Below are positions 1-64,000 of a stretch of DNA of 64,000 nt, piece by piece. This stretch comes from Nitzschia sp. DOCU1. Lineage: Eukaryota > Bacillariophyta > Bacillariophyceae > Bacillariales > Bacillariaceae. The notes under the pieces were generated by a model. It saw only the letters and a program-made list of their open reading frames with translations, made no database searches and was not told the origin of the DNA. The DNA lies in the NCBI GenBank assembly GCA_951394045.1, contig OX595989.1, positions 496,001 through 560,000 of the forward strand, given 5' to 3'. The first letter of the stretch is position 1. Each line of letters opens with the position of its first letter. A program made the translations under genes and the position numbers.

Positions 1-138
1 GTGATATAATGCAATCCTTTCAGTCAAGACCGTACTATTCATGTGCTCGAATGGGAACCAAACTGCCGGGTAGTGTCCCGTCGTCCATCAAACTCTAGAG
101 ACAATAATGTACGTACGTTCAACCACATTCTATAACCA

Positions 139-1695
139 TTAAATTTCGTGTCCTTCCACCACTGGCGGAGGGGGCGGAGGAGGGACAGATGGAGGTTCTG
201 GTCGATCGTCGCCATTGGACGGTTGCCCATTCTCAGTAGCCGGTGTCGCTTCTGCATGCTCATCCGTATCTTCATCGCCACCTACGTACGGCAGTAGCTG
301 GTGCCAGGCTTCATTGATGCGATTGGTATACGAAATTTGAATCTTGGCATACTGACGAAAAGCTTCCTTGAGTTGATGTTCCAAACGCGTTTGGGATCTG
401 GATGCTTCCTTCAAGAATCGTACGGTACACTCGGCTAACTTGGCCTTTTCGGCTTCGGCCATGCGTTGTAAGTCAGATCGTTCCAAGGAGAGTTTCCCAG
501 TCACTTCCGGTGGTTTCAAACTATACGTGGCCTTGGCAATTTGCTCTTCTTTGGATGAAATTTGTTGCATTCTCGTCGTGTACGCAACTTGCCAATGTTT
601 TCGTTGCCGCAAGGCAATTTTAAACGCCTTCACATCTAGGCCCAGCCGTAGCATGACATCTTCAAATTCAATTTGTTCTTGTCGATATTTGTGTTCCATG
701 AGTTGACCATAATCATTGGTAAATTCCAACAACGCTGCCATCATATCACAGACATCATCGGACACTTTGGCATAATTTTGGTATCCCTGTTTCCATTCGG
801 CAATCGGTTCTTTCATTTCCGCCACATGACTTGCCATTTGACTAGTAACCAGAGTCATGGCTTCCGCGGATCGTACCAAAGTCCTGACTTGGGCTTCTAC
901 CATGCTAATATATTCTTGAATGTTTTCAATTTGTTGTTCATCGGGCGTTTGCACCAATTCCTTCTTACCCGCTCTGACTCTCAAGAGCGTCCCTGCCTTG
1001 GCAAACATGTTGGAAACCGTCTGAACGGTGGATGGACCTTCTTCATCGGGCAATACTATCGAAGTAGGATTGGCAGTTTCTACCTTTTTGCGTCCCGTCT
1101 CAAATTCCTTCCCAAACTTGTCTACCATGAACGGCGTCATGCTAGGCGCGCGTTGAAATTCTTCATGTGCCACAATTTCATTCATGAAAAACTGCAAGTG
1201 TCGCCGACGTCGTTCCACAAATTTAGGATCAAACTTGGTGCCTTTGAGCATGGCCATTTTGTGTGGAATCATGGGTACAATGCCTCCGGGAAATTCCGTT
1301 AGCAATCGATTGTATAGCCATTGAAAGTCACTGTACCGCCGTCTCACACTGGTTTTGTGTGTCGATACCAAGTACGTCGTAAACTGATCCCGGCGACCTT
1401 CATTTTCCGTCTGCGGATCGGATACTGTCACCTTGATTTCCACCATACTGCCGTTGTCAGTTAGGACGAAAGATCCAATGCCAGGACTAGTAGCTAGAGA
1501 ACGGAGAACGCACTTGATGCTGCAGTAGAGCGAGGGTGAGTGAGTCTGAGGGTCAAAGTCTTTGCAGTTAGTGGCCTCTAGAGGTACACCACTGCATCTA
1601 TCGCTCGTAGTGCGTTGGGAGATTTCGATCGGAAGGAAATTGCGTCGCACTGTGGTCATTCTCAAAATCCCGCCAAGATTCGGTTTGGTCTCCAT
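139..1695 (-). CDS. PX-BAR sorting nexin (SNX1/2/Vps5-like)
   Basis: A PX domain occupies roughly residues 85-200, with the basic phosphoinositide-binding pattern (RRRYSDFQWLYNRL, then VERRRRHLQFF). A long helical, Lys/Glu-rich region follows, as in a BAR domain, and the protein ends in an acidic and Pro-rich tail (seven prolines in a row). Family knowledge: such proteins bind PI3P on endosomes and tubulate membranes in retromer-type sorting. Two in-frame ATGs exist (1722 and 1695); I prefer 1695 (GCGATGG). About 80 residues before the PX domain look unlike a domain and could hide an intron ending at the CAG just before 1446, where another ATG begins the PX domain, so the N-terminus is uncertain. 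The gene is divergent from the gene starting at 2081. Confidence 0.85.
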   Translation of the reverse strand: METKPNLGGILRMTTVRRNFLPIEISQRTTSDRCSGVPLEATNCKDFDPQTHSPSLYCSIKCVLRSLATSPGIGSFVLTDNGSMVEIKVTVSDPQTENEGRRDQFTTYLVSTHKTSVRRRYSDFQWLYNRLLTEFPGGIVPMIPHKMAMLKGTKFDPKFVERRRRHLQFFMNEIVAHEEFQRAPSMTPFMVDKFGKEFETGRKKVETANPTSIVLPDEEGPSTVQTVSNMFAKAGTLLRVRAGKKELVQTPDEQQIENIQEYISMVEAQVRTLVRSAEAMTLVTSQMASHVAEMKEPIAEWKQGYQNYAKVSDDVCDMMAALLEFTNDYGQLMEHKYRQEQIEFEDVMLRLGLDVKAFKIALRQRKHWQVAYTTRMQQISSKEEQIAKATYSLKPPEVTGKLSLERSDLQRMAEAEKAKLAECTVRFLKEASRSQTRLEHQLKEAFRQYAKIQISYTNRINEAWHQLLPYVGGDEDTDEHAEATPATENGQPSNGDDRPEPPSVPPPPPPPVVEGHEI

Positions 1696-2080
1696 CGCTA
1701 CACATAGATAGTTATAGTACATATCTACCTACCATACCATCTCCTACCATGACTCACATCCTTACATGCAGACAGACGCACCTAAAACAAACCGGCCGTA
1801 TAAAATCTACAAAACTGTAGATGAACATACCGATGAACATACCCATTCGACTTTTTTAGCTTACATAGTGAGAAGATCCCGGGTTTTCAAATGAGGGTGC
1901 GTAGAAGAGGTATCCCACTTTTTCGTTCCTTTATCTTGTCGCATACTGTGCATTATCATCTAAATCTATACATTGTTCGAATCATTATCATCAAAATCTA
2001 TTGCTCTTGCTTGCTGGATTCTATCGGACATTAGTCTTATTGTTTGTTATCATATTGGATTCATTAAACGACGTTTCAAC
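1696..2080. other. Intergenic region between divergent genes
   Basis: 385 bases separate the sorting nexin start and the next ATG on the other strand, so this must hold both promoters and 5' leaders. I see no further gene or clear motif in it. Confidence 0.5.
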
Positions 2081-5029
2081 ATGGTACGAGCTGCCAATTC
2101 TTGGATTACTCATCCATCGCCGACGACAACGAAAGCGACCATGACGAACTTGTTAACACCACAACCTGGTGGTGGCAAGGACAATAGGATGATGATGCCA
2201 TTGTCATTGGATTCCAAACCCAAAGTTTTGTTGCGTTCGAGCACAAATGGCAGCACTCAATCGTTGAATCGACGAATTTCCAGCAGTGATCACCATGACG
2301 ACGACAAGGAAAATGCTACTAGCGGCGTTAATGGCAATGAAGAAGACCTTGTCTTTTTAATGACATCTCCCAAGGACACGTTGAGTGTGCACAACAACAA
2401 TAACAGTCGTCCCATGCCATTTGATGCCTTGCCGCCCTTTGGAACCCACAAGAAGGAACTCGTGGTGATCGTGCCGCAACAGCAGCAGCAAGATTCCACC
2501 AAAGAAGACGACGACGATGAAAACATCTTTTTAAGTCCCAGTGGTCCTAGTCACTTGTACAAACGTGACAATAGCACTCCCAAGAATGACCCTGAGCAAG
2601 TTCCTGCTTCGACGACATCGGCCAGCACGGCAGTATCAGCTATAACGACTACTACCACTGTTACAAGTACTAGTAGTACCGGCAATGCCGTCGGTAAAGG
2701 CAAGGCATTTTGGATGAACTTTTTGGATCAACCCCAAAAGTCTTTGTCTCCCGGCGAAGAAGAAGACGATGAGAAGTATACACCCCTGGGACGCATGATT
2801 CAACGAACCTTTACGACCGGATCCCCACTGAGTGATGCCAGTGCTTATAATTCACCGGCTGTTGTTTCGGTTAGTGGTGCAGCAGCCAACAAAAAGAAGG
2901 ACTCGCCGTCGGAACTAGCGCAACTCTTTCAAAAGCGTCGATCCACTATTACTACCACCATCGAACAACTACAACAACAAGTCGTGTCGCCTCCCGCTGT
3001 TGTACAGACACCGCCACCAGCAGGAACAACAACAAAGCTGGGAGCATCCGCAAGAAAGTCGAGCGCTGTCAAGGCATTTTGGGAAAAGGCTCAGGCGTCA
3101 TCTCAAACGCCGCGTCAGTCGACTGGTAGTAGCGTTGCTCCAGTCCCGGAACACGCATCAGAATTCGTTCGAACATTTCAAAAGCGACATTCCAGCCCCG
3201 AGGCCTCGAGTAACACTGCGGCTACCACTTCCCCACCTGCTGCGGCTTCTGCTGCCCCGTCAGGCGTAGTGCAGAACGGTTCCGTCGAGACGGAATCTAT
3301 TATATCTCCCGTACAAGCTGCAAAATTGAGATTTGAACAACAATCTCGCCAGTCCATGGCCAGGCAAGAGTTTGTGAGGAGCGCGTCGCTCAATCTCAGT
3401 ACCGTCAACAATAACAACAAGACTTTCAAATCGACGACGATGGTAACAGAACCTACTACGATGAAGAAAGAATTCATTTCTCAAGTTCGAGAAGGACAAA
3501 GTTCGCAGAAACTGTCGACTACTCCGTTACCGACATCTACAGGTGCCGCTGCTACTTCCCCTGGTTCACCCGACGATGTTTTTGAGATTGGAGGGCCAGT
3601 ACAAACACCAACTTCGTTATCGTCATCGTCATCATCGAATCCTCGCAGTAGTGGTATCGAAGCTCCCGGCGGCGGCAAGTCCGAAAAGGATTATTCCAAT
3701 CGCTTTTTGGGTGCCTACCCTGCCTGGCATCAGGCTAGCCTAAAGCCCCAAGATGGGACTGCTTCTGCTACCAATGGAGCAAGCAACAAGGATTCGAATA
3801 CAGCGGAGAACAAGTTAAGCTTTGGGTGGCCAAGAAAGACGCCGCAGACTGCACCGCCAAAACTGAAGGCTTTGTCACGTGAACAGCCAGCCACCAAGCC
3901 GGATGACATGAACCATTGCTATCCTGTCAACGAAGCCACCACAAACACCCCATCGACATCAAAGGCTGGCGAGGCAGCCGTAGAGGACTTTCGAAACGTC
4001 TTGCAGGCTTGGCGGACCAAAAGCGATGACAAGCCCAATGCTAACTTTCTTTCGCCGGAAAATACGCATGGAGTGCCTCGACCTAGCACGACGGGTAAAC
4101 TTCCAGCCCATTCTACTAATGGTAGCAACAACCCTGTCACTCCCAAGGCATCTTTGTTGCGAGAGAAAAAGGATGGAATCTCGGAAAAGATTCAGGTATT
4201 TGACAAGGACTACTTTGACCGGGTCAGAGAGCAACCACCTGCCTTTGACGATTGCCCCTCTGGTGATCCATGGTCCACCCCTATGGACAACAAGGGAGGT
4301 TCCTCGGTGCGATACGTGGACTCGGATGTCTACGAGGAAAACTATTTGGAATGCGACGAGCCCAATCGGGCCCTTGTGATTCTCGAGAACAACGACACGT
4401 TTCAGATCATGGTAGGAGATTCGAGATCCAAAGGCAACAACGTAGATGAATTGAAGATCCGAAATGTGGAACTGGTAGCATCCAGCAACCAGGAATTGAA
4501 TGGTTGCGTGCCGTGCGAGTGCTTGGGCTCCATCTTTAGCGGCAGCGATGATCTGATCTCATTTTTCTTGCCACAACTGGGTATGGCCTGCGCTTGTGGC
4601 AAGCAAAAGCCTCGTGGTTTCATCGACCCAGACGATCCAACTGCGCTGGAGAACGTGTTGCGGCCCTGGCAGGTGGAATTCCTAAAAAGCTTTGGTATCT
4701 ATCGCGGTGAACAGCTAGTCAAGGCGCGTCATCGAAGCGCCGGGATCCTAGCTCGTGCCCTTCGCGAATGGCGGCGAAAGCATGGCATGGCTCCCTTCAA
4801 AACCTCGTCCTGCGGTATGGCGATTGATATCTGGGCCAAGACATGTAAAATCTACGTCCGTTCTATTCGCAAGCAGATCAATGCTGGGCAGGATTTATTG
4901 GATCGACGACCTGACGATGTCATGAAGGAGCTGATTCAGTTCGTGGGGGATCTTCCTGCAGCACCAAAGAGACGAAAGGAGCTCCTAGCATCATTTGAAA
5001 TTGAGCCTGAATCTCAAATAGAAGTGTAA
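2081..5029 (+). CDS. Large low-complexity protein with a conserved-looking C-terminal domain
   Basis: Single-exon gene of 982 residues from the ATG at 2081 (context CAACATGG). The open frame runs 36 codons further upstream but without an ATG there. Residues 1-750 are Ser/Thr/Pro/Gln/Asn-rich and probably disordered, with poly-Q, poly-D and poly-S tracts. They carry recurring short motifs: KAFW twice, and FQKR followed by R/H-S (LFQKRRST, TFQKRHSS), which look like basophilic kinase or 14-3-3 sites. The last ~230 residues look folded, with a Cys-containing stretch (CVPCECLG, ACACGKQKPRG) and a basic helical part (ALREWRRKHG). I do not recognise the family. A regulatory or scaffold role is possible but not shown. 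Confidence 0.75.
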   Translation: MVRAANSWITHPSPTTTKATMTNLLTPQPGGGKDNRMMMPLSLDSKPKVLLRSSTNGSTQSLNRRISSSDHHDDDKENATSGVNGNEEDLVFLMTSPKDTLSVHNNNNSRPMPFDALPPFGTHKKELVVIVPQQQQQDSTKEDDDDENIFLSPSGPSHLYKRDNSTPKNDPEQVPASTTSASTAVSAITTTTTVTSTSSTGNAVGKGKAFWMNFLDQPQKSLSPGEEEDDEKYTPLGRMIQRTFTTGSPLSDASAYNSPAVVSVSGAAANKKKDSPSELAQLFQKRRSTITTTIEQLQQQVVSPPAVVQTPPPAGTTTKLGASARKSSAVKAFWEKAQASSQTPRQSTGSSVAPVPEHASEFVRTFQKRHSSPEASSNTAATTSPPAAASAAPSGVVQNGSVETESIISPVQAAKLRFEQQSRQSMARQEFVRSASLNLSTVNNNNKTFKSTTMVTEPTTMKKEFISQVREGQSSQKLSTTPLPTSTGAAATSPGSPDDVFEIGGPVQTPTSLSSSSSSNPRSSGIEAPGGGKSEKDYSNRFLGAYPAWHQASLKPQDGTASATNGASNKDSNTAENKLSFGWPRKTPQTAPPKLKALSREQPATKPDDMNHCYPVNEATTNTPSTSKAGEAAVEDFRNVLQAWRTKSDDKPNANFLSPENTHGVPRPSTTGKLPAHSTNGSNNPVTPKASLLREKKDGISEKIQVFDKDYFDRVREQPPAFDDCPSGDPWSTPMDNKGGSSVRYVDSDVYEENYLECDEPNRALVILENNDTFQIMVGDSRSKGNNVDELKIRNVELVASSNQELNGCVPCECLGSIFSGSDDLISFFLPQLGMACACGKQKPRGFIDPDDPTALENVLRPWQVEFLKSFGIYRGEQLVKARHRSAGILARALREWRRKHGMAPFKTSSCGMAIDIWAKTCKIYVRSIRKQINAGQDLLDRRPDDVMKELIQFVGDLPAAPKRRKELLASFEIEPESQIEV

Positions 5030-5484
5030 CGATCGTAGTGAAAGCGCTGACGCTGCGTCTGAACTTTGTGAGAAAAGAGAGGGGAGTGAAAAGTTAGGAT
5101 TTTTTGGCCGATTTGATTCCACAATTAGCTTGTGAAGCATAACGTTCCAGTAACTAAACGAAAAATCAACAAATGAGTCGCTAGTAGGTCAGTTCCGCTA
5201 TTTGGACAGGTGGTTCTACTCGTAGTCGTTTCCGTCGCCTGGTCCTCTACAACTTTTGCCATCTCTGAATCGCCACCACCTCTCCTGAACTCCCCAGACA
5301 CACCATTCGTTCGGCCGGGGGGTCATCATCAGAAGCACCCACGACTGGTAGTCACAGAGTACTCGGGAGAAGAAAACGTAACAAGAAGCGTAAGAAGAAG
5401 AAAGGCAACACTGACGAAACGCCAACGAAAGAAGCAGGACGTGATTCACAGTTTGCGCCGTCGTCCGCTTCGGCCGCCACTGTC

Positions 5485-5814
5485 ATGGCGGTTCAGCAAC
5501 AATATTCTTTGGGTGAGGGGGGCGTTGAGCGTGGTCGTGCGTTACAAACAATGAGATCACCAGAGGAGGAGGAAGAGGATGGCGACAACACCATCCGCCG
5601 AGAAGAGATTTCCAGCCGTCATGAGCGATCATACTTTCTTTTCAGTACTAGCCATCAAGAACAGAGGTGGTTGGAACTTCTTAGGCGACGACCACGAACG
5701 GATGATCGAGCTAGCATGAAAGGGTGGATTTCAGAAGTAATTCGGCTTTCGGAGCCGTCGTCCCCCCCAAAAGGCGCACCCGCGGAGGACGACGAGCACG
5801 AGCACGACCCCTAG
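5485..5814 (+). CDS. Possible small hypothetical gene, exon structure unresolved
   Basis: The frame is open from about 5262 to the TAG at 5814, with the first ATG at 5485. The translated part before that ATG is Ser/Lys-rich (a run of RKRNKKRKKKKG) and the part after it is acidic then basic (SPEEEEEDGD, ELLRRRPRTDDR), so it resembles a charged disordered protein rather than noise. A second open stretch in another frame (about 5900-6063) encodes a similarly charged tail ending VDPVHPQQ, which could be a further exon. No intron joining them could be fixed. No family is recognised, and the region may be noncoding. Confidence 0.25.
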   Translation: MAVQQQYSLGEGGVERGRALQTMRSPEEEEEDGDNTIRREEISSRHERSYFLFSTSHQEQRWLELLRRRPRTDDRASMKGWISEVIRLSEPSSPPKGAPAEDDEHEHDP

Positions 5815-6660
5815 AGACGAGGGGGCGACAAGCCGATCGAGCGATGTAGGGAGATGAACAAGAGGTCAAGTAGACATTGGGGCACGCAGATGATGAGGCA
5901 TTGCGTACTACTTCGTCTTGATTTTTGACCACGATAAAGACGAAGACAACGAAAACTCTCGCAGCAGCGATTTCTCTGTTGTGGCCCCAAAGGAAAACGA
6001 AGAAGAATCTTGTACTCCTCCGAAGTACATAATCGTTGTGGATCCAGTACACCCTCAGCAATAATTCACCCGATGGAGCGGGGGTGACGACGATATCAAA
6101 GTGTAAATGCTTGTAAATAGCACCGAGTCGTCATTTTTCTTTGCAAGCTTTACGATAGAGTGATAACGCACAATATCTGTGAGGAACTTTGGAAGCAAAT
6201 AGTGCTACTAGATACAAGGCGACTCGTGGATTCGGCAGCCCACTCGGCAGAGACGTGGCAAGCAGCACGAACGCAGGAGCACAGGTGTTGGCGCACTTAC
6301 ACCCCTTGCGGAACCCGCCAGCGAGACAAGCCATGGTTGATCATAAACTTGTCTCAACATCGAGGCCTCAATTGAATCTATCAGAATCAGCAGTATGAGG
6401 CTTAGAAATCAATCAACCGATCGATCAGCATGATGAATCTTCCGAAAAAAGGGAAATAATCTTGAAACTGGTTATACAGAATGGAGATTCAATGGAAAGC
6501 TATTCACTGGGCATCCGTCACCTGAGGAAATCTCTGGTCCCCGCAATCTCACAGGAAGCCCTTCCTGGGCCGCGAAAAACACAAACTGCTCAAAAACCAA
6601 GGTCTACATCCACAAGTCAGCATGTGCCCATCTCAACTCCGTGAAATCTCAAAGAAAATT
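5815..6660. other. Intergenic, no confident gene
   Basis: Apart from the charged open frame near 5900-6063, only short, domain-free frames are seen here. The right edge is the 3' side of the Sm G gene. Confidence 0.4.
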
Positions 6661-6974
6661 TTAGTTGACTCTCTCGAGGGCTTCGAACTGGAAAATTGAA
6701 TTTCCTCGGATCACCACCTGCCCCAAATACGCGCCCCCGTCAACTTGTTCGGCGTCTTCAAGGACAACATTCAGAAACGCATCATATCCCCGTAATGTTC
6801 CCACCAACTTCCGATTCCCATTTAGTGATAGTTTCAGGCGCTTGTCCTGGAGCCGAAGCGATCAAGTGTTAGCCGCGAGTTTCATGGCGATAAACGCGTA
6901 GTAAATGGCACAACGACTTAACTTACCATGAAACGCTTCAGGTCAGGACCTTTCTGGAATTTACTTGTAGCCAT
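6661..6974 (-). CDS. SNRPG: Small nuclear ribonucleoprotein G (Sm G), two exons
   Basis: Exon 1 is 6927-6974 (16 codons ending RFM), the intron 6847-6926 (GTAAGT...CTCCAG), and exon 2 6661-6846. The product has 77 residues, the usual size for this family. The Sm fold is plain: Sm1 with KLSLNGNRKLVGTLRGYDAFLNVVL, and Sm2 with LGQVVIRGNSIFQFEAL, where VIRGNSI...EALERV is the Sm G signature. It is a subunit of the heptameric Sm ring on spliceosomal U snRNAs. The gene lies downstream of XPB on the same strand. Each exon alone is too short to stand out, so the gene is easily missed. Confidence 0.95.
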
Positions 6975-7445
6975 TCTTTCCTGGTTTCAGATTGCGTTTA
7001 TAGAAACGTAGCCAAGTAGTAACAACTCAATGGCGATGATGACATGCAAAGCTTGCCCAGAGACGCAGAGCGGCGGCGGATTTGATGGACGGCGGAGTGC
7101 CACGCCGAAGAAGTACCTGATGTGTTGATTACGAGGAATCACGAGAGAGAATGATTACGAGAAAAGACAGCGCACGGACGAAAATTGGCAAGACCAATCT
7201 TGTAGCGTATCATACGTATTCTCTCCTATTTGGACTCAATGGACTGGCTTTAGATTAAAATGACTCAAAAAATTATGAGAGTAATAATGAGAATTCGCCA
7301 AGTTGGGACCTGACTAATCTACCAACATACTGGTTGTTACTATTCGACATGCCAGTGCCAGGCTCAGCGCTTGACAGCACTACTAGCTAGTAGTAGAATT
7401 CCCAAATTGGAACCAGAAACAACCAACTCCCAACGCTTGAGGCAT
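6975..7445. other. Intergenic between XPB 3' end and Sm G start
   Basis: 471 bases that must contain the XPB 3' UTR and the Sm G promoter. Nothing else is visible. Confidence 0.4.
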
Positions 7446-9785
7446 CTACTTACGTTGACGCTTACGGAAGAGAGGATGCTTCTTGGTGGAACTGACTTCT
7501 CGGTATCGCATTCCAGAGGCACCACTGAGCTGCGACATTGTCAAACCAGCAGTACGTTTCGTTCCAGCTGCATCGGCCAGGCCAGCACCGTCCGCGTTGT
7601 TCTTTCGAATTGCAGCGTCTTCAGCGCGCTGCTCTTTCTCCAGGTCTGTTTCCGAGTTCAGAACTGTCCGCAGCAACCGACGATCGTCCTCGGGAGTACT
7701 GTATGCATACCCTTGTTTAACTGCCTCTTCGGAGGCCTTCTCTGTCAAGTTAGTAACAATTTTGAAAGTGTATCCTTGGTCAATAAGGTACTGTTGCCTT
7801 TTCGCTGAATAGAACATTTCTTGAGTGTCGGCGCTAACCAAAGTATAGAAAAAAGCATTGAAGGAGCTCTTGTTGCTTCCATCTTGCTTCGTGTAGGACT
7901 TTGGGCGCAGGATGCGACCCAATCGTTGCGCCTCTTGTCGTCGACTTCCAAAGTGGCTCGATACTTGTATAATGACGTTGGCTTCGGGTAAGTCAATGGA
8001 CGTGTCTCCGACTTTGGAAATGCAAATCGTTCGAATGGTGTCCGACGCGCGGAACGTTCCCAGAATCGCTTGGCGCTCCCGTTCGGGGGTTTCCCCGTAG
8101 ATAAGTGGTTTCTTCAACATTTCCGCGTAGAGTTTTAAGGAGTACACCAGATCGGAAAATACGATAATCTTGTCTCCGCGCTCTTCGTGGAATCGCACCA
8201 AGAATTCAACAGCTCGCAGCTTGCTTGGATTCATGACATAGAGTAACTGCTTTAATCTACTGTTGCTGGCCATGAGATATTCCTTCATAAAGGGACCAGT
8301 CATGGGGCACCAAACTTCAACGCATTGTACATTAGCCAAGTACCCCTGCGCTGTCAGGTCCATCCAGTTGGCTTCGTACAGCTTGGGCCCAATCAAAAAG
8401 TTCAAATCCGAAATCAAATCGTCTTCTCGAACCAAGGTAGCGGTCAAACCCAATCGGCAGTGGGCCTTGACGGACCCAATCACGCGGCGAAACATCTTGG
8501 CAGGGACGACGTGGACTTCATCCATGAGAAGTAGACCCCACTCTCGTCCGGTAATCTGATCCATAATTTCTTGGCTCGAATCGGAGCGCTTCCCAGAGTA
8601 CGAAATCATAGTATAAGTCGTAACCAAAACACAGGCCTCTGGATGTAGCTTGTCCTTCTGATCGCTGGTAAAGACGCAGATGCGGTCGTCTGGAATGTTC
8701 GTCCACTTTTGAAATTGATACTTCCATTGAAGTACACTCACGGCATTCGTTGCAAGGCAGACACAGGATTTCTTGATCGTTTGGGCAGCGGTAACCCCCG
8801 TCAAGGTCTTTCCGGCACCACATGGAAGCACGATGATTCCGCTGCGAGCCCGGCCATTCCCAAACATTTTGGCAAGACTTCGTTCTTGATAGCGTCGAAT
8901 TCTAGTGATCGGTTTCAAGTCCATCATTGGGACGTTTGGATTGATGTGATCGTTTCGAAAATCATACTCTTCCATGAGTGGATAGTCGAGTTCAATGGCC
9001 TGACGCTTAACGTTTTCCACCTTGGCGCCATCGACTTGAAAGCTCACTACAGTTGTAGGTTTTTTGGCTTGTTTTTTCCCGCCCTCTTCACCCTCTTCGT
9101 CGTCATCGGAATCTTCATCTGGCTCTCGCAACATTTGCAAGTTCTCCTTGAGTTCTTCTGCCTTGGTGTGAGTAATAAAACCATGTTCGTCTCTATTTGT
9201 ACTGGTATCCATGACATCTTCTTGGACGCGAGCTTGCGCGATGGTCGGATCTCGCAAGAGTTCTCGAAGAATCATGGGATATTCACTCTCCACATAAAAC
9301 TTGTTGTGCTTCAAAACAAGCTTCGCCTTGCCGTACTTGGATGTACAATCTCGAATAAAAGTCTTGACTTGGCGCGGCAAAGCGTTCTTGGAGAGACGCT
9401 CTAGGACACTTATGATTGACTCGGTCTCGATATTGGTAGCCACCGCGGCATACAAGGAGTAAGGCGTTAACTTGTATTGATGCAGAAACTCTGGTCGGGC
9501 GACAGGCTCCGCAATCGCCACGAGAAAATCGTATGCTTGCACGTACAAGTCATGAAAGGCCTCGAGATAAATATTTCCGTCAGGACACGTCCAGCAAGGA
9601 CGAGCCATGTGGTCGGGTTTCAAATGAAGGTTAGAGAAATCTGCCCCAATAATGGCACCGTCACCCATGGACCCGCTGCCCACGGATCCACCGCCCATAC
9701 TCGAAAGCGCTTCTTCACGTTTGGCGGCTCGCAGAACGAGCTTACGGGCCGTGGAGTATTCATCTCCACCTTCTGATCCGTCCAT
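7446..9785 (-). CDS. ERCC3: TFIIH DNA translocase/helicase subunit XPB
   Basis: 779 residues, single exon. The N-terminal XPB domain is followed by an acidic linker near residue 230 and then two SF2 helicase lobes. Seen motifs: Walker A in VLPCGAGKT near residue 320; the DEVH box in LLLMDEVHVVP near 420; TATLVREDD near 450, which includes the XPB-specific R-E-D motif; and lobe 2 motif VI in QRLGRILRPK. The C-terminus (KKHPLFRKRQRK) matches the usual XPB ending, so the GTAAGT-like string at the stop codon is not taken as an intron. XPB opens promoters in transcription initiation and works in nucleotide excision repair. Length is normal for the family. Confidence 0.97.
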   Translation of the reverse strand: MDGSEGGDEYSTARKLVLRAAKREEALSSMGGGSVGSGSMGDGAIIGADFSNLHLKPDHMARPCWTCPDGNIYLEAFHDLYVQAYDFLVAIAEPVARPEFLHQYKLTPYSLYAAVATNIETESIISVLERLSKNALPRQVKTFIRDCTSKYGKAKLVLKHNKFYVESEYPMILRELLRDPTIAQARVQEDVMDTSTNRDEHGFITHTKAEELKENLQMLREPDEDSDDDEEGEEGGKKQAKKPTTVVSFQVDGAKVENVKRQAIELDYPLMEEYDFRNDHINPNVPMMDLKPITRIRRYQERSLAKMFGNGRARSGIIVLPCGAGKTLTGVTAAQTIKKSCVCLATNAVSVLQWKYQFQKWTNIPDDRICVFTSDQKDKLHPEACVLVTTYTMISYSGKRSDSSQEIMDQITGREWGLLLMDEVHVVPAKMFRRVIGSVKAHCRLGLTATLVREDDLISDLNFLIGPKLYEANWMDLTAQGYLANVQCVEVWCPMTGPFMKEYLMASNSRLKQLLYVMNPSKLRAVEFLVRFHEERGDKIIVFSDLVYSLKLYAEMLKKPLIYGETPERERQAILGTFRASDTIRTICISKVGDTSIDLPEANVIIQVSSHFGSRRQEAQRLGRILRPKSYTKQDGSNKSSFNAFFYTLVSADTQEMFYSAKRQQYLIDQGYTFKIVTNLTEKASEEAVKQGYAYSTPEDDRRLLRTVLNSETDLEKEQRAEDAAIRKNNADGAGLADAAGTKRTAGLTMSQLSGASGMRYREVSSTKKHPLFRKRQRK

Positions 9786-10286
9786 GGTGAGATCGGTTCA
9801 AGGACAACGAATGATAATAGATGGACACAAAGAGTGAGTCAAAGAGTGGCTAATGCTTGGCAACTGTGCTTTCTATTAGTAGGCCACCCGTTTCAAGAAA
9901 ATGATGCCCAAACCCATGCCATCTCGGCGCTGTTGTTGTCGAAGGATATCATCTTATTGGCGGGGAGAGAGGTTTTTGGCGGGAAAGTAAAAAAGAGCGC
10001 GAAGCTGAACCGATGGTTGAATCCGACCGGTCGACAATTGCCAGAATAATCTACCGTATCATCGTGGACTTTTTGCCTATGTATTGTACGATACCGAAAA
10101 GGCAACATTGCTGCGATCTAGTAGCAACTATTCTTTCTTTTAACATTCCAATACAATAAGATATTATAGCTGGCGGTACAACACAAAGACGACGCTTCGT
10201 CCACCGCGGGGCAGCACGAGAAACTGCCTCCAACATCCTTGCTACGACCAAGAAAACAGAAAGCACAATTGATGCACCAATTTGAT
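9786..10286. promoter_or_regulatory. XPB upstream region with E2F-like sites
   Basis: 500 bases between XPB and the 3' end of the MgtC-like gene. TTTTTGGCGGGAAAG at 9973-9987 matches the E2F/DP consensus (TTTSGCGS), and a weaker ATTGGCGGGGAG lies about 20 bases before it. That they control XPB is an inference from position, about 190 bases upstream of its ATG. Confidence 0.4.
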
Positions 10287-11453
10287 TCACACGATGCTCC
10301 CTAGAGCAGCCCGTTTGCGTATGCTTCTCCTCTGTTCTGTGGCATTCCGAATGGAGCCCCGACTCGAGCCCTCCAGTGGTTGGGTTTCGTCGGCGAAGCT
10401 TACACGATTCATGGAGTCATAAGTCGACACTTGTTTGCCCTGCGCCTCCGTATGCGGTAACAAGCCCCTTTCCGGATCATCGTCGTCGTCGTGGTCGTCA
10501 CCGACCATCTTGCTCGTTCTACCGGTATAATCGTCAAGCGTATCCTCATCGTCTCGTTCACCGTTCTCGTCCTCGAGATGTCGAGGACCGAATCGCAACA
10601 ATAGCAACATACAAGCAACTCCAAATGAAGCTGGCATGTATAGGTCCCCACCGCAGGCGATTCCTACGGCGGCGGAAAGCCATAGCGACGCCGCCGTAGT
10701 TAAACCATGGACCACGTGATTACTATCGCCGTCTTCAGTTTTTTCCTCTTTCTTGAAAATTAATCCGGCACCCAAGAATCCAACCCCTGACGGAATCGCC
10801 GCTGATACTCGACTTGCATCCCATCCCATTGGACCATTCAAAAAGGCGAACGCCGACGTGATAGTAAACAAACAAGATCCCAGCGAAACGAGGCTCATTG
10901 TGCGAATACCAGCCGGGCTGCAGAGGTGAACCCGTGAGAGCGTGAAAATAGTTAGAAGATTCTGCAAAGATTTTTGTTGAAAATCAAATGGAATGACTTA
11001 CCGATCTGCCTGTCGACGCTCCCAGCCAATCAAGCCGCCCAAAAGAACGGAAGCCACTAATCGTCTTCCGAAACCACACTCGTTCCGCGTCAGGCCGAGA
11101 AGTACTAGGTATCGCACATCTAGACATTGTTTTCCACCTTGATATACCGGGTTTGGATACTGAATCTTTTTTCCTTCTGGATTATCGCATGGCAGATTCA
11201 TCCATGGCTCGATCGTTGCAATGATTCCGACGGAAATCACATACACCGCAGCAATCAGATACAAGAAGAACTTGCCCCATGTAAAGTCGGTGAAGTAAAA
11301 GTTTTGTGGCATGACCCCGAGACCACTGCTGGCACTTCCTAAGCCACCAGATCGCAATCCTCCCATTGGGATCTTGTGTGAAGCAGGAGCGGTGGTGCGA
11401 CTGATGATCGAATCCACCGTCAAGTCAATGTGATGAGGTTCAACTGTTGTCAT
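10287..11453 (-). CDS. MgtC/SapB-family membrane protein, two exons
   Basis: Exon 1 is 11002-11453 and exon 2 10287-10917; the intron (GTAAGT...CTGCAG) splits an Arg codon. The spliced product has 360 residues. The joined sequence GGLIGWERRQADRPAGIRT is the MgtC/SapB signature, followed by MSLVSLGSCLFTI, GVGFLGAGLIF and VHGLTTAASLWLSAAVGIACG. About five membrane segments follow an N-terminal one near residue 65, and the C-terminal tail of about 110 residues is acidic and hydrophilic. Bacterial relatives are linked to Mg2+ homeostasis and virulence; the role in this eukaryote is unknown. Confidence 0.88.
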
Positions 11454-12201
11454 GTCTCATGCAAGCGATAGATGTTCCTTCCTTCTTTGGATTATTATTG
11501 CGCCTACGCGCGTGCCCGGAAAAGATGACTCCCAGGTATGTATGATGGAACGATACTATATCTGCTGGGTATGAGGATACCACCTGTTCCTGAGTTGAGT
11601 AGTTCGATTGAAATCGATTCTCTCAGAATCAAAATGTCTCATTTGTCTGTTGTAGTTGTCCGAAGAATAAAGGAAGAATGATCGGAGGACATAGCGCCGA
11701 AAACAATAGAGGATTAGATCAAGCCTCAGTTCAATCAAGGGCATAGTCATGAAAGAATGGTGTTCGGGTTGGGTGTGTTACTAGAAGTACCTGGTATGAG
11801 AGAGTCCATAAACACTTTGAATGCTTCCGATGACTGAATGCTAAGCCCCGCCACGTGTACAGGTTCGTCTCTATGATTAAACAATAGCCCATTCCTTGCA
11901 AGGGAAGCACAAGGAATACTAATGTTGAATCTGCGAAGCAAAACCACAAATCGACACGGAGTAAAGCAGTACCAAGTAACTCACGGGGGCTTGCACCGCG
12001 AAGAAGGTTTCTGATTCTGCGGAATAGAAGGCATATTGGAATGATGAAGTTCCAAAGATTCTGACTTAGGGTCACGAGAGCTTTTACTTAAACCTCAGAT
12101 AGGGCTTGATGAGGAACGAAGAAATTGGAAGAACAAAACACTATTAGCATTCCGGCTCGAGTTCGGCTTCAAGAAAACTGCTGTGATACGGCCACCACAA
12201 A
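11454..12201. other. Intergenic, no gene seen
   Basis: 748 bases between the divergent MgtC-like and helicase-associated genes. The open frames here are short and lack any coding signature. It must contain both promoters. Confidence 0.4.
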
Positions 12202-14108
12202 ATGCTGGATCGTCTCATAATCGAAATGAGACCAGAACGAGACGAAAGGATGGCACCTTGTGCAAATGAATCGATATATACTTCTAAAGCAAATTACAGT
12301 CGACAAGACAATCCAATCGACCACTTCTTTGACGACGTGCTCTCAAAGCTTTTGGCCAGAACGGACGAGTGCGAAATTTGGAGCTTTCACGAAGAGGGAG
12401 AGCAAGCGGTGGCTGCTTGCGAAGGCTCGCACGGCCCGCCCCATCGACGAGCCCGTGGAGATATATTCCAGCCACCACAGCTTGTTCGGGGTATCAATAA
12501 TTGCATTACCATTACCAGCGGGAATCCGCTGAAGAAGAATCTTCCGACCACTGAGCTCATGTCGAGTTCTGGCGATCGGAACCAGCGCCTGCAAGAGCCA
12601 ATGGAAAGCAGGAGGGGTTTCTGGGTGAACAATACTAATGAAAACGCGAACTTTCACCTACGATATCATGAAGACAAAGGAGGACAGGATGAAGAATGTC
12701 TATCATCAACAAGGTTGCAGCCGTCTTGTCTGTCTTCAAATGCGTTCGCTACCCTTGACGACATTCGAGAACGATCTTCCTCGGAAAATGACTCGCAAAT
12801 GCAATGTACTCCTTCCCCCAACATCAAAAAGAGTCCCCTCCGTCAAGCTCTTACCCTTCCAAATGATGTTTTTAATACGGATTCTTACTTCTTCGAGATA
12901 CCACAGGCCTCCTCGCTCTTTTCAGTCCACGAGTCCGGCAGCAATGTCTCCGACTGCGCGGGCGAAGCCGTGCTTGACCGCAGCAACAAGAAACGAGGAC
13001 GGGATCAACAAGAAGACATGCTGCTGCGAAAACGGGCCGATTCTCGGGTAGATGAGCTGCGTCTGGCAGACCATGATGGTGGGGCTTTCGAGATAAGAAG
13101 AAAAAGGCAGAACCAAGATCTGTTGGTGCAACTTGAGCCAAGGCCGATCGGCACCTTGATGGACATCTCAATCGTTGATAGAATGCCAGTCATCGACCCA
13201 GCTTGGATTGAAGATGAAGATCTTTTCCGTTGCATACAATCTCTGATTGTAAGAACGCGAAGACACCGTAGTCGTGGGACAAGATCACCACCAATCGATG
13301 CCGGACCTGTCCCCCACTCGACAGCAGCGAATTTCCCAGCAGCGAAAGCAGGCAACCAGCAAACAAGAAGTTTTGGTGATTTTGCAGGGAAGTCCTTGAT
13401 GGAAAGTGACCACACTGACTCCCCCCCTGAAGACCCCAATATCAAAGCTCACCAATCAAAGCAGTGGAATGAGCGGCACACCGAACTGGTGAAATTCCAT
13501 CAGGAGTTTGGTCACGTCGTGGTGCCATACCATTACAAGGCGAATATTCCGTTGGCGTTGTGGGTCAAGAGGTAGGTTAAACTTTTATGTTTCGTTGGCG
13601 CTGCAGTTGCTTGAATGCTAACGATTCCATGTTCGGACCTCTCTTCTCATCGAAAAGGCAACGACACCAATACAAGCTTAAGATTGAAGGCCTCCATTCG
13701 ACAATGACCAACGAACGCCAAAAAGCACTAGAGGATCTCGGCTTTGTGTGGGATTCGCACAAAGCTACGTGGGAAGAGCGCTTGAACGAGCTCATTTCGT
13801 TTCGTGATAAGGAGGGGCATTGCAATGTCCCCGCCACGTACGAGGATTCACCACAACTTGCGATATGGGTAAAGGTACGATGTCATTGGCATTTGGAACA
13901 GTTGAGTTCGGCATGTTCATCGGCATCCTCTCATCCGCTCGTTGTATTGCCATCACAGTGTCAACGACGACAGTATAAGCTGTTTCGTAGCGGCCACAAA
14001 TCGAACATCACCGAAGAACGGATCGCCAGGCTCAAGAAGATTGGCTTTTCGTGGGATCCGAGACTGCAACGACAAGCTTCAAATGCACGCAACTCCTTTT
14101 CTGTGTAG
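12202..14108 (+). CDS. Helicase-associated (HA) domain protein, three exons
   Basis: Exons are 12202-13571, 13658-13874 and 13959-14108, with introns GTAGGT...AAAAG and GTACGA...CACAG. The spliced product has 578 residues. The N-terminal 420 are low-complexity, charged and Ser-rich. The C-terminus holds two to three HA repeats: W-x-ERHTELVKFHQEFGHVVVP...LALWVKRQRHQYK, then W-EERLNELISFRDKEGHCNVP...LAIWVKCQRRQYK, each closing with LxxLGFxWD. These repeats are common in diatom gene families and are thought to bind nucleic acid. Without splicing, the second repeat is lost. Exon 1 could start at 12202 or at a second ATG at 12226. Confidence 0.8.
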
Positions 14109-14355
14109 TCGACATGGCTGCTGTGTTACTTCCCCCATAGGGGATAAAATAGAAGAGGTCTTTGAGGTTCGACGATATTCCTATGCAGTGTCCGCCAAGT
14201 TGACATGCGCGGGAAAGGCAGGCGGGAAGAACACGAACGATCACAATCGATGACGTGTGCAATTTTCTACGCGGGTTTCAGCGCACCGCCTTCGAGACAC
14301 CGTCTCACAATTTCCAAACCAACATCATCATTCTAAAAATCTTTCAACGACGATC

Positions 14356-14568
14356 ATGCCACGAACTAGATCCTGCACCTTCCTTCCAGGATCCTCAGTA
14401 CATGAAGCTTTCTTCAGTCTGGACGACACTGTGCGTGAAGATTTTGTGGAGGCCAAAGCCATTGCAGATCTTTGCAGCGAACAACGAAGTGACTCTCAAC
14501 GTAGACGGGCACGGCAGAGTTCTCTCAAGAGCGGACGACCATTTTTTCCACGGTATGGGTCGTTTTGA
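14356..14568 (+). CDS. Possible small basic protein
   Basis: A 70-codon frame from the ATG at 14356 (context CGATCATGCC) encodes a Ser/Arg-rich peptide with an acidic middle (FSLDDTVREDFVEAKAIADL). No family is recognised. It is kept only because the start context and composition are plausible; it may be noncoding. Confidence 0.2.
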   Translation: MPRTRSCTFLPGSSVHEAFFSLDDTVREDFVEAKAIADLCSEQRSDSQRRRARQSSLKSGRPFFPRYGSF

Positions 14569-15022
14569 TCTCTCAGAATGAGATATTAGACCTTCGATAC
14601 GAGGACTGTCTACTGCCTACATGTCGAGACTTTGGATACGATACAGCAGTTCCTCCTGGTGCAACCACCACCAAATTGTGGGCGTAACTTTACACAGCGC
14701 ACCTAGAACACAGTGCAGCAAGTAAAACCATTTTAAAAATAGAGCTCATATACATGCAATACAAACATTATGCTAGGGAAAAATGGATATGTTTGAATGA
14801 AGGCATGAATCAATGTCAATGTTCGTTTGTTGCTGCTATTACTAAGTCGATGACCACTTAGTAGTAGTCAGTTTGGAATAGTTCTACTACACTAATCTTT
14901 CCCCCCGGTGATTGCGATACCATTCTGATTTCTCAAGTGACAACTATGTACATAGCTACAAGAATTCTAGGCTGGTGCGGAACTCGCACCAGCCAATACA
15001 TCCTCTTCACTTTCATGTCCTC
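14569..15022. other. Intergenic, no gene seen
   Basis: AT-rich stretch containing the 3' end of the ABM-domain gene. No supported feature. Confidence 0.4.
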
Positions 15023-15841
15023 CTACTTCTTTGGGAAAAGCCACCACTTCAAAATGTACTGTGTCACAATCGGCATCCACGCGTATGTCATTCCCAGTAC
15101 AGTCAGGAAAACAGTCAAGGCTTCCTTGGCCAGCGGAGGTAGCTTGGGGATCTCGCCAACGGCTGGTCGAAGAAAGTGCGTCTGCAACCAAATCAGCAGA
15201 AAGATTACAATCACCATCTTCCACTTTGATGGAGGTCGTGGTGGTGAATTCAAAGCTGGATCGCCGCCTTCTGCTAGTGCATCGGTGTCGCCGTCTTCAA
15301 GAAACCAATACTCCAAACTATGATAGGTCAATTCAATGGGTGCCGCTTCAAACTCGCATGTCTTTTCCAAAAAGTTTCGACGGTCGTCCGAGTTCATAAA
15401 GGACTGCAGCAAATCGTAATTATCATATCGAAATATGCTCACGTATTGATTGGTGGCATGGCAGGTAGGTTTGACCACCTGCACCCCTCCATATCCAGGG
15501 TACTTTTCCTTTTGAAGTTGCGATATTTCTTGGATCCAATTGGCAAAGAGATGTTCTTTTCCGGGTTGGATTGTGTGTCGTGCAAAGACAGTGACGCTGG
15601 CACTCTTACGCTCGCTGTTCAAGGATGATTGGCGTTGCAAGTGGGTGGGGTCGATTTCGCCAAGACGGCGCTCCATGGCGTGATGAGACGATGACGACGA
15701 TGAGCTGTCACCGGCGCCGCCACTCGTCATGAACGACGCAGTGGATCCCCGTTCCGTAGACTTCGTTGTATCATATATATTCTTGAGAGGCGGATTTTCG
15801 ACGTCGTGTAAAGGCTCCTTGTCAGACTCGGGTGGTGTCAT
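15023..15841 (-). CDS. ABM-domain membrane protein
   Basis: 272 residues, single exon, real ATG at 15841. Residues about 80-180 form an antibiotic-biosynthesis-monooxygenase (dimeric alpha-beta barrel) domain: SVTVFARHTIQPGKEHLFANWIQEI..., ending YHSLEYWF. Two hydrophobic segments follow (MVIVIFLLIWLQTHF and ALTVFLTVLGMTYAW). The order ABM domain then two membrane spans is known from bacterial membrane-bound ABM proteins, whose substrate is mostly unknown. The N-terminal 75 residues are acidic, Ser-rich and probably disordered. The enzyme reaction cannot be stated. Confidence 0.8.
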   Translation of the reverse strand: MTPPESDKEPLHDVENPPLKNIYDTTKSTERGSTASFMTSGGAGDSSSSSSSHHAMERRLGEIDPTHLQRQSSLNSERKSASVTVFARHTIQPGKEHLFANWIQEISQLQKEKYPGYGGVQVVKPTCHATNQYVSIFRYDNYDLLQSFMNSDDRRNFLEKTCEFEAAPIELTYHSLEYWFLEDGDTDALAEGGDPALNSPPRPPSKWKMVIVIFLLIWLQTHFLRPAVGEIPKLPPLAKEALTVFLTVLGMTYAWMPIVTQYILKWWLFPKK

Positions 15842-16569
15842 GGTGAAGTATTGTTGTAGCTGGTCGTCGGCGGGGAAGAGATTGTTATTTCATTTTTTGT
15901 GACCTCTGCACACGCGTCGTGTCATTAGATCTTTTGAAACCCGTCCAAGAACTTCGCGAAGATTCGCAAGCTGTTTCAGGTTTCACAAAAGTCTATGGTA
16001 GCATTTGTGTTACCGAGCAGCAATAGAGATGTTGTTGTGATACCTGCATGCAGCGGAAATGCCACAAACTTTCTTCCGCCTGTTGGCAGCATTTTCTCAT
16101 TACAGTTTAAGGAAGTTCTTCGAAGGGACATGAATGACTGCCCACGGACGCAGCGACGTCAGCTTCGTAGAGACCACAACGGACAATCGACAGTATCGTC
16201 CGTCAATAAACGAACACCCCAATCCCGAGGGAGGGCGCGCTCGCCAAAAAATGGCGGGAATGCGTTGAGAGGGGGGTTGGACGCATGTCGCGCCGGCGAA
16301 CCACAATCCCATCGACCCACCCGACCATTCGGAACCAAAGTATGCGAGACATCGGCAGAGCAAAGAAACGAGGAGACTCTTGCGATGACAACCGATACAG
16401 ATTCACCATAATCATCACGCCGCCGCCTTCTATCCCACGAACAACTTTGCTCGCCTTTCATTGACGGGGCTACGCCGCATTCTCTGTAATCATCTCCTTG
16501 TCGCTCGAGTAGAGCATCAGCGGTGTAAAGAGCTGCCGTCGCTACAAAAGTTCCAGAAACGCGATTAGC
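15842..16569. other. Divergent intergenic region with an E2F-like box
   Basis: 728 bases between two divergent genes. A frame of 138 codons at 15995-16411 has no recognisable domain and is not called. AAAATGGCGGGAA at about 16248-16260 resembles an E2F site, about 310 bases before the next ATG. Confidence 0.3.
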
Positions 16570-17715
16570 ATGGTGTTTTCCCTGTTTTCTGATTCCGCTA
16601 ATACTGGCGGTGGTGCTGTACTGCGAGACCTAACGTATTTGGATGAAGACGACGAGTTGTCGTTTGAAAATGAGCTCCTCAGTCGATCCGCAGAAGTGAG
16701 CTGGCTCGCTGTCTTAAGCGTCGCCTTTGGCTTGATGGCCATTTTGAACATTCGAGTCTCCAGTGCTTCGCAAGCCTTTTACGAGTGGAACGCCATTCGA
16801 TTGATTTTGCCTGGCATTCAATGGGTGCTGGCAATGGATTGTGCAACGTTGGCGGCAGATCGAGCCATGACCACCCAAACGTCTCAAGATGGTGGTGTAG
16901 CAAGCCAGTGGGCGATCGCCATGTACATGCTGGAAGCCACTGTTGCTCCAGGGATCTTTCTGAGTACCTTTGTCATTACCTTTCTTGCGTATCGAAATCG
17001 TTCCATTCCGTTCTGTATGGTAACCCGGGGGCCAGGGAGAAATGATTCGCATTTGACAGGGAATACAATGGCACAAAATTCAGATGATTTGGAAGGAGTG
17101 GGTGATGGAGGCAATGGACTTTCTCTCGGACTTCAAACTCTCATTCGACCGGCCACAATGGTGGCCATCATGAGACTATTTGCCACGTTTTGTTTCCTAC
17201 TTACCCTGGTGGTCAACTTTGATGTGGTATGGAGCGAAAACGACATGGCGGGGCGGACTGGATGGTCGACGCTCATCAAGGAACCATGGGTACCCTCGGC
17301 CAGCTTTCACGTTTTCTTGAGTCTGCTGCCAATGGCGTTGGTTGGATTCTGCTGTTTGTACTTTAGTCTGCTCCTATGGCGGTACGGCAGCTCGTTCTCA
17401 ATGAAGATATATGCGAGTTTCTTTAATCCTTGGGTCAGCCCCATATTTGGAACCATTTCGTTGCTGATATGTCAATGTTTTGGACCGGATCTCTTCCCGG
17501 TCATGAGTCGGACTGGCATTTGGGTGTATCAGCTTTGCTTTCTAAGAGTCATGTATGAGGTCCGGTACGATATCAAGCAGGCAGGAGACTTGGGTCACTT
17601 TCTGGATGCCTTGGGGGACGACAAGGTGACGGGATCCGTCGCCTCCATGGAGGTGACTGCGAGCGAAAAGTCCTTGTCGCGACAACGATCCAGAGATCTG
17701 GAATCATTACGTTGA
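16570..17715 (+). CDS. Polytopic membrane protein of unknown family
   Basis: 381 residues, single exon, with an acidic cytosolic-looking N-terminus (LDEDDELSFENELL). About six or seven hydrophobic segments are visible, near residues 44-62, 78-96, 113-140, 198-222, 246-270, 285-304 and 310-328. The Gly-rich loop near 165-185 and the Ser/Arg-rich C-terminus are hydrophilic. No transporter motif is recognised. Confidence 0.75.
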   Translation: MVFSLFSDSANTGGGAVLRDLTYLDEDDELSFENELLSRSAEVSWLAVLSVAFGLMAILNIRVSSASQAFYEWNAIRLILPGIQWVLAMDCATLAADRAMTTQTSQDGGVASQWAIAMYMLEATVAPGIFLSTFVITFLAYRNRSIPFCMVTRGPGRNDSHLTGNTMAQNSDDLEGVGDGGNGLSLGLQTLIRPATMVAIMRLFATFCFLLTLVVNFDVVWSENDMAGRTGWSTLIKEPWVPSASFHVFLSLLPMALVGFCCLYFSLLLWRYGSSFSMKIYASFFNPWVSPIFGTISLLICQCFGPDLFPVMSRTGIWVYQLCFLRVMYEVRYDIKQAGDLGHFLDALGDDKVTGSVASMEVTASEKSLSRQRSRDLESLR

Positions 17716-18624
17716 GCCGCGCTGCGCTCCTAGTCTTACTTGTGCATGCCGATAACTTGGGATGGAATTGAAATAGTGGAAGCTGGTACCTGCCGTGAGA
17801 TGGAAGAGGCGTTAGTTGTTAGCCTATCGTTGATATGGCATTGTCTCCGTCTCCTTTCACAGATAGTCGTAAGTTTTCGTTCTATACAAGTGTATTACAT
17901 CTGCAATATTTCTGTATTGTTGTGCTGTTTTGGTAGTTCTGCGAGATTCAAACCTTCTTGTAGAAGCGTATAACTCGGCATTGGACCATCCAATCACTCG
18001 CTACTAGCAGTACTCGCAAGAGGAAATGCGACTACAGCATTCCATGATTCCTTCCACCATGGTGCGGTAACAAGAAAAAAGGCAACTTGAAACGACTCGC
18101 CCGGGTTTCAATGCCGACCAAGACACTACCCCAACAATGAGAAAATCTGGCCATGATCATGTTCGGGGGGCACTCTTGGCTAGTGACTCGGTTGGCCTCC
18201 CTGACTTGTTTCTCGTAGTGTTCCTAGCGACCAACGGTAGCAGTTCTACTAGCCAGCTCGTCTTCTACTCTTTTCATACAAACTATACTACTCAGAGTAC
18301 TATAACGCTTGCCCGGATGTAGTCAGCTCAACACTCTAGAGGTAGACTAGTAGTCAGTAGCGCCAATCAAGAGACTGCTCTCTGTTACTATACTCTTGAA
18401 CAAAGGCACACTACTACCTATAGACCAAACTTGTACAAAAACTAGATACTACTAGTACATTTCAATTTCAACAACCAATCCAGCGAGCGAGCGATGATAG
18501 CAAGCAACCAGTGTTGCAACAGTCCAAAATCGTGTGTTTAAATCGCTCGCTCGCTGGTTAGTGACTCACTCCTTGAGTCTTTTTTTACATTCATTCATTC
18601 GTTTACAATATGATCGATACAGCC
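17716..18624. other. Convergent intergenic region, no gene seen
   Basis: About 900 bases between convergent genes, containing both 3' UTRs. There are many CTAGTAG/ACTACTAG-like words but no gene. Similar CTAGTAG-type words recur in other intergenic parts of the window (around 21240 and 41150). Confidence 0.35.
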
Positions 18625-19617
18625 TTATTCTTCGCGAATCGGTTGCATCGAAGAAGCACTGCTCCGTGAAGAAGTGGCGTTGGTGGCCACAAAGAGTCCC
18701 ACTCGAGACAATTCCTCATCGGCTTCTTCCAGCACCAATACAGGTGGTAGTTCTGCTGTGGAAACTTCTTGTGACGTAATGCCCGCATTGATACTCTGCC
18801 ATAGGATATCCGCGCAACTCGCAAATAGGACACGATACTCGACTGGAATGTTGTAGGTGACGACATTGACAATCGTCCACACCTTGGCATTGGCGACTAG
18901 CAGAGGCCCCAGTTTGGATTGCACTTGGTTGGGAATTTGACGCATCGGCGTGCCACGCAACAAGGCCGGCAAGGGAATATCCCAAAAGGTAAACAACAAG
19001 GGCGAAACAAGGAATTGTTCCAAGAGAATCGAAATGGCAGTACGAGTTGCTCGTTCCGCTAGTAGAGCGCCTGCAATCTCTTCGCTGCTACTACTAGACA
19101 AAGTCCCTGAAGGCATGTGCATGGATTCCATGACGGATCTCGTCATTCCCGTCGATAAAGGTTCCGAATAATCAAACCAGTACGCCCACATGATGCCACC
19201 TCCAATGCCCTTCAAAAAGTAATGAAAGGTTCGCACGGGATCATATGCATAGGCTTCTTCTGGCTGTTCCTTGGCTTCTTCGTATTGCGCAATCACATCT
19301 CCTAGCGTGGCACAAAGAGCACCCGTCATGGCTTGCGTGGGCAAGTAAAAGTTATCCAAACAATACGCGTAGGAATCTCCGATGCATTCCGACCAGGATG
19401 GATCGTACAGTTTCAGGGAAGGAGCTCGCCTAGGCCAGCTCGAGCGGATGCTCGTGTCACCGAAGGGTTGTGGTTTTGTCGGCGCCGTAGTAACAACAAC
19501 AGGAGCAAAGGCATGACATGTCCTGGTGGACACGACTACTACTGTTAATAGTAACCCTCTCAGTAAAGTGTTTTGGTGGGTGGGTAAAAAGCGACATGAT
19601 TCACAACCTTTCTTCAT
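18625..19617 (-). CDS. Mpv17/PMP22-family protein with plastid-type presequence
   Basis: 330 residues, single exon, ATG at 19617. The N-terminus has a hydrophobic signal segment (LLRGLLLTVVVVS) followed by CHAFAPV, an A-F-A-P site like the ASAFAP motif at the signal/transit junction of diatom plastid proteins. The body shows the Mpv17 pattern: YLPTQAMTGALCATLGDVIAQ at the start and KVWTIVNVVTYNIPVEYRVLFASCADILWQS at the end, with four hydrophobic helices. Mpv17/PMP22 proteins sit in organelle membranes (mitochondria, peroxisomes, some plastids). Plastid membrane placement here is inferred from the presequence. Confidence 0.85.
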   Translation of the reverse strand: MKKGCESCRFLPTHQNTLLRGLLLTVVVVSTRTCHAFAPVVVTTAPTKPQPFGDTSIRSSWPRRAPSLKLYDPSWSECIGDSYAYCLDNFYLPTQAMTGALCATLGDVIAQYEEAKEQPEEAYAYDPVRTFHYFLKGIGGGIMWAYWFDYSEPLSTGMTRSVMESMHMPSGTLSSSSSEEIAGALLAERATRTAISILLEQFLVSPLLFTFWDIPLPALLRGTPMRQIPNQVQSKLGPLLVANAKVWTIVNVVTYNIPVEYRVLFASCADILWQSINAGITSQEVSTAELPPVLVLEEADEELSRVGLFVATNATSSRSSASSMQPIREE

Positions 19618-20426
19618 CCAGCCTCCAAGTTTCTACCTTTGGATGGTCAAGCAAAAGCACGCAAACTAAACGATAGAAAAGGAGACTACGAGAGTGTACA
19701 ATGTGTGCTGCAAGTGGCAATCAAGCACACACACGCTGAATGTCTCCACCAAAAGAGGTAGGATGGAGACAAGCAGCCAATAGTTGTAATGATGATGATG
19801 GCAAAAACTTGGTGGAAGTTTTCTCTACACCAGAAATCCTTCCACACGTCGTGATCGCGAAAGGAAAGAACACTGACGCGATGCACCACGTAAGGCGGAT
19901 CTCGGAGATTCCGATCCGTCATTCATTCGACCAAAAGACCCACGACACGAAATTCGGGCGTTACGGATGGGGTGCGCCATACTCACACGAAGGCAATTCT
20001 CCAAATTTTTCAAAGCCGGCGCGCTCGCCCTGACGTGGTCTCGAATTTGGGTGCCACGCCGACCACACAAAAGAATTCTTTTTTCAAGTCGAACAAGTCA
20101 AGGAGTTCTTTCTCCGTTCGTGAGACAGACAGACCAACTCGGAGTGGACAATACAGTCCATTGAATCGAATTGAATGGATCGGTCGAGTCGAGTCGAGTC
20201 CATCGTCGTTCGTGCGCGCGCCCTTCCTCTATTTCTTTCGCGCCAAACTTGGCGGTGGCACAAGTCGTGCAATGGATCGTATCCAGCCTCTTTTCTCACA
20301 ATTTCAAGACTCGACGGGGATTTTGCGATTCCTCACCAAATCCTTGCATTCCTAGAGTAGTGGCTAACAACCACAACATGCCATTATTCTCTTTACAATC
20401 AACAACAACCACCAAACCAAGCCAAC
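19618..20426. other. Divergent intergenic region
   Basis: 809 bases between the Mpv17-like gene and the next gene on the other strand. No supported gene. It holds the E2F-type palindromic site listed separately at 20236-20247. Confidence 0.35.
20236..20247. promoter_or_regulatory. E2F-type palindromic site
   Basis: TTTCGCGCCAAA matches the full E2F/DP consensus TTTSGCGCSAAA and lies about 180 bases before the ATG at 20427. Function is inferred only. Confidence 0.4.
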
Positions 20427-21131
20427 ATGACAAACTCTATCTTTTCCAAAGCAGGAAGTGTGGCTTCGTCGATAGGCGGCGGGCAGCACATCTACAATAA
20501 AGTAGTACTGCCAGCAAGTTATTGGGGTAAAGATATTACGGCACAAACTTTGGGATGTGGGGTGGATTTGAGAAAAGTGGAATTTCAAGCCATCGGGGAC
20601 AGCAATACCAACACAACAACGTCCTTGGATGTCTTTGTATTTCCATTGCCGGTATTCTGTAACGATCACGAACTCCAAGACTGTGATTTGGCAATGATCG
20701 GAATCGGCATGACCAAACATGATGAGCACGGCAAGCCATACTGGGATCTTTGCAATGACGAGGGATATATTCACTTGAGTGGATGGTATTCAGGATATCA
20801 TACTTCTATTGATATTATATCCTCAGAGGCGCCGACCACTATTCCACATGGATGGGTGCCTCCTTCGGAACGCGATGGCCGTACCTTCCAGACTCTGTTT
20901 GGCAATTGCGATCCAGACAGTCGTCCCGTTCAAATCTCGGGCAAGGTCGACTTTCAATGTTTAGCAGATACAACGTCAACGAATGCAGAATACGTGCCAG
21001 TTCCGTATCCGTTGGTGTCGTTCTTGGTATTTTTGCTGTGCATATTGTGTACGATTCGCATTCGATGTGATAGTCTCTTAGTCATTGGAGACGAAGAGTA
21101 TGTCCAAGCACCTCGAACGGAATATTCATAA
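20427..21131 (+). CDS. Hypothetical protein with one C-terminal TM segment
   Basis: 234 residues. The main part is soluble with several Cys (LGCGVDLRK, VFCNDHELQDCDL, GNCDPDSR, FQCLAD), and a TM segment near 198-216 (PLVSFLVFLLCILCTIRI) is followed by a short tail. No signal peptide is evident. I do not recognise the family. The ATG context (CCAACATGA) is acceptable. Confidence 0.65.
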   Translation: MTNSIFSKAGSVASSIGGGQHIYNKVVLPASYWGKDITAQTLGCGVDLRKVEFQAIGDSNTNTTTSLDVFVFPLPVFCNDHELQDCDLAMIGIGMTKHDEHGKPYWDLCNDEGYIHLSGWYSGYHTSIDIISSEAPTTIPHGWVPPSERDGRTFQTLFGNCDPDSRPVQISGKVDFQCLADTTSTNAEYVPVPYPLVSFLVFLLCILCTIRIRCDSLLVIGDEEYVQAPRTEYS

Positions 21132-21329
21132 TGCTAAATTTTGAAACTAGAATAACCGCACGTTCTACCGTACTGTGGCCGGTCACATCTCGGGTAACGA
21201 AGTGCAGCTAGTAACGTAGCGTTGAGAACGCACTATCCAGCTAGGAAGTGCTAGCTACTACTAGATACTAGATACTGCTACTAGCTTGGTCACGGATTAC
21301 AGCTATATGATCTGCAAGTGACTACTATA

Positions 21330-22571
21330 TTACAACAATCCCGACAAATCCTTCATCATGGCCGATGCATCATCGACTTCCATAACTTGCCATCGACGTA
21401 CGCATCCACCTGAAACCACAGTTTGACAGAATATATCCCCTTGTTGGCGTTCACTCTTCTTGTCAGTAGTAGTAGCAGCAGCCGACGCTTCTTGACTTAG
21501 CGTGCTACACAAATCGGGCCCAGATCCCAACAGGTTGCAACCGACAAGGCGTGGATCGGTAGAGTACAATATCTTCCATTGCACCGTCGTTTCAGAAGAA
21601 CCATTAGATACTGGAATGATTTCTCCAAAGACACAAACGTAGGTTCCGACAATTGCAAGAATAGATTCCATCGAAGCTTTTGAATTCTCCTCCCCAAGCA
21701 GACTGTGGACGGCTTGTTCCAATTTCTTTCCGACACATTGTTGCACTTGCACACTTTTCGGAGCACAGTTCAATTGTTCCGCACTTTCCGCGGTTCTAGG
21801 TCGTCCAATTGCATAGGCAAAATACTTGCCCGTTCGGACCCAATACCCGGTTCGTTCGACTCCGTCTTCTGTCAATAGTTGACATGCCCAATACGGTCCT
21901 TGTTCACTCCCCGGCAAACGATGCCATCCTTCGGCATAACTCCCATCGTCTCCTGTTTCACGCAAATCAATACTCCCATCTGGGTTGGGTGGACCCGAAA
22001 CACAAACTCCAATATCCAAACCACCCGATGGTGGTTGATAATCCATATGGCGTTTCCAAAAACAAGTACACAATGGCAAGGCTCCCTCTTCTTTGGACGA
22101 AGAAGCTGCCTGGTCGGCCAAGTCTGCCAAAACCTGGTCTTTCGCCAAGGCTTGTTTGGAATCAGTCGTGTCGCCTAAACGAAATTCGAGAATTCCAGCA
22201 AAGGATTTTTGACGCAAAAGGATAGACAGGACATTGTCGTTGTCATCGTCCGACAGTGGTAAACTCATTCCTCGGGCTTGCAAGGCAGAAGGGTCTTTAG
22301 CTATCTTGCTGTCACTTTGTCGTCCCGGCGATCCCTTGGGAAGCCGAATGTCGACATAAATGCCACTTTTGGGTGCTTGCGTCCAAAAGACCAGAGTCTC
22401 ACGATCGGCGTTGGCAGCGTCACCAATGGGATCTTCTTCGAATTGTCGTTGCCAAACGCCGCGAACGGTTTCTGTCGTCCTCATGGTGGAAATGGCGTCG
22501 CTACTTTGAGAGTTGCAAGAGGCTATCCAGAACCAAACCCCCACTATTGATGGAATGGCAGCAAGCCTCAT
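21330..22571 (-). CDS. HRI1-like protein with signal peptide
   Basis: 413 residues from the ATG at 22571 (MRLAAIPSIVGVWFWIASC), which gives a signal peptide. The two-part beta-rich pattern resembles fungal/algal HRI1-like proteins: VWQRQFEED...LVFWTQAPKSGIYVDIRLP in the first half and CFWKRHMDYQPPSGGLDIGVC...GYWVRTGKYFAYAIGRP in the second. The match is by pattern memory and only moderate. Function in the family is poorly known. The gene faces the next gene across about 250 bases, probably a shared promoter. Confidence 0.65.
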   Translation of the reverse strand: MRLAAIPSIVGVWFWIASCNSQSSDAISTMRTTETVRGVWQRQFEEDPIGDAANADRETLVFWTQAPKSGIYVDIRLPKGSPGRQSDSKIAKDPSALQARGMSLPLSDDDNDNVLSILLRQKSFAGILEFRLGDTTDSKQALAKDQVLADLADQAASSSKEEGALPLCTCFWKRHMDYQPPSGGLDIGVCVSGPPNPDGSIDLRETGDDGSYAEGWHRLPGSEQGPYWACQLLTEDGVERTGYWVRTGKYFAYAIGRPRTAESAEQLNCAPKSVQVQQCVGKKLEQAVHSLLGEENSKASMESILAIVGTYVCVFGEIIPVSNGSSETTVQWKILYSTDPRLVGCNLLGSGPDLCSTLSQEASAAATTTDKKSERQQGDIFCQTVVSGGCVRRWQVMEVDDASAMMKDLSGLL

Positions 22572-22822
22572 GAAAGTATGTGTCGAAAAGACGACGACCA
22601 AACAAGATCTTTAGTGGTGTCGTCGGAAAATGCAAAAAGTGAGGTGCAGGTTGTCACCCGATGACGTCACCAGAATGACACCACGAAAAGCTCATAACCT
22701 GTTCCAAAGATCTTTTATGCACATCGACGATGTCTTCCCTCCAAGGTCGTCGTTCTCGACCGACCCATCACATTTTAGGATCCAACTTGTCATTTTACTT
22801 TTCGAAGCCGCCCATAGCAACC

Positions 22823-23896
22823 ATGTATTCTCTATCGTCCATCACGTCCAGAGTTGCCTCCAGAATCGGGTCTCGTAGTACGCGCCCCTGTTTCTTCCTG
22901 AGGACCCACATGAATCATGGCGGAACGTTTATGGGTGCCCCACCGTCGCGTCATGGACCTCGACAACCTTTGCAGCTGGGTTTGGATGTTGCCAAGGCCA
23001 GTCAGAATGTGTTGAGGCTTTTGGAATCTTCTCATGGAATTCAAAATTATGGTTCGCAATTCCAAGATGCGTCGTCACCGTGTTGGCATAATACGGCGGG
23101 CATCCAATGGACCTTGGCAGGCAATGAATGGAAGGCGCGTCGACCGAATAGTCCACAGGAAGAGGAGGATCATCATCATCACGATCATCATGGCCACGAT
23201 CATGATCATCGTCATCATCATCATCATCATGATCATAACATGGACTGGATTCCCACCATTTCGTGGTTGCAATTCAGTGATGATCGAACCGCATTGGCAA
23301 AATTACAAGCCATGGATGCCAGTCAACGATACATTTCATTACTGAGATTAGATCAAGATCCATCTTCCAATACGATGATTGCCAATGATCGATGGGTTAT
23401 TGTACGAGAAGTAGTGGCGAATACTACAAATCCAGCTACTACTTCAGCAACCGTTGCGGATTGGACGGCAATTTTGAAGTTGTTACAAGACTATTTCGAC
23501 ATTGAACATGGAGGTGGCTCAAAAGAATATCAAAAAGCCAAAGATGTAATCTTTCATCCTCAAGCCAGTCTCTTGACGGTCGGCATGGATCGACCCGACA
23601 AGACACCTTCCGATTGGTCGGCTCCCGTGGGAACCTTGTTGGAAATTTCCTTGGAAACCTACTTGGAAGGCGTCTCGAGTCAAACACCTCATAGTGCCGC
23701 CAGTCGACGTCATGATGCTATTGTGCAAGTGGATATCAGTGGAGCTGCTGCAGCTGCCACGGTCAAAGTTGGGAATGGAGCACAAACGCTAGTCTTTACC
23801 GATCATTTATTGTTGGGGCGAGGAAGAAAGGATGATAGTGGTTGGAAGATCTTGTCCAAGACATTTTCTCCGCAACTATGGGAAGATGAAGAGTAG
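22823..23896 (+). CDS. NTF2/SnoaL-like protein with His-rich loop, probably organellar
   Basis: From the ATG at 22823 (GCAACCATGT) the product has 357 residues; an in-frame ATG at 22730 is less likely. The N-terminus (MYSLSSITSRVASRIGSRSTR) is Ser/Arg-rich without acidic residues, like a mitochondrial presequence. The C-terminal ~150 residues resemble the lumazine-binding/NTF2-like fold (WTAILKLLQDYFDIE, VGTLLEISLETYLEGV, ending GWKILSKTF). A loop near residues 115-140 contains about 15 His interleaved with Asp, a likely metal-binding stretch. The first half may be a diverged second NTF2-like domain. No catalytic role is claimed. Confidence 0.7.
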   Translation: MYSLSSITSRVASRIGSRSTRPCFFLRTHMNHGGTFMGAPPSRHGPRQPLQLGLDVAKASQNVLRLLESSHGIQNYGSQFQDASSPCWHNTAGIQWTLAGNEWKARRPNSPQEEEDHHHHDHHGHDHDHRHHHHHHDHNMDWIPTISWLQFSDDRTALAKLQAMDASQRYISLLRLDQDPSSNTMIANDRWVIVREVVANTTNPATTSATVADWTAILKLLQDYFDIEHGGGSKEYQKAKDVIFHPQASLLTVGMDRPDKTPSDWSAPVGTLLEISLETYLEGVSSQTPHSAASRRHDAIVQVDISGAAAAATVKVGNGAQTLVFTDHLLLGRGRKDDSGWKILSKTFSPQLWEDEE

Positions 23897-24455
23897 AAGT
23901 AGCTCGTAGCTCTTATAGTGAAAATATTGGATACTTTTACGAATAGTAGAAAGATTGAAAGATTTTCGTTTCTTGCCTTGCAACATGCGCGTTTTCAGGG
24001 TTACTGTCATGTGCTGCTACTAGCGCTACTACTTCTCTCGGAGTACAAACACTATCTACTACAGTACATCGCACGGAGTGGTCAAACACGCTCTCTCTTT
24101 CTATCAATCGAATGAGAGTGGGCAGCAAAGTGGGTGGGTGGTTTTGCCGACGACGATCCAAGAAGCTCCCGTAGTCGGTTCAGTCAAAATCAAGAGTCCA
24201 TCAGGTCGTCGAAATGTCATCAGCAAAAAAAGGCGCACAACGCGAGACGACTGACTCAAGAACTTCCAGGATCAGCACAATGGTATTCTGGTGCTGCATT
24301 TGACTGTCTTGAAAGCATCAAACGCTTTGTGTTGCCATTGAAAGCGCAACGTTTAACTCTCTGTTGAGAGCTTCCTGTGGTACGCTTTTCGAGTATATCG
24401 AAATTTCAAAAGTTTGACGGTTCAGATCCTCTAGTCGCGCTGTGTTCGACAAATC
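23897..24455. other. Intergenic, no gene seen
   Basis: 559 bases between two same-strand genes. No feature supported. Confidence 0.35.
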
Positions 24456-26502
24456 ATGGCGACAACCAATGAATCCAACGGTGCCAATGTGCCCGAAAAG
24501 TCGGATCATGGCTATCAAGATCCTCCCTTGTTAATGGCAACACTGCTACCTCCTGAGAGTGCTTTTGAGCAAGTAATGATTGACGATGAAGCAGATATGA
24601 TGATTGCTCAGGAAACTACGCCCCTGGTAGCCATTTATTCCAGAACCTCCAATAGCAGCAGTGCACCCCCCAGAATTCCCACGGAACATGACGATGAGGA
24701 CAACAACATCGATCAAGACGATAGCAAACCCGCTGCTGTTACTGGTCCTGTCTATCGTGATTGGATCTTTGCTGTGATTTTTTATATCCAACTTGTGGCT
24801 GTGCTTAGCTGTGGAATCTTTATTAGTCCTCGAGGATATGAAAACATGGAACAAGTCATGAATTATACCTTTATTCGGGAACAAATTCAAGCAGATCCAG
24901 ACAACGACATGACTCCCGAAAAGTGGCAACAATTTGATACCTTTGTTTCGGAAGTGAGCGATTACATTTCGGTCTATCCGATTCGCATCCTGTTATGGAA
25001 CATGATTCCAGCTGCTCTGTTTGCCTTTTGTTGGGTAAAGGTGACTGTCTTCTATGTGGTTCAACCATTTGCCAAACAAGTGGTTGAGTACTCGTTAATA
25101 TTGACCGTGTTTTGCACAGTGGCGGTGATCCTGACGTTGATTCTTCCGTCACTTGCTGTTGGAACACTGATCATTGGAGGGGTGCTTGGCGGTGCCGTCA
25201 TTTACTATGTACAACTAGTCTGGCCCATGATTCCCTTCGCGGCTGTGAATTTGAAGGTGGCATTGACGGGCATTAATGCCAACGTGGGGACCCATGTGTG
25301 GGCCTTCTTTTCGATCAAACTCGGGCTACTTTGGATAGTCTTTTGGTTGTATGCTACCTTCGGTATTCTGTCGTTTATGGATGATCAGTGTTCGGCTCAT
25401 CATGATCCAGGGACTCGCCTGCTGGGAAACGATAAAATGACGAGCGATACAAATACAAATTGCGGGCAGGGTGGTATCTTTTTCTTGCTATTGCTCTCTG
25501 GATATTGGACATGGAAAGTTATCCTGGTAAGTCACTCCCCATGAATACTATTCATTCTGGATATTCCATGATTTGCATGCGTCCTAACCTTGCATCCATC
25601 GGTTTCCTCCCTCGTCTCTCTGGTAGAATACGGTCGAAGTTACTGTAGCTGGCGTCATGGCGACTTGGTGTTTCGACAAGGAGGCAGCATCCGGGTGCTG
25701 TTCCCCCGCCGTGGCGTCGTCGTTATATCGAAGTGTCACCTATTCATTTGGTTCGATCTGTCTCGGATCACTTTTGCAGGGTATTATGCAAATTCTTCGA
25801 AAAATCATTCCGGATTCACGATCGCGACGTGCCGGCAATGACCAAACGTGCTGTGGACTGTGCTTTTGTATCTCGGAATGTTGTGGCCGTGTCCTTGATG
25901 ATGTTTTGGACTATTTCCATCAGTGGGCATTTGTGTTTGTCGGAATCTATGGCTACGGATACGTGGAGAGTGGCCGAAAAGTCTTGGAGTTGTTTGTGGC
26001 CAAGGGATGGACGGCTATAATTTCGGAACGACTTGCCAGTTATGTGACTGGTTGCATTACATTGACCATGGGAATCTTGACGGGGCTGAGTTGCTGGGGG
26101 TTCACGATATTAGTAGATCATTTCCATGAATCGGAATCGACCCACTTTGTGTATGGCCCTGTCCCACGATACGTATCCTTTTTGTAAGTCATTAAGCGTG
26201 CGCTTGTGCATCGTGTTGCCCTCGAGATGGATCCTAAGAATCCTTTGTTCCTCGGCAGCCTTGGGTTTGCATTCGGGACGGTTACCGCCTCAATCATGAT
26301 GTCGGTAGTCCGAGGTGGCCTGAATACCTTGATTGTTTGCTTTGCGGATTCGCCAGCATTGCTGGAAGAGAACCGTCCAGAGCTTACAAAAGAATTGATT
26401 GATGCCTGGGCCGAATCATTTCCGGAAATCATCCACAAGAGTGCCTTTGATCCACCCACTGCAGAACCAGTTGCCTCTGTCGCAGCGATGCTCGCGTATT
26501 AG
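24456..26502 (+). CDS. Choline-transporter-like (CTL/SLC44) protein, three exons
   Basis: Exons are 24456-25526, 25627-26183 and 26259-26502; introns GTAAGT...GGTAG and GTAAGT...GGCAG keep the frame. The product has 623 residues. An acidic N-terminal tail of about 100 residues is followed by about ten membrane segments. The large loop after TM1 and the C-terminal block (FGTVTASIMMSVVRGGLNTLIVCFADSPALLEENRPELTKEL) are typical of the CTL family. Known members transport choline or ethanolamine at the plasma membrane or in organelles. The second intron is only 75 nt, and the GTAAG at its donor forms a TAA stop in the unspliced frame. Confidence 0.87.
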
Positions 26503-27602
26503 GGTGGGAGACATGCAATGGGGACACGTTACCAACAAGAATGATTCAGTCGCGTTGTTGCTGTCGTCGATATCATAGAACTGGCGCATTTGTGCGTAGT
26601 GCACATCGGGCAGAGCTGGGTGTCGGCATGGCTGGCCTTCTTACGTCAGGAGCAGTCGCTCCGATTGTTGCGAAGTGAAGATAGATGCTCTGACGGTGAT
26701 GTTCCATCTCAGTCAATGTATTCACTTGAGTAAGAGGCAAAGGCGGCAACTGGGTACAGAACCGAGGAATCCTCGGTTGCTATCTCGACGAATCAAAAAG
26801 TAAGCTGAGGGCCAACTCTTGCTGGACGCCGAAAACGAGAACAACGCTTGGAAACGTGGCGTGCCCTTACGGAAAGTCGACGAGAAGATTACCTTATCCA
26901 TTTCATTTCAGCCCCAATAGTACTCCAAAGCGATCGATCCTCATCGTTCGTCAAGGGAGTTGCGAACTAGATCGTGTTTTCTGCTGCTTAAACTATGGTA
27001 CTCCTGAGTAATTGAGAAGCGATCATCTATACATCGTAGCACTTTTGTATTCCACCCCGTGTTTGCAGTGCCAAACTAGCATTTTAATCTACGTATCGAA
27101 GATGTTCTATGCTAACATATTTGGGGCACTCTACTAGTCTCTACTAGCTGGCGCTGGGGCATTTTTCGACGTGTTCCCTTCGGGCCGCTAGACTTTACGT
27201 CTGATCATCACCCGCCCTAGAGTCTGTCAACTCCGGAGCAAGTACGGACGCTGATTGGTGATTGGACGAGAAAGGTTCCACCTGTCACGTTATTGCCCCT
27301 CTAGTAGCCTTGCGTCACATCATTGACGAATTCTATGCTGACATCTCAACGGAAAAGCCTGCCACGCCATAGTCCAATCAAGATGATTCCGCATAACGTG
27401 GAGTAGTGCGAGTTAAACGCTCGCTTTCGCTCTCTCCGACGACACGAACCTCGCCAGCCAGCCAACGAGAAAAAAGTTCTGTCGGCATCAGTTTTTCCAT
27501 CCATCACATCAATCAATCACAAAATCCTTCCTTGTCATCAAGAAGAGCAACTTTGTAGAGATTGCAATTAAAGTTGAAACTTACGCTTCAATTGATTTTT
27601 CA
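26503..27602. other. Intergenic region and promoter of the interrupted gene
   Basis: 1.1 kb with no supported gene. Its right end must hold the promoter and leader of the gene that starts at 27603 and is now split by the transposon. Confidence 0.4.
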
Positions 27603-27668
27603 ATGCGTGGATCCAGATCGATAAATTTCACACCTGGCCTTCTAAAATCTCTCCCTGAAGCCGATTGC
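27603..27668 (+). pseudogene. 5' coding fragment of the gene interrupted by the transposon
   Basis: An ATG at 27603 opens 22 codons (beginning MRGSRSINFTPG, ending LPEADC) with no stop up to the transposon edge. If the element (27671-38329) and one of the two flanking AT dinucleotides are removed, this frame runs straight into ATG TGG ACC GAT at 38330 and the long downstream exon. Other joins tried (no AT removed, or CAT removed on both sides) break the frame. This is strong positional evidence that the fragment is the true N-terminus of the 38330 gene. Confidence 0.75.
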
Positions 27669-27670
27669 AT

Positions 27671-27689
27671 CAGAGGGCCGGCAAATGCA
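27671..27689 (+). repeat. Left terminal inverted repeat
   Basis: CAGAGGGCCGGCAAATGCA; matches the reverse complement of 38311-38329 at 18 of 19 positions. Preceded by AT (27669-27670). Confidence 0.88.
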
Positions 27690-28065
27690 CACCCCCATAA
27701 TTTCAATTCTACCCCCTTTCCATGCCAGCATATTCTTGATACATATGCCTGCACTTGACATCGGCTCCAAATCCATATTAAGCCAGCCCTAAATGCGGCA
27801 TATTCCGTGGCGAATATTCACCTCCAAAGTAGAATGCTGCATCCAAATTCACAACTAATGCAGCATCCCCATGTAAACATCTACATCAATGAAGCAGAAT
27901 GCAATATCCAGACTCCACTTCCGTTATGCACACCCCGCACCCCCGCCATACCACCTTCCAATCTCATGTTAGCCTTCAATCTGTATCCATCAACACTAAA
28001 CCCCACTTTGTGTACCTCATTCCCATGATTCAACCAACAATGCCCCCCCCCTAGGCATGACAATA

Positions 28066-28185
28066 CCTCAATGCTGGAGGGGATCCCCACAATCCAATGT
28101 TGGTTCTCAAGTTTTCGCATCATCGCCTCAATGCTGGACCCCATACCAACAATCCAATGCCGGTCCTCAAGTTTCACCCCTCTTG
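28066..28185. repeat. Two tandem copies of a 60-bp repeat
   Basis: Both copies start with CCTCAATGCTGGA, contain ACAATCCAATG and end near CTCAAGTTT; the period is 60. Part of a third copy seems to lie just upstream. On the minus strand the repeat is in frame as 20-residue units (HWIVG..SSIE) within a 98-codon frame at 27881-28177, so it could be coding. Confidence 0.7.
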
Positions 28186-28266
28186 CATAACCATTCTAAT
28201 CTAACCATAATGCTAATCCTGAACAGTCAAACATTCCTTTCCATCTCCATTTATCATTATAGAACT

Positions 28267-29379
28267 CTACACACCCACATCCATTAGCCGCATAAGTTTT
28301 GACATTCCATTTCTCACCTCCACTCGTCCTGCAAACTTCCTCTTGCTCTTACCCAAATCTTTCCTCTGTACTAATTTTTTCACTCTTTCATCAAAGGACT
28401 TCCTACTTCCCAACGCCAGTCTTTGTCTCTCCAGCACCGCAAAAACCAGATTGTACAATACCATAGCCTCATCCGACCATCCCGAATACTTGCCAGTACC
28501 CCTGGAGCAATCGGTGAAGCGGGAAGGAACCCCAGCACTACTTGGAGTTGCAGCCGTCAACCCACTAGTCAAAGTGGCACTATCTTCATTTCCCCACTTC
28601 CAGTATTCGTTCATGAATTTGTCATAGTTGTTCATATACAGCAACACAGCAAAACTTTCCATTGGTACTTCCACATATTCACTCAACAACTCCCAATGCG
28701 ACCTTCCATATCTCCTCTGCCCTCTCCCGCCTGCATCTCTTTCAACAAAAACACTGACAAACTCAGCCCAGAACCTGGCATATTCCTCCTTACCCACACC
28801 CTCACCCAGACCCGTTCTTGACCAACGTTGTATCTTAACCTCATCAAACTCATCTTCCTCCAAATCCTGCCCCTCCTGCGCATCCGCTTCCTGCTCTGTG
28901 CCGGACGACCCATCAGAGTTGTTAGGTGCAACAGCCAACACTACTGGAAATCCTTAACAACCAAACATTCCCGTTAGTACACGATCTAGGAAAACACCCC
29001 CCATTCTTGAATGGTACTTACTCTGACTGTCCATATCCACTGGTATAAACATCTTTGGATCTGGAGGTTTCACCTTATCACCCTCCTCATTCACCGGTGG
29101 TTTCTCACAGTACTTTCTAAAGGCCACATTCAAGGCATTGTATAGTGTACTTCTTTTCCTTCTAACCGCCTCCTCATAGGAGGAACATCCGACAACAGAC
29201 CAGAAATCCTCTGCATACTGGTCCGGCACACCCACATCCTTACAAGCTGCCCTCTGTGCAACACTACCAAACTGCACGAGAACCATGGAATTAATAAACT
29301 GCATGTGGACAAATGCTTTCTCGTACACAAAGTTTTTGACATCATTTGACCACCTGGGGTAGTAGGTTCCTGCTAGCGC
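28267..29379 (-). CDS. Transposon-carried protein of unknown function, spliced, 5' end open
   Basis: Two exons are frame-consistent: 29022-29379 (after an acceptor CTTAG) and 28267-28952, with intron GTAAGT...GTTAAG between them. At least one more 5' exon must exist, perhaps near 29745-29880, where a frame ending RWGFGK meets a GTATGT donor; the phase of that join did not fit, so it is not included. The visible 347 residues contain FVYEKAFVHMQFINSMVLVQFG, a basic SYEEAVRRKRSTLYNALNVAFRKYC stretch, an acidic linker, and a block KYSGWSDEAMVLYNLVFAVLERQRL with a basic C-terminus (KKLVQRKDLGKSKRKF). No family is recognised. It may be an element-borne DNA-binding protein. Confidence 0.55.
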
Positions 29380-30278
29380 CTAAGCCGCCGTGACCATACA
29401 ACAACAAGGTCAGTTGTCAATTACTCATATTCTACAAACAGCTATGACAATTTACCTCCTCAGATACGGCCAGTTGTTGTACTGCCATTTTTCAAATAAT
29501 ATTGTGGTTCCGCCTTTCTTATGGTGTTTGCTGCTGCAGGGGGCTGCTCACAACACCACCGCTGCTCACAACACCACCACGGACTGGCAACACCACAAGC
29601 TTTCCCCCCACGTGTTTTCCATTCAAATCACAGGCTTATGTCCATCAATTCAAAAGTATGTCTTCACGACATTACCCTCCTATTAATTTTCTATAGCATT
29701 CAACCTCTATGCCATACTAGCTCAATTCAAAACATACTTTCCAAACCCCCACCGCTCCACTGCTAATTGTACCAGGCAGTCATCCAACGACAAGACCTGC
29801 CTTCTCACCTTTCCTCTTTTTTCCATGGGCATATTTAAAACACCCAAGCCATTTTGGTGTCGCACCACGACACTGTCACAATTTCTCATTGTGTGACCTT
29901 TTTGTAATCTCACAAAAGGGCATATTTGAACTGGGACACCTCAACCGGATTTTCCGTTCCATTTTAAGGATTATTAGTGCCATTCAAAGGATATTATTAG
30001 GACGGTGCAATTCCATTATTGCCTGATATTCTTGGTGTTGTAGGTACTAAAGAAAGGTACGGTAGAAACTGCTTATGTACTTACACCAGATAAAAAGGAA
30101 GCCATAACCGGATTAATGCAACCATGTAATTCGAATGATTTTACGAGGCAAACCTGCGCACAACCCATGATCGCTTGTTAATTTTTCCGTACTAATCTTA
30201 CTGTGTTTTCAATTTTTATAAGCACAGGCTGCTAAATAGCATCACCCTTTAAATTTAATAGGTTTGATCGGCACCATC
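29380..30278. other. Transposon-internal region with candidate 5' exon and repeat motif
   Basis: Contains a minus-strand open stretch at about 29745-29913 (includes MEKRGKVRRQVLSLDDCLVQLAVERW) and, at 29887-29930, one copy of a ~44-bp motif (CATTGTGTGACC...GGGCATATT) that recurs at 35762 and 36049. The rest is AT-rich and shows no gene. Confidence 0.4.
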
Positions 30279-31483
30279 ATGCCATCGAACGTTTCAATTC
30301 TCTATCGAAACTTACGACTTTTGTTGCCGTCATTGTCCCCTTCCTCCCTAATAGTGGCAATGTCAATGCCACCATTACCACCGGCCCTACCTTTAAAGGT
30401 GTCCCTTCTCATCGGCAGCTACTGGGACTGCATGCCCTACTTGGAGAGAATGATATTATATCGCGGAGTTGTAAAATTTTGTTACATTGACATCAAAGAG
30501 TCCACGATCAAAGAATGGGAGGAGCTTCTATCTGTCCACCCATGGCTAGGGAAATATCCTATTGAGCTTAAATTCACCAACCCTGCGGGCGGCGGTGCTC
30601 CACGTGGTGGTGGTCCTCCATCTCGTTTTGCAACTTTAATGAAATACTTTCCATCCTTACAGACCATATCTCTACTGGATGGCGTCTTGAATCTAAACAA
30701 CGAACAAAAAATAGCATCCTCCCTACTGCAATGCACCCAAATCACACATCTGGAAATAGAATACTCCCACCACATAATGGTTGGCAATTCCCTCCCAAGT
30801 CACCCATGCATTCCCTGCTCTTGGCTACCGGCCTCCCTCGAGCAGCTAATCAAGCTGAAAACATTGTTAGTAGACGGCTACACAATTGGAGGAGCCGGTG
30901 GATTAAGATTTCTTCGTTCCATTTCAAAGCTCGCAAACCTGAACACGCTCATTATAAGCAATTGCAAGGTGGGCCAGAGCTGTCGCACGGTACTTGGCTC
31001 CACCCTCCAACACCTACCAAACTTGAAGTCACTACACCTCGACTCTGTCAAACTATCACTGACTGGTGGTCAAGGCCTCTTGCACGGGGTGGTCACGATG
31101 CAAGAGCTTGCATTTCTTGACCTTGGGAGTTGTCGACTTGGTCATAGGGGGTTGGGTTGCATGTCCCTATCCTTTCACTGCCTTCCAAAATTGGCGGTGC
31201 TGATTCTCCAAGACAATAACCTAACATGTGCCGGGGCACACAAGTTACAGAAACATGTCCACCATCTTGTCGCTTTGGAAGAACTCAACTTGGAAGCAAC
31301 AAGATCGGTCCAAATGGCATGCAAGCCATCATGAACTTCATAGAAGGAAATGGTGCATCGGCCCTAAAGTACCTGTCCCTTGGCGATAACTTATTCGCCT
31401 GTGAGAAAAAGGAGGATGTAATGGTACGGTTGCACCGTCATTTGCCAGAGTTGCAAATTAAGTGGAGCCTTGATGTTGTTTAA
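30279..31483 (+). pseudogene. Leucine-rich-repeat protein with a one-base frameshift
   Basis: The frame from the ATG at 30279 encodes about 350 residues with LRRs of ribonuclease-inhibitor style (LANLNTLIISNCKVG, LPNLKSLHLDSVKLS, MQELAFLDLGSCRLG, LPKLAVLILQDNNLT, LVALEELNLE). At about 31291-31294 the frame breaks; the next frame continues the same repeat (GSNKIGPNGMQAIM...ALKYLSLGDNLF) to a stop at 31483. One missing G would explain it. It is either an inactivated copy or a sequencing error. An upstream exon is possible because a TTAATAG acceptor-like site lies just before. The gene is cargo inside the transposon. Confidence 0.7.
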
Positions 31484-31660
31484 TTCTAAAACAACCAGTC
31501 CACTTTTTCTTTTTGGTCCATTCTTTAGTAGAGAATACTTATCAAAAAAAAAGGTGACGGGCACGTGCGTACTTGTCTATTTTGTTCTTAATTTTTGGGT
31601 GGCGAAGTAACGGATTTTTGGGTAGCAAAACACTTCTTTCATCTGCACCACACGACCATC

Positions 31661-32875
31661 ATGGTGAACCCAAAAAGCAAAAGGTTCATGTGCGCAACGT
31701 GCCTCAAATGTTATAAAAGCCTCTCTTCACACTACAACCAGAGTTGGAACTGTAATCCACGAACTAGAGGGCCATCTGCATCTTGGATGGGGGGCCGGCA
31801 AGCATTCGCAGCTGGTTCTCTACTTCAGCAGGTGCCCCCGCCACCCTCACTGGCAGGAGATCAGGAATTCGACAACTGTGGTATTCACATTCCTGACATG
31901 GCAGCTGAAGATGAGGAAGAGAGTGACGACGACGGAGGTGGTAAACCTGCATCTGTTCCAGAACGACGCCTCCTTTCCCGTGTGCGCACACAGCGAGTAT
32001 GCCTCCAGAAACCAACGACAGGTTCCAAAAGAACTAGCAATAAATCCGGCCCACGAGAAAGGTTGGAGAGGTACCAGGGCAAGACAGCTTGTATTCCATC
32101 TTTTGCTTCAGATTTGGACGGTGATAGCACAGATGAGGACAGCAACCACGGGGATGGCTGGGTCATTGAACACAACTTTCACCTAAACCAAAATCCGGAC
32201 AGAAATGTTACCAAGCTCGGCAATTCCACGGCCACCGTGGGCAATAGTTTTGCATTGGCCTCCCAAGTGGACGGTCAACCTGATGCAGAAATGGAGTTGG
32301 GCACCATGGAAGAGAAACTGGCATCTGACCCACCTGAAGACATATCATTCCCGCTCGATATCCAAGATTCCATGGAGTTTGTTGCTAACGCTTCTGATAG
32401 GTCGATGGCGGAGCTTTATGCTCTAACTGACCAGGCTGGTGCTCCACGACATCTTATGGATGACATCATTTCAACAATGAAAAGAGAAAAGGAACAAAGA
32501 AATTTCAGTCCGTTCATGCCAGGTATCACAACGAGAAAGCACTTTTTCAGTAGGGTGTCAAGGAAAACCAGCTATCAACCACCTTTTGGAATTAACATAA
32601 CCTTGGAGTCTGGGCAAAAAGTGGTGGTTAGGAGATTTGACTATCTTAATGACCTAGAGGAGAAGTTGGTTTCAGAGGTGTATTCAAATCTGGACAATAT
32701 CAGGTGCGACATGCGTCACCCCTTTGCCAACATCCCACCCCCGTTGGACGATAAACAGGCACCACATCTCCTCGACTTCAGCTGGTATAGGGATACTTAC
32801 AACTCAAAATTCCTGCCTATGATAGGCGGATCGCAGTTCGATCCCTGGTATCATCTGCTAACCTTATCATTCTAT
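31661..32875 (+). CDS. Large transposon protein with N-terminal zinc-finger-like motif, cut by assembly gap
   Basis: The ATG at 31661 (ATCATGGTG) opens 405 codons that run into the N gap. Residues 11-31 show C-x2-C-x2-C...H...C (CATCLKCYKSLSSHYNQSWNC spans this), a zinc-finger-like start seen in several transposase families. An acidic, low-complexity region (DEEESDDDGGG) and then a more ordered part follow (PPFGINITLESGQKVVVRRF, HLLDFSWYRDTYNSKFLPMIGG). The C-terminal part is missing. It is a candidate transposase by position and style, but no catalytic DDE motif is visible in the part present. Confidence 0.55.
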
Positions 32876-33075
32876 NNNNNNNNNNNNNNNNNNNNNNNNN
32901 NNNNNNNNNNNNNNNNNNNNNNNNNNNNNNNNNNNNNNNNNNNNNNNNNNNNNNNNNNNNNNNNNNNNNNNNNNNNNNNNNNNNNNNNNNNNNNNNNNNN
33001 NNNNNNNNNNNNNNNNNNNNNNNNNNNNNNNNNNNNNNNNNNNNNNNNNNNNNNNNNNNNNNNNNNNNNNNNNNN
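32876..33075. other. Assembly gap of 200 N
   Basis: Exactly 200 unknown bases. The round number suggests a placeholder, so the true size of the gap and of the transposon is unknown. Two genes run into it from opposite sides. Confidence 0.95.
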
Positions 33076-35556
33076 GGAGCCAACAAGGGGCACCTGGCTT
33101 GACAAGAGTTTGGAAATGTTTTCCTCCCTCTTAACATGGTTGCGCCAATCAATCTGTTTTGTCACGACCGTCACTTGGTCTGAATGACCGACCTTTGCTC
33201 CGTTCATTGAGTCGAAATGTAGATATGCGCTACCTATCAAAACCGAAACGGCATCCGAAATTCGTAGACCAGTTGTGCATAGATTCCTTTGTTCCAACGA
33301 AAGAGACACAGGTAAAAGGAAATCTAACCACTCCTTGACCACCTTTAGACGGGTATTGTCATTGCGGCTCTGGCGATCATATTCGGCTAGATGCCCCACC
33401 ATAATCTCCAAAATCTGGTGGTGAGCGATCACATTCAGCCTAAAGAGGGCACTCCGGTAGGAATCGGACAGGATTTTGGAACTTGCGAATAGACCTGGGG
33501 TTGCGACACCAACCCCATTGGCCCGCTTCCAAGACTGGCCTGCTCTTGGACAACTACCATTGTGCTGTGCGATAACATTGCGGAAGGAGTCTATGCTCGA
33601 ATTGTCGATCATCTCGTCTGCATGCGAGAGAAGGCTGTCCATCGCCCAGTCGAGCTGAACCAGGTAGGAGCAGCCGAGCAGGGAAGCAGGCATCTTGATG
33701 AGAGACCCCAGTGCTTTGTCTTGAATACCGGCAACATCATGAGTGTTGATCACACAGGGTCGGTTGCTATTGAGGAACAAATGGTCGACATTGTTTGCCA
33801 TGATTTCTGGTGTAATGTTGTACCTCTTGGCGAACTCTTCTAAGAAGCCTCGGCCCGACACCGTGTGCACCTTCTCTCGCAAACCGAACCAAAGGGTGCA
33901 CGAGATTTTGTCCGATTTTTCAACCCAGTAGCTCTCAGGCCCGAAATTGCTTTTTATCAATTGCTCGTTGGCGAGGCGGAAATTGCGACGCAGCATGGTC
34001 GATGACATCTTTTGGTCCCGTGGTAGAATGGCCAGCGTCCCCTTTGGTCCCGAGGTTGAGTCGGCCATCTTCATTTCTTTTTCGATTGTGCGGTTGACAG
34101 CATCATGATCTCCCTGCATCATCTTGGCCTTTGTTGGGCGATCGTTGTGGCGTGGGTTTGATGGAGGTTTTACAACCCGGTCTTTCTTGGTTTCCCTCTC
34201 TTGCCATTCACAGCTAGAGCCGTCATCACAGCTCTGATTGTCTTCATCGTCATCCGGGATAACACCGGTCCACCAATCGGTCTTCACTGCCCGCTCGACA
34301 GCAGACCTGGCTGGCGAGCGCAATGACAGGGACTGGCAACACATGCGCCTTGGACGCAGGTACAAATGGCAAAAAGGACAAGTCACTTGATCCCTGCTAT
34401 TATTTACAAGGTTGGCTGGTTGTGCCTCAGGCACATCGCTGGCCTCGCGACGACTTAGGCAGAGAAAACGGCACCTTAAAGTAGCATCAGGGAAGCATAG
34501 CGGGAGCAATTCGTAGAGTAGTGAAGGTTTGGTGACGCAGGTAGTCTCCAGGAGTTCTTCCACCTCGCTCCTTAGGACACCGTTGGGCAGTACCCCATCG
34601 TCCTTTCCTAGCAATTTAAGATCCAAGCTGTCGGTAACTCTTTTGAGCACCATCTCCTCTTCCTGATCCGGTCGCAGAAATCGTAAAAGGAAATGACATT
34701 CCAGAAATGGAGTCCAATTCTCGAAGATCCTCTGCAAAATTGGGAAGGAGAGGGGTAGGTACACTCGACCTCCCTTCGGCATCCGGCCCGATGCCAAGTC
34801 AGGAAGGAAACTTTGACAAAAATCTCTGCTAATGATGCCCAACAAATACTCCGATGGCATCCAAATGTAGTCAACGTAAACCTCGTTGAAGATAAGCTCG
34901 GGTGGGAACGGCTTTGCCCGTCGGTAGCTCGTCAGGTCCATGTCATAGTGGAACCTGGAATTGGTAGGATTGCGATTGACAGTGTAAACCCGCCGTTGAA
35001 TTCCATCGTTTTCAGTTGCAACAATCCGCGCTTCATCTCGTATCCGCTGCCGTAGGGAGGATGGTAGCTTTGTCGCCTCTTGGTACAAAGTTTCAATATT
35101 TCGAACATAGCCAGGGCGTTCCATTCCGATGTAGAGGATGTTGTAGTCGCGACGAGGGGGTTTTCGTCCATTACGAAGCCTTCTCATGGACGCATTTTTC
35201 TTTTCCCGGTTACATTTGTACCGAGTTGAAAGTTCGTCGTAAACAAATTGATGTAGTACCAATAGTTTAGGATCGCGGCTGTGGAGGAAGGTTGTTTCTT
35301 GGACATCAAGGGATTCTGCTCGTTGGTTTGCTGTGACGATGATTGTGTCAGCGCCAATCGAGGATGTTGGAAGAAGAACTTTTTTGTTAAAAAAGAACAC
35401 AAGGGCTCGCCGTTGATCGGTCTCTTGTGTGTATACGGCGCTGATTGCACGATAAATAAAGCTCCTCTTAGTAAGGTGGATAGAGGCGACGCCTTGAACA
35501 TCCACAGAAAGGGTCGGCTCGGTTCGACCACCCGAGCGTTTGTAGGATGAGGTCAT
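33076..35556 (-). CDS. Large transposon-encoded protein, C-terminus lost in gap
   Basis: ATG at 35556; 827 codons are visible before the gap. A possible Rossmann-like part lies near residues 135-320: DYNILYIGMERPGYVRNIE, later VDYIWMPSEYL and LPDLASGRMPKGGRVYLPL, which weakly resembles methyltransferase motifs I, IV and VI. A Cys-rich stretch follows (VTCPFCHLYLRPRRMCC), then an acidic linker (DDDEDNQSCDD), then an ordered C-terminal half (KISCTLWFGLREKVHTV...LLGCSYLVQLDWAMDSLLSHADEM). The family is not recognised and the methyltransferase likeness is only a hint. The start faces the oxygenase-like gene across a repeat-containing 650-bp region. Confidence 0.6.
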
Positions 35557-35564
35557 GTTTGGAA

Positions 35565-36096
35565 AGGATTATGTGAGCCTTCAAACGGATTTTCTGTGAT
35601 GGTGTTGGGCTGCTGCCGCATCCTGGACCCTGCATACCAGGATAGAGATGGGTCGATTCGATTCATTCCACTCACCAAAAATGATTTCGTGGTAGGTTTT
35701 CTACACGGGTAGGTGGATTAGACACTTCTGCAGTACTGAGTAAAAACTTGTCTCGACGGCTCATTGTGTGACCGTTTAGAAATCGATGAAAGGGCGTATT
35801 AAATTAATGGGTCTACGATTGGCTGATTTTATTTCCTTTGTATTATCGTGTCTGTGGCGTTGGTTGGATAATCGGTTACCTTGAGAGGATTATGTGTTCC
35901 TTCAAACGGATTTTCTTGACTAGCTCGAATAGTGTGGTGGATAGGACAGTGGGCATATGTGATTATTTTGGCAGCCGTTTTCATTGGTGGGATCAGGTGG
36001 ATAAATCCTCTTTGATTGGATACCGTATTTCAAAAGATGGAACCGGCCCATTGGGTGACCCTTCAGAAATCATTGCATGGGCATATCAAAATTTGA
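35565..36096 (+). repeat. Two diverged ~300-bp direct repeats in a divergent promoter
   Basis: Box 1 (AGGATTATGTG..CCTTCAAACGG and following ATTTTCT) occurs at 35565-35595 and 35886-35916. Box 2 (CATTGTGTGACC or CATTGGGTGACC, then AGAAATC, then GGGC.TAT) occurs at 35762-35805 and 36049-36096. The same order in both copies indicates a duplicated unit. A further copy of box 2 followed by a piece of box 1 (CCGGATTTTC) lies at 29887-29950. Possible binding sites for an element-encoded protein or shared promoter parts. Confidence 0.7.
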
Positions 36097-36205
36097 GAAG
36101 TCTGATTGGTTGTTGTGTTGGAGCCGTTGCTTGGCGAAGAAGGTTGTTGGAATAGAAGCAAAGGGTAAGTGATGAATTTGTTGTGGCAGTCGTTGTAGAT
36201 TGAAA

Positions 36206-37198
36206 ATGGAGGAGGCAGTTGCACCACCCGTCCCAGCTGTGGGGGCACCACAGGATTTTATTACCGATTACCCTAGGCGGTATTTCAATTTCCGTACACA
36301 GGTTGTCTTGCATGGCAAGAGTAAAGGTCGAAGATTGAGGCAGATGTTGCTGCAGAAACGAGAAGAATTGAAAGACCGGTCGCTGAAGCTGGAAGCTGGA
36401 AGAGATGTTGCTCACGAGATTGGTTTCCTTTTCGGCTCATGGATGGCAAACAAGCTGTCAAGCAGGACGGTTAGGCGAGATACAAAGAAAAAGGTGGAGT
36501 TGCCCGATGGTTCTGTCAAATATAGGAGATTGCGATACGATAATTGGGAGGACGAGTTCAAGGATCTTGGGTTTATTTTGTTGCACGATGTTTTCGATGA
36601 AGATGGGCTGACAGCAATCCGCAGTGAATTATTTGATAGGAGCAGGAAGAAGGCTCGACAAGGTGATGAATTCAAGTGGGAGACCATGTTTAACGGAGCG
36701 GTCAGTCGAAAATATCTGTTTGAGCAAAAGGCAAGTGGGCGATGGGGGATAAAGTTGGATGGTTGCCCGGTCACTTCGGGTTTCATCGATGGACTGAAGG
36801 AGGTCATGGGGTGGTTGGAGAGACGGTATTGTGATGTTGCGTACATCAAGCCTTTCAAGAATCAAGCTGCTATTGCCGCTGGGAAGAAGGATCCAGAGTT
36901 GCACGTGGATATGGATACGGACGAGCTCGAGACGACCAGGTGGGGGTGTCCGGAATATCCCATCGTGATATTTTTAAACCTCGACAATGGCAAGATGTTG
37001 AAAATTTGGCATCAGAAACTTGGTGGTACTAGGGGGCGGCACGGAAGTCCCTACCTAATGGAGGTCCCTCCAGGTGCTGTTCTTATATGGGATCCCACCA
37101 AGTTCAAGCATGCTACAGCTGCCATAATGGCAGATCCAACCTATACAGACCCACCTCACCGGGTGAATATATTATTGCATGGAGTGGGAGGATTGTAG
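36206..37198 (+). CDS. Fe(II)/2-oxoglutarate oxygenase-like protein carried by the transposon
   Basis: 330 residues from the ATG at 36206, single exon. The C-terminal half fits a double-stranded beta-helix oxygenase: H233-x-D235 in ELHVDMDTDE, then IVIFLNLDNGKMLKIW, GAVLIWDPTKFKH302A, and R319-V-N in HRVNILLHGVG. The H302 to R319 spacing and the R-x-N resemble AlkB-type enzymes, though TET/JBP or prolyl-hydroxylase relatives cannot be excluded. The N-terminal half is basic and helical and may bind nucleic acid. Family members oxidise nucleic acid bases or protein side chains; the substrate here is unknown. All iron and 2OG residues appear intact. Confidence 0.65.
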   Translation: MEEAVAPPVPAVGAPQDFITDYPRRYFNFRTQVVLHGKSKGRRLRQMLLQKREELKDRSLKLEAGRDVAHEIGFLFGSWMANKLSSRTVRRDTKKKVELPDGSVKYRRLRYDNWEDEFKDLGFILLHDVFDEDGLTAIRSELFDRSRKKARQGDEFKWETMFNGAVSRKYLFEQKASGRWGIKLDGCPVTSGFIDGLKEVMGWLERRYCDVAYIKPFKNQAAIAAGKKDPELHVDMDTDELETTRWGCPEYPIVIFLNLDNGKMLKIWHQKLGGTRGRHGSPYLMEVPPGAVLIWDPTKFKHATAAIMADPTYTDPPHRVNILLHGVGGL

Positions 37199-37305
37199 TA
37201 AATAAATTAAATAAAGAATAGATTGAGCTAGTTCTTTATTACTAGTATTAATGTTGTGGTACTGTCCGGTAGGATCGTTGGAGACCGTTGATTAGTGGAT
37301 GATAC

Positions 37306-37701
37306 TTACTTAGTTTGGTTGGTAGGTGCCACAAAGTTGTGAACTTCTGTTATATGAAGGGACATAGCAAGGCTGCGGTCTGCTTGCATTTGGGGTGTCT
37401 GGTTGATGGCGCTTTCTGGGTTTTTCTTCTTTTGCTGGGCTGTTCCATGAAGCCACTGTGATATAGTAGATTGGTTGGGTTCATGTGGAGTATGAGTCTT
37501 TTTCTTGGTATAAGAAGAGCGCCATTTGCGGTAGTGCGAGCGGACTTTGATTCTTCCCCGTTTGTTGTTGTTCGTGGTGGCCACAGGGGCGGTCATGTCA
37601 CGGAGACGCTTTGCTAATTCCGATAGGGGAAGCTGCGGAAATCCCTCTGCATCGAAGTAGGTATCTTCTGGGTCTTGGGTAATGTTGTTGGGAGTCGGCA
37701 T
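37306..37701 (-). CDS. Small basic transposon protein with PIP-like motif
   Basis: 131 residues, ATG at 37701. Acidic N-terminus (DPEDTYFDAEGFPQLPLSEL), then strongly basic (NNNKRGRIKVRSHYRKWRSSYTKKK). Residues 77-84, Q-S-T-I-S-Q-W-L, followed by KKK, resemble a PCNA-interacting PIP box (Q-x-x-I-x-x-aromatic-aromatic), with W-L in place of two aromatics. No known domain. It lies near the right end of the element and converges with the oxygenase-like gene. Confidence 0.4.
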   Translation of the reverse strand: MPTPNNITQDPEDTYFDAEGFPQLPLSELAKRLRDMTAPVATTNNNKRGRIKVRSHYRKWRSSYTKKKTHTPHEPNQSTISQWLHGTAQQKKKNPESAINQTPQMQADRSLAMSLHITEVHNFVAPTNQTK

Positions 37702-38310
37702 TTGGTGGCAGGCAGTGGGCGATTTGTGTGTAGTAGGAAGTTGAGGAGTGGGTTTTGTCTTTTATGCCACAATGATATTGGGCGTGAAAAACTTGCGGCA
37801 GGGATTACCGTTGATATAGGATTGGCAGTTGATGGGGCGTGTAAGTGAGTTGCAACGGTAGCATTTGAGATGGATTGCTAGATAGAATTTGGAAAGAGGA
37901 TGGGAATTTCACGTTAGAGGGCCAAGTTGGAAGGGCAGTTCCTAAAGTTGAGAGAATCTGGAATTTGCTTATGGGGACTGGGAGGTTGACATAGGAATGC
38001 GGGGGGTTGGTCCAATCTTTATGGTTACATCATAGGTTGGATGCACGGGTAGTCGATGTGGTTCAGGATTAGAGTACTGGGTTGAAAGTGTGGATGATGA
38101 ATGTGAAAGGGAATGTTGGTGCGATGTCGGATTTGAGGGCAGACTTTGAATGTGTGGCATGGATGCGACGTGGTTCGGGAGATGAGGGTGGCATGAGGGG
38201 GGGGGGGATATGATTTGTTCCTAATTGAGGATTGGGGGGCAATATTGTGGAGTGGGATTCTTAAGTCAAATCTATAGGGCATACCTAATTTAAATTCAAT
38301 AGTACGAGAT

Positions 38311-38329
38311 TGCATTTTCCGGCCCTCTG
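38311..38329 (-). repeat. Right terminal inverted repeat
   Basis: On the minus strand it reads CAGAGGGCCGGAAAATGCA, 18/19 identical to the left end. It is followed by AT (38330-38331), which also begins the ATG of the downstream open frame. Confidence 0.88.
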
Positions 38330-41042
38330 ATGTGGACCGATCATTCTGAGTCTGACGGCAACGAAGCAACAAGTTCTATTAGTCCTATCAACATGGAACC
38401 AGATTTCCAAACTCCTCGTCTTCCCTCTCACGTGTTGTCCAGAGAAACCCCACCGAGTTTAGCCCTTTCTCCCGTTGCGGACGAAAACAATGAACCTCAT
38501 GGTCAGAACGCATTTGTGACACGCGTAACTTTTAGTCCCGATCCTGACGGGAATCAGGACCTCGCGGTACACACACGCTCCAGTAGTGCCTCTACGCAGG
38601 TTGAACGAGAAAGCTCCACATCGCCATTGGTCGACGTAAACAAGAATAATAACAACAACAGCTGTGCCACAACAGCAACTACCACCGACGGACACCCCAG
38701 AGTAGGTCACAACAACATCAATAATAGCACTGGACAAATGGACGACGACGGAATACGACCGGAAGCGGCGCCATCGCCTCAGGCACAGCGGGATCCGGAT
38801 GGTGCCCGGCCGAAGCATCGTATCGGCGAAAGTCGCAGATTTTCCGAGGACTTTGGTGAGATGCTAAAGCAGCAACTGGCCAGCAGCGACGAAGCCAACG
38901 GAGGCGAGGCTTCCATTCCCAATGAAGATGCCGTGAGCTCTCCCTCTTCGCCCCCAGGGGCATTGAAGGAGATTTCTATTTCCAAAGTAGTCGAGGACGT
39001 CGATGAAGATGAAGACGATTTGGATAATGTTTTGTCCCCCTCCAATTCCCCACCTCCCGTGGATTCTATGTCTCCGCCGCCCGCGCCCATGAAACCGGCG
39101 TCTGAACACTCTGCTGGACACGAGACGCCGTCTTCCAGGCAAGGGGGGCAACAGCAGCAGCAGCATGATCTAGGAGACTACTCCCCGAATTTTCCGTACA
39201 GAATGGATCCTTCACAGCGACCGCCTTCGAGTATAGATCAACCGCCACAGGAAAGTGATTTATCGGTCTTTTCGATTCATTCTGGATATGCTATGCATGA
39301 CCCCAATGGAGGGATGCCTCCAAGAATAGTGCCGGGTACTATGGTTAGTCCTGCTGCATTTCAGCATGCCTATGCAAATCTTCCTCCCCATATGCAGCAC
39401 CAGGCAGCGCTCCCGACCCTGCAGTCTCAACATACCAATGGATATACGCAACATTATGCAATGCCGCATGCGTACGCTGCTACTGCTCGGGGCTCCATGC
39501 CACCGCAAGTTATCATGGGGCCGCCACAAGTGGGCAAACGCAAAGTGCATTTTCGATTAGTGGAAGATCTGCCCCCACCAGCCAATCGTAGGGGGGGAAT
39601 GCGGCAAAGCTTTTTGTCCTTTCGACGGACGTCGAGAGGGAATCTCATGAGCCCATCACCAATGGTAGAGGAGCCGTCGCCGCAGGAAATGGAACGCGGT
39701 CGTGTGACGGTTGCGTGGTACGAAGGCACCACCACCCTGGAATTGATGGAACATGTACGCAACGCTGTTATTCGAAAGCTAGGATTGTCAGGTACCACCA
39801 AGCTGGCGGAACTGCGTCTTTTGGATGAGAGTTTTGATCCACCAGAAGGTAAGTCATTGCTGTGAAAGAAATACTTTGCATTGAATGTACCAAATGAATG
39901 ACCACTCACTGTATTACCGTCGCATTTCACCTACAGAAATTGTCTTGAGTCCTTATATTCCAAATGGATCTCGCCTATTGCTTCGTTTTACTACTCGCGA
40001 TGCCGGCGGCGACGAGACACCCCCGTATGGACGGCAGGCACCTTACACTGGCGGTGCCCCCGATTCTCCGTCTGCCGCTCCCAGTCCACATGCTTCAGCA
40101 TTGGATCTCCAGGGACTCGGCTTGAACCCCAATCAATTGGCGCTATTGGGTGCTCGCTTGAAAGGATTACAAATGCCCACGATTGATGGCATCACCAGTC
40201 CAGAGAATAGGAGAAATGGCTCGTCTCCCAAAACTTCGAAGCGTGACGCGGCACGCCGTACCAAATCGGATCTTTCGGCGGCGGCCGACAAGGAGGATAT
40301 TGATACCATTAGAGAAGAATCCTCCTCCAGGCACAACAGAGAAGACGACAAGGATAGTGACAAAGACAAGGACGATCAATCGTCCATATTTGAAATGCAG
40401 CCAGTACCTCCCGAAGATGAAATCACAAAGAGCCTCAAGAACATTACCGAGTTGCTCATGTTGGAACGACAAAAGGTGTTTTACAACAATCCCAAACAAC
40501 AAAAGCGTCAAGTCGTTTTTGTTTTGGCGAATTACTTTGTCTTGTTCCTCTCCTTGATTGCCATTTCTGCCGAGATTCAAGCGCGGGCCCCTGGATGGAA
40601 CGCTGCCATTGAACGACATTTGACCAGTGTCAAGAATTGTTCAAGAGATCAAGACGCTTTGTTTGAATGTGTTTCCAATGGCGACTTTTCTGGATTGGTC
40701 GCGTCTGTGGTATTGTGGATTTCTCGTTCGGCGGCTACCAAACGTATTTTCTTGTTTGGCTTTGACTCGCCCCGCAAATTGTGGACAGTCGTGTACGAAA
40801 GTTTGGTGACCGCCGTCTGTTGGGGCTTTAGTTACATTTTTATTCGCCGAGGCATGAATCCAGACACGAATCGCGACGTTTTGAGAAAGTATTGGAAGGA
40901 TGCCGTGTATGGAAGTTTGGCTGGTTTCAATGCAGCGTTTATGAAGATGGTTCTCAAGAATTTGATCCCCCAAGAAGCCATTGAAGACATGGTCCAGGAA
41001 CGGCAATTGAAAATTTTGTCATGGCTTCCCAGTATGCATTAG
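38330..41042 (+). CDS. Host gene split by transposon: ubiquitin-like fold plus C-terminal membrane part
   Basis: Exons 38330-39848 and 39937-41042 (intron GTAAGT...CTACAG) give 874 residues from the ATG touching the transposon edge. The original gene very likely began at 27603 and had 896. Residues 1-400 are disordered (Pro/Ser/Asp/Asn/Gln-rich). Near residues 455-525 a region GRVTVAWYEGTTTLELMEHVRNAVIRKLGL...LAELRLLDESFDPPEEIVLSPYIPNGSRLLLRF looks like a ubiquitin-like beta-grasp. After another acidic linker come three or four membrane segments (VVFVLANYFVLFLSLIAI, GLVASVVLWIS, TAVCWGFSYIFI). The gene can still be translated from the ATG at 38330 if a promoter is available. Function unknown. 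Confidence 0.75.
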
Positions 41043-42063
41043 CTAAAAGAATGAATGGTGCGAGCGAACCACGAGATAATGACAAGCTCCATTCTTTAGA
41101 GTAGAACTAATAGAAGAACAAAATCAAAAACGAACAGCTCTAAGAGGTTTCTAGCTACCGTTAGCTAGTTCTAGCTGCTGGTAGTAGTTGTTGTCGTTCA
41201 GGTCGGAATCTCTTTCCTGGCATCCAAAGTATGAGATTAAAACTTATGGAAAACGCACAAGCAACAACGGGAACAACTAGTAGTTACCTAGTGCTAGCTT
41301 ACAGTAGTAATAGTCGTTCAGGCGAGGTCCTCGGCGTTTTTCTTGTTCCTGGTGCCGGCCAACAAACGACCCTTACATTTTCTAAAACCAATTACTCGTT
41401 GCTTTTGCCTACTACTACTGGATCATCGATCCAGCACTTCCTACTAGCTACAGTAGCGTTTCTCGTTTGGCTACTAGTGTCATTGGATTGAGCCATCTGT
41501 CATCCCATCCGACAAGGTTGTTGGGAAAACCCAAAAGCCTTTTCCCGTCTCCGGTGGGTCATTGTGGCTCAAGAGGGCGCGTGCACTCGAGTCAGTCACG
41601 AATGAAGTATACGAAGGAACCCGTACAAAACAATACGATTGAAAGAGTCCATTGAGTCAATGAAGTAGCGTGTCACACCCAAGAGCACAACAGGTGGCGT
41701 CGCGGCCAAACGCGCTTTCCCACAGAAGGACCCGAATTCTCGCGCTCCGGGTCGGGATAGGAGGCCCGAATACACAGAAATAGCGGCAGCGCTTTGCCGC
41801 GATTTTGGCAACTAATTTTCCGACAACGCCTCTCGGAAATCAAACACGCAGTCGTCAACAGGCCTCGTTATCATTCTACTATTTATCAGTCTTGCGCCAT
41901 TACAGCGCAAGACTAGGTAGACGACTAATAACAGCAGCAGCAAGACTACAAAGACAATAACAACACGTAGTTGTGTTTGCAAACAGAGAAACACTGTTTG
42001 GAAGCAGCAACCTTTTTTGAATTTTTGCGAAGCGCGAGTCAGTGTTTGAGAACAATCATTATT
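41043..42063. other. Intergenic, no gene seen
   Basis: About 1 kb between two same-strand genes. A palindromic stretch near 41890-41912 (CTTGCGCCATTACAGCGCAAG) could form a hairpin. No coding feature supported. Confidence 0.35.
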
Positions 42064-45000
42064 ATGGAACCCGCCACGACATCATCATCATCGGCAGCAA
42101 CAGCTTGTGACGATGTCAAACGAGCAGGCGAGCCTTGGAGTATTTCCATCAAGGCTGTGGGCGTGGATATTTTGACTACTGAAGAAACAGTGAATAGTTC
42201 CGGGGAACGTCAATTTACGATCCAAGTCTCTCCGGAGGATGATTTGGAGTGTCTCTTTGATCAAATTGAAGCTAGTACGGGCCTCAAAGCATCTCAACAA
42301 CGTTTGATTTATCGTGGACGATTGATTGGATGTGGTGGAAATCATTCTACGACAACTCCAGCAGCAGCTTCGACAAGTGCCAGTGCTCCTGAGAAGCATG
42401 GCAGCGGCAGTACTACTGACGAGTACAGTTCGACTTCGGCAGCGTCTCTGAAAATTAAAGACATTGCGGGACTCGGGGATGGACAAACGATTCATTTAGT
42501 CAAGCGACGAGAGACCGAGTCTTCCAATCAAGGCAACACTTCCAGTGAAGCATCATCCTCTACCGATGGCAATAATAACAATACCACCAGTCGCACTCGT
42601 GGTGGTTCGTCGTCTCTTTTGGATGGAGACCTTCTCAGTGGAGCGAATGCTGGTACCACGACTACTACGGGTGGAGGACTCTTGGCAGCCTTGCTGGGAT
42701 TGTCCAGCTTGACGGACGATGGAGATGGTGACAGTGGTCGTACTACGACGGGCCGACAACGCTGGGGACTTCGTACTGGAAGTACTAGTGGAGGATCCCG
42801 CAGCATTACGACTAGTGGCAGTGCAGCTACTACTACAGCTGCTGCAGCTGCTATTCGCAATACACGACGACCTCATTATCGTTTGACAGCACAAGATCGA
42901 CAGGTACCGGATCCAGGATCATTGGAACCTGTCCGTCAAGGACTCTTGACGTTGCATACCTTGTTGCCGCATTTGCAAACTCATGATGACACGTTACCGA
43001 TTGAATGCAATCGTGAATGGTATCGAGGTCAATGGTTGGATGTACTGGATACTGTCAATCAATGGCTAGAAGCAACCGTGGTGGAAATTGTTCTTCCACA
43101 AGACATGTTACCACCCTCTGCTTGTACGACTACTACTATTAGTAACGACAGTCGTCCACGACGGCGAGCGTCTCCATCCTTGCCCTGTGATGCGGCGGTA
43201 AGTGCTAGTGACTTGGAAGGACGACGGCGATTGTTACTAGAGCCATGTGAACAAGACCAAGACGATCCAAATGATTTGGGAGGTGAACTGGCAGGATTTC
43301 GACTTCGTTCCAACAATCAGGGAGTTCAGCTACTGTTGATTCACTACAATGGGTGGCCTCATCGATGGGATGAATGGATTCGAAGTGATTCGGAACGATT
43401 GCGGCCCTTTAGAACACGAACGCGGCATCCGAATGTGGTAAGTCTTATACTATTGCAGAAGAAGAAAACCCAGTATTGCCACTCAACACTTTTCTCTTTC
43501 GTGATTACAGTCTTCGACGGCTTCGCCAACTCCACAATCGATTTTTCATGAATCGCCAAGGACGAACATTCTTCCTCATGGTGATGACACGGATGATCGC
43601 ATGGCCATTTTGCCAGAAATTGCCAGGGCGGTAGCAGCCATTAATGACATGCTCCAACAACAAGTTACCGCGGCAACGGGAGTGGCACCTACCAGTATGA
43701 TTCCAGCAACACCAACACCAGCAGTGGCTCGAGCGGAATCTCCCTTGGTGGCACCAGATTTGCCCTGGGTGACGGCGACGTTACCGCCCAGTGACGATAC
43801 GGACAATGAGGATTTGGTAGAGCCTAGCCCTGGAGAGGAAACATCCAATATTGTTCGTCCTTTGGCAAATACAGAGAGCGAGAACGATGCTCCAGAAGAC
43901 AATGACAATGTCGACATTTTAACGCGCGAAGAAGCATTGAGGTGCCTGACACCAGATGCAGAGACTGTTATTGCCATGAGAGAGGCCGCTTTGGCGAGAA
44001 GCACCACTACTGCCGCTCCTCCTCCACCTCCACCAAGTCTAGAGCGGCCACAGTACAATCGAAGAGAACTGCAGAATCTAGCCACGTCGTTTGATCGACT
44101 GGGACGGATTCTGACAGATGCAGCCCTCCATGTAGCTGCTCTGGCGGATAATCTTCCCCAGGACGAAGAACCAATGGCAATGGCTGTGCCGGAAGAGGAT
44201 GATTTGTTTGATGAATCGGTAGAAAATGCCTTGGCAGAAATTGCCGAAACCATGCCGGCAGGTTCAGACGACGACGATGAAGATGGTCGCTCCGAATCGG
44301 CCATTGGGGGCTTTTTGACGTATGTCAGAGAACGTCGTCGAAGCCGGGCCAACAACACCAGCACGACGAGTGCTACTGCAAATAACCCTTCGTCAAACTC
44401 TGCTTCCGAGCCGACGATTGATCCAGACCATGAGGACTATGTCAGTGGTCTAGTCAATACGACACGAGGTGAAGTGCGCAGTGGACCACGCACTCGATCA
44501 TCCCATGATGATGTCACCAACTTGTTGGGAGCCTATCTAGCGGCGGCGACATTGGGTAGTGCCGCATCCAGTCTCGGAGAGGATGGAGGCACAGGTGGCG
44601 GCCTCGGTGGTTTTGGATTGGGTCAGCTGCTTCGTGGGGGAAGCATTGGAGGTGGTGGCCTTGGCGGCGGTGGTGGAATCGATATTCACATTCATGCGGT
44701 TGTGACGGCTCCAGGAATGACCACTGGAGGCGTTGGCATTACCGCCATGGGAGGAGGAGGCGGTGGCGGAGCAACTGCCGCTGGTGGTACAGGCTTGGGA
44801 GGCACCCGTAATCTCTTCTCTTCTACCCGCCGTACTAGTTCGACCAACTCTATTTTGAGATCGTCGTCGCGCCATTCTGCCAGTTCACTGCTGAGCAGCC
44901 GGCGCCGCGTGCACACGCCGGACGATGACGATGAGTCGGGTCTGTTTGCCGAGCTCTATTCGGAAACCCCCGAGCCGATTGACCCCAATGGATCACCAGG

Positions 45001-45364
45001 ACCAGTCGAACGAGGCTCGGCACGACAAGCTAGCATGCCCAGTCTAATGAATCGTGACGGAGACTCGAGTGACTATGTTACTGGACTCCGCACTTCCTAT
45101 ACTGGCAGCAACTTTCGACGGGAACGGGAGTCACCGCCAGATTTTTTGGCTCGCATCAATACAAACACGTCGTCGTCGTTGGATCCTACCAATGTTGGCG
45201 CCGCCTCTCTTGCGGGCCGATCATCGACACGTCGTCGATCTTCTCGTCGGTCCTTGCGACGGGAGACGGCCGATGAGATGTCGAATGATTCGCTGACACT
45301 ACCGCAGCGTCGAAGTTCTAGCGGGTGGGGACGTCTCTTTCGTCGACGATCATCTCGAGAATAA
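42064..45364 (+). CDS. Large ubiquitin-like domain protein with MBT/tudor-like patch, two exons
   Basis: Exons 42064-43437 and 43511-45364 (intron GTAAGT...TTACAG) give 1075 residues. A ubiquitin-like domain spans about residues 22-145: FTIQVSPEDDLECLFDQIEASTGLKASQQRLIYRGRLI, an inserted Ser/Thr loop, then LKIKDIAGLGDGQTIHLVKR. This layout recalls BAG6/ubiquilin-type proteins. Near 320-455 a patch WLDVLDTVNQWLEATVVEI...VQLLLIHYNGWPHRWDEWI resembles a chromo-barrel or MBT-type fold. The C-terminal third is Gly-, Ser- and Arg-rich with a Gly-rich stretch containing GIDIHIHAVV. Probably a protein quality-control or scaffold protein; this is inference. Confidence 0.75.
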
Positions 45365-45826
45365 TAGATATGGAGCGACCGGCCTACTAGCAGACGACGA
45401 CACTATTCCTGGAAGCTACGGCGAAGTGTCCGTATATCTGCTTTCCAGCAGTCTGCATGAACATTGCAATAACATTTAGTCGCAATGAAATTTTAAGAGG
45501 ACAGCGTCAATAAAATTATAGATTTAGCAAATTGTCGTTGTAACAAGAATATGGTTCAATGCATATAATTCATGGTGCCAATCTTACAACTTCAAAAGAT
45601 TAATCAATACAAATTGTATTCCATTAATAGTGGCAAAACATAGCTGCTGCTTTCCCTTTATAATTTCACAAAACAATCGCCATCACAATACTATTCCAAC
45701 TCTCCAAGAGTTGTCAATCCCCTTTTCCTTCAAGAAGTCGCCCTTCTGTTGTTATTTGAGCGCCATAATTGCATACAATGCGGTAGCAAAATGGCTTAAA
45801 AATTGTTCTTGGTGACGTCAAGGCAT
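45365..45826. other. Convergent intergenic region
   Basis: 462 AT-rich bases containing both 3' UTRs. No gene. Confidence 0.35.
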
Positions 45827-47311
45827 TTACGCGTTGACCGCCATTTTTTTCTTAAGTTCGGCAACTTCGGCAGCAGCGGCCAACATGCCTTCTGGCATGA
45901 CGGAAGAATGGTGGTGGGCAATCTTCCATTCACCACCCTCGTAGACGTAAACAAAGGAATATCGGGCCTTGACCTTTTCTCCAGTGGCTCCCATGGTGAA
46001 TTCATAAATACCAACATCCTTGCACCATCCCGGTCCGCAGGTAGCGTACGATTCCAAAATAACTCCTTGCGGCTTCTTAAGCAAGAAGGCGTCGAAGTAA
46101 TCCTTGATGGAGGAGTAGTCGGTACGGGGAGTGTCGGAAACAGTGGGCAACAAAACACCAGAGCTGGCATATCGCTTGGCAACCTTGGCGGAGTCAAGGG
46201 TGGCCAGGGCGTCGTTCCATAGGTAGAACAAGTCCTTGCACTCGTCTTCGCTGAGGACGGGGGCGCCGGAAGATTCAGGCATCATGGAAGAGTGGTGGTG
46301 AGCAATCTTCCATTGGCCGTCCTCATAGACGTAAACAAAAGAGTATCGGGCCTTGACCTTGTCTCCGGTGGCACCCATGGTGAATTCGTAGATTCCAACA
46401 TCCTTGGCCCAGCCATTTCCAACAGTGACGAAAGAGTCGATAATTTCTCCTTGGGGCTTCTTGAGCAAGAAGGCGTCGAAGTAATCCTTGATGGAGGCGT
46501 AGTCAGTGCGGGGAACGTCGGACACGGTGGGGAGGAGGACAGCTTCCTTGGAATAACGCTTGGCGACAACATCAGAGTCCAAGGTGTCTGTAATGGAAGA
46601 TGAATGAGTTAGAAAATATTCAGGTGCGGAAAAAAAACAGAAAATGATCGTTCCAGAAAACTTACCGAGGGCGTCGTTCCACAGGTAGAATAAGTTGCGA
46701 ATATGGTCCTCAGTCACTTGAACAGGGCCGGCCTGCTTGGAGGCTTCAGGCATGACGGAAGAGTGGTGGTGGGAGATCTTCCATTGGCCATTTTCATAGA
46801 CATACACGTAGGTGTATCGGGCCTTGACCTTGTCGCCAGTGGCACCCATGGTGAACTCGTAGATGCCGGCATCACGAGCCCATCCGTTTCCGATCGTGAT
46901 GTGACCGTCGAGGATAATACCTTGGGGTTGGAGCTTGAGGAAATTGTCAAAGTAATCTTTGATAGAGTCATAGTCAGTTCGGGGCGTGTCACTGACAGTG
47001 GGCAAAAGAAGAGGCTCTTGAGAATAACGCTTGGCGACAATGCGAGAATCACCAGTGGCAAGAGCGTCGTTCCACAAGTAAAAAAGAGCACGGACTTGTC
47101 CCTCAGAAATTTCACAGGGCGGGGACATGGCCGGAATGGCGCCAGGAGGCAAATCATCAGGACTTTCCGTGGGCACGAACACATCGTCCAAATAGAAAAT
47201 TCCGTTCAAAGAACTGGTCGATGCGACCTTGGCAGCCGGTCGGTAAACCGGAGCAAAGGCAGCAGCACCAGCAAGGGTAAGGGCAAAGGCAGCAGCTGTC
47301 GAGAATTTCAT
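45827..47311 (-). CDS. Plastid-targeted protein with three SgcJ/EcaC (SnoaL-like) domains, copy A
   Basis: Exon 1 is 46666-47311 and exon 2 45827-46587; the intron is 78 nt (GTAAGT...TTACAG). 468 residues. The true ATG is 47311. The signal peptide ends in GAAAFAPVYRP, the diatom plastid cleavage motif. Three tandem domains follow, each with LFYLWNDAL..., VAKRY, LLPTVSD.PRTDY.SI.DYFD.FL, a GIYEFTMGATG block and WKI.HHHSS.MPE. This matches the bacterial SgcJ/EcaC family with its NTF2-like fold, whose ligand is unknown; the conserved HHHSS could form the pocket or bind metal. The intron has no in-frame stop, so retention would insert 26 residues in the middle domain. Tandem duplicate of 48527-50029. 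Confidence 0.88.
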   Translation of the reverse strand: MKFSTAAAFALTLAGAAAFAPVYRPAAKVASTSSLNGIFYLDDVFVPTESPDDLPPGAIPAMSPPCEISEGQVRALFYLWNDALATGDSRIVAKRYSQEPLLLPTVSDTPRTDYDSIKDYFDNFLKLQPQGIILDGHITIGNGWARDAGIYEFTMGATGDKVKARYTYVYVYENGQWKISHHHSSVMPEASKQAGPVQVTEDHIRNLFYLWNDALGKFSGTIIFCFFSAPEYFLTHSSSITDTLDSDVVAKRYSKEAVLLPTVSDVPRTDYASIKDYFDAFLLKKPQGEIIDSFVTVGNGWAKDVGIYEFTMGATGDKVKARYSFVYVYEDGQWKIAHHHSSMMPESSGAPVLSEDECKDLFYLWNDALATLDSAKVAKRYASSGVLLPTVSDTPRTDYSSIKDYFDAFLLKKPQGVILESYATCGPGWCKDVGIYEFTMGATGEKVKARYSFVYVYEGGEWKIAHHHSSVMPEGMLAAAAEVAELKKKMAVNA

Positions 47312-47892
47312 GTTTGACAATAGTTGTGGCCAAAATAAATGACATCTTATTATTGTCGATAAAAAAATCTTGACCGAATTGGGTGTTCTTCGCAGGTCAT
47401 GTTTGGTAGTACTGTACTGTCATACAACCAGCTACGGCATCTGCCGACGTCACTGCCCCAAATCTTACGTCAGCGAGTTGGCCATCAACGACGCTTTCCG
47501 ATGCTTTCATATTTGATTGGCTGTCTGATGATTCTCATGAAGAAATGAAGAAAAAATGACGTCAAAGACGCTCAAAGAAGGAAGTGTGGTAGGCTCGTTG
47601 ATGTCGATAGGTGCGAATTCAGTGGCTCTCCCAAAATCATAGAAGAAGGAAAGTGAGAAATGATAACGTCAAGTCGAGAAAAAATGACGTCAAAGATACT
47701 TGAATGAGACAAAAATGATTTAAAGGGAGATTCGCACTTCCTATGTATTACGTTTTAACGTGTCGTGCTGCGACACGTTCTTCCTATCTTCTGCCGACAG
47801 ACAGTCAGTACCATGAGGTACAGATAGTATTTCTACATACTGCTGCATGCATGCACGACACAATTAGTGACTACGAACCGATGGACGTCACT
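47312..47892. promoter_or_regulatory. Promoter region of copy A with repeated TGACGTC boxes
   Basis: TGACGTCA occurs in full at 47557-47564 and 47685-47692, both in the longer word TGACGTCAAAGA; ACGTCA half sites lie near 47447, 47468 and 47885. CRE-like elements of this type mediate CO2/cAMP and light responses in diatom carbonic anhydrase promoters (bZIP binding). Regulation of copy A by such a factor is inferred. Confidence 0.5.
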
Positions 47893-48295
47893 GTCTATCT
47901 TATTACTTTGATCTGAGTCGTTTCCTCCTGCGATCGGTATCCGTTTCGAAATGGTACAAAAGCAGTTCATGTCGAAAATGTGGGGCAGTCATGTTTCAAC
48001 CTAATCTCCAGAAAGCATTGCAAGTTTATCAAATGCCGCCGCTCTTCCGGTCACATATCTGTCTGCCGCTCTCTTCGGCCGGACATGAAGCCGCTCCCGT
48101 CGTCATTGGGTACCTCGGCAAGTTTTTGGTGAGATTCCGAAGCATTTGTACAGCTGTGGTTGAGGGCCTTCGTAACCTTCTCCCACGCCAGTGTCCTTTC
48201 GTCACCCTAGATGGCCGACACCACCCGTTAGTTGGGATATCTAATTGATAGAAGAACAACTTAATCATTGACATCATTTACTTCATGTTAAGTTT

Positions 48296-48440
48296 ACACT
48301 CATCCTCGCTCTTCATATTGCTATGTACAATGGAATTCGATGGCGAAATAGCCCCGAAGACCTATAATCAGACGACGAGCATGAAAATGAATCGCGAGGC
48401 GATATCATTTCGTCGGGCTTTCCTGCCTCACAACATAGGC
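48296..48440 (+). pseudogene. Relic of the 5' end of the TLC-domain gene
   Basis: Aligns by eye with about 50718-50868, the leader and first codons of the TLC gene. Shared words include GGCGAAA, CCGAAGAC/CGTAAAGAC, AAAATGAAT, and CGTCGGGCTTTCC. The relic contains ATGGAATTCGATGGCGAAATAGCC where the intact gene has ATGGGATGCGGTGGCGAAACAGCC, and then decays; only the start is present. It shows that the duplication unit included the neighbour's 5' end. Confidence 0.75.
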
Positions 48441-48526
48441 ATCCAGCATCCGACCCGAACCGCGGATTTCCCTCTTACAACGCTGACCGTTGGGGCAAGA
48501 TAGCTCAAAATTGTTCTTAGCGCAGT

Positions 48527-50029
48527 TTAGGCCATCACGCGTTCACCGTTGGTAACCATCGATTTCTTAAGTTGGGCGGCTTCGGCAGCAGCGGCCAACA
48601 TGCCTTCAGGCATGACGGAAGAATGGTGGTGGGCAATCTTCCATTCACCACCCTCGTAGACGTAAACAAAGGAATATCGGGCCTTGACCTTTTCTCCAGT
48701 GGCTCCCATGGTGAATTCATAAATACCAACATCCTTGCACCATCCCGGTCCGCAGGTAGCGTACGATTCCAAAATAACTCCTTGCGGCTTCTTAAGCAAG
48801 AAGGCGTCGAAGTAATCCTTGATGGAGGAGTAGTCGGTACGGGGAGTGTCGGAAACAGTGGGCAACAAAACACCAGAGCTGGCATATCGCTTGGCAACCT
48901 TGGCGGAGTCAAGGGTGGCCAGGGCGTCGTTCCATAGGTAGAACAAGTCCTTGCACTCGTCTTCGCTGAGGACGGGGGCGCCGGAAGATTCAGGCATCAT
49001 GGAAGAGTGGTGGTGAGCAATCTTCCATTGGCCGTCCTCGTAGACGTAAACAAAAGAGTATCGGGCCTTGACCTTGTCTCCGGTGGCACCCATGGTGAAT
49101 TCGTAGATTCCAACATCCTTGGCCCAGCCATTTCCAACAGTGACGAAAGAGTCGATAATTTCTCCTTGGGGCTTCTTGAGCAAGAAGGCGTCGAAGTAAT
49201 CCTTGATGGAGTCGTAGTCAGTGCGGGGAACGTCGGACACGGTAGGGAGGAGGACAGCTTCCTTGGAATAACGCTTGGCGACAACATCAGAGTCCAAGGT
49301 ATCTGTAATGGAAGATGGAACGAGTTAGAAAATATTCAAGTGCGGAAAAAATCAGAAGATGATCGTTCCAGAAAACTTACCGAGGGCGTCGTTCCACAGG
49401 TAGAACAAGTTGCGAATTTGGTCCTCAGTCACTTGAACAGGGCCGGCCTGCTTGGAGGCTTCAGGCATGACGGAAGAGTGGTGGTGGGAGATCTTCCATT
49501 GGCCATTTTCATATACGTAAACGAAGGAGTATCGGGCTTTAACCTTGTCTCCGGTAGCACCCATGGTGAACTCGTAGATACCAGCATCACGGGCCCATCC
49601 GTTTCCGATGGTGATGTGACCATCAGTGATAATTCCTTGGGGTTGGAGCTTGAGGAAGTTATCAAAGTAATCTCTGATAGACTCATAGTCAGTTCGGGGC
49701 TTGTCGCTGACGGTGGGCAAAAGAAGAGGATCTTGATTCGCATAACGCTTGGCAACAATGCGAGAATCACCCGTGGCAAGGGCGTCGTTCCACAAGTAAA
49801 AAAGAGCACGGACTTGTCCCTCAGAAATTTCACAGGGCGGGGTCATGGCCGGAATGGCACCAGGGGGCAAGTCGTCAGGACTTTCCGTGGGCACAAACAC
49901 ATCGTCCAAATAGAAAATTCCGTTCAAAGAACTGGTCGATGCGACCTTGGCAGCCGGTCGGTAAACCGGGGCAAAGGCAGCAGCACCAGCAAGGGTGAGG
50001 GCAAAGGTAGCAGCGGTCGAGAACTTCAT
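48527..50029 (-). CDS. Plastid-targeted protein with three SgcJ/EcaC (SnoaL-like) domains, copy B
   Basis: Exon 1 is 49381-50029 and exon 2 48527-49302; intron 78 nt. 474 residues, ATG at 50029, with the same GAAAFAP plastid motif and three domains as copy A. The C-terminus differs (AAQLKKSMVTNGERVMA against VAELKKKMAVNA). Exon 2 is almost identical to that of copy A, whereas exon 1 has clearly more differences (for example YANQDPLLLPTVSDKPRTDYESIR). Unlike copy A, the intron contains an in-frame stop soon after the donor. The 5' side faces the TLC gene; the two share a 730-base divergent promoter. Confidence 0.88.
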
Positions 50030-50758
50030 GTTTGACGATCGTTGTGTCCAAAAATTTATGATAACAAACAAAGCCGACCTTCGAGGTGATGGGTGTTGCT
50101 TCGCAACTTGGACACCCGGTATCGTTGCGTTCTGGTCGTACTGCTGCTTGCGTCAGCGACTTTGCCATCGGAGATCTTTCCTAAACTTTTACATTTGATT
50201 GGCTCGTCGGGAAGCTTTCTCAAAATAGTGAGGAAAATGTGACGTCGAAGATGCTTTGAGGTTCAATATAACATTTAACACAAGCCGTTGTGGGCTATTG
50301 GTAATCGTTGTTTGCGAATTAGAGCAGCTGCTGTTTGAAGTTTGTCAGTGGGAAATGATGACGTCGACGATGCTCAGAAAATTGAATTGGGAAAGCCCAA
50401 CGCCGAGCGCGATCGGTCGCTTGCTCACGTCATCACTTCCTTAATTCCGCTGACGATCACCAACGTCACCAGGTCTCTACAACAGCCCTGAAAAGGGGTC
50501 CGGGGATGATACTCATTGAGGGGAAGATGATGCATTGGGAACGATTGCCCCCTCTGCAGGTACAGCAAGACTTCGCCGCCTCATCTCGCGATGAAAAATG
50601 TCTCCGCTCATTCATTTGTGCCATTTCACCGTTGACACTTTCTCCGGGAAGTGCCGATGCTATCGTTCGTCTAAAAAACTTCTGTACTTGGCACAAAAGC
50701 GTCTTGATTATTGATTTCGGCTTTAACTCTCCTCCTACTTACTCTTCATTCTGCAACA
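50030..50758. promoter_or_regulatory. Shared divergent promoter of copy B and the TLC gene
   Basis: TGACGTCGAAGATGCTT at 50240-50256 and TGACGTCGACGATGCTC at 50359-50375 correspond to the TGACGTCAAAGA words upstream of copy A; further ACGTCA/ACGTCACC half sites lie near 50427 and 50463. The spacing of about 120 bases between the two main boxes is like the 128 bases in the copy A promoter, so the pair is conserved after duplication. Confidence 0.5.
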
Positions 50759-51806
50759 ATGGGATGCGGTGGCGAAACAGCCGTAAAGACGTCTAATCAT
50801 AAGGCGAGCACCAAAATGAATGGCGACATCATTCCGTCGGGCTTTCCGGCCTATCAGAGAGAAATGATGTCTGCCTTTCTCTTATTTGCGGCTCTTTACT
50901 TTGGCACAATCGCCACATTTGACAAAATCCAATCGTTCCTTCAGTTGCCACCATCCGCCCCCGAGTTGTGCCAGCAGCAAAATAGTGAAGGCGACCACAG
51001 TCCTTGCTGGAGATCGGATCTCTTTGCCTTTGAAGTTGTCAGTGGCATTGCGCTGGCATGGTGTGGGGTCCGAGGGTTCTGGGCCTGGCATGTGCAACGA
51101 GTAGATCGCCAAATCCCCTCGACTCCTCATGGACGTCTCTTCGAATATATCCCAGCGGCACACGAGTTGACAGCTCTGGGCACTACCTTTCAGATTTTTG
51201 ATCTCTTTATTAGTTTGCTCATCCCAGAGCAACGAATGCCTCTCTTCCTTTGTCATCATGTCATGGCTGCCACTGTGTCGTGGTATGGACTTAACAACCA
51301 GGTATGACGTTGTACAGCAAACTGTGTTCTCTGTTGTGTCTGCAATCAGGATGTTCTGATCCCTCTCTCGCCGTGGCCCATCCGTCGCCGACTTTCTTCT
51401 GCAGTATTTTCATTACTATGGCATCTTTTATTTGGGATGCTCTGAGGTTTCTACTATTCCACTAGTATTTCTTGATCTGGCCAAGTTCTTTCCGCCTCAG
51501 CCTGATACTCCTTTTGAGCACTTTGTCAATGGGCTTTGCGGCCCAGCCTTTGCGGTAACATTTACATTCTATCGGGTCATTCAATGGTGGATTGTGGGTT
51601 ATCAAATGTTTAGCGACATTTTTGCCGTCGTGAAGGACGGTTCTGCCAACAAGCTTCGACCGGGGCGAAATCATGTATTGTATGTCATGATGGCTTTGAA
51701 TCTCTTGTTGGGCCTGCTTCAACTTTATTGGTTTCAAATTATCTTGGGGGAAGCTGTCAAAGTACTGGGATTCGAAAATGCAAGTGACGTGAAAGAAGAG
51801 CTTTGA
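50759..51806 (+). CDS. TLC (TRAM-LAG1-CLN8) domain membrane protein, two exons
   Basis: Exons 50759-51301 and 51405-51806 (intron GTATGA...TGCAG, phase 0) give 314 residues. About seven hydrophobic segments. Across the splice junction the TLC core is seen: FLCHHVMAATVSWYGLNNQYFHYYGIFYLGCSEVSTIPLVFLDL, with the paired His and the E-x-S/T typical of the domain. TLC proteins act in ER lipid metabolism (ceramide synthases) or lipid sensing; the exact reaction is not known here. The C-terminus ends KEEL without a KKxx signal. Confidence 0.85.
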
Positions 51807-52606
51807 GTTTTCTTTCTTGTTGACAGACGGTGTAGTTTTAGAAGGTTTGCAAAACGGATCGTCTTGCGCAAGAACAATTGATATGAAGGTAGGTCGAAAC
51901 AAAGCGTTGCTCTATGGGTTTATTCGAGTTGTTCATTGTATTCAACCTAAGTTTGGTTCTATCTTGATTGATCTCGTGCGCGGTGACAGGGATGGCGTTT
52001 GGCGTGCGGGGAGTTAGTCTCGTCGTCTAACTGTTCTATGCAGGTCACGAGCATATCTTTGTCGTTGTTGTAGAATACTGTGCCGCAGAACGAAGCAAAG
52101 CAAGGTTTGATGATGGCAGTGGAGATGGAATCACAAGAAGGCCAAGTTCCAGCCATGTACAGCCCAAACGCATTCTACTACCGGTAGCTAGCAGCAGCTC
52201 CCACGCATTTCCGAAATAGATGAGTGAACTCTTGAATCCATTGGAATCGGTGGTGGTCGTGACGATGAGAATGCAGAGTCTAGGTTGCTGGGACACTTGT
52301 CAACGACGACGACATCTACAAGCCCCGCCAGCCCCATCATCTTGAGCAATCGTCGTCGACAGATGATGGATAACATGAGATGGACAAAACGACACAATGG
52401 AAAAATAGCAATACTCTGATTAAGAGCCAACGTAGTTTGTTACTTCTCATGCTCAACTAACCATCTCTGTTTCGGATCGATTCTACGATTACCCATTGTA
52501 CAACTAAATCTCCCACACGGATAGAAACTATTCTGGTGCAATTACCCTTTTACTATGATTAGCTATGCTTAATCATCGAACCGATTGGCTTCGCTGTTCA
52601 CGCCAG

Positions 52607-53055
52607 TCTACTGAGCCCCACCGCTATGCCAAAGCTGTTCGATATGGATGGGGTAGGCCACAGCTGCTCCGCCCAGAGGAGAGCTCCCCCTACCCACATA
52701 CAGGAGGGAGATCCGCGTACTAGAGGCAACAATCCACTTCAATCGACGGCGTACTGCCGATTCCAATCGTCTCCCACCCGGCGCTAGTAGACAAACGATT
52801 GTATCGGTAGCACCCGCCTGGAGTTGTCTGCAATTCATCGAACTTTTGGCTTCGTTTTTGTGTTCTCGCACAAAAAGTTACTAAGCCCCACCGCTACGTC
52901 AAAGCAGTTCGATTTCGGAGGGGGTGGGCCACAGCTACTCCGCCCGGAGGAGAGCTCCCTCTACCCACATACGGGAGGAGGGAGATCCGCCTAGTAGAGA
53001 CAACCATCCACTTCACTCGACGGCGTACGCCGATTCCAATCCTCCACGCACCAGC
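52607..53055. repeat. Direct repeat, two ~175-bp copies 267 bp apart
   Basis: Copies begin near 52607 and 52875 with TACT(G/A)AGCCCCACCGCTA and run about 175 bases. Shared blocks include GGCCACAGCT(G/A)CTCCGCCC, GAGAGCTCCC, CTACCCACATAC and TCGACGGCGTAC. No frame is conserved across both, so it is probably noncoding. Confidence 0.7.
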
Positions 53056-54011
53056 ACAGGTTACACTTAAACTCTCCGCGACGAGACACGTACGCGAGTG
53101 GAGGACGTTTTAAAACCGGAACCACAAACCGGTTGCGTTGATCAGGCTGTTTGTGTGCGGGGAGAATTGGAATCGGGGTCGAGATCAGGGATCAGGATCG
53201 TTGCTCTGGAAAAAGTTGGTTTCGTTGTAGAACAACGTCAAACGCCTGCAAAGGAGGAAAGAACAGGGGTATAAGTAGCACTGTGGGAGAGAAATATGAA
53301 ATAGGATCAAACAGCACCAGACAATGTGCACTTACCATAAAGACACCGAATACATGCACACATACATCCACCCACACCACAACCGACCTGCAAAACAAAG
53401 AGAGGACTCAACTTTCCAACAACAGATCCGGCCAACAAAGTAGCTTTGATTGCAAAGTGAAGCCTTTGCCGTCGCGCCAACGCCTTCGTTCTCATCAATC
53501 TTCTCCCCTTTCCATAGTAGCCCTCACAAACAAAACCTCATCCGACGACATTCCTAAGCAATCCACTTCCATTCCCTTGGAGGCCAATTTTTTCTGATGG
53601 AGTCCAATCATTGGGGTCGTAGATGTCTGCGTTACCATGTTCGGGACTGGAACATGCCACAGCACCCACTCATCCGCCAACTTGCTGCATCCAACGTGGG
53701 ACGGGGGGTTCCGGGGTCAATGGTGTATCACTGGCTTTGCCCCCAGTGCCCCAAGCCATGCCGGTTGCCCCCCTTCCCACTCCTCTTCTTTCGGTTGTTA
53801 CCTCACAAATAACATATATTTTTGTAACCAGGCGGGGATGTACCTTTCACACAAGGGAGACGGAAGAGAACACTTTTGGAGCCGTGGTCGGTAGTACTTG
53901 CAACAGCCAAAATAGAACGAGGACAATCTTGTGAGAACGAAAGAAGACCAGCACGACAGCAAAGAACTCACCTCGAATCAAAGCGCCTCTGTCGACAATC
54001 AAACGATCCTT

Positions 54012-54244
54012 CCCGGCGTGCTACCGCCCCATGCCACGAAACCGTGGGAGGACGATACGATAGCTTTTAGGGTCCCACCCATGGGACCCCAGGAAGGATC
54101 GACACGACCTGGACTGCCACCACCAGAGCAATCCACAGATCTGTTGAAAGAAAGAGAGAAACAAAAGACAGAACACGAGCGAGGATCGATCCCGGCGTGC
54201 TGCCGACGGCAGCTTTTAGGATCCCACCCATGGGGACCCCAGGA
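54012..54244. repeat. Short direct repeats with a hairpin
   Basis: CCCGGCGTGCT(A/G)CCG occurs at 54012 and 54190, and AGCTTTTAGG followed by TCCCACCCATGG and ACCCCAGGA at 54062-54094 and 54211-54244. In the first copy, GGTCCCA-CCCA-TGGGACC (54071-54088) is a perfect inverted repeat. Confidence 0.6.
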
Positions 54245-55094
54245 CGTCATCTCCAAACTTGATGAACTGCCGACTTTCTGCCTGCGATACAAACAGCAGC
54301 CGGTGGCGCTGCTGGAGAACTGTCATCTCCACCATCGTCCTCGAACACCGTGGAAGATGATGAAGAAAGGAGCAACACAGATTGATCCTTTCGCAGAAAA
54401 GTGACCTCGATTGAGTGAAAAAGTGATGGATTTGTTGGAAGGAATGCCGAGATCCGAGCAGTTTCTGCGGTGGTTTGCGAGCAGTTTCGATATGTTTCCC
54501 ACGATGAGCTTCCACGTTCGCTGAAAGTAATCCACATTCATCATCACCCAGTTCGCCAGATTGCCTGAAACTCCACGCTTGCTTCGATTGTTGCGTCTAC
54601 ATGCTGATTGTTGGATTACTCCATCTTGCCATTGTCATCGGATTGTTCGTTTTGTTTGCATGGATCCAGTCCAGGGTTCTTCATTGCTGTAGAGGCGCGC
54701 TAGCTACTGGGCGTCATCCACTGCGCGACGGTTCTCGTCTCGCAGGCAGGCTTCGCCAAGCAAGGATGCCTTCCTTTCTATTTTATCAGTACACTAATAC
54801 GTGTATTTACGTGCGCGCGCGGGCCCATCTTCAATGACCCTCTTGACTTCCCTTTGACCGATACCAGCGGGCAGCGGGCAGCGGCCAGGCGAGCTCTGAA
54901 GCAATTTTGCTTCGAGCGAGGCGTCCGCTCGACTGGCTGCCATCGATCCATCCCTCGCCATGCATTCCCCATCATACACCGGTGCATAGTAGTTCGTTGT
55001 GCATATTGCATAAAAACTACGCTCGGCGCTCGACCAAACATTCTGTGGACCAGCGGTGTGTTAACATAGCTTTCGCCATGCATCCAACAACACG

Positions 55095-55844
55095 ATGCCC
55101 ACCACTACACGAAGTCATCTCAAGCGCCCTGCTGCTACGTATAATTTTCGGAATAATGACGTGACAATGAGAACGATTTTGTCTGGTACTAGCACCGTCG
55201 CTTTGGTTGGTGCGTCCGACAAGGAAGAACGTCCGGCCAATGAAGTCATGAAGATTCTTCAGGATTATGGGTATCGAGTGATTCCAATCAATCCCCGACT
55301 GCAAGGCCAAATGCTGCTGGGTGAACGAGTTCTAGCAAGCTTGGAAGAATTACCAGCTGTACTAGAAAAAACGTCTCATGTGACTGGGATAAAGAAGGGT
55401 ACAGAGGCCACTTCCACTAGCGGAGAACAAGGGTCAGCAAACATCGATAGAAAGCGATCACTTCATTCAACTACTGCTAGTGGCATCATGGTCGATATCT
55501 TTCGGCGTTCCGAAACGGCCGGTGAAGTTGTAGATCAAGCCATTGCCTTGGGCAAGGATATTGTGTCTTCGATTTGGTTACAAATTGGCGTCATCGACCA
55601 CGAGGCCGCGCAACGAGCCCTTGATGCAGGGTTCTACGTAGCCATGGATGTTTGCCCGGCTGAAGAAATCCCCAGACTCAAGATAGCCGTGCCATTGTCG
55701 ACCAAAAGCTTGCCAGAGGATGATGCACCACTAGATCAACCAAAGCGTGGTAGCTCCAGCACGAAGCAACCTAATACTTCTTCTTCCAAACGCTCCAGAT
55801 CTTCTCTGAAACGCCCGATGCCGAAGCAGCCGGCGAAAAAGTAA
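55095..55844 (+). CDS. CoA-binding domain protein (YccU-like)
   Basis: 249 residues, single exon. The Rossmann-type CoA-binding domain spans about residues 25-205: TVALVGASDKEERPANEVMKILQDYGYRVIPINPRLQ (the first glycine-containing nucleotide loop), an inserted Ser/Thr-rich loop of about 30 residues, then IMVDIFRRSETAGEVVDQAI, IWLQIGVIDHEAAQRALDAGFYVAMDVCPAEEIPRL. Bacterial relatives are stand-alone CoA-binding proteins related to succinyl-CoA synthetase. The C-terminal tail is basic and may hold a nuclear signal (SKRSRSSLKRPMPKQPAKK). Function unknown beyond CoA binding. Confidence 0.88.
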   Translation: MPTTTRSHLKRPAATYNFRNNDVTMRTILSGTSTVALVGASDKEERPANEVMKILQDYGYRVIPINPRLQGQMLLGERVLASLEELPAVLEKTSHVTGIKKGTEATSTSGEQGSANIDRKRSLHSTTASGIMVDIFRRSETAGEVVDQAIALGKDIVSSIWLQIGVIDHEAAQRALDAGFYVAMDVCPAEEIPRLKIAVPLSTKSLPEDDAPLDQPKRGSSSTKQPNTSSSKRSRSSLKRPMPKQPAKK

Positions 55845-56968
55845 GGAAAGTCAAGTTGATAACTGTCGACGGAGGTGGCCAAAGGCACGTGCGACATGGA
55901 TCCTTGAATGGCCTATCTAGTTTTCGAACATCGAAGAATCTATATGCGTCCTTCATGTCGTCAGCTGAGGCATTTCCTGAGCTTGTACACCATCATCTTG
56001 GTAAACAGCAAGCGATGCGAGTTGCCGTTGGCGGCGACCAGGAACATGGCGGATCTCAAGATGGAACCTGATATCACCAAAAGCAAGTGATAAAACCATG
56101 ATAACGCTCAGCTTCGTAACTTTTAATATTCGATCCATATTTTCATACGATGCGTACTAGAAGCGAACAGTCGAGACAAATGTAATACTAGTAGGTCTCG
56201 TATATACGTGCAGCACTCGACCTGCAGCTCGCTGCTGCTCTCACTATTGCGTGGACTCTGTAGTACACCCAAGTCTGACAACGATATAATCTCTACTATA
56301 GGACTCACTGTAAGCCTTGTCAGGCATTTCTCGAGATGGAAGGGGGTCGAGAGTAGCCTGGTGTTGTCACGAGTAGCAAACCAAGATCTAGCTAGTGGAG
56401 GGGAGATACTTCGAGTTGATAAATCTACATTTTTCAGTCGAATGATTCCTATTCACCGCGCCTGCATGCATGTCGTTCGTGCCAGAACATATGCCCTGCG
56501 ACATAGTCTTGGCTCGCCACAACAGGCCGGCGTCGTCAGCAAAGACTTTCTTGTCTCCCGACGCAGGCGAGAAAAGAGCGCGGGCTTCGCCGCGTTTACC
56601 ATGGTGTTGAGCCCGTTGGCACTCTCTCTTCATAGTTTTTGGTATTGGCTTTTGTGAACAAGCCTCTATTGCAACTCTTTCGACACCTGTTGACGCTTGA
56701 AGCAAGCCAAAGACCGTTCTGCTGGTAGTTCTTGTTGAGGGGGAAATATTGGAGTTTTGGGCTACGGCGCTTGAATCTGACTGAAATCGGCGGACTGTGG
56801 AGCTCATCATCACTGACCTTTATTAAGTCTTCCGAAACGAGTCTTGTTCGACGATTGCCTTTCGGATTCATCTGCTTATCTGAGAGACGTCCATTGCCTG
56901 GTTGGAGGACTACTTTATTTTCGACTGAGGAACTGGAGACGTCAGGAATTATAAATACCCCACGAAGA
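55845..56968. other. Intergenic plus UBL3 5' leader
   Basis: 1.1 kb without a supported gene. The open frame that continues upstream of the UBL3 ATG (from 56732) is likely leader. Confidence 0.35.
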
Positions 56969-57795
56969 ATGACGGATTCCAGCCCAGCGGAGGCTGCTGC
57001 CGCTTCGGAAGCGCCAGCCCCAGCTGCTGGGTCGAGATCCGAGTCAACAGTCAGTGACGATAAGCCGACAACAGAAGAGTCAACAGTAGGCACTTCTCCC
57101 GAAGAAGCCTCCCCGGAAAATGGTGACAAATCGTCTACAAATACGGCGGCACCGATTGTTAGCAACAGCAAACGATCAAGACCGCCCTACAAATATGACC
57201 CAAACAAAATTACTCTACGATTCCTATTTGCAAATCGCGATGGGCTGACTGTTACAGTGGAGTGTAAACCAGCCGATACGGTTAGTGAGGTGAAAGGGGC
57301 GTTGTTATCAGTGTGGCCAGAAGGTAAGAAGAAAAGGTCGTTGTCAGATAGAGCGGGGAGAGGAGTTGCTTGATTTCGCCCAATCTCTCCGTTTGGCCAT
57401 TGCAGATACCGAAGAAGAGAATTTTCAAGTTCATGGATCGTGTCTCATATTTCTTGGCCTTTTTTCGTTTCTTTTGCAATTGCTTCGTTGGAATAGATTT
57501 ACCCAGTTGCTCGGGCGGCGATCAGTTGAGACTAATATGCATGGGAAAGGGAATGTTAATGCCCGACAGTCGGACGCTGGAGGATTGTCAGGTGCCTGTT
57601 TTCAAGACGCATCCAACTCCTATTAACGTTAGTGTCCGGCCAGCAGCGTCCGAGCCTGGGGCATCCAAAAGCGCTGGTGAAAGTAAAGCCGCGCGTGGCG
57701 GAACTGCCACCGCGGGCGCTGGGTCGGCGGCAGCTAGGCCCCCTCCCAGTGGTGCAGCGGTAGCCGATCAGGGATGTGCTTGTATCATTCTCTAG
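56969..57795 (+). CDS. UBL3: UBL3/MUB membrane-anchored ubiquitin-fold protein, two exons
   Basis: Exons 56969-57323 and 57497-57795 (intron GTAAGA...AATAG) give 217 residues. After an acidic Ser/Ala-rich N-terminus of about 70, the ubiquitin fold runs ITLRFLFANRDGLTVTVECKPADTVSEVKGALLSVWPEDLP...DQLRLICMGKGMLMPDSRTLEDCQVPVF. The C-terminus is CACIIL: C-I-I-L is a CaaX box of the geranylgeranyl type, with a nearby Cys for palmitoylation, as in UBL3. Family proteins anchor at the plasma membrane and affect E2 enzymes and vesicle sorting. The extra N- and C-terminal low-complexity regions make it longer than the usual 117 residues. Confidence 0.92.
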
Positions 57796-58515
57796 AAAGT
57801 TGTTTTTCAGCGACGAGTCCTTTGTTTGGATTGATTGTACTTGTTCGGCCTTGAGTTTCCCATGAAAGACGAACCTGACCTGTCTTCGCGACAAGAAATT
57901 TCTACCCAGCAGACCCAAAATGTTCGGTGGGTATTTTTGTCAACCTGCGGTTTGAGTGCAAATGGCCCAGAGTCCCAATGAAGTTTGAATTTGTTTGCAC
58001 AACCGCCGCCAAGCATCCGCATTTACGAAACAGCAATGGATAAGTCAATTGTAGTTGTAGTTTTGAATCGCGCAAGGAATGAGTACCGTTTCCATCGTTC
58101 GTCATGTATTATGCCATATGTTGTCGTGGTTAATCTTTCGGAATAGCTTCTGCAGCGAAGTAGAGTTCGAAGCAGAAGCAGAATTCATCTTGTGTAGCCG
58201 CCAACCTAGTTTCGTTGCCAGAGCACCTCAAATGAAAGCAAACCGTTCGCGCTGTATGCCGTTGAACCAATGCCCGACAATAATGTGTGCAACCGGTTCA
58301 TTTGTGAAAGTGACTCCGCTGTCAACTAATGACTACCGGTAGTCAACGAGTCTGCGCTCAAGGCAACAGACTGCACAATTCGAGGAATGCAATGGGTTCT
58401 ATATGAATGGATATTTACAGTTGTGCTCTTGTAGCTCGTACAGTTTGGAGTAAGGCGTGATGGTTGTATGTTGCCAAGCGGTGCGTACGGATGAGAAAAA
58501 AGCGGGTGAAAAAAG
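57796..58515. other. Convergent intergenic region
   Basis: 720 bases between convergent genes. No gene seen. Confidence 0.35.
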
Positions 58516-59810
58516 CTAGCTATCCGACGACGACGACGTGTCGTCGTCGACCTCGATTTCGGTCATGATTTCGTCGCCCTTGTCCAGGATCGAAGCAACG
58601 ACACCACCGCCCAATAAGGATGCCACAACTGCCAGTGACAGTTCCGTCGGAACGTTGAAACCAAAGAATTCCGCTACCATCTTGGTACCAATAAAGCCCA
58701 GCACAACGGCGACGGCGGGTTCCAGATACTGCAGCTCGGACGCTGCCTTTGACAGAATAGTGTACAAGCTACGCAGACCCATAATGGCGAACATGTTCGA
58801 AGTAAAGACAACCAATGGATTCTTTCAAAAACGACAAAAGCACAGGTGAGTCGTTCTGTTTCACTGTATCACCTCCAGTACGTCGACCACTTCTTCGTCG
58901 AGTATTTACTCACCTCGGTAACTCCAAATACGGCAGGAATACTATCCACAGCAAAAATAACATCACTCAATTCCACTGCCACCATACAGAGAAACATGGG
59001 CGTCGCTAATCGGATACCCTCCACTTCTGTAAAGAATCGATCCCCATCAAATTTGCTGGTCGATTGAATAAACTTGTTGGAGAATTGTACCACGACATTT
59101 TGCGAAAAATCTTCCTCATCCTCGTCATCACTGCCAATCAATACTTTGGCGGACGAATAAATCAAAATGGAAGCAAAGATCAACAAGACGGCATGGAATT
59201 GTTGAATGGCTACCGCGCCCGCACCAATCATGATTGCTCTCATAAAAATGGCCCCAATAATGCCCCAGTTCAAGACGCGGTTTTGAAAGGCAGGTGGGAT
59301 TTTAAAGTACTCAAAGAGCAACAAAAACACCAACAAATTGTCAATGCTCAAACTTTGTTCCAATAAGTAACCTGCAAAGAACTCTTCAGATGTCGTTGGA
59401 CTATCAAAGAAGGAAAGTCCGACTCCAAAACAAACGGCAGCTCCTACCCAAGCAAAGGTTCGTTTGATCGCTACCATGTAATCTTGGGATGCATCGAGTG
59501 GTGAGATTGCAACTGACCCAGAAACACCGTCACTTCGAATCGCACTGCTAGTGCTATTGATGGCCTTGAGCTTTTCTTGGCGTTGTTGTTCGGCAATGTC
59601 ATTGTCGGATGAAACAAAGTGCTGAGACAACGTCTGACGCGTGCTGTAACTATTGGCGCGATGGAGTGAGGATACACTGGTCCAATGCCGGTTACTGCCA
59701 GTAGAAGGAACTCGTTGCGTCGTGGGAGAAATGGGGCCTGTAAAGGTAAAGCCGGTGGCGCCATAGTGGATCGCCGTGATCACGGCTAGTAATCGGGTTA
59801 TGCGTCTCAT
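58516..59810 (-). CDS. TerC-family integral membrane protein, two exons
   Basis: Exons 58914-59810 and 58516-58821 (intron GTGAGT...GAAAG, phase 0) give 400 residues. TerC signatures are present: EQSLSIDNLLVFLLLFEYFKIP and [41 protein letters not shown], the second created by the splice. About seven membrane helices. The N-terminus (MRRITRLLAVITAIHYGATGFTFTGP) is a signal peptide with a Phe-containing site, followed by a Ser/Thr/Arg-rich stretch, consistent with a plastid presequence; the plant homologue inserts thylakoid membrane proteins. Acidic C-terminus. Known bacterial members handle manganese or tellurite. Confidence 0.92.
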
Positions 59811-60652
59811 CTTGTGTGAATGGAAGAACGAATTCTGTAGAAGAATGGCCGTTGAAATCGTCTATCGTTCCTGGGGGATGCTGCGACTCCAATCACAACA
59901 ATCGCAATGCGGATTGTACTTCTTGGGAAATATTTAGTCGTAAACGCTGTCAATGATCTTGGGGACTGGAGTTTTTGTGTTTGCTGTCCAACGTCAATGG
60001 AAAAGAAAGTGGCCTTGATCTTGCGCTAACAAACGAGGGTCGAGTTATGTACTTTCGCTTCTATAGAACAACAATCGAGACCGAGTCAGTGTGGCCTTCG
60101 CAGTAGATTGCCACTTGTCGGAAAAAATACTTGATGGTTTCTGTCGGAGGCGGAGGCGGAGAATAATTCTCTTGCCTCTGTGGTTGCCATTGATCTTTCT
60201 CGTCGTCATCGCCGTGTCGTCCACATCAGCAAGGGGGCAACGTGTTGAGGTTGTTTCGTGTGTTGTCACAAAATCTCCGAGTGGAGGAGGGAGAAGCTTT
60301 CTAGTCGCACTAGTCAATAAATGAACCACTATCCAAATTTAAGAACGATTTTTGTAGCACGAAGTACTGGGGACTGACGGAAACGTGCCACGTCGATCGT
60401 GTCCCCCATTCGGAGTAGAGACTTTTGATTGGCTCAAACAAGTCGAAGTGATCAGTGTCATTGTTTCGAGCGATCTTTCGGCGAGGCGCGATAGATGATG
60501 CCAATGCCGCAAAAGCTTCAAAGATCTATCCAAGAACACACAAAGGACAAAAGACCCACGGTGTATCCCTTGTCAGAGTCGCCTCCATTGGAATATAATC
60601 TGCGAGTTGTTCTACGCCATGGCTTGACGGCAGCGCCGCCTTGACAACGGCA
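59811..60652. other. Divergent intergenic region
   Basis: 842 bases between TerC and the first hydrolase gene. No gene seen. Confidence 0.35.
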
Positions 60653-61840
60653 ATGGTTGTATTTCCCCACAAGAAGAAACCGGCAGCACCGAAGTGCTGG
60701 CGAGGCAACCTTAGGATCGTTTTCTTTGTCGCCGTTTTCATCTTGGGCATTGCAAGTGCCTCCATTGATGTTTCAAGTTCTTCTGCTTCTACTTATGAAG
60801 GAAAGACTCCCCAAGTTCATCACGTCCAACGAGAGACCATTCATGGAGTTGATGTTCTGTTTGCAGAGCCGCCAAATGACAAATTGGAGGGGCTTTTCTT
60901 TGTGGCCCATGGATGTGGCCATACCAATACCGACTGGTTTGTGGGCTGTGAAGGATGTATTGGCTTGCCCGAAGAACGTGCCATTGTTCAAATCGGTCTG
61001 GATCATGGTCTAGTGGTAGTGGCAGTGTCGTCACTGGATCGGAACGAAAAGTGCTGGAGTCTGTCCCAGGATACCGACCGCGTCGGCCAAGTCTTGCAAG
61101 AATTGTCCCATCGTTATCAGTCTGCTGCTACAGAAAATGACAAACTTTCCATTTTTGCCTTTGGTATTAGCTCGGGAGGATATTTTGTCAGTGCCTTGGC
61201 GACACCCTTGAACGAACAATTCGGTCTCCACTTGAAAGGGTTCATTTCCCAAATTGCTGCGGTACAAAGCGACCAATGGGCTTCTTGTCAAGTTTACATT
61301 ACCATGGAATTAGACCCTCATGTGGACCCTTCCCAGGCTCATGCCTTGGTGCAACAAGTTCGTGCCTCGAGCATTCCTACACGACACATTCGCTTGTCCG
61401 CTCTGCCAATACGACCCGACTATTTTGCTTCAAGAATTCCAGAGATTAGCATGGAAGATTCGTCGAAAATGGCAGCGGCATTGCAAACTGCAGGCTATTT
61501 GGACAAAAATGGTTACTTGCTCGAAAATACTCGAGAGTCAAACTGGAGGGATGCACTGAAGACTAGTACACCGCCGATTCCTGCAGTCCTTAAAGATTCG
61601 TTGATTGCCAGAGCATCGCCCATTGCACAAGTCATGAACGTGGCCGAGGGACGGCATGAAATATCTAGAGATGGTGTCAACGAGGCGCTGGACTTTTGCC
61701 TGTTAGCTTCCTTGGGGCTGCATTTACCCTCGAAGGATGAGCACGGGGTCAAGGTCAACATGGCATCCAAAACCCCAATGAGTCGGGCTAAAATGACTTC
61801 GTATTTGAGATCGCGTTTTGATTTGGTTTTCGAGTTGTAG
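60653..61840 (+). CDS. Signal-anchored alpha/beta-hydrolase-like protein, copy 1
   Basis: 395 residues from the ATG at 60653 (GGCAATGG). A basic start and one hydrophobic segment (IVFFVAVFILGIASASI) suggest a type II membrane anchor or signal. The fold shows GLFFVAHGCGHTNTDWFVGCEGCIGLPEERAIV, a nucleophile elbow IFAFGISSGGYF (G-x-S-x-G), and a late His in NVAEGRHEISRDGV. Paired Cys (CEGC, CW, C) may form disulfides in the ER or outside. The substrate is unknown. The C-terminus extends about 40 residues beyond copy 2. Tandem paralogue of 62524-63618. Confidence 0.75.
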   Translation: MVVFPHKKKPAAPKCWRGNLRIVFFVAVFILGIASASIDVSSSSASTYEGKTPQVHHVQRETIHGVDVLFAEPPNDKLEGLFFVAHGCGHTNTDWFVGCEGCIGLPEERAIVQIGLDHGLVVVAVSSLDRNEKCWSLSQDTDRVGQVLQELSHRYQSAATENDKLSIFAFGISSGGYFVSALATPLNEQFGLHLKGFISQIAAVQSDQWASCQVYITMELDPHVDPSQAHALVQQVRASSIPTRHIRLSALPIRPDYFASRIPEISMEDSSKMAAALQTAGYLDKNGYLLENTRESNWRDALKTSTPPIPAVLKDSLIARASPIAQVMNVAEGRHEISRDGVNEALDFCLLASLGLHLPSKDEHGVKVNMASKTPMSRAKMTSYLRSRFDLVFEL

Positions 61841-61863
61841 AAGCAGTATCCTCTTCTCATCGC

Positions 61864-62062
61864 ATATCCAAGTGTTGGAATGTGTCTGGTAAGCTTTTCC
61901 CATTTTCGCCTTTGAAGCCAGCCCCGAAGACGTCTTTCTCATGGCTCTAGCGACACTTTTGAACGAAAGTTTCGGCCTCTCCCTGTCGAGTTTCCTGTCT
62001 TGAATTGCGGCATGGCAGACCGACGAGTCGGCTTTGCGTCATATCTACATGGCGGTCAAGAT
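61864..62062 (+). pseudogene. Decayed third copy of the alpha/beta-hydrolase
   Basis: ATATCCAAGTGTTGG near 61864 matches copy 2 at about 62961. Then TTTTCGCCTTTGAAGCCAGC and, at about 61949-62040, GCGACAC...TTGAACGAAAG.TTCGGCCTC and CAGACCGACGAGTCGGCTTTG match the elbow and following part of copy 2. A stop (TGTCTTGA) and an internal deletion of about 80 bases destroy it. It is closer to copy 2 than to copy 1. Confidence 0.85.
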
Positions 62063-62523
62063 AGGTCGGCCCGTCTTTGGCGTGGTTCGTCCTCGTCACC
62101 GACTGCTGGTAACACGGCCGCGGCCAGGTTTTGATAAAGAAAATGCACATGGACTCTTCCGCTCTCTTACTGATCTGTGGAGACCTATGTGAGGGGCTCT
62201 ACCCTCGGTTTAAGAAGCGACTGGGATCCGCCATTGTCTTTGGTGGTAGTAAAACGCATAGTAGGGATTAGAGAATGACTTGGAGTGGAGTCACGATAGT
62301 CAAATGTGGCGGGAATCGTCGGGACGACTTAAAATTAGATAGCTATTTTTGTAGCATGACTTCACGAAGGGTCATTCATTCTCACTGTCCCGAATCCCAA
62401 AAGATACTGCTCTCAACTCCCAGCGACGATGATATCGTTCGCGTTTCTAAAGATCCTTCAGCTGTACTGTTCATGAGATTTGTCTCCAGTACATACACAA
62501 AAACGTGACGACAGTGTGCGAAA
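62063..62523. other. Intergenic, promoter of hydrolase copy 2
   Basis: 461 bases. ATGTGGCGGGAAT near 62304 resembles an E2F half site. Nothing else supported. Confidence 0.3.
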
Positions 62524-63618
62524 ATGGTTATGGTTGCTGTTCCCTCCAAGACGACGAATCCTCCAGAGCGGAGGTGGCGGCGTAATCTTAGCATGGTCGT
62601 CGTCGCCGTCGTCATCCTGGGAATTGCAAAACAGAACTCATTGGACTTGCGGTTCGAACGTCTCAATAGTTCGACTTCGTCGAAGGCTTCGTCTCTTGTT
62701 TCCAGCTCCTCTAGTCTTGCCAAGATTCCCAACGTCCACGCCAAGCGGGAGATAATTCATGGGGTTGATGTTCTTTTTGCGGAACCACCAGACGACAAAG
62801 TGAAGGGACTATTCTTCGTTGCTCATGGATGCTCCCACTCAAATACCGACTGGTTTGTGGGTTGTGAAGGATGTATTGGCCTGCCTGAAGAACGTGCCAT
62901 CGTTCAAATTGGTCTGGATCATGGTCTTGTGGTAGTGGCCGTATCGTCTTCCGATCGGGTATCCAAGTGCTGGGGTGCGTCTGATATCGAACCAGTTGGC
63001 CGAGTATTGCAGGAACTTTCGAAACGCTATCAGCCTGCTGGAAGTGATGCTTTTCGCATATTTGCCTTTGGAGCAAGCTCAGGAGGTTCTTTTGTAAGTG
63101 GCTTAGCGACGCCGTTGAAAGAAAGATTCGGCCTCCCCCTGTCGGGTTTCCTGTCGCAAATTGCTGCACGACAGACCGACGAGTCGGCTTTGTGCCAAGT
63201 CTACATTACAATGAATGGCGACAAGCGAACCGACGCTAATGCCCAAGAACTAGTGCGACAAGCCACTTCCTCGACGATTCCTGCACGACACATTCGCGTT
63301 CCACCTCAGCCAATACGACCCACCTATTTCGCAACGAGAATTCCAGAGATTACCGCAGCGGACTCTTCGAAAATGGCAGCGTCGTTGCAAGATGCAGGGC
63401 TGTTGGACGAGAATGGATACTTGCTTGAAAGTCCCCGTCGATCCAATTGGAGGGATGCGCTGAAAACTACAACACCAATAATCTCAGCAGTCGAAAATGA
63501 TTCCTTAGTAGCCGATGCATCGCCCATATCAGAAGTGATGAACGTGGCCGATGGAATGCACGAGATGACGAGAGATGGTGTCAAAGAGGCGCTAGAATTT
63601 TGCCTCTCAGCTTTATAA
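62524..63618 (+). CDS. Signal-anchored alpha/beta-hydrolase-like protein, copy 2
   Basis: 364 residues, ATG at 62524. Same layout as copy 1: basic start, hydrophobic anchor (LSMVVVAVVILGIA), GLFFVAHGCSHSNTDWFVGCEGCIGLPEERAIV, elbow IFAFGASSGGSF, late His in NVADGMHEMTRDGV. It ends FCLSAL, shorter than copy 1. The segment GCEGCIGLPEERAIVQIG is identical in both copies, so it is under strong constraint or was converted. Substrate unknown. Confidence 0.75.
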   Translation: MVMVAVPSKTTNPPERRWRRNLSMVVVAVVILGIAKQNSLDLRFERLNSSTSSKASSLVSSSSSLAKIPNVHAKREIIHGVDVLFAEPPDDKVKGLFFVAHGCSHSNTDWFVGCEGCIGLPEERAIVQIGLDHGLVVVAVSSSDRVSKCWGASDIEPVGRVLQELSKRYQPAGSDAFRIFAFGASSGGSFVSGLATPLKERFGLPLSGFLSQIAARQTDESALCQVYITMNGDKRTDANAQELVRQATSSTIPARHIRVPPQPIRPTYFATRIPEITAADSSKMAASLQDAGLLDENGYLLESPRRSNWRDALKTTTPIISAVENDSLVADASPISEVMNVADGMHEMTRDGVKEALEFCLSAL

Positions 63619-64000
63619 TGTAGTCAGTGCGAGTGAATATCTTACTTGCAAGATCCCCTCATTCGCACCACAGAGCCGAGAACTACTCTGTTCAATCGAA
63701 TGGTATATGGGCTACGATTTGATGCCTACCATTCGATTGATCCACTCTATCAGCGTGGGCTGGACGATGAAATAGCTCTTCAACTAGCTTTTGCAAACAA
63801 TATTTCTTAGTACGGTGTTCCTTTTAAATGGATTTTATTTTAGATGTTTGCTTTCGTTTACTTTTTGTATTGATTGTTTTTGTGTTTTAGGTTTCGCTAT
63901 GCCTATGTTTTGTTTTTAGGCCTAACGTGAGCAAGATTTCTTTGTCCCGATACGCATGTTTCGTAAACAAGAGTGTTACAGTGGGCGTTTTTCGTTCTAT
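63619..64000. other. Window end, no gene seen
   Basis: About 380 T-rich bases after hydrolase copy 2, no supported gene. Confidence 0.35.

Follow-up and report, generated by a model that had tools for sequence, protein, structure and literature searches.

Which kind of mobile element places matching inverted ends around several unrelated genes in a Nitzschia genome, and does it belong to a known superfamily? The window, the 64,000-nucleotide stretch analyzed here (C5:496001-560000), was searched together with the whole assembly of 52.1 Mb in 63 contigs, in which silicon transporters are encoded as well (18 Pfam Silic_transp matches), in line with a diatom host. The element very probably represents a giant transposon with CATCA..TGATG termini and a 2-bp target duplication, of which seven near-identical copies bounded by two ends, this one included, are present in the genome. 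It is likely of the Plavaka type and would be moved in a cut-and-paste manner by its own predicted transposase, which is termed ORF A.

Terminal repeats and near-identical copies

The element is bounded by a 22-nt inverted repeat that is 95% complementary between its left end (CATCAGAGGGCCGGCAAATGCA, 27668-27689, plus strand) and its right end (38311-38332, minus strand), which confirms the matching inverted ends of the original prediction. The search of the 19-bp ends across the genome, suggested along with it, yielded 15 exact matches to CAGAGGGCCGGNAAATGCA, compared to a chance expectation of 0.0015 for a random 18-mer. These matches form seven inverted pairs, whose ends are spaced 7.4-22.2 kb apart, and one single end on C1. 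Three additional matches with two mismatches are at chance level, because the reversed-pattern control yields five matches at up to two mismatches. Each of the seven pairs combines a “C” end with an “A” end, named after the base at end position 12, and the orientation of all copies can therefore be assigned.

The copies compared comprise the window copy, the remaining six pairs, and a 10-kb stretch at the lone C1 end; lengths were measured from CAG to CTG. Where a copy has neither N nor a nested insertion or large deletion, it is 15.4-16.0 kb long (15,951 bp on C1, 15,594 bp on C6, and 15,416 bp on C10, the latter free of N). The C12 copy (7,419 bp) is a deletion derivative, the C11 copy (22,218 bp) contains a nested insertion, and the C17 copy (20,378 bp) harbors 200 N beside a repeated segment, which is possibly an assembly fault. 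The window copy measures 10,659 bp and contains a run of 200 N (32876-33075), at the place of which the C10 copy has about 4.95 kb. The spacing of 10.6 kb that was first read between the ends is thus correct in its coordinates, but the length is only apparent because the 200 N replace these ~4.95 kb. The locus exemplifies how an N run can make an element of ~15-16 kb appear 10.6 kb long.

Across their aligned parts, the copies are 99.86-100% identical and differ from the C1 copy by 0-3 substitutions each. Copies this similar, inserted at separate sites and bordered by 2-bp duplications, show that a DNA transposon has moved recently. The shared ends and differing flanks bear out the giant DNA transposon that had been proposed; the term “composite” is not appropriate, as all genes sit within one pair of short terminal repeats.

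The nested insertion of the C11 copy spans 6,259 bp (element coordinates ~15,234-21,492) with AGACGCTT repeated on both sides. It contains open frames of 456 and 1,396 codons and resembles, by eye, a copia-type retrotransposon. The lone copy on C1 (C1:255513 onward), of which one end was read, is identical to the other copies over its first 5 kb. Its ORF A match starts at residue 405, close to where the window copy enters the N run.

Gene content and a sister family

The left subterminal region of the window copy (27684-28213, plus strand) contains ten AATGC repeats in one orientation, a possible protein-binding array with weak statistics. Two adjoining open frames (28267-29379, minus strand) follow that probably represent one spliced gene without a firm family; their DUF6729 match of 16.8 bits is below the cut-off of 27. 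Next come the frame of a leucine-rich-repeat (LRR) protein (30264-31334, plus strand) and the 5′ part of ORF A (31661-32875, plus strand), which encodes a C2HC zinc finger and then a Plavaka-like transposase before it runs into the N. On the other side of the N run lies ORF B (33076-35556, minus strand) with about the N-terminal 828 of its 1,240 residues. A 330-aa dioxygenase-like protein with an HxD...H...R motif (36206-37198, plus strand) and a 151-codon open frame, counted from stop to stop (37306-37761, minus strand), are located toward the right end. The set of LRR, zinc-finger, and oxygenase-like genes in the original prediction is hence recovered, with the zinc-finger protein being the transposase itself, which is read partially in the window because of the N run.

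In the C1 copy, ORF A (P0008) encodes 1,317 aa with the C2HC zinc finger at the start. Transposase residues 431-553 are present in the C1 and C11 copies and absent from the C10 copy, whose junction is shared by the C6 and C17 copies; the N run of the window begins before these residues. ORF B has no family in Pfam or NCBIfam. A protein search with it returned only itself and P0002, which is 47% identical over the full length. It represents a large conserved protein without an assigned function. The LRR frame is present in the seven paired copies; elsewhere in the genome, it has matches of 23-32% identity.

A sister family, here called F2, was found via homologs of the core genes. Its ends read CATCAGGAAAGG, and two elements, one on C5 (15,254 bp, duplication TT) and one on C14 (14,446 bp, duplication TA), carry terminal repeats of ~33 bp starting with CATCAGGAAAGGGAAAATA. 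This 19-mer has 37 exact matches and one match with one mismatch in the genome, compared to none for the reversed control. Of the 37 exact ends, 26 can be grouped into 13 inverted pairs, 1.45-16.5 kb in size, leaving 11 unpaired. A 2-bp duplication accompanies all 13 pairs (11/11 beyond the first two elements), with the pair on C13 also matching over 3 bp.

New here is a syntenic three-gene core common to the two families. The genes for the transposase, ORF B, and the dioxygenase-like protein are arranged alike in both, with their order and their orientation relative to each other retained and the whole mirrored in F2, and the core proteins are 22-33% identical between the families. ORF B ranges from 1,240 to 1,597 aa, and the F2 ORF Bs are 23-24% identical to the one described above. 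The dioxygenase-like protein shares the H, D, H, and R of its motif with three F2-type proteins at 31-33% identity, and in two other relatives the D is replaced by N. Between the F2 elements on C5 and C14, dN/dS amounts to 0.106 for ORF A, 0.210 for ORF B, and 0.284 for the dioxygenase-like gene; in this one F2 pair, the three core genes have therefore been kept by selection. The LRR frame has no match within these two F2 elements.

Some further features of F2 were observed. The left 600 bp, read in ORF A-forward orientation, contain 13 and 15 copies of AATGG in the C5 and C14 elements versus a 95% random maximum of 11, which could be a possible transposase-binding array. Two F2 elements on C11 (1994349-1998966, 4.6 kb, and 2014602-2030087, 15.5 kb) agree in the 10 bases next to each of their ends. 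The site seems to have been duplicated, with one copy probably deleted internally.

Relation to the Plavaka group

Against the Pfam Plavaka profile, the full ORF A reaches 20.7 bits (E 2.8e-4) and the F2 ORF As reach 18.2 and 21.6 bits (E 1.6e-3 and 1.4e-4), all of which are under the curated cut-off of 26.3. An ORF A relative that is 31% identical (P0007) passes this cut-off with 29.1 bits. Genome-wide, eight of ten Plavaka matches are above the cut-off, and each of these eight has an ORF A match no more than 1 kb away. For Plavaka transposases, a D-D-E triad is described, with C(2)C and H(3-4)H motifs located between its second D and the E. In an alignment inspected by eye, D407 is conserved in 5/5 and D515 in 6/6 of the proteins covering these positions, and D515 is the predicted second catalytic aspartate; it falls within the segment that is missing from the C10 copy. 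CxxC and HxxxH are present in the F2 ORF As and not clearly so in ORF A, again judged by eye.

The termini lead to the same group. PlavakaB elements of Agaricomycotina fungi are described with CATCA..TGATG termini and 2- or 3-bp duplications (Kojima 2025, PMC12730594). These termini are found in all seven paired copies, at the lone end, and in all 13 F2 pairs. EnSpm/CACTA elements, which share a broad transposase clade with Plavaka (the CMCT clade), are given CAC..GTG ends and 3-bp duplications in the same source (PMC12730594), whereas CATCA..TGATG and 2 bp are found here; the single 3-bp match is the pair on C13, one of 20. Based on termini, duplication length, and transposase, the elements likely belong to the CACTA-related Plavaka group of the CMCT clade, whose known members are mainly fungal. 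The earlier view that they match no named superfamily is accordingly abandoned.

The resemblance to PlavakaB as described comprises the termini, the 2-bp duplication, the Plavaka-type transposase, and a dioxygenase gene in some of the fungal families, to which the dioxygenase-like gene would correspond. The elements differ from PlavakaB in their diatom host, a full length of 14-16 kb, an ORF B of 1,240-1,597 aa, and the LRR cargo. A further difference is that the dioxygenase-like protein has no match to TET/JBP in a Pfam search; fold tests gave no confirmation for this protein. EnSpm-Plavaka elements have been named in the green alga Auxenochlorella (PMC12633428), likewise a Plavaka type in an alga, in a passage that mentions neither cargo genes nor termini. 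A literature search found no paper on Plavaka elements of diatoms.

The weak direct scores of ORF A and the F2 ORF As, the 22% identity between the transposases of the two families, and a core that includes the giant ORF B and the dioxygenase-like protein would also suit a new superfamily of transposases that lies in the CACTA/Plavaka/Transib clade but outside of Plavaka proper. Such a superfamily is unlikely, since the termini as well as the duplication agree with the published description of PlavakaB (PMC12730594) and relatives of ORF A score above the Plavaka cut-off. Assignment to Plavaka is hence preferred in the following.

A further Plavaka group is present in the genome (C3:3954740, C9:15290, C8:1814843, and others), whose frames reach up to 1,244 aa and score above the Pfam cut-off. 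Among the matches listed in the genome search, no ORF B match lies within 5 kb of its members.

Target site, transposition, and the host gene

The sequence CATCAGAGG...CCTCTGATG is common to the seven pairs, and the one side of the lone end conforms to it. The border of the ends as first drawn is CAT|CAGAGG or its complement in the seven pairs and on the one side of the lone end. Outside of CAT/ATG, a 2-bp duplication is seen in five of the seven copies (TG, TT, GT, AT, and AT), for which the chance is 1.8e-5. The window copy has TG on the left (27666-27667) and on the right (38333-38334), following the 2-bp rule of the 13 F2 pairs. The C1 (TT/CG) and C6 (TA/TC) copies are without a matching duplication, possibly due to recombination or misassembly. 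Both families taken together, the duplication is found in 18 of 20 pairs (chance 4e-20), or in 17 of 19 if the two F2 pairs on C11 with the same flanks are counted as one event. Because these outer dinucleotides match, AT must be assigned to the terminal repeat, with 2 bp of free sequence serving as the target. Of the AT target duplication proposed initially, it stands that AT flanks the ends as then defined; it lies inside of the repeat CATCAGAGG, however, and the duplication is the TG outside.

The CAT...ATG flanks of the seven paired copies could also stem from a target-specific element whose repeats begin with CAGAGGG and that always inserts into CATG with duplication of AT, and the joined window flank is, by inspection, likewise open in frame under this assumption. 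This is very improbable given the match of the dinucleotides outside of CAT/ATG in both families, and the F2 ends differ in sequence yet start with the same CATCA. The preferred reading therefore remains a CATCA..TGATG element with a 2-bp duplication. As a minor observation, the C6 copy is flanked by TA on the left and by TC on the right, and TA is also found outside of the lone C1 end. Both may derive from a single insertion that misassembly or recombination has split in two, or the agreement may be due to chance.

Judged by homology, transposition would start with the binding of the ends, and perhaps also of the AATGC subterminal array, by the zinc finger of ORF A. ORF A would then excise the element by DDE-type cut-and-paste and insert it, with a 2-bp stagger, at nearly any dinucleotide. 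ORF B is most likely an obligate transposition partner, as its conservation and synteny suggest. An anti-silencing role has been proposed for the TET/JBP enzymes of fungal transposons (PMC12730594), and by analogy the dioxygenase-like protein most likely counters silencing by oxidizing methylated bases. The LRR gene would be passenger cargo. The C6, C10, and C17 copies, which are without residues 431-553, probably moved with the help of transposase from fuller copies. An integrated virus or virus-like giant element, as might be considered from the size and the several genes, some of unknown family, is extremely improbable. Among the frames scanned against Pfam, none matched a capsid, polymerase, or packaging family, and viral contigs yielded no confirmed relative of either ORF A or ORF B. 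Short terminal repeats with 2-bp duplications, together with derivatives that arose by internal deletion, are in keeping with a DNA transposon.

Beyond the single Plavaka-type element, a more tentative proposal, to which somewhat less than even confidence is given, is that the two families represent an old diatom lineage of giant Plavaka elements that combines the transposase with an equally large partner of a new family and a dioxygenase that strips silencing marks. Dioxygenase-carrying Plavaka elements are known from fungi (PMC12730594). If the proposal is true, the diatom lineage would be a stable and independent counterpart to this fungal alliance and would use a two-protein transposition machine. 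With a dioxygenase-like gene and the same termini in two diatom families with core proteins 22-33% identical, the alliance of transposon and demethylase would be either old or repeatedly evolved. The near-identical copies make the activity testable in culture.

In the window, the element has probably been inserted behind codon 21 of a host gene, because joining the flanks across a single TG gives a frame that stays open from the start at 27603 into 38333-39865. The first 21 codons of this probable gene correspond to 27603-27665 (plus strand), and its remaining open frame is 38333-39865 (plus strand). The check for an empty site gave none: 868 bases of the right flank are found at a single place in this assembly, with no second allele. 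The TGATG end of the element provides an ATG (38330-38332) that is in frame with the downstream host ORF, and host genes may acquire start codons from such element ends.
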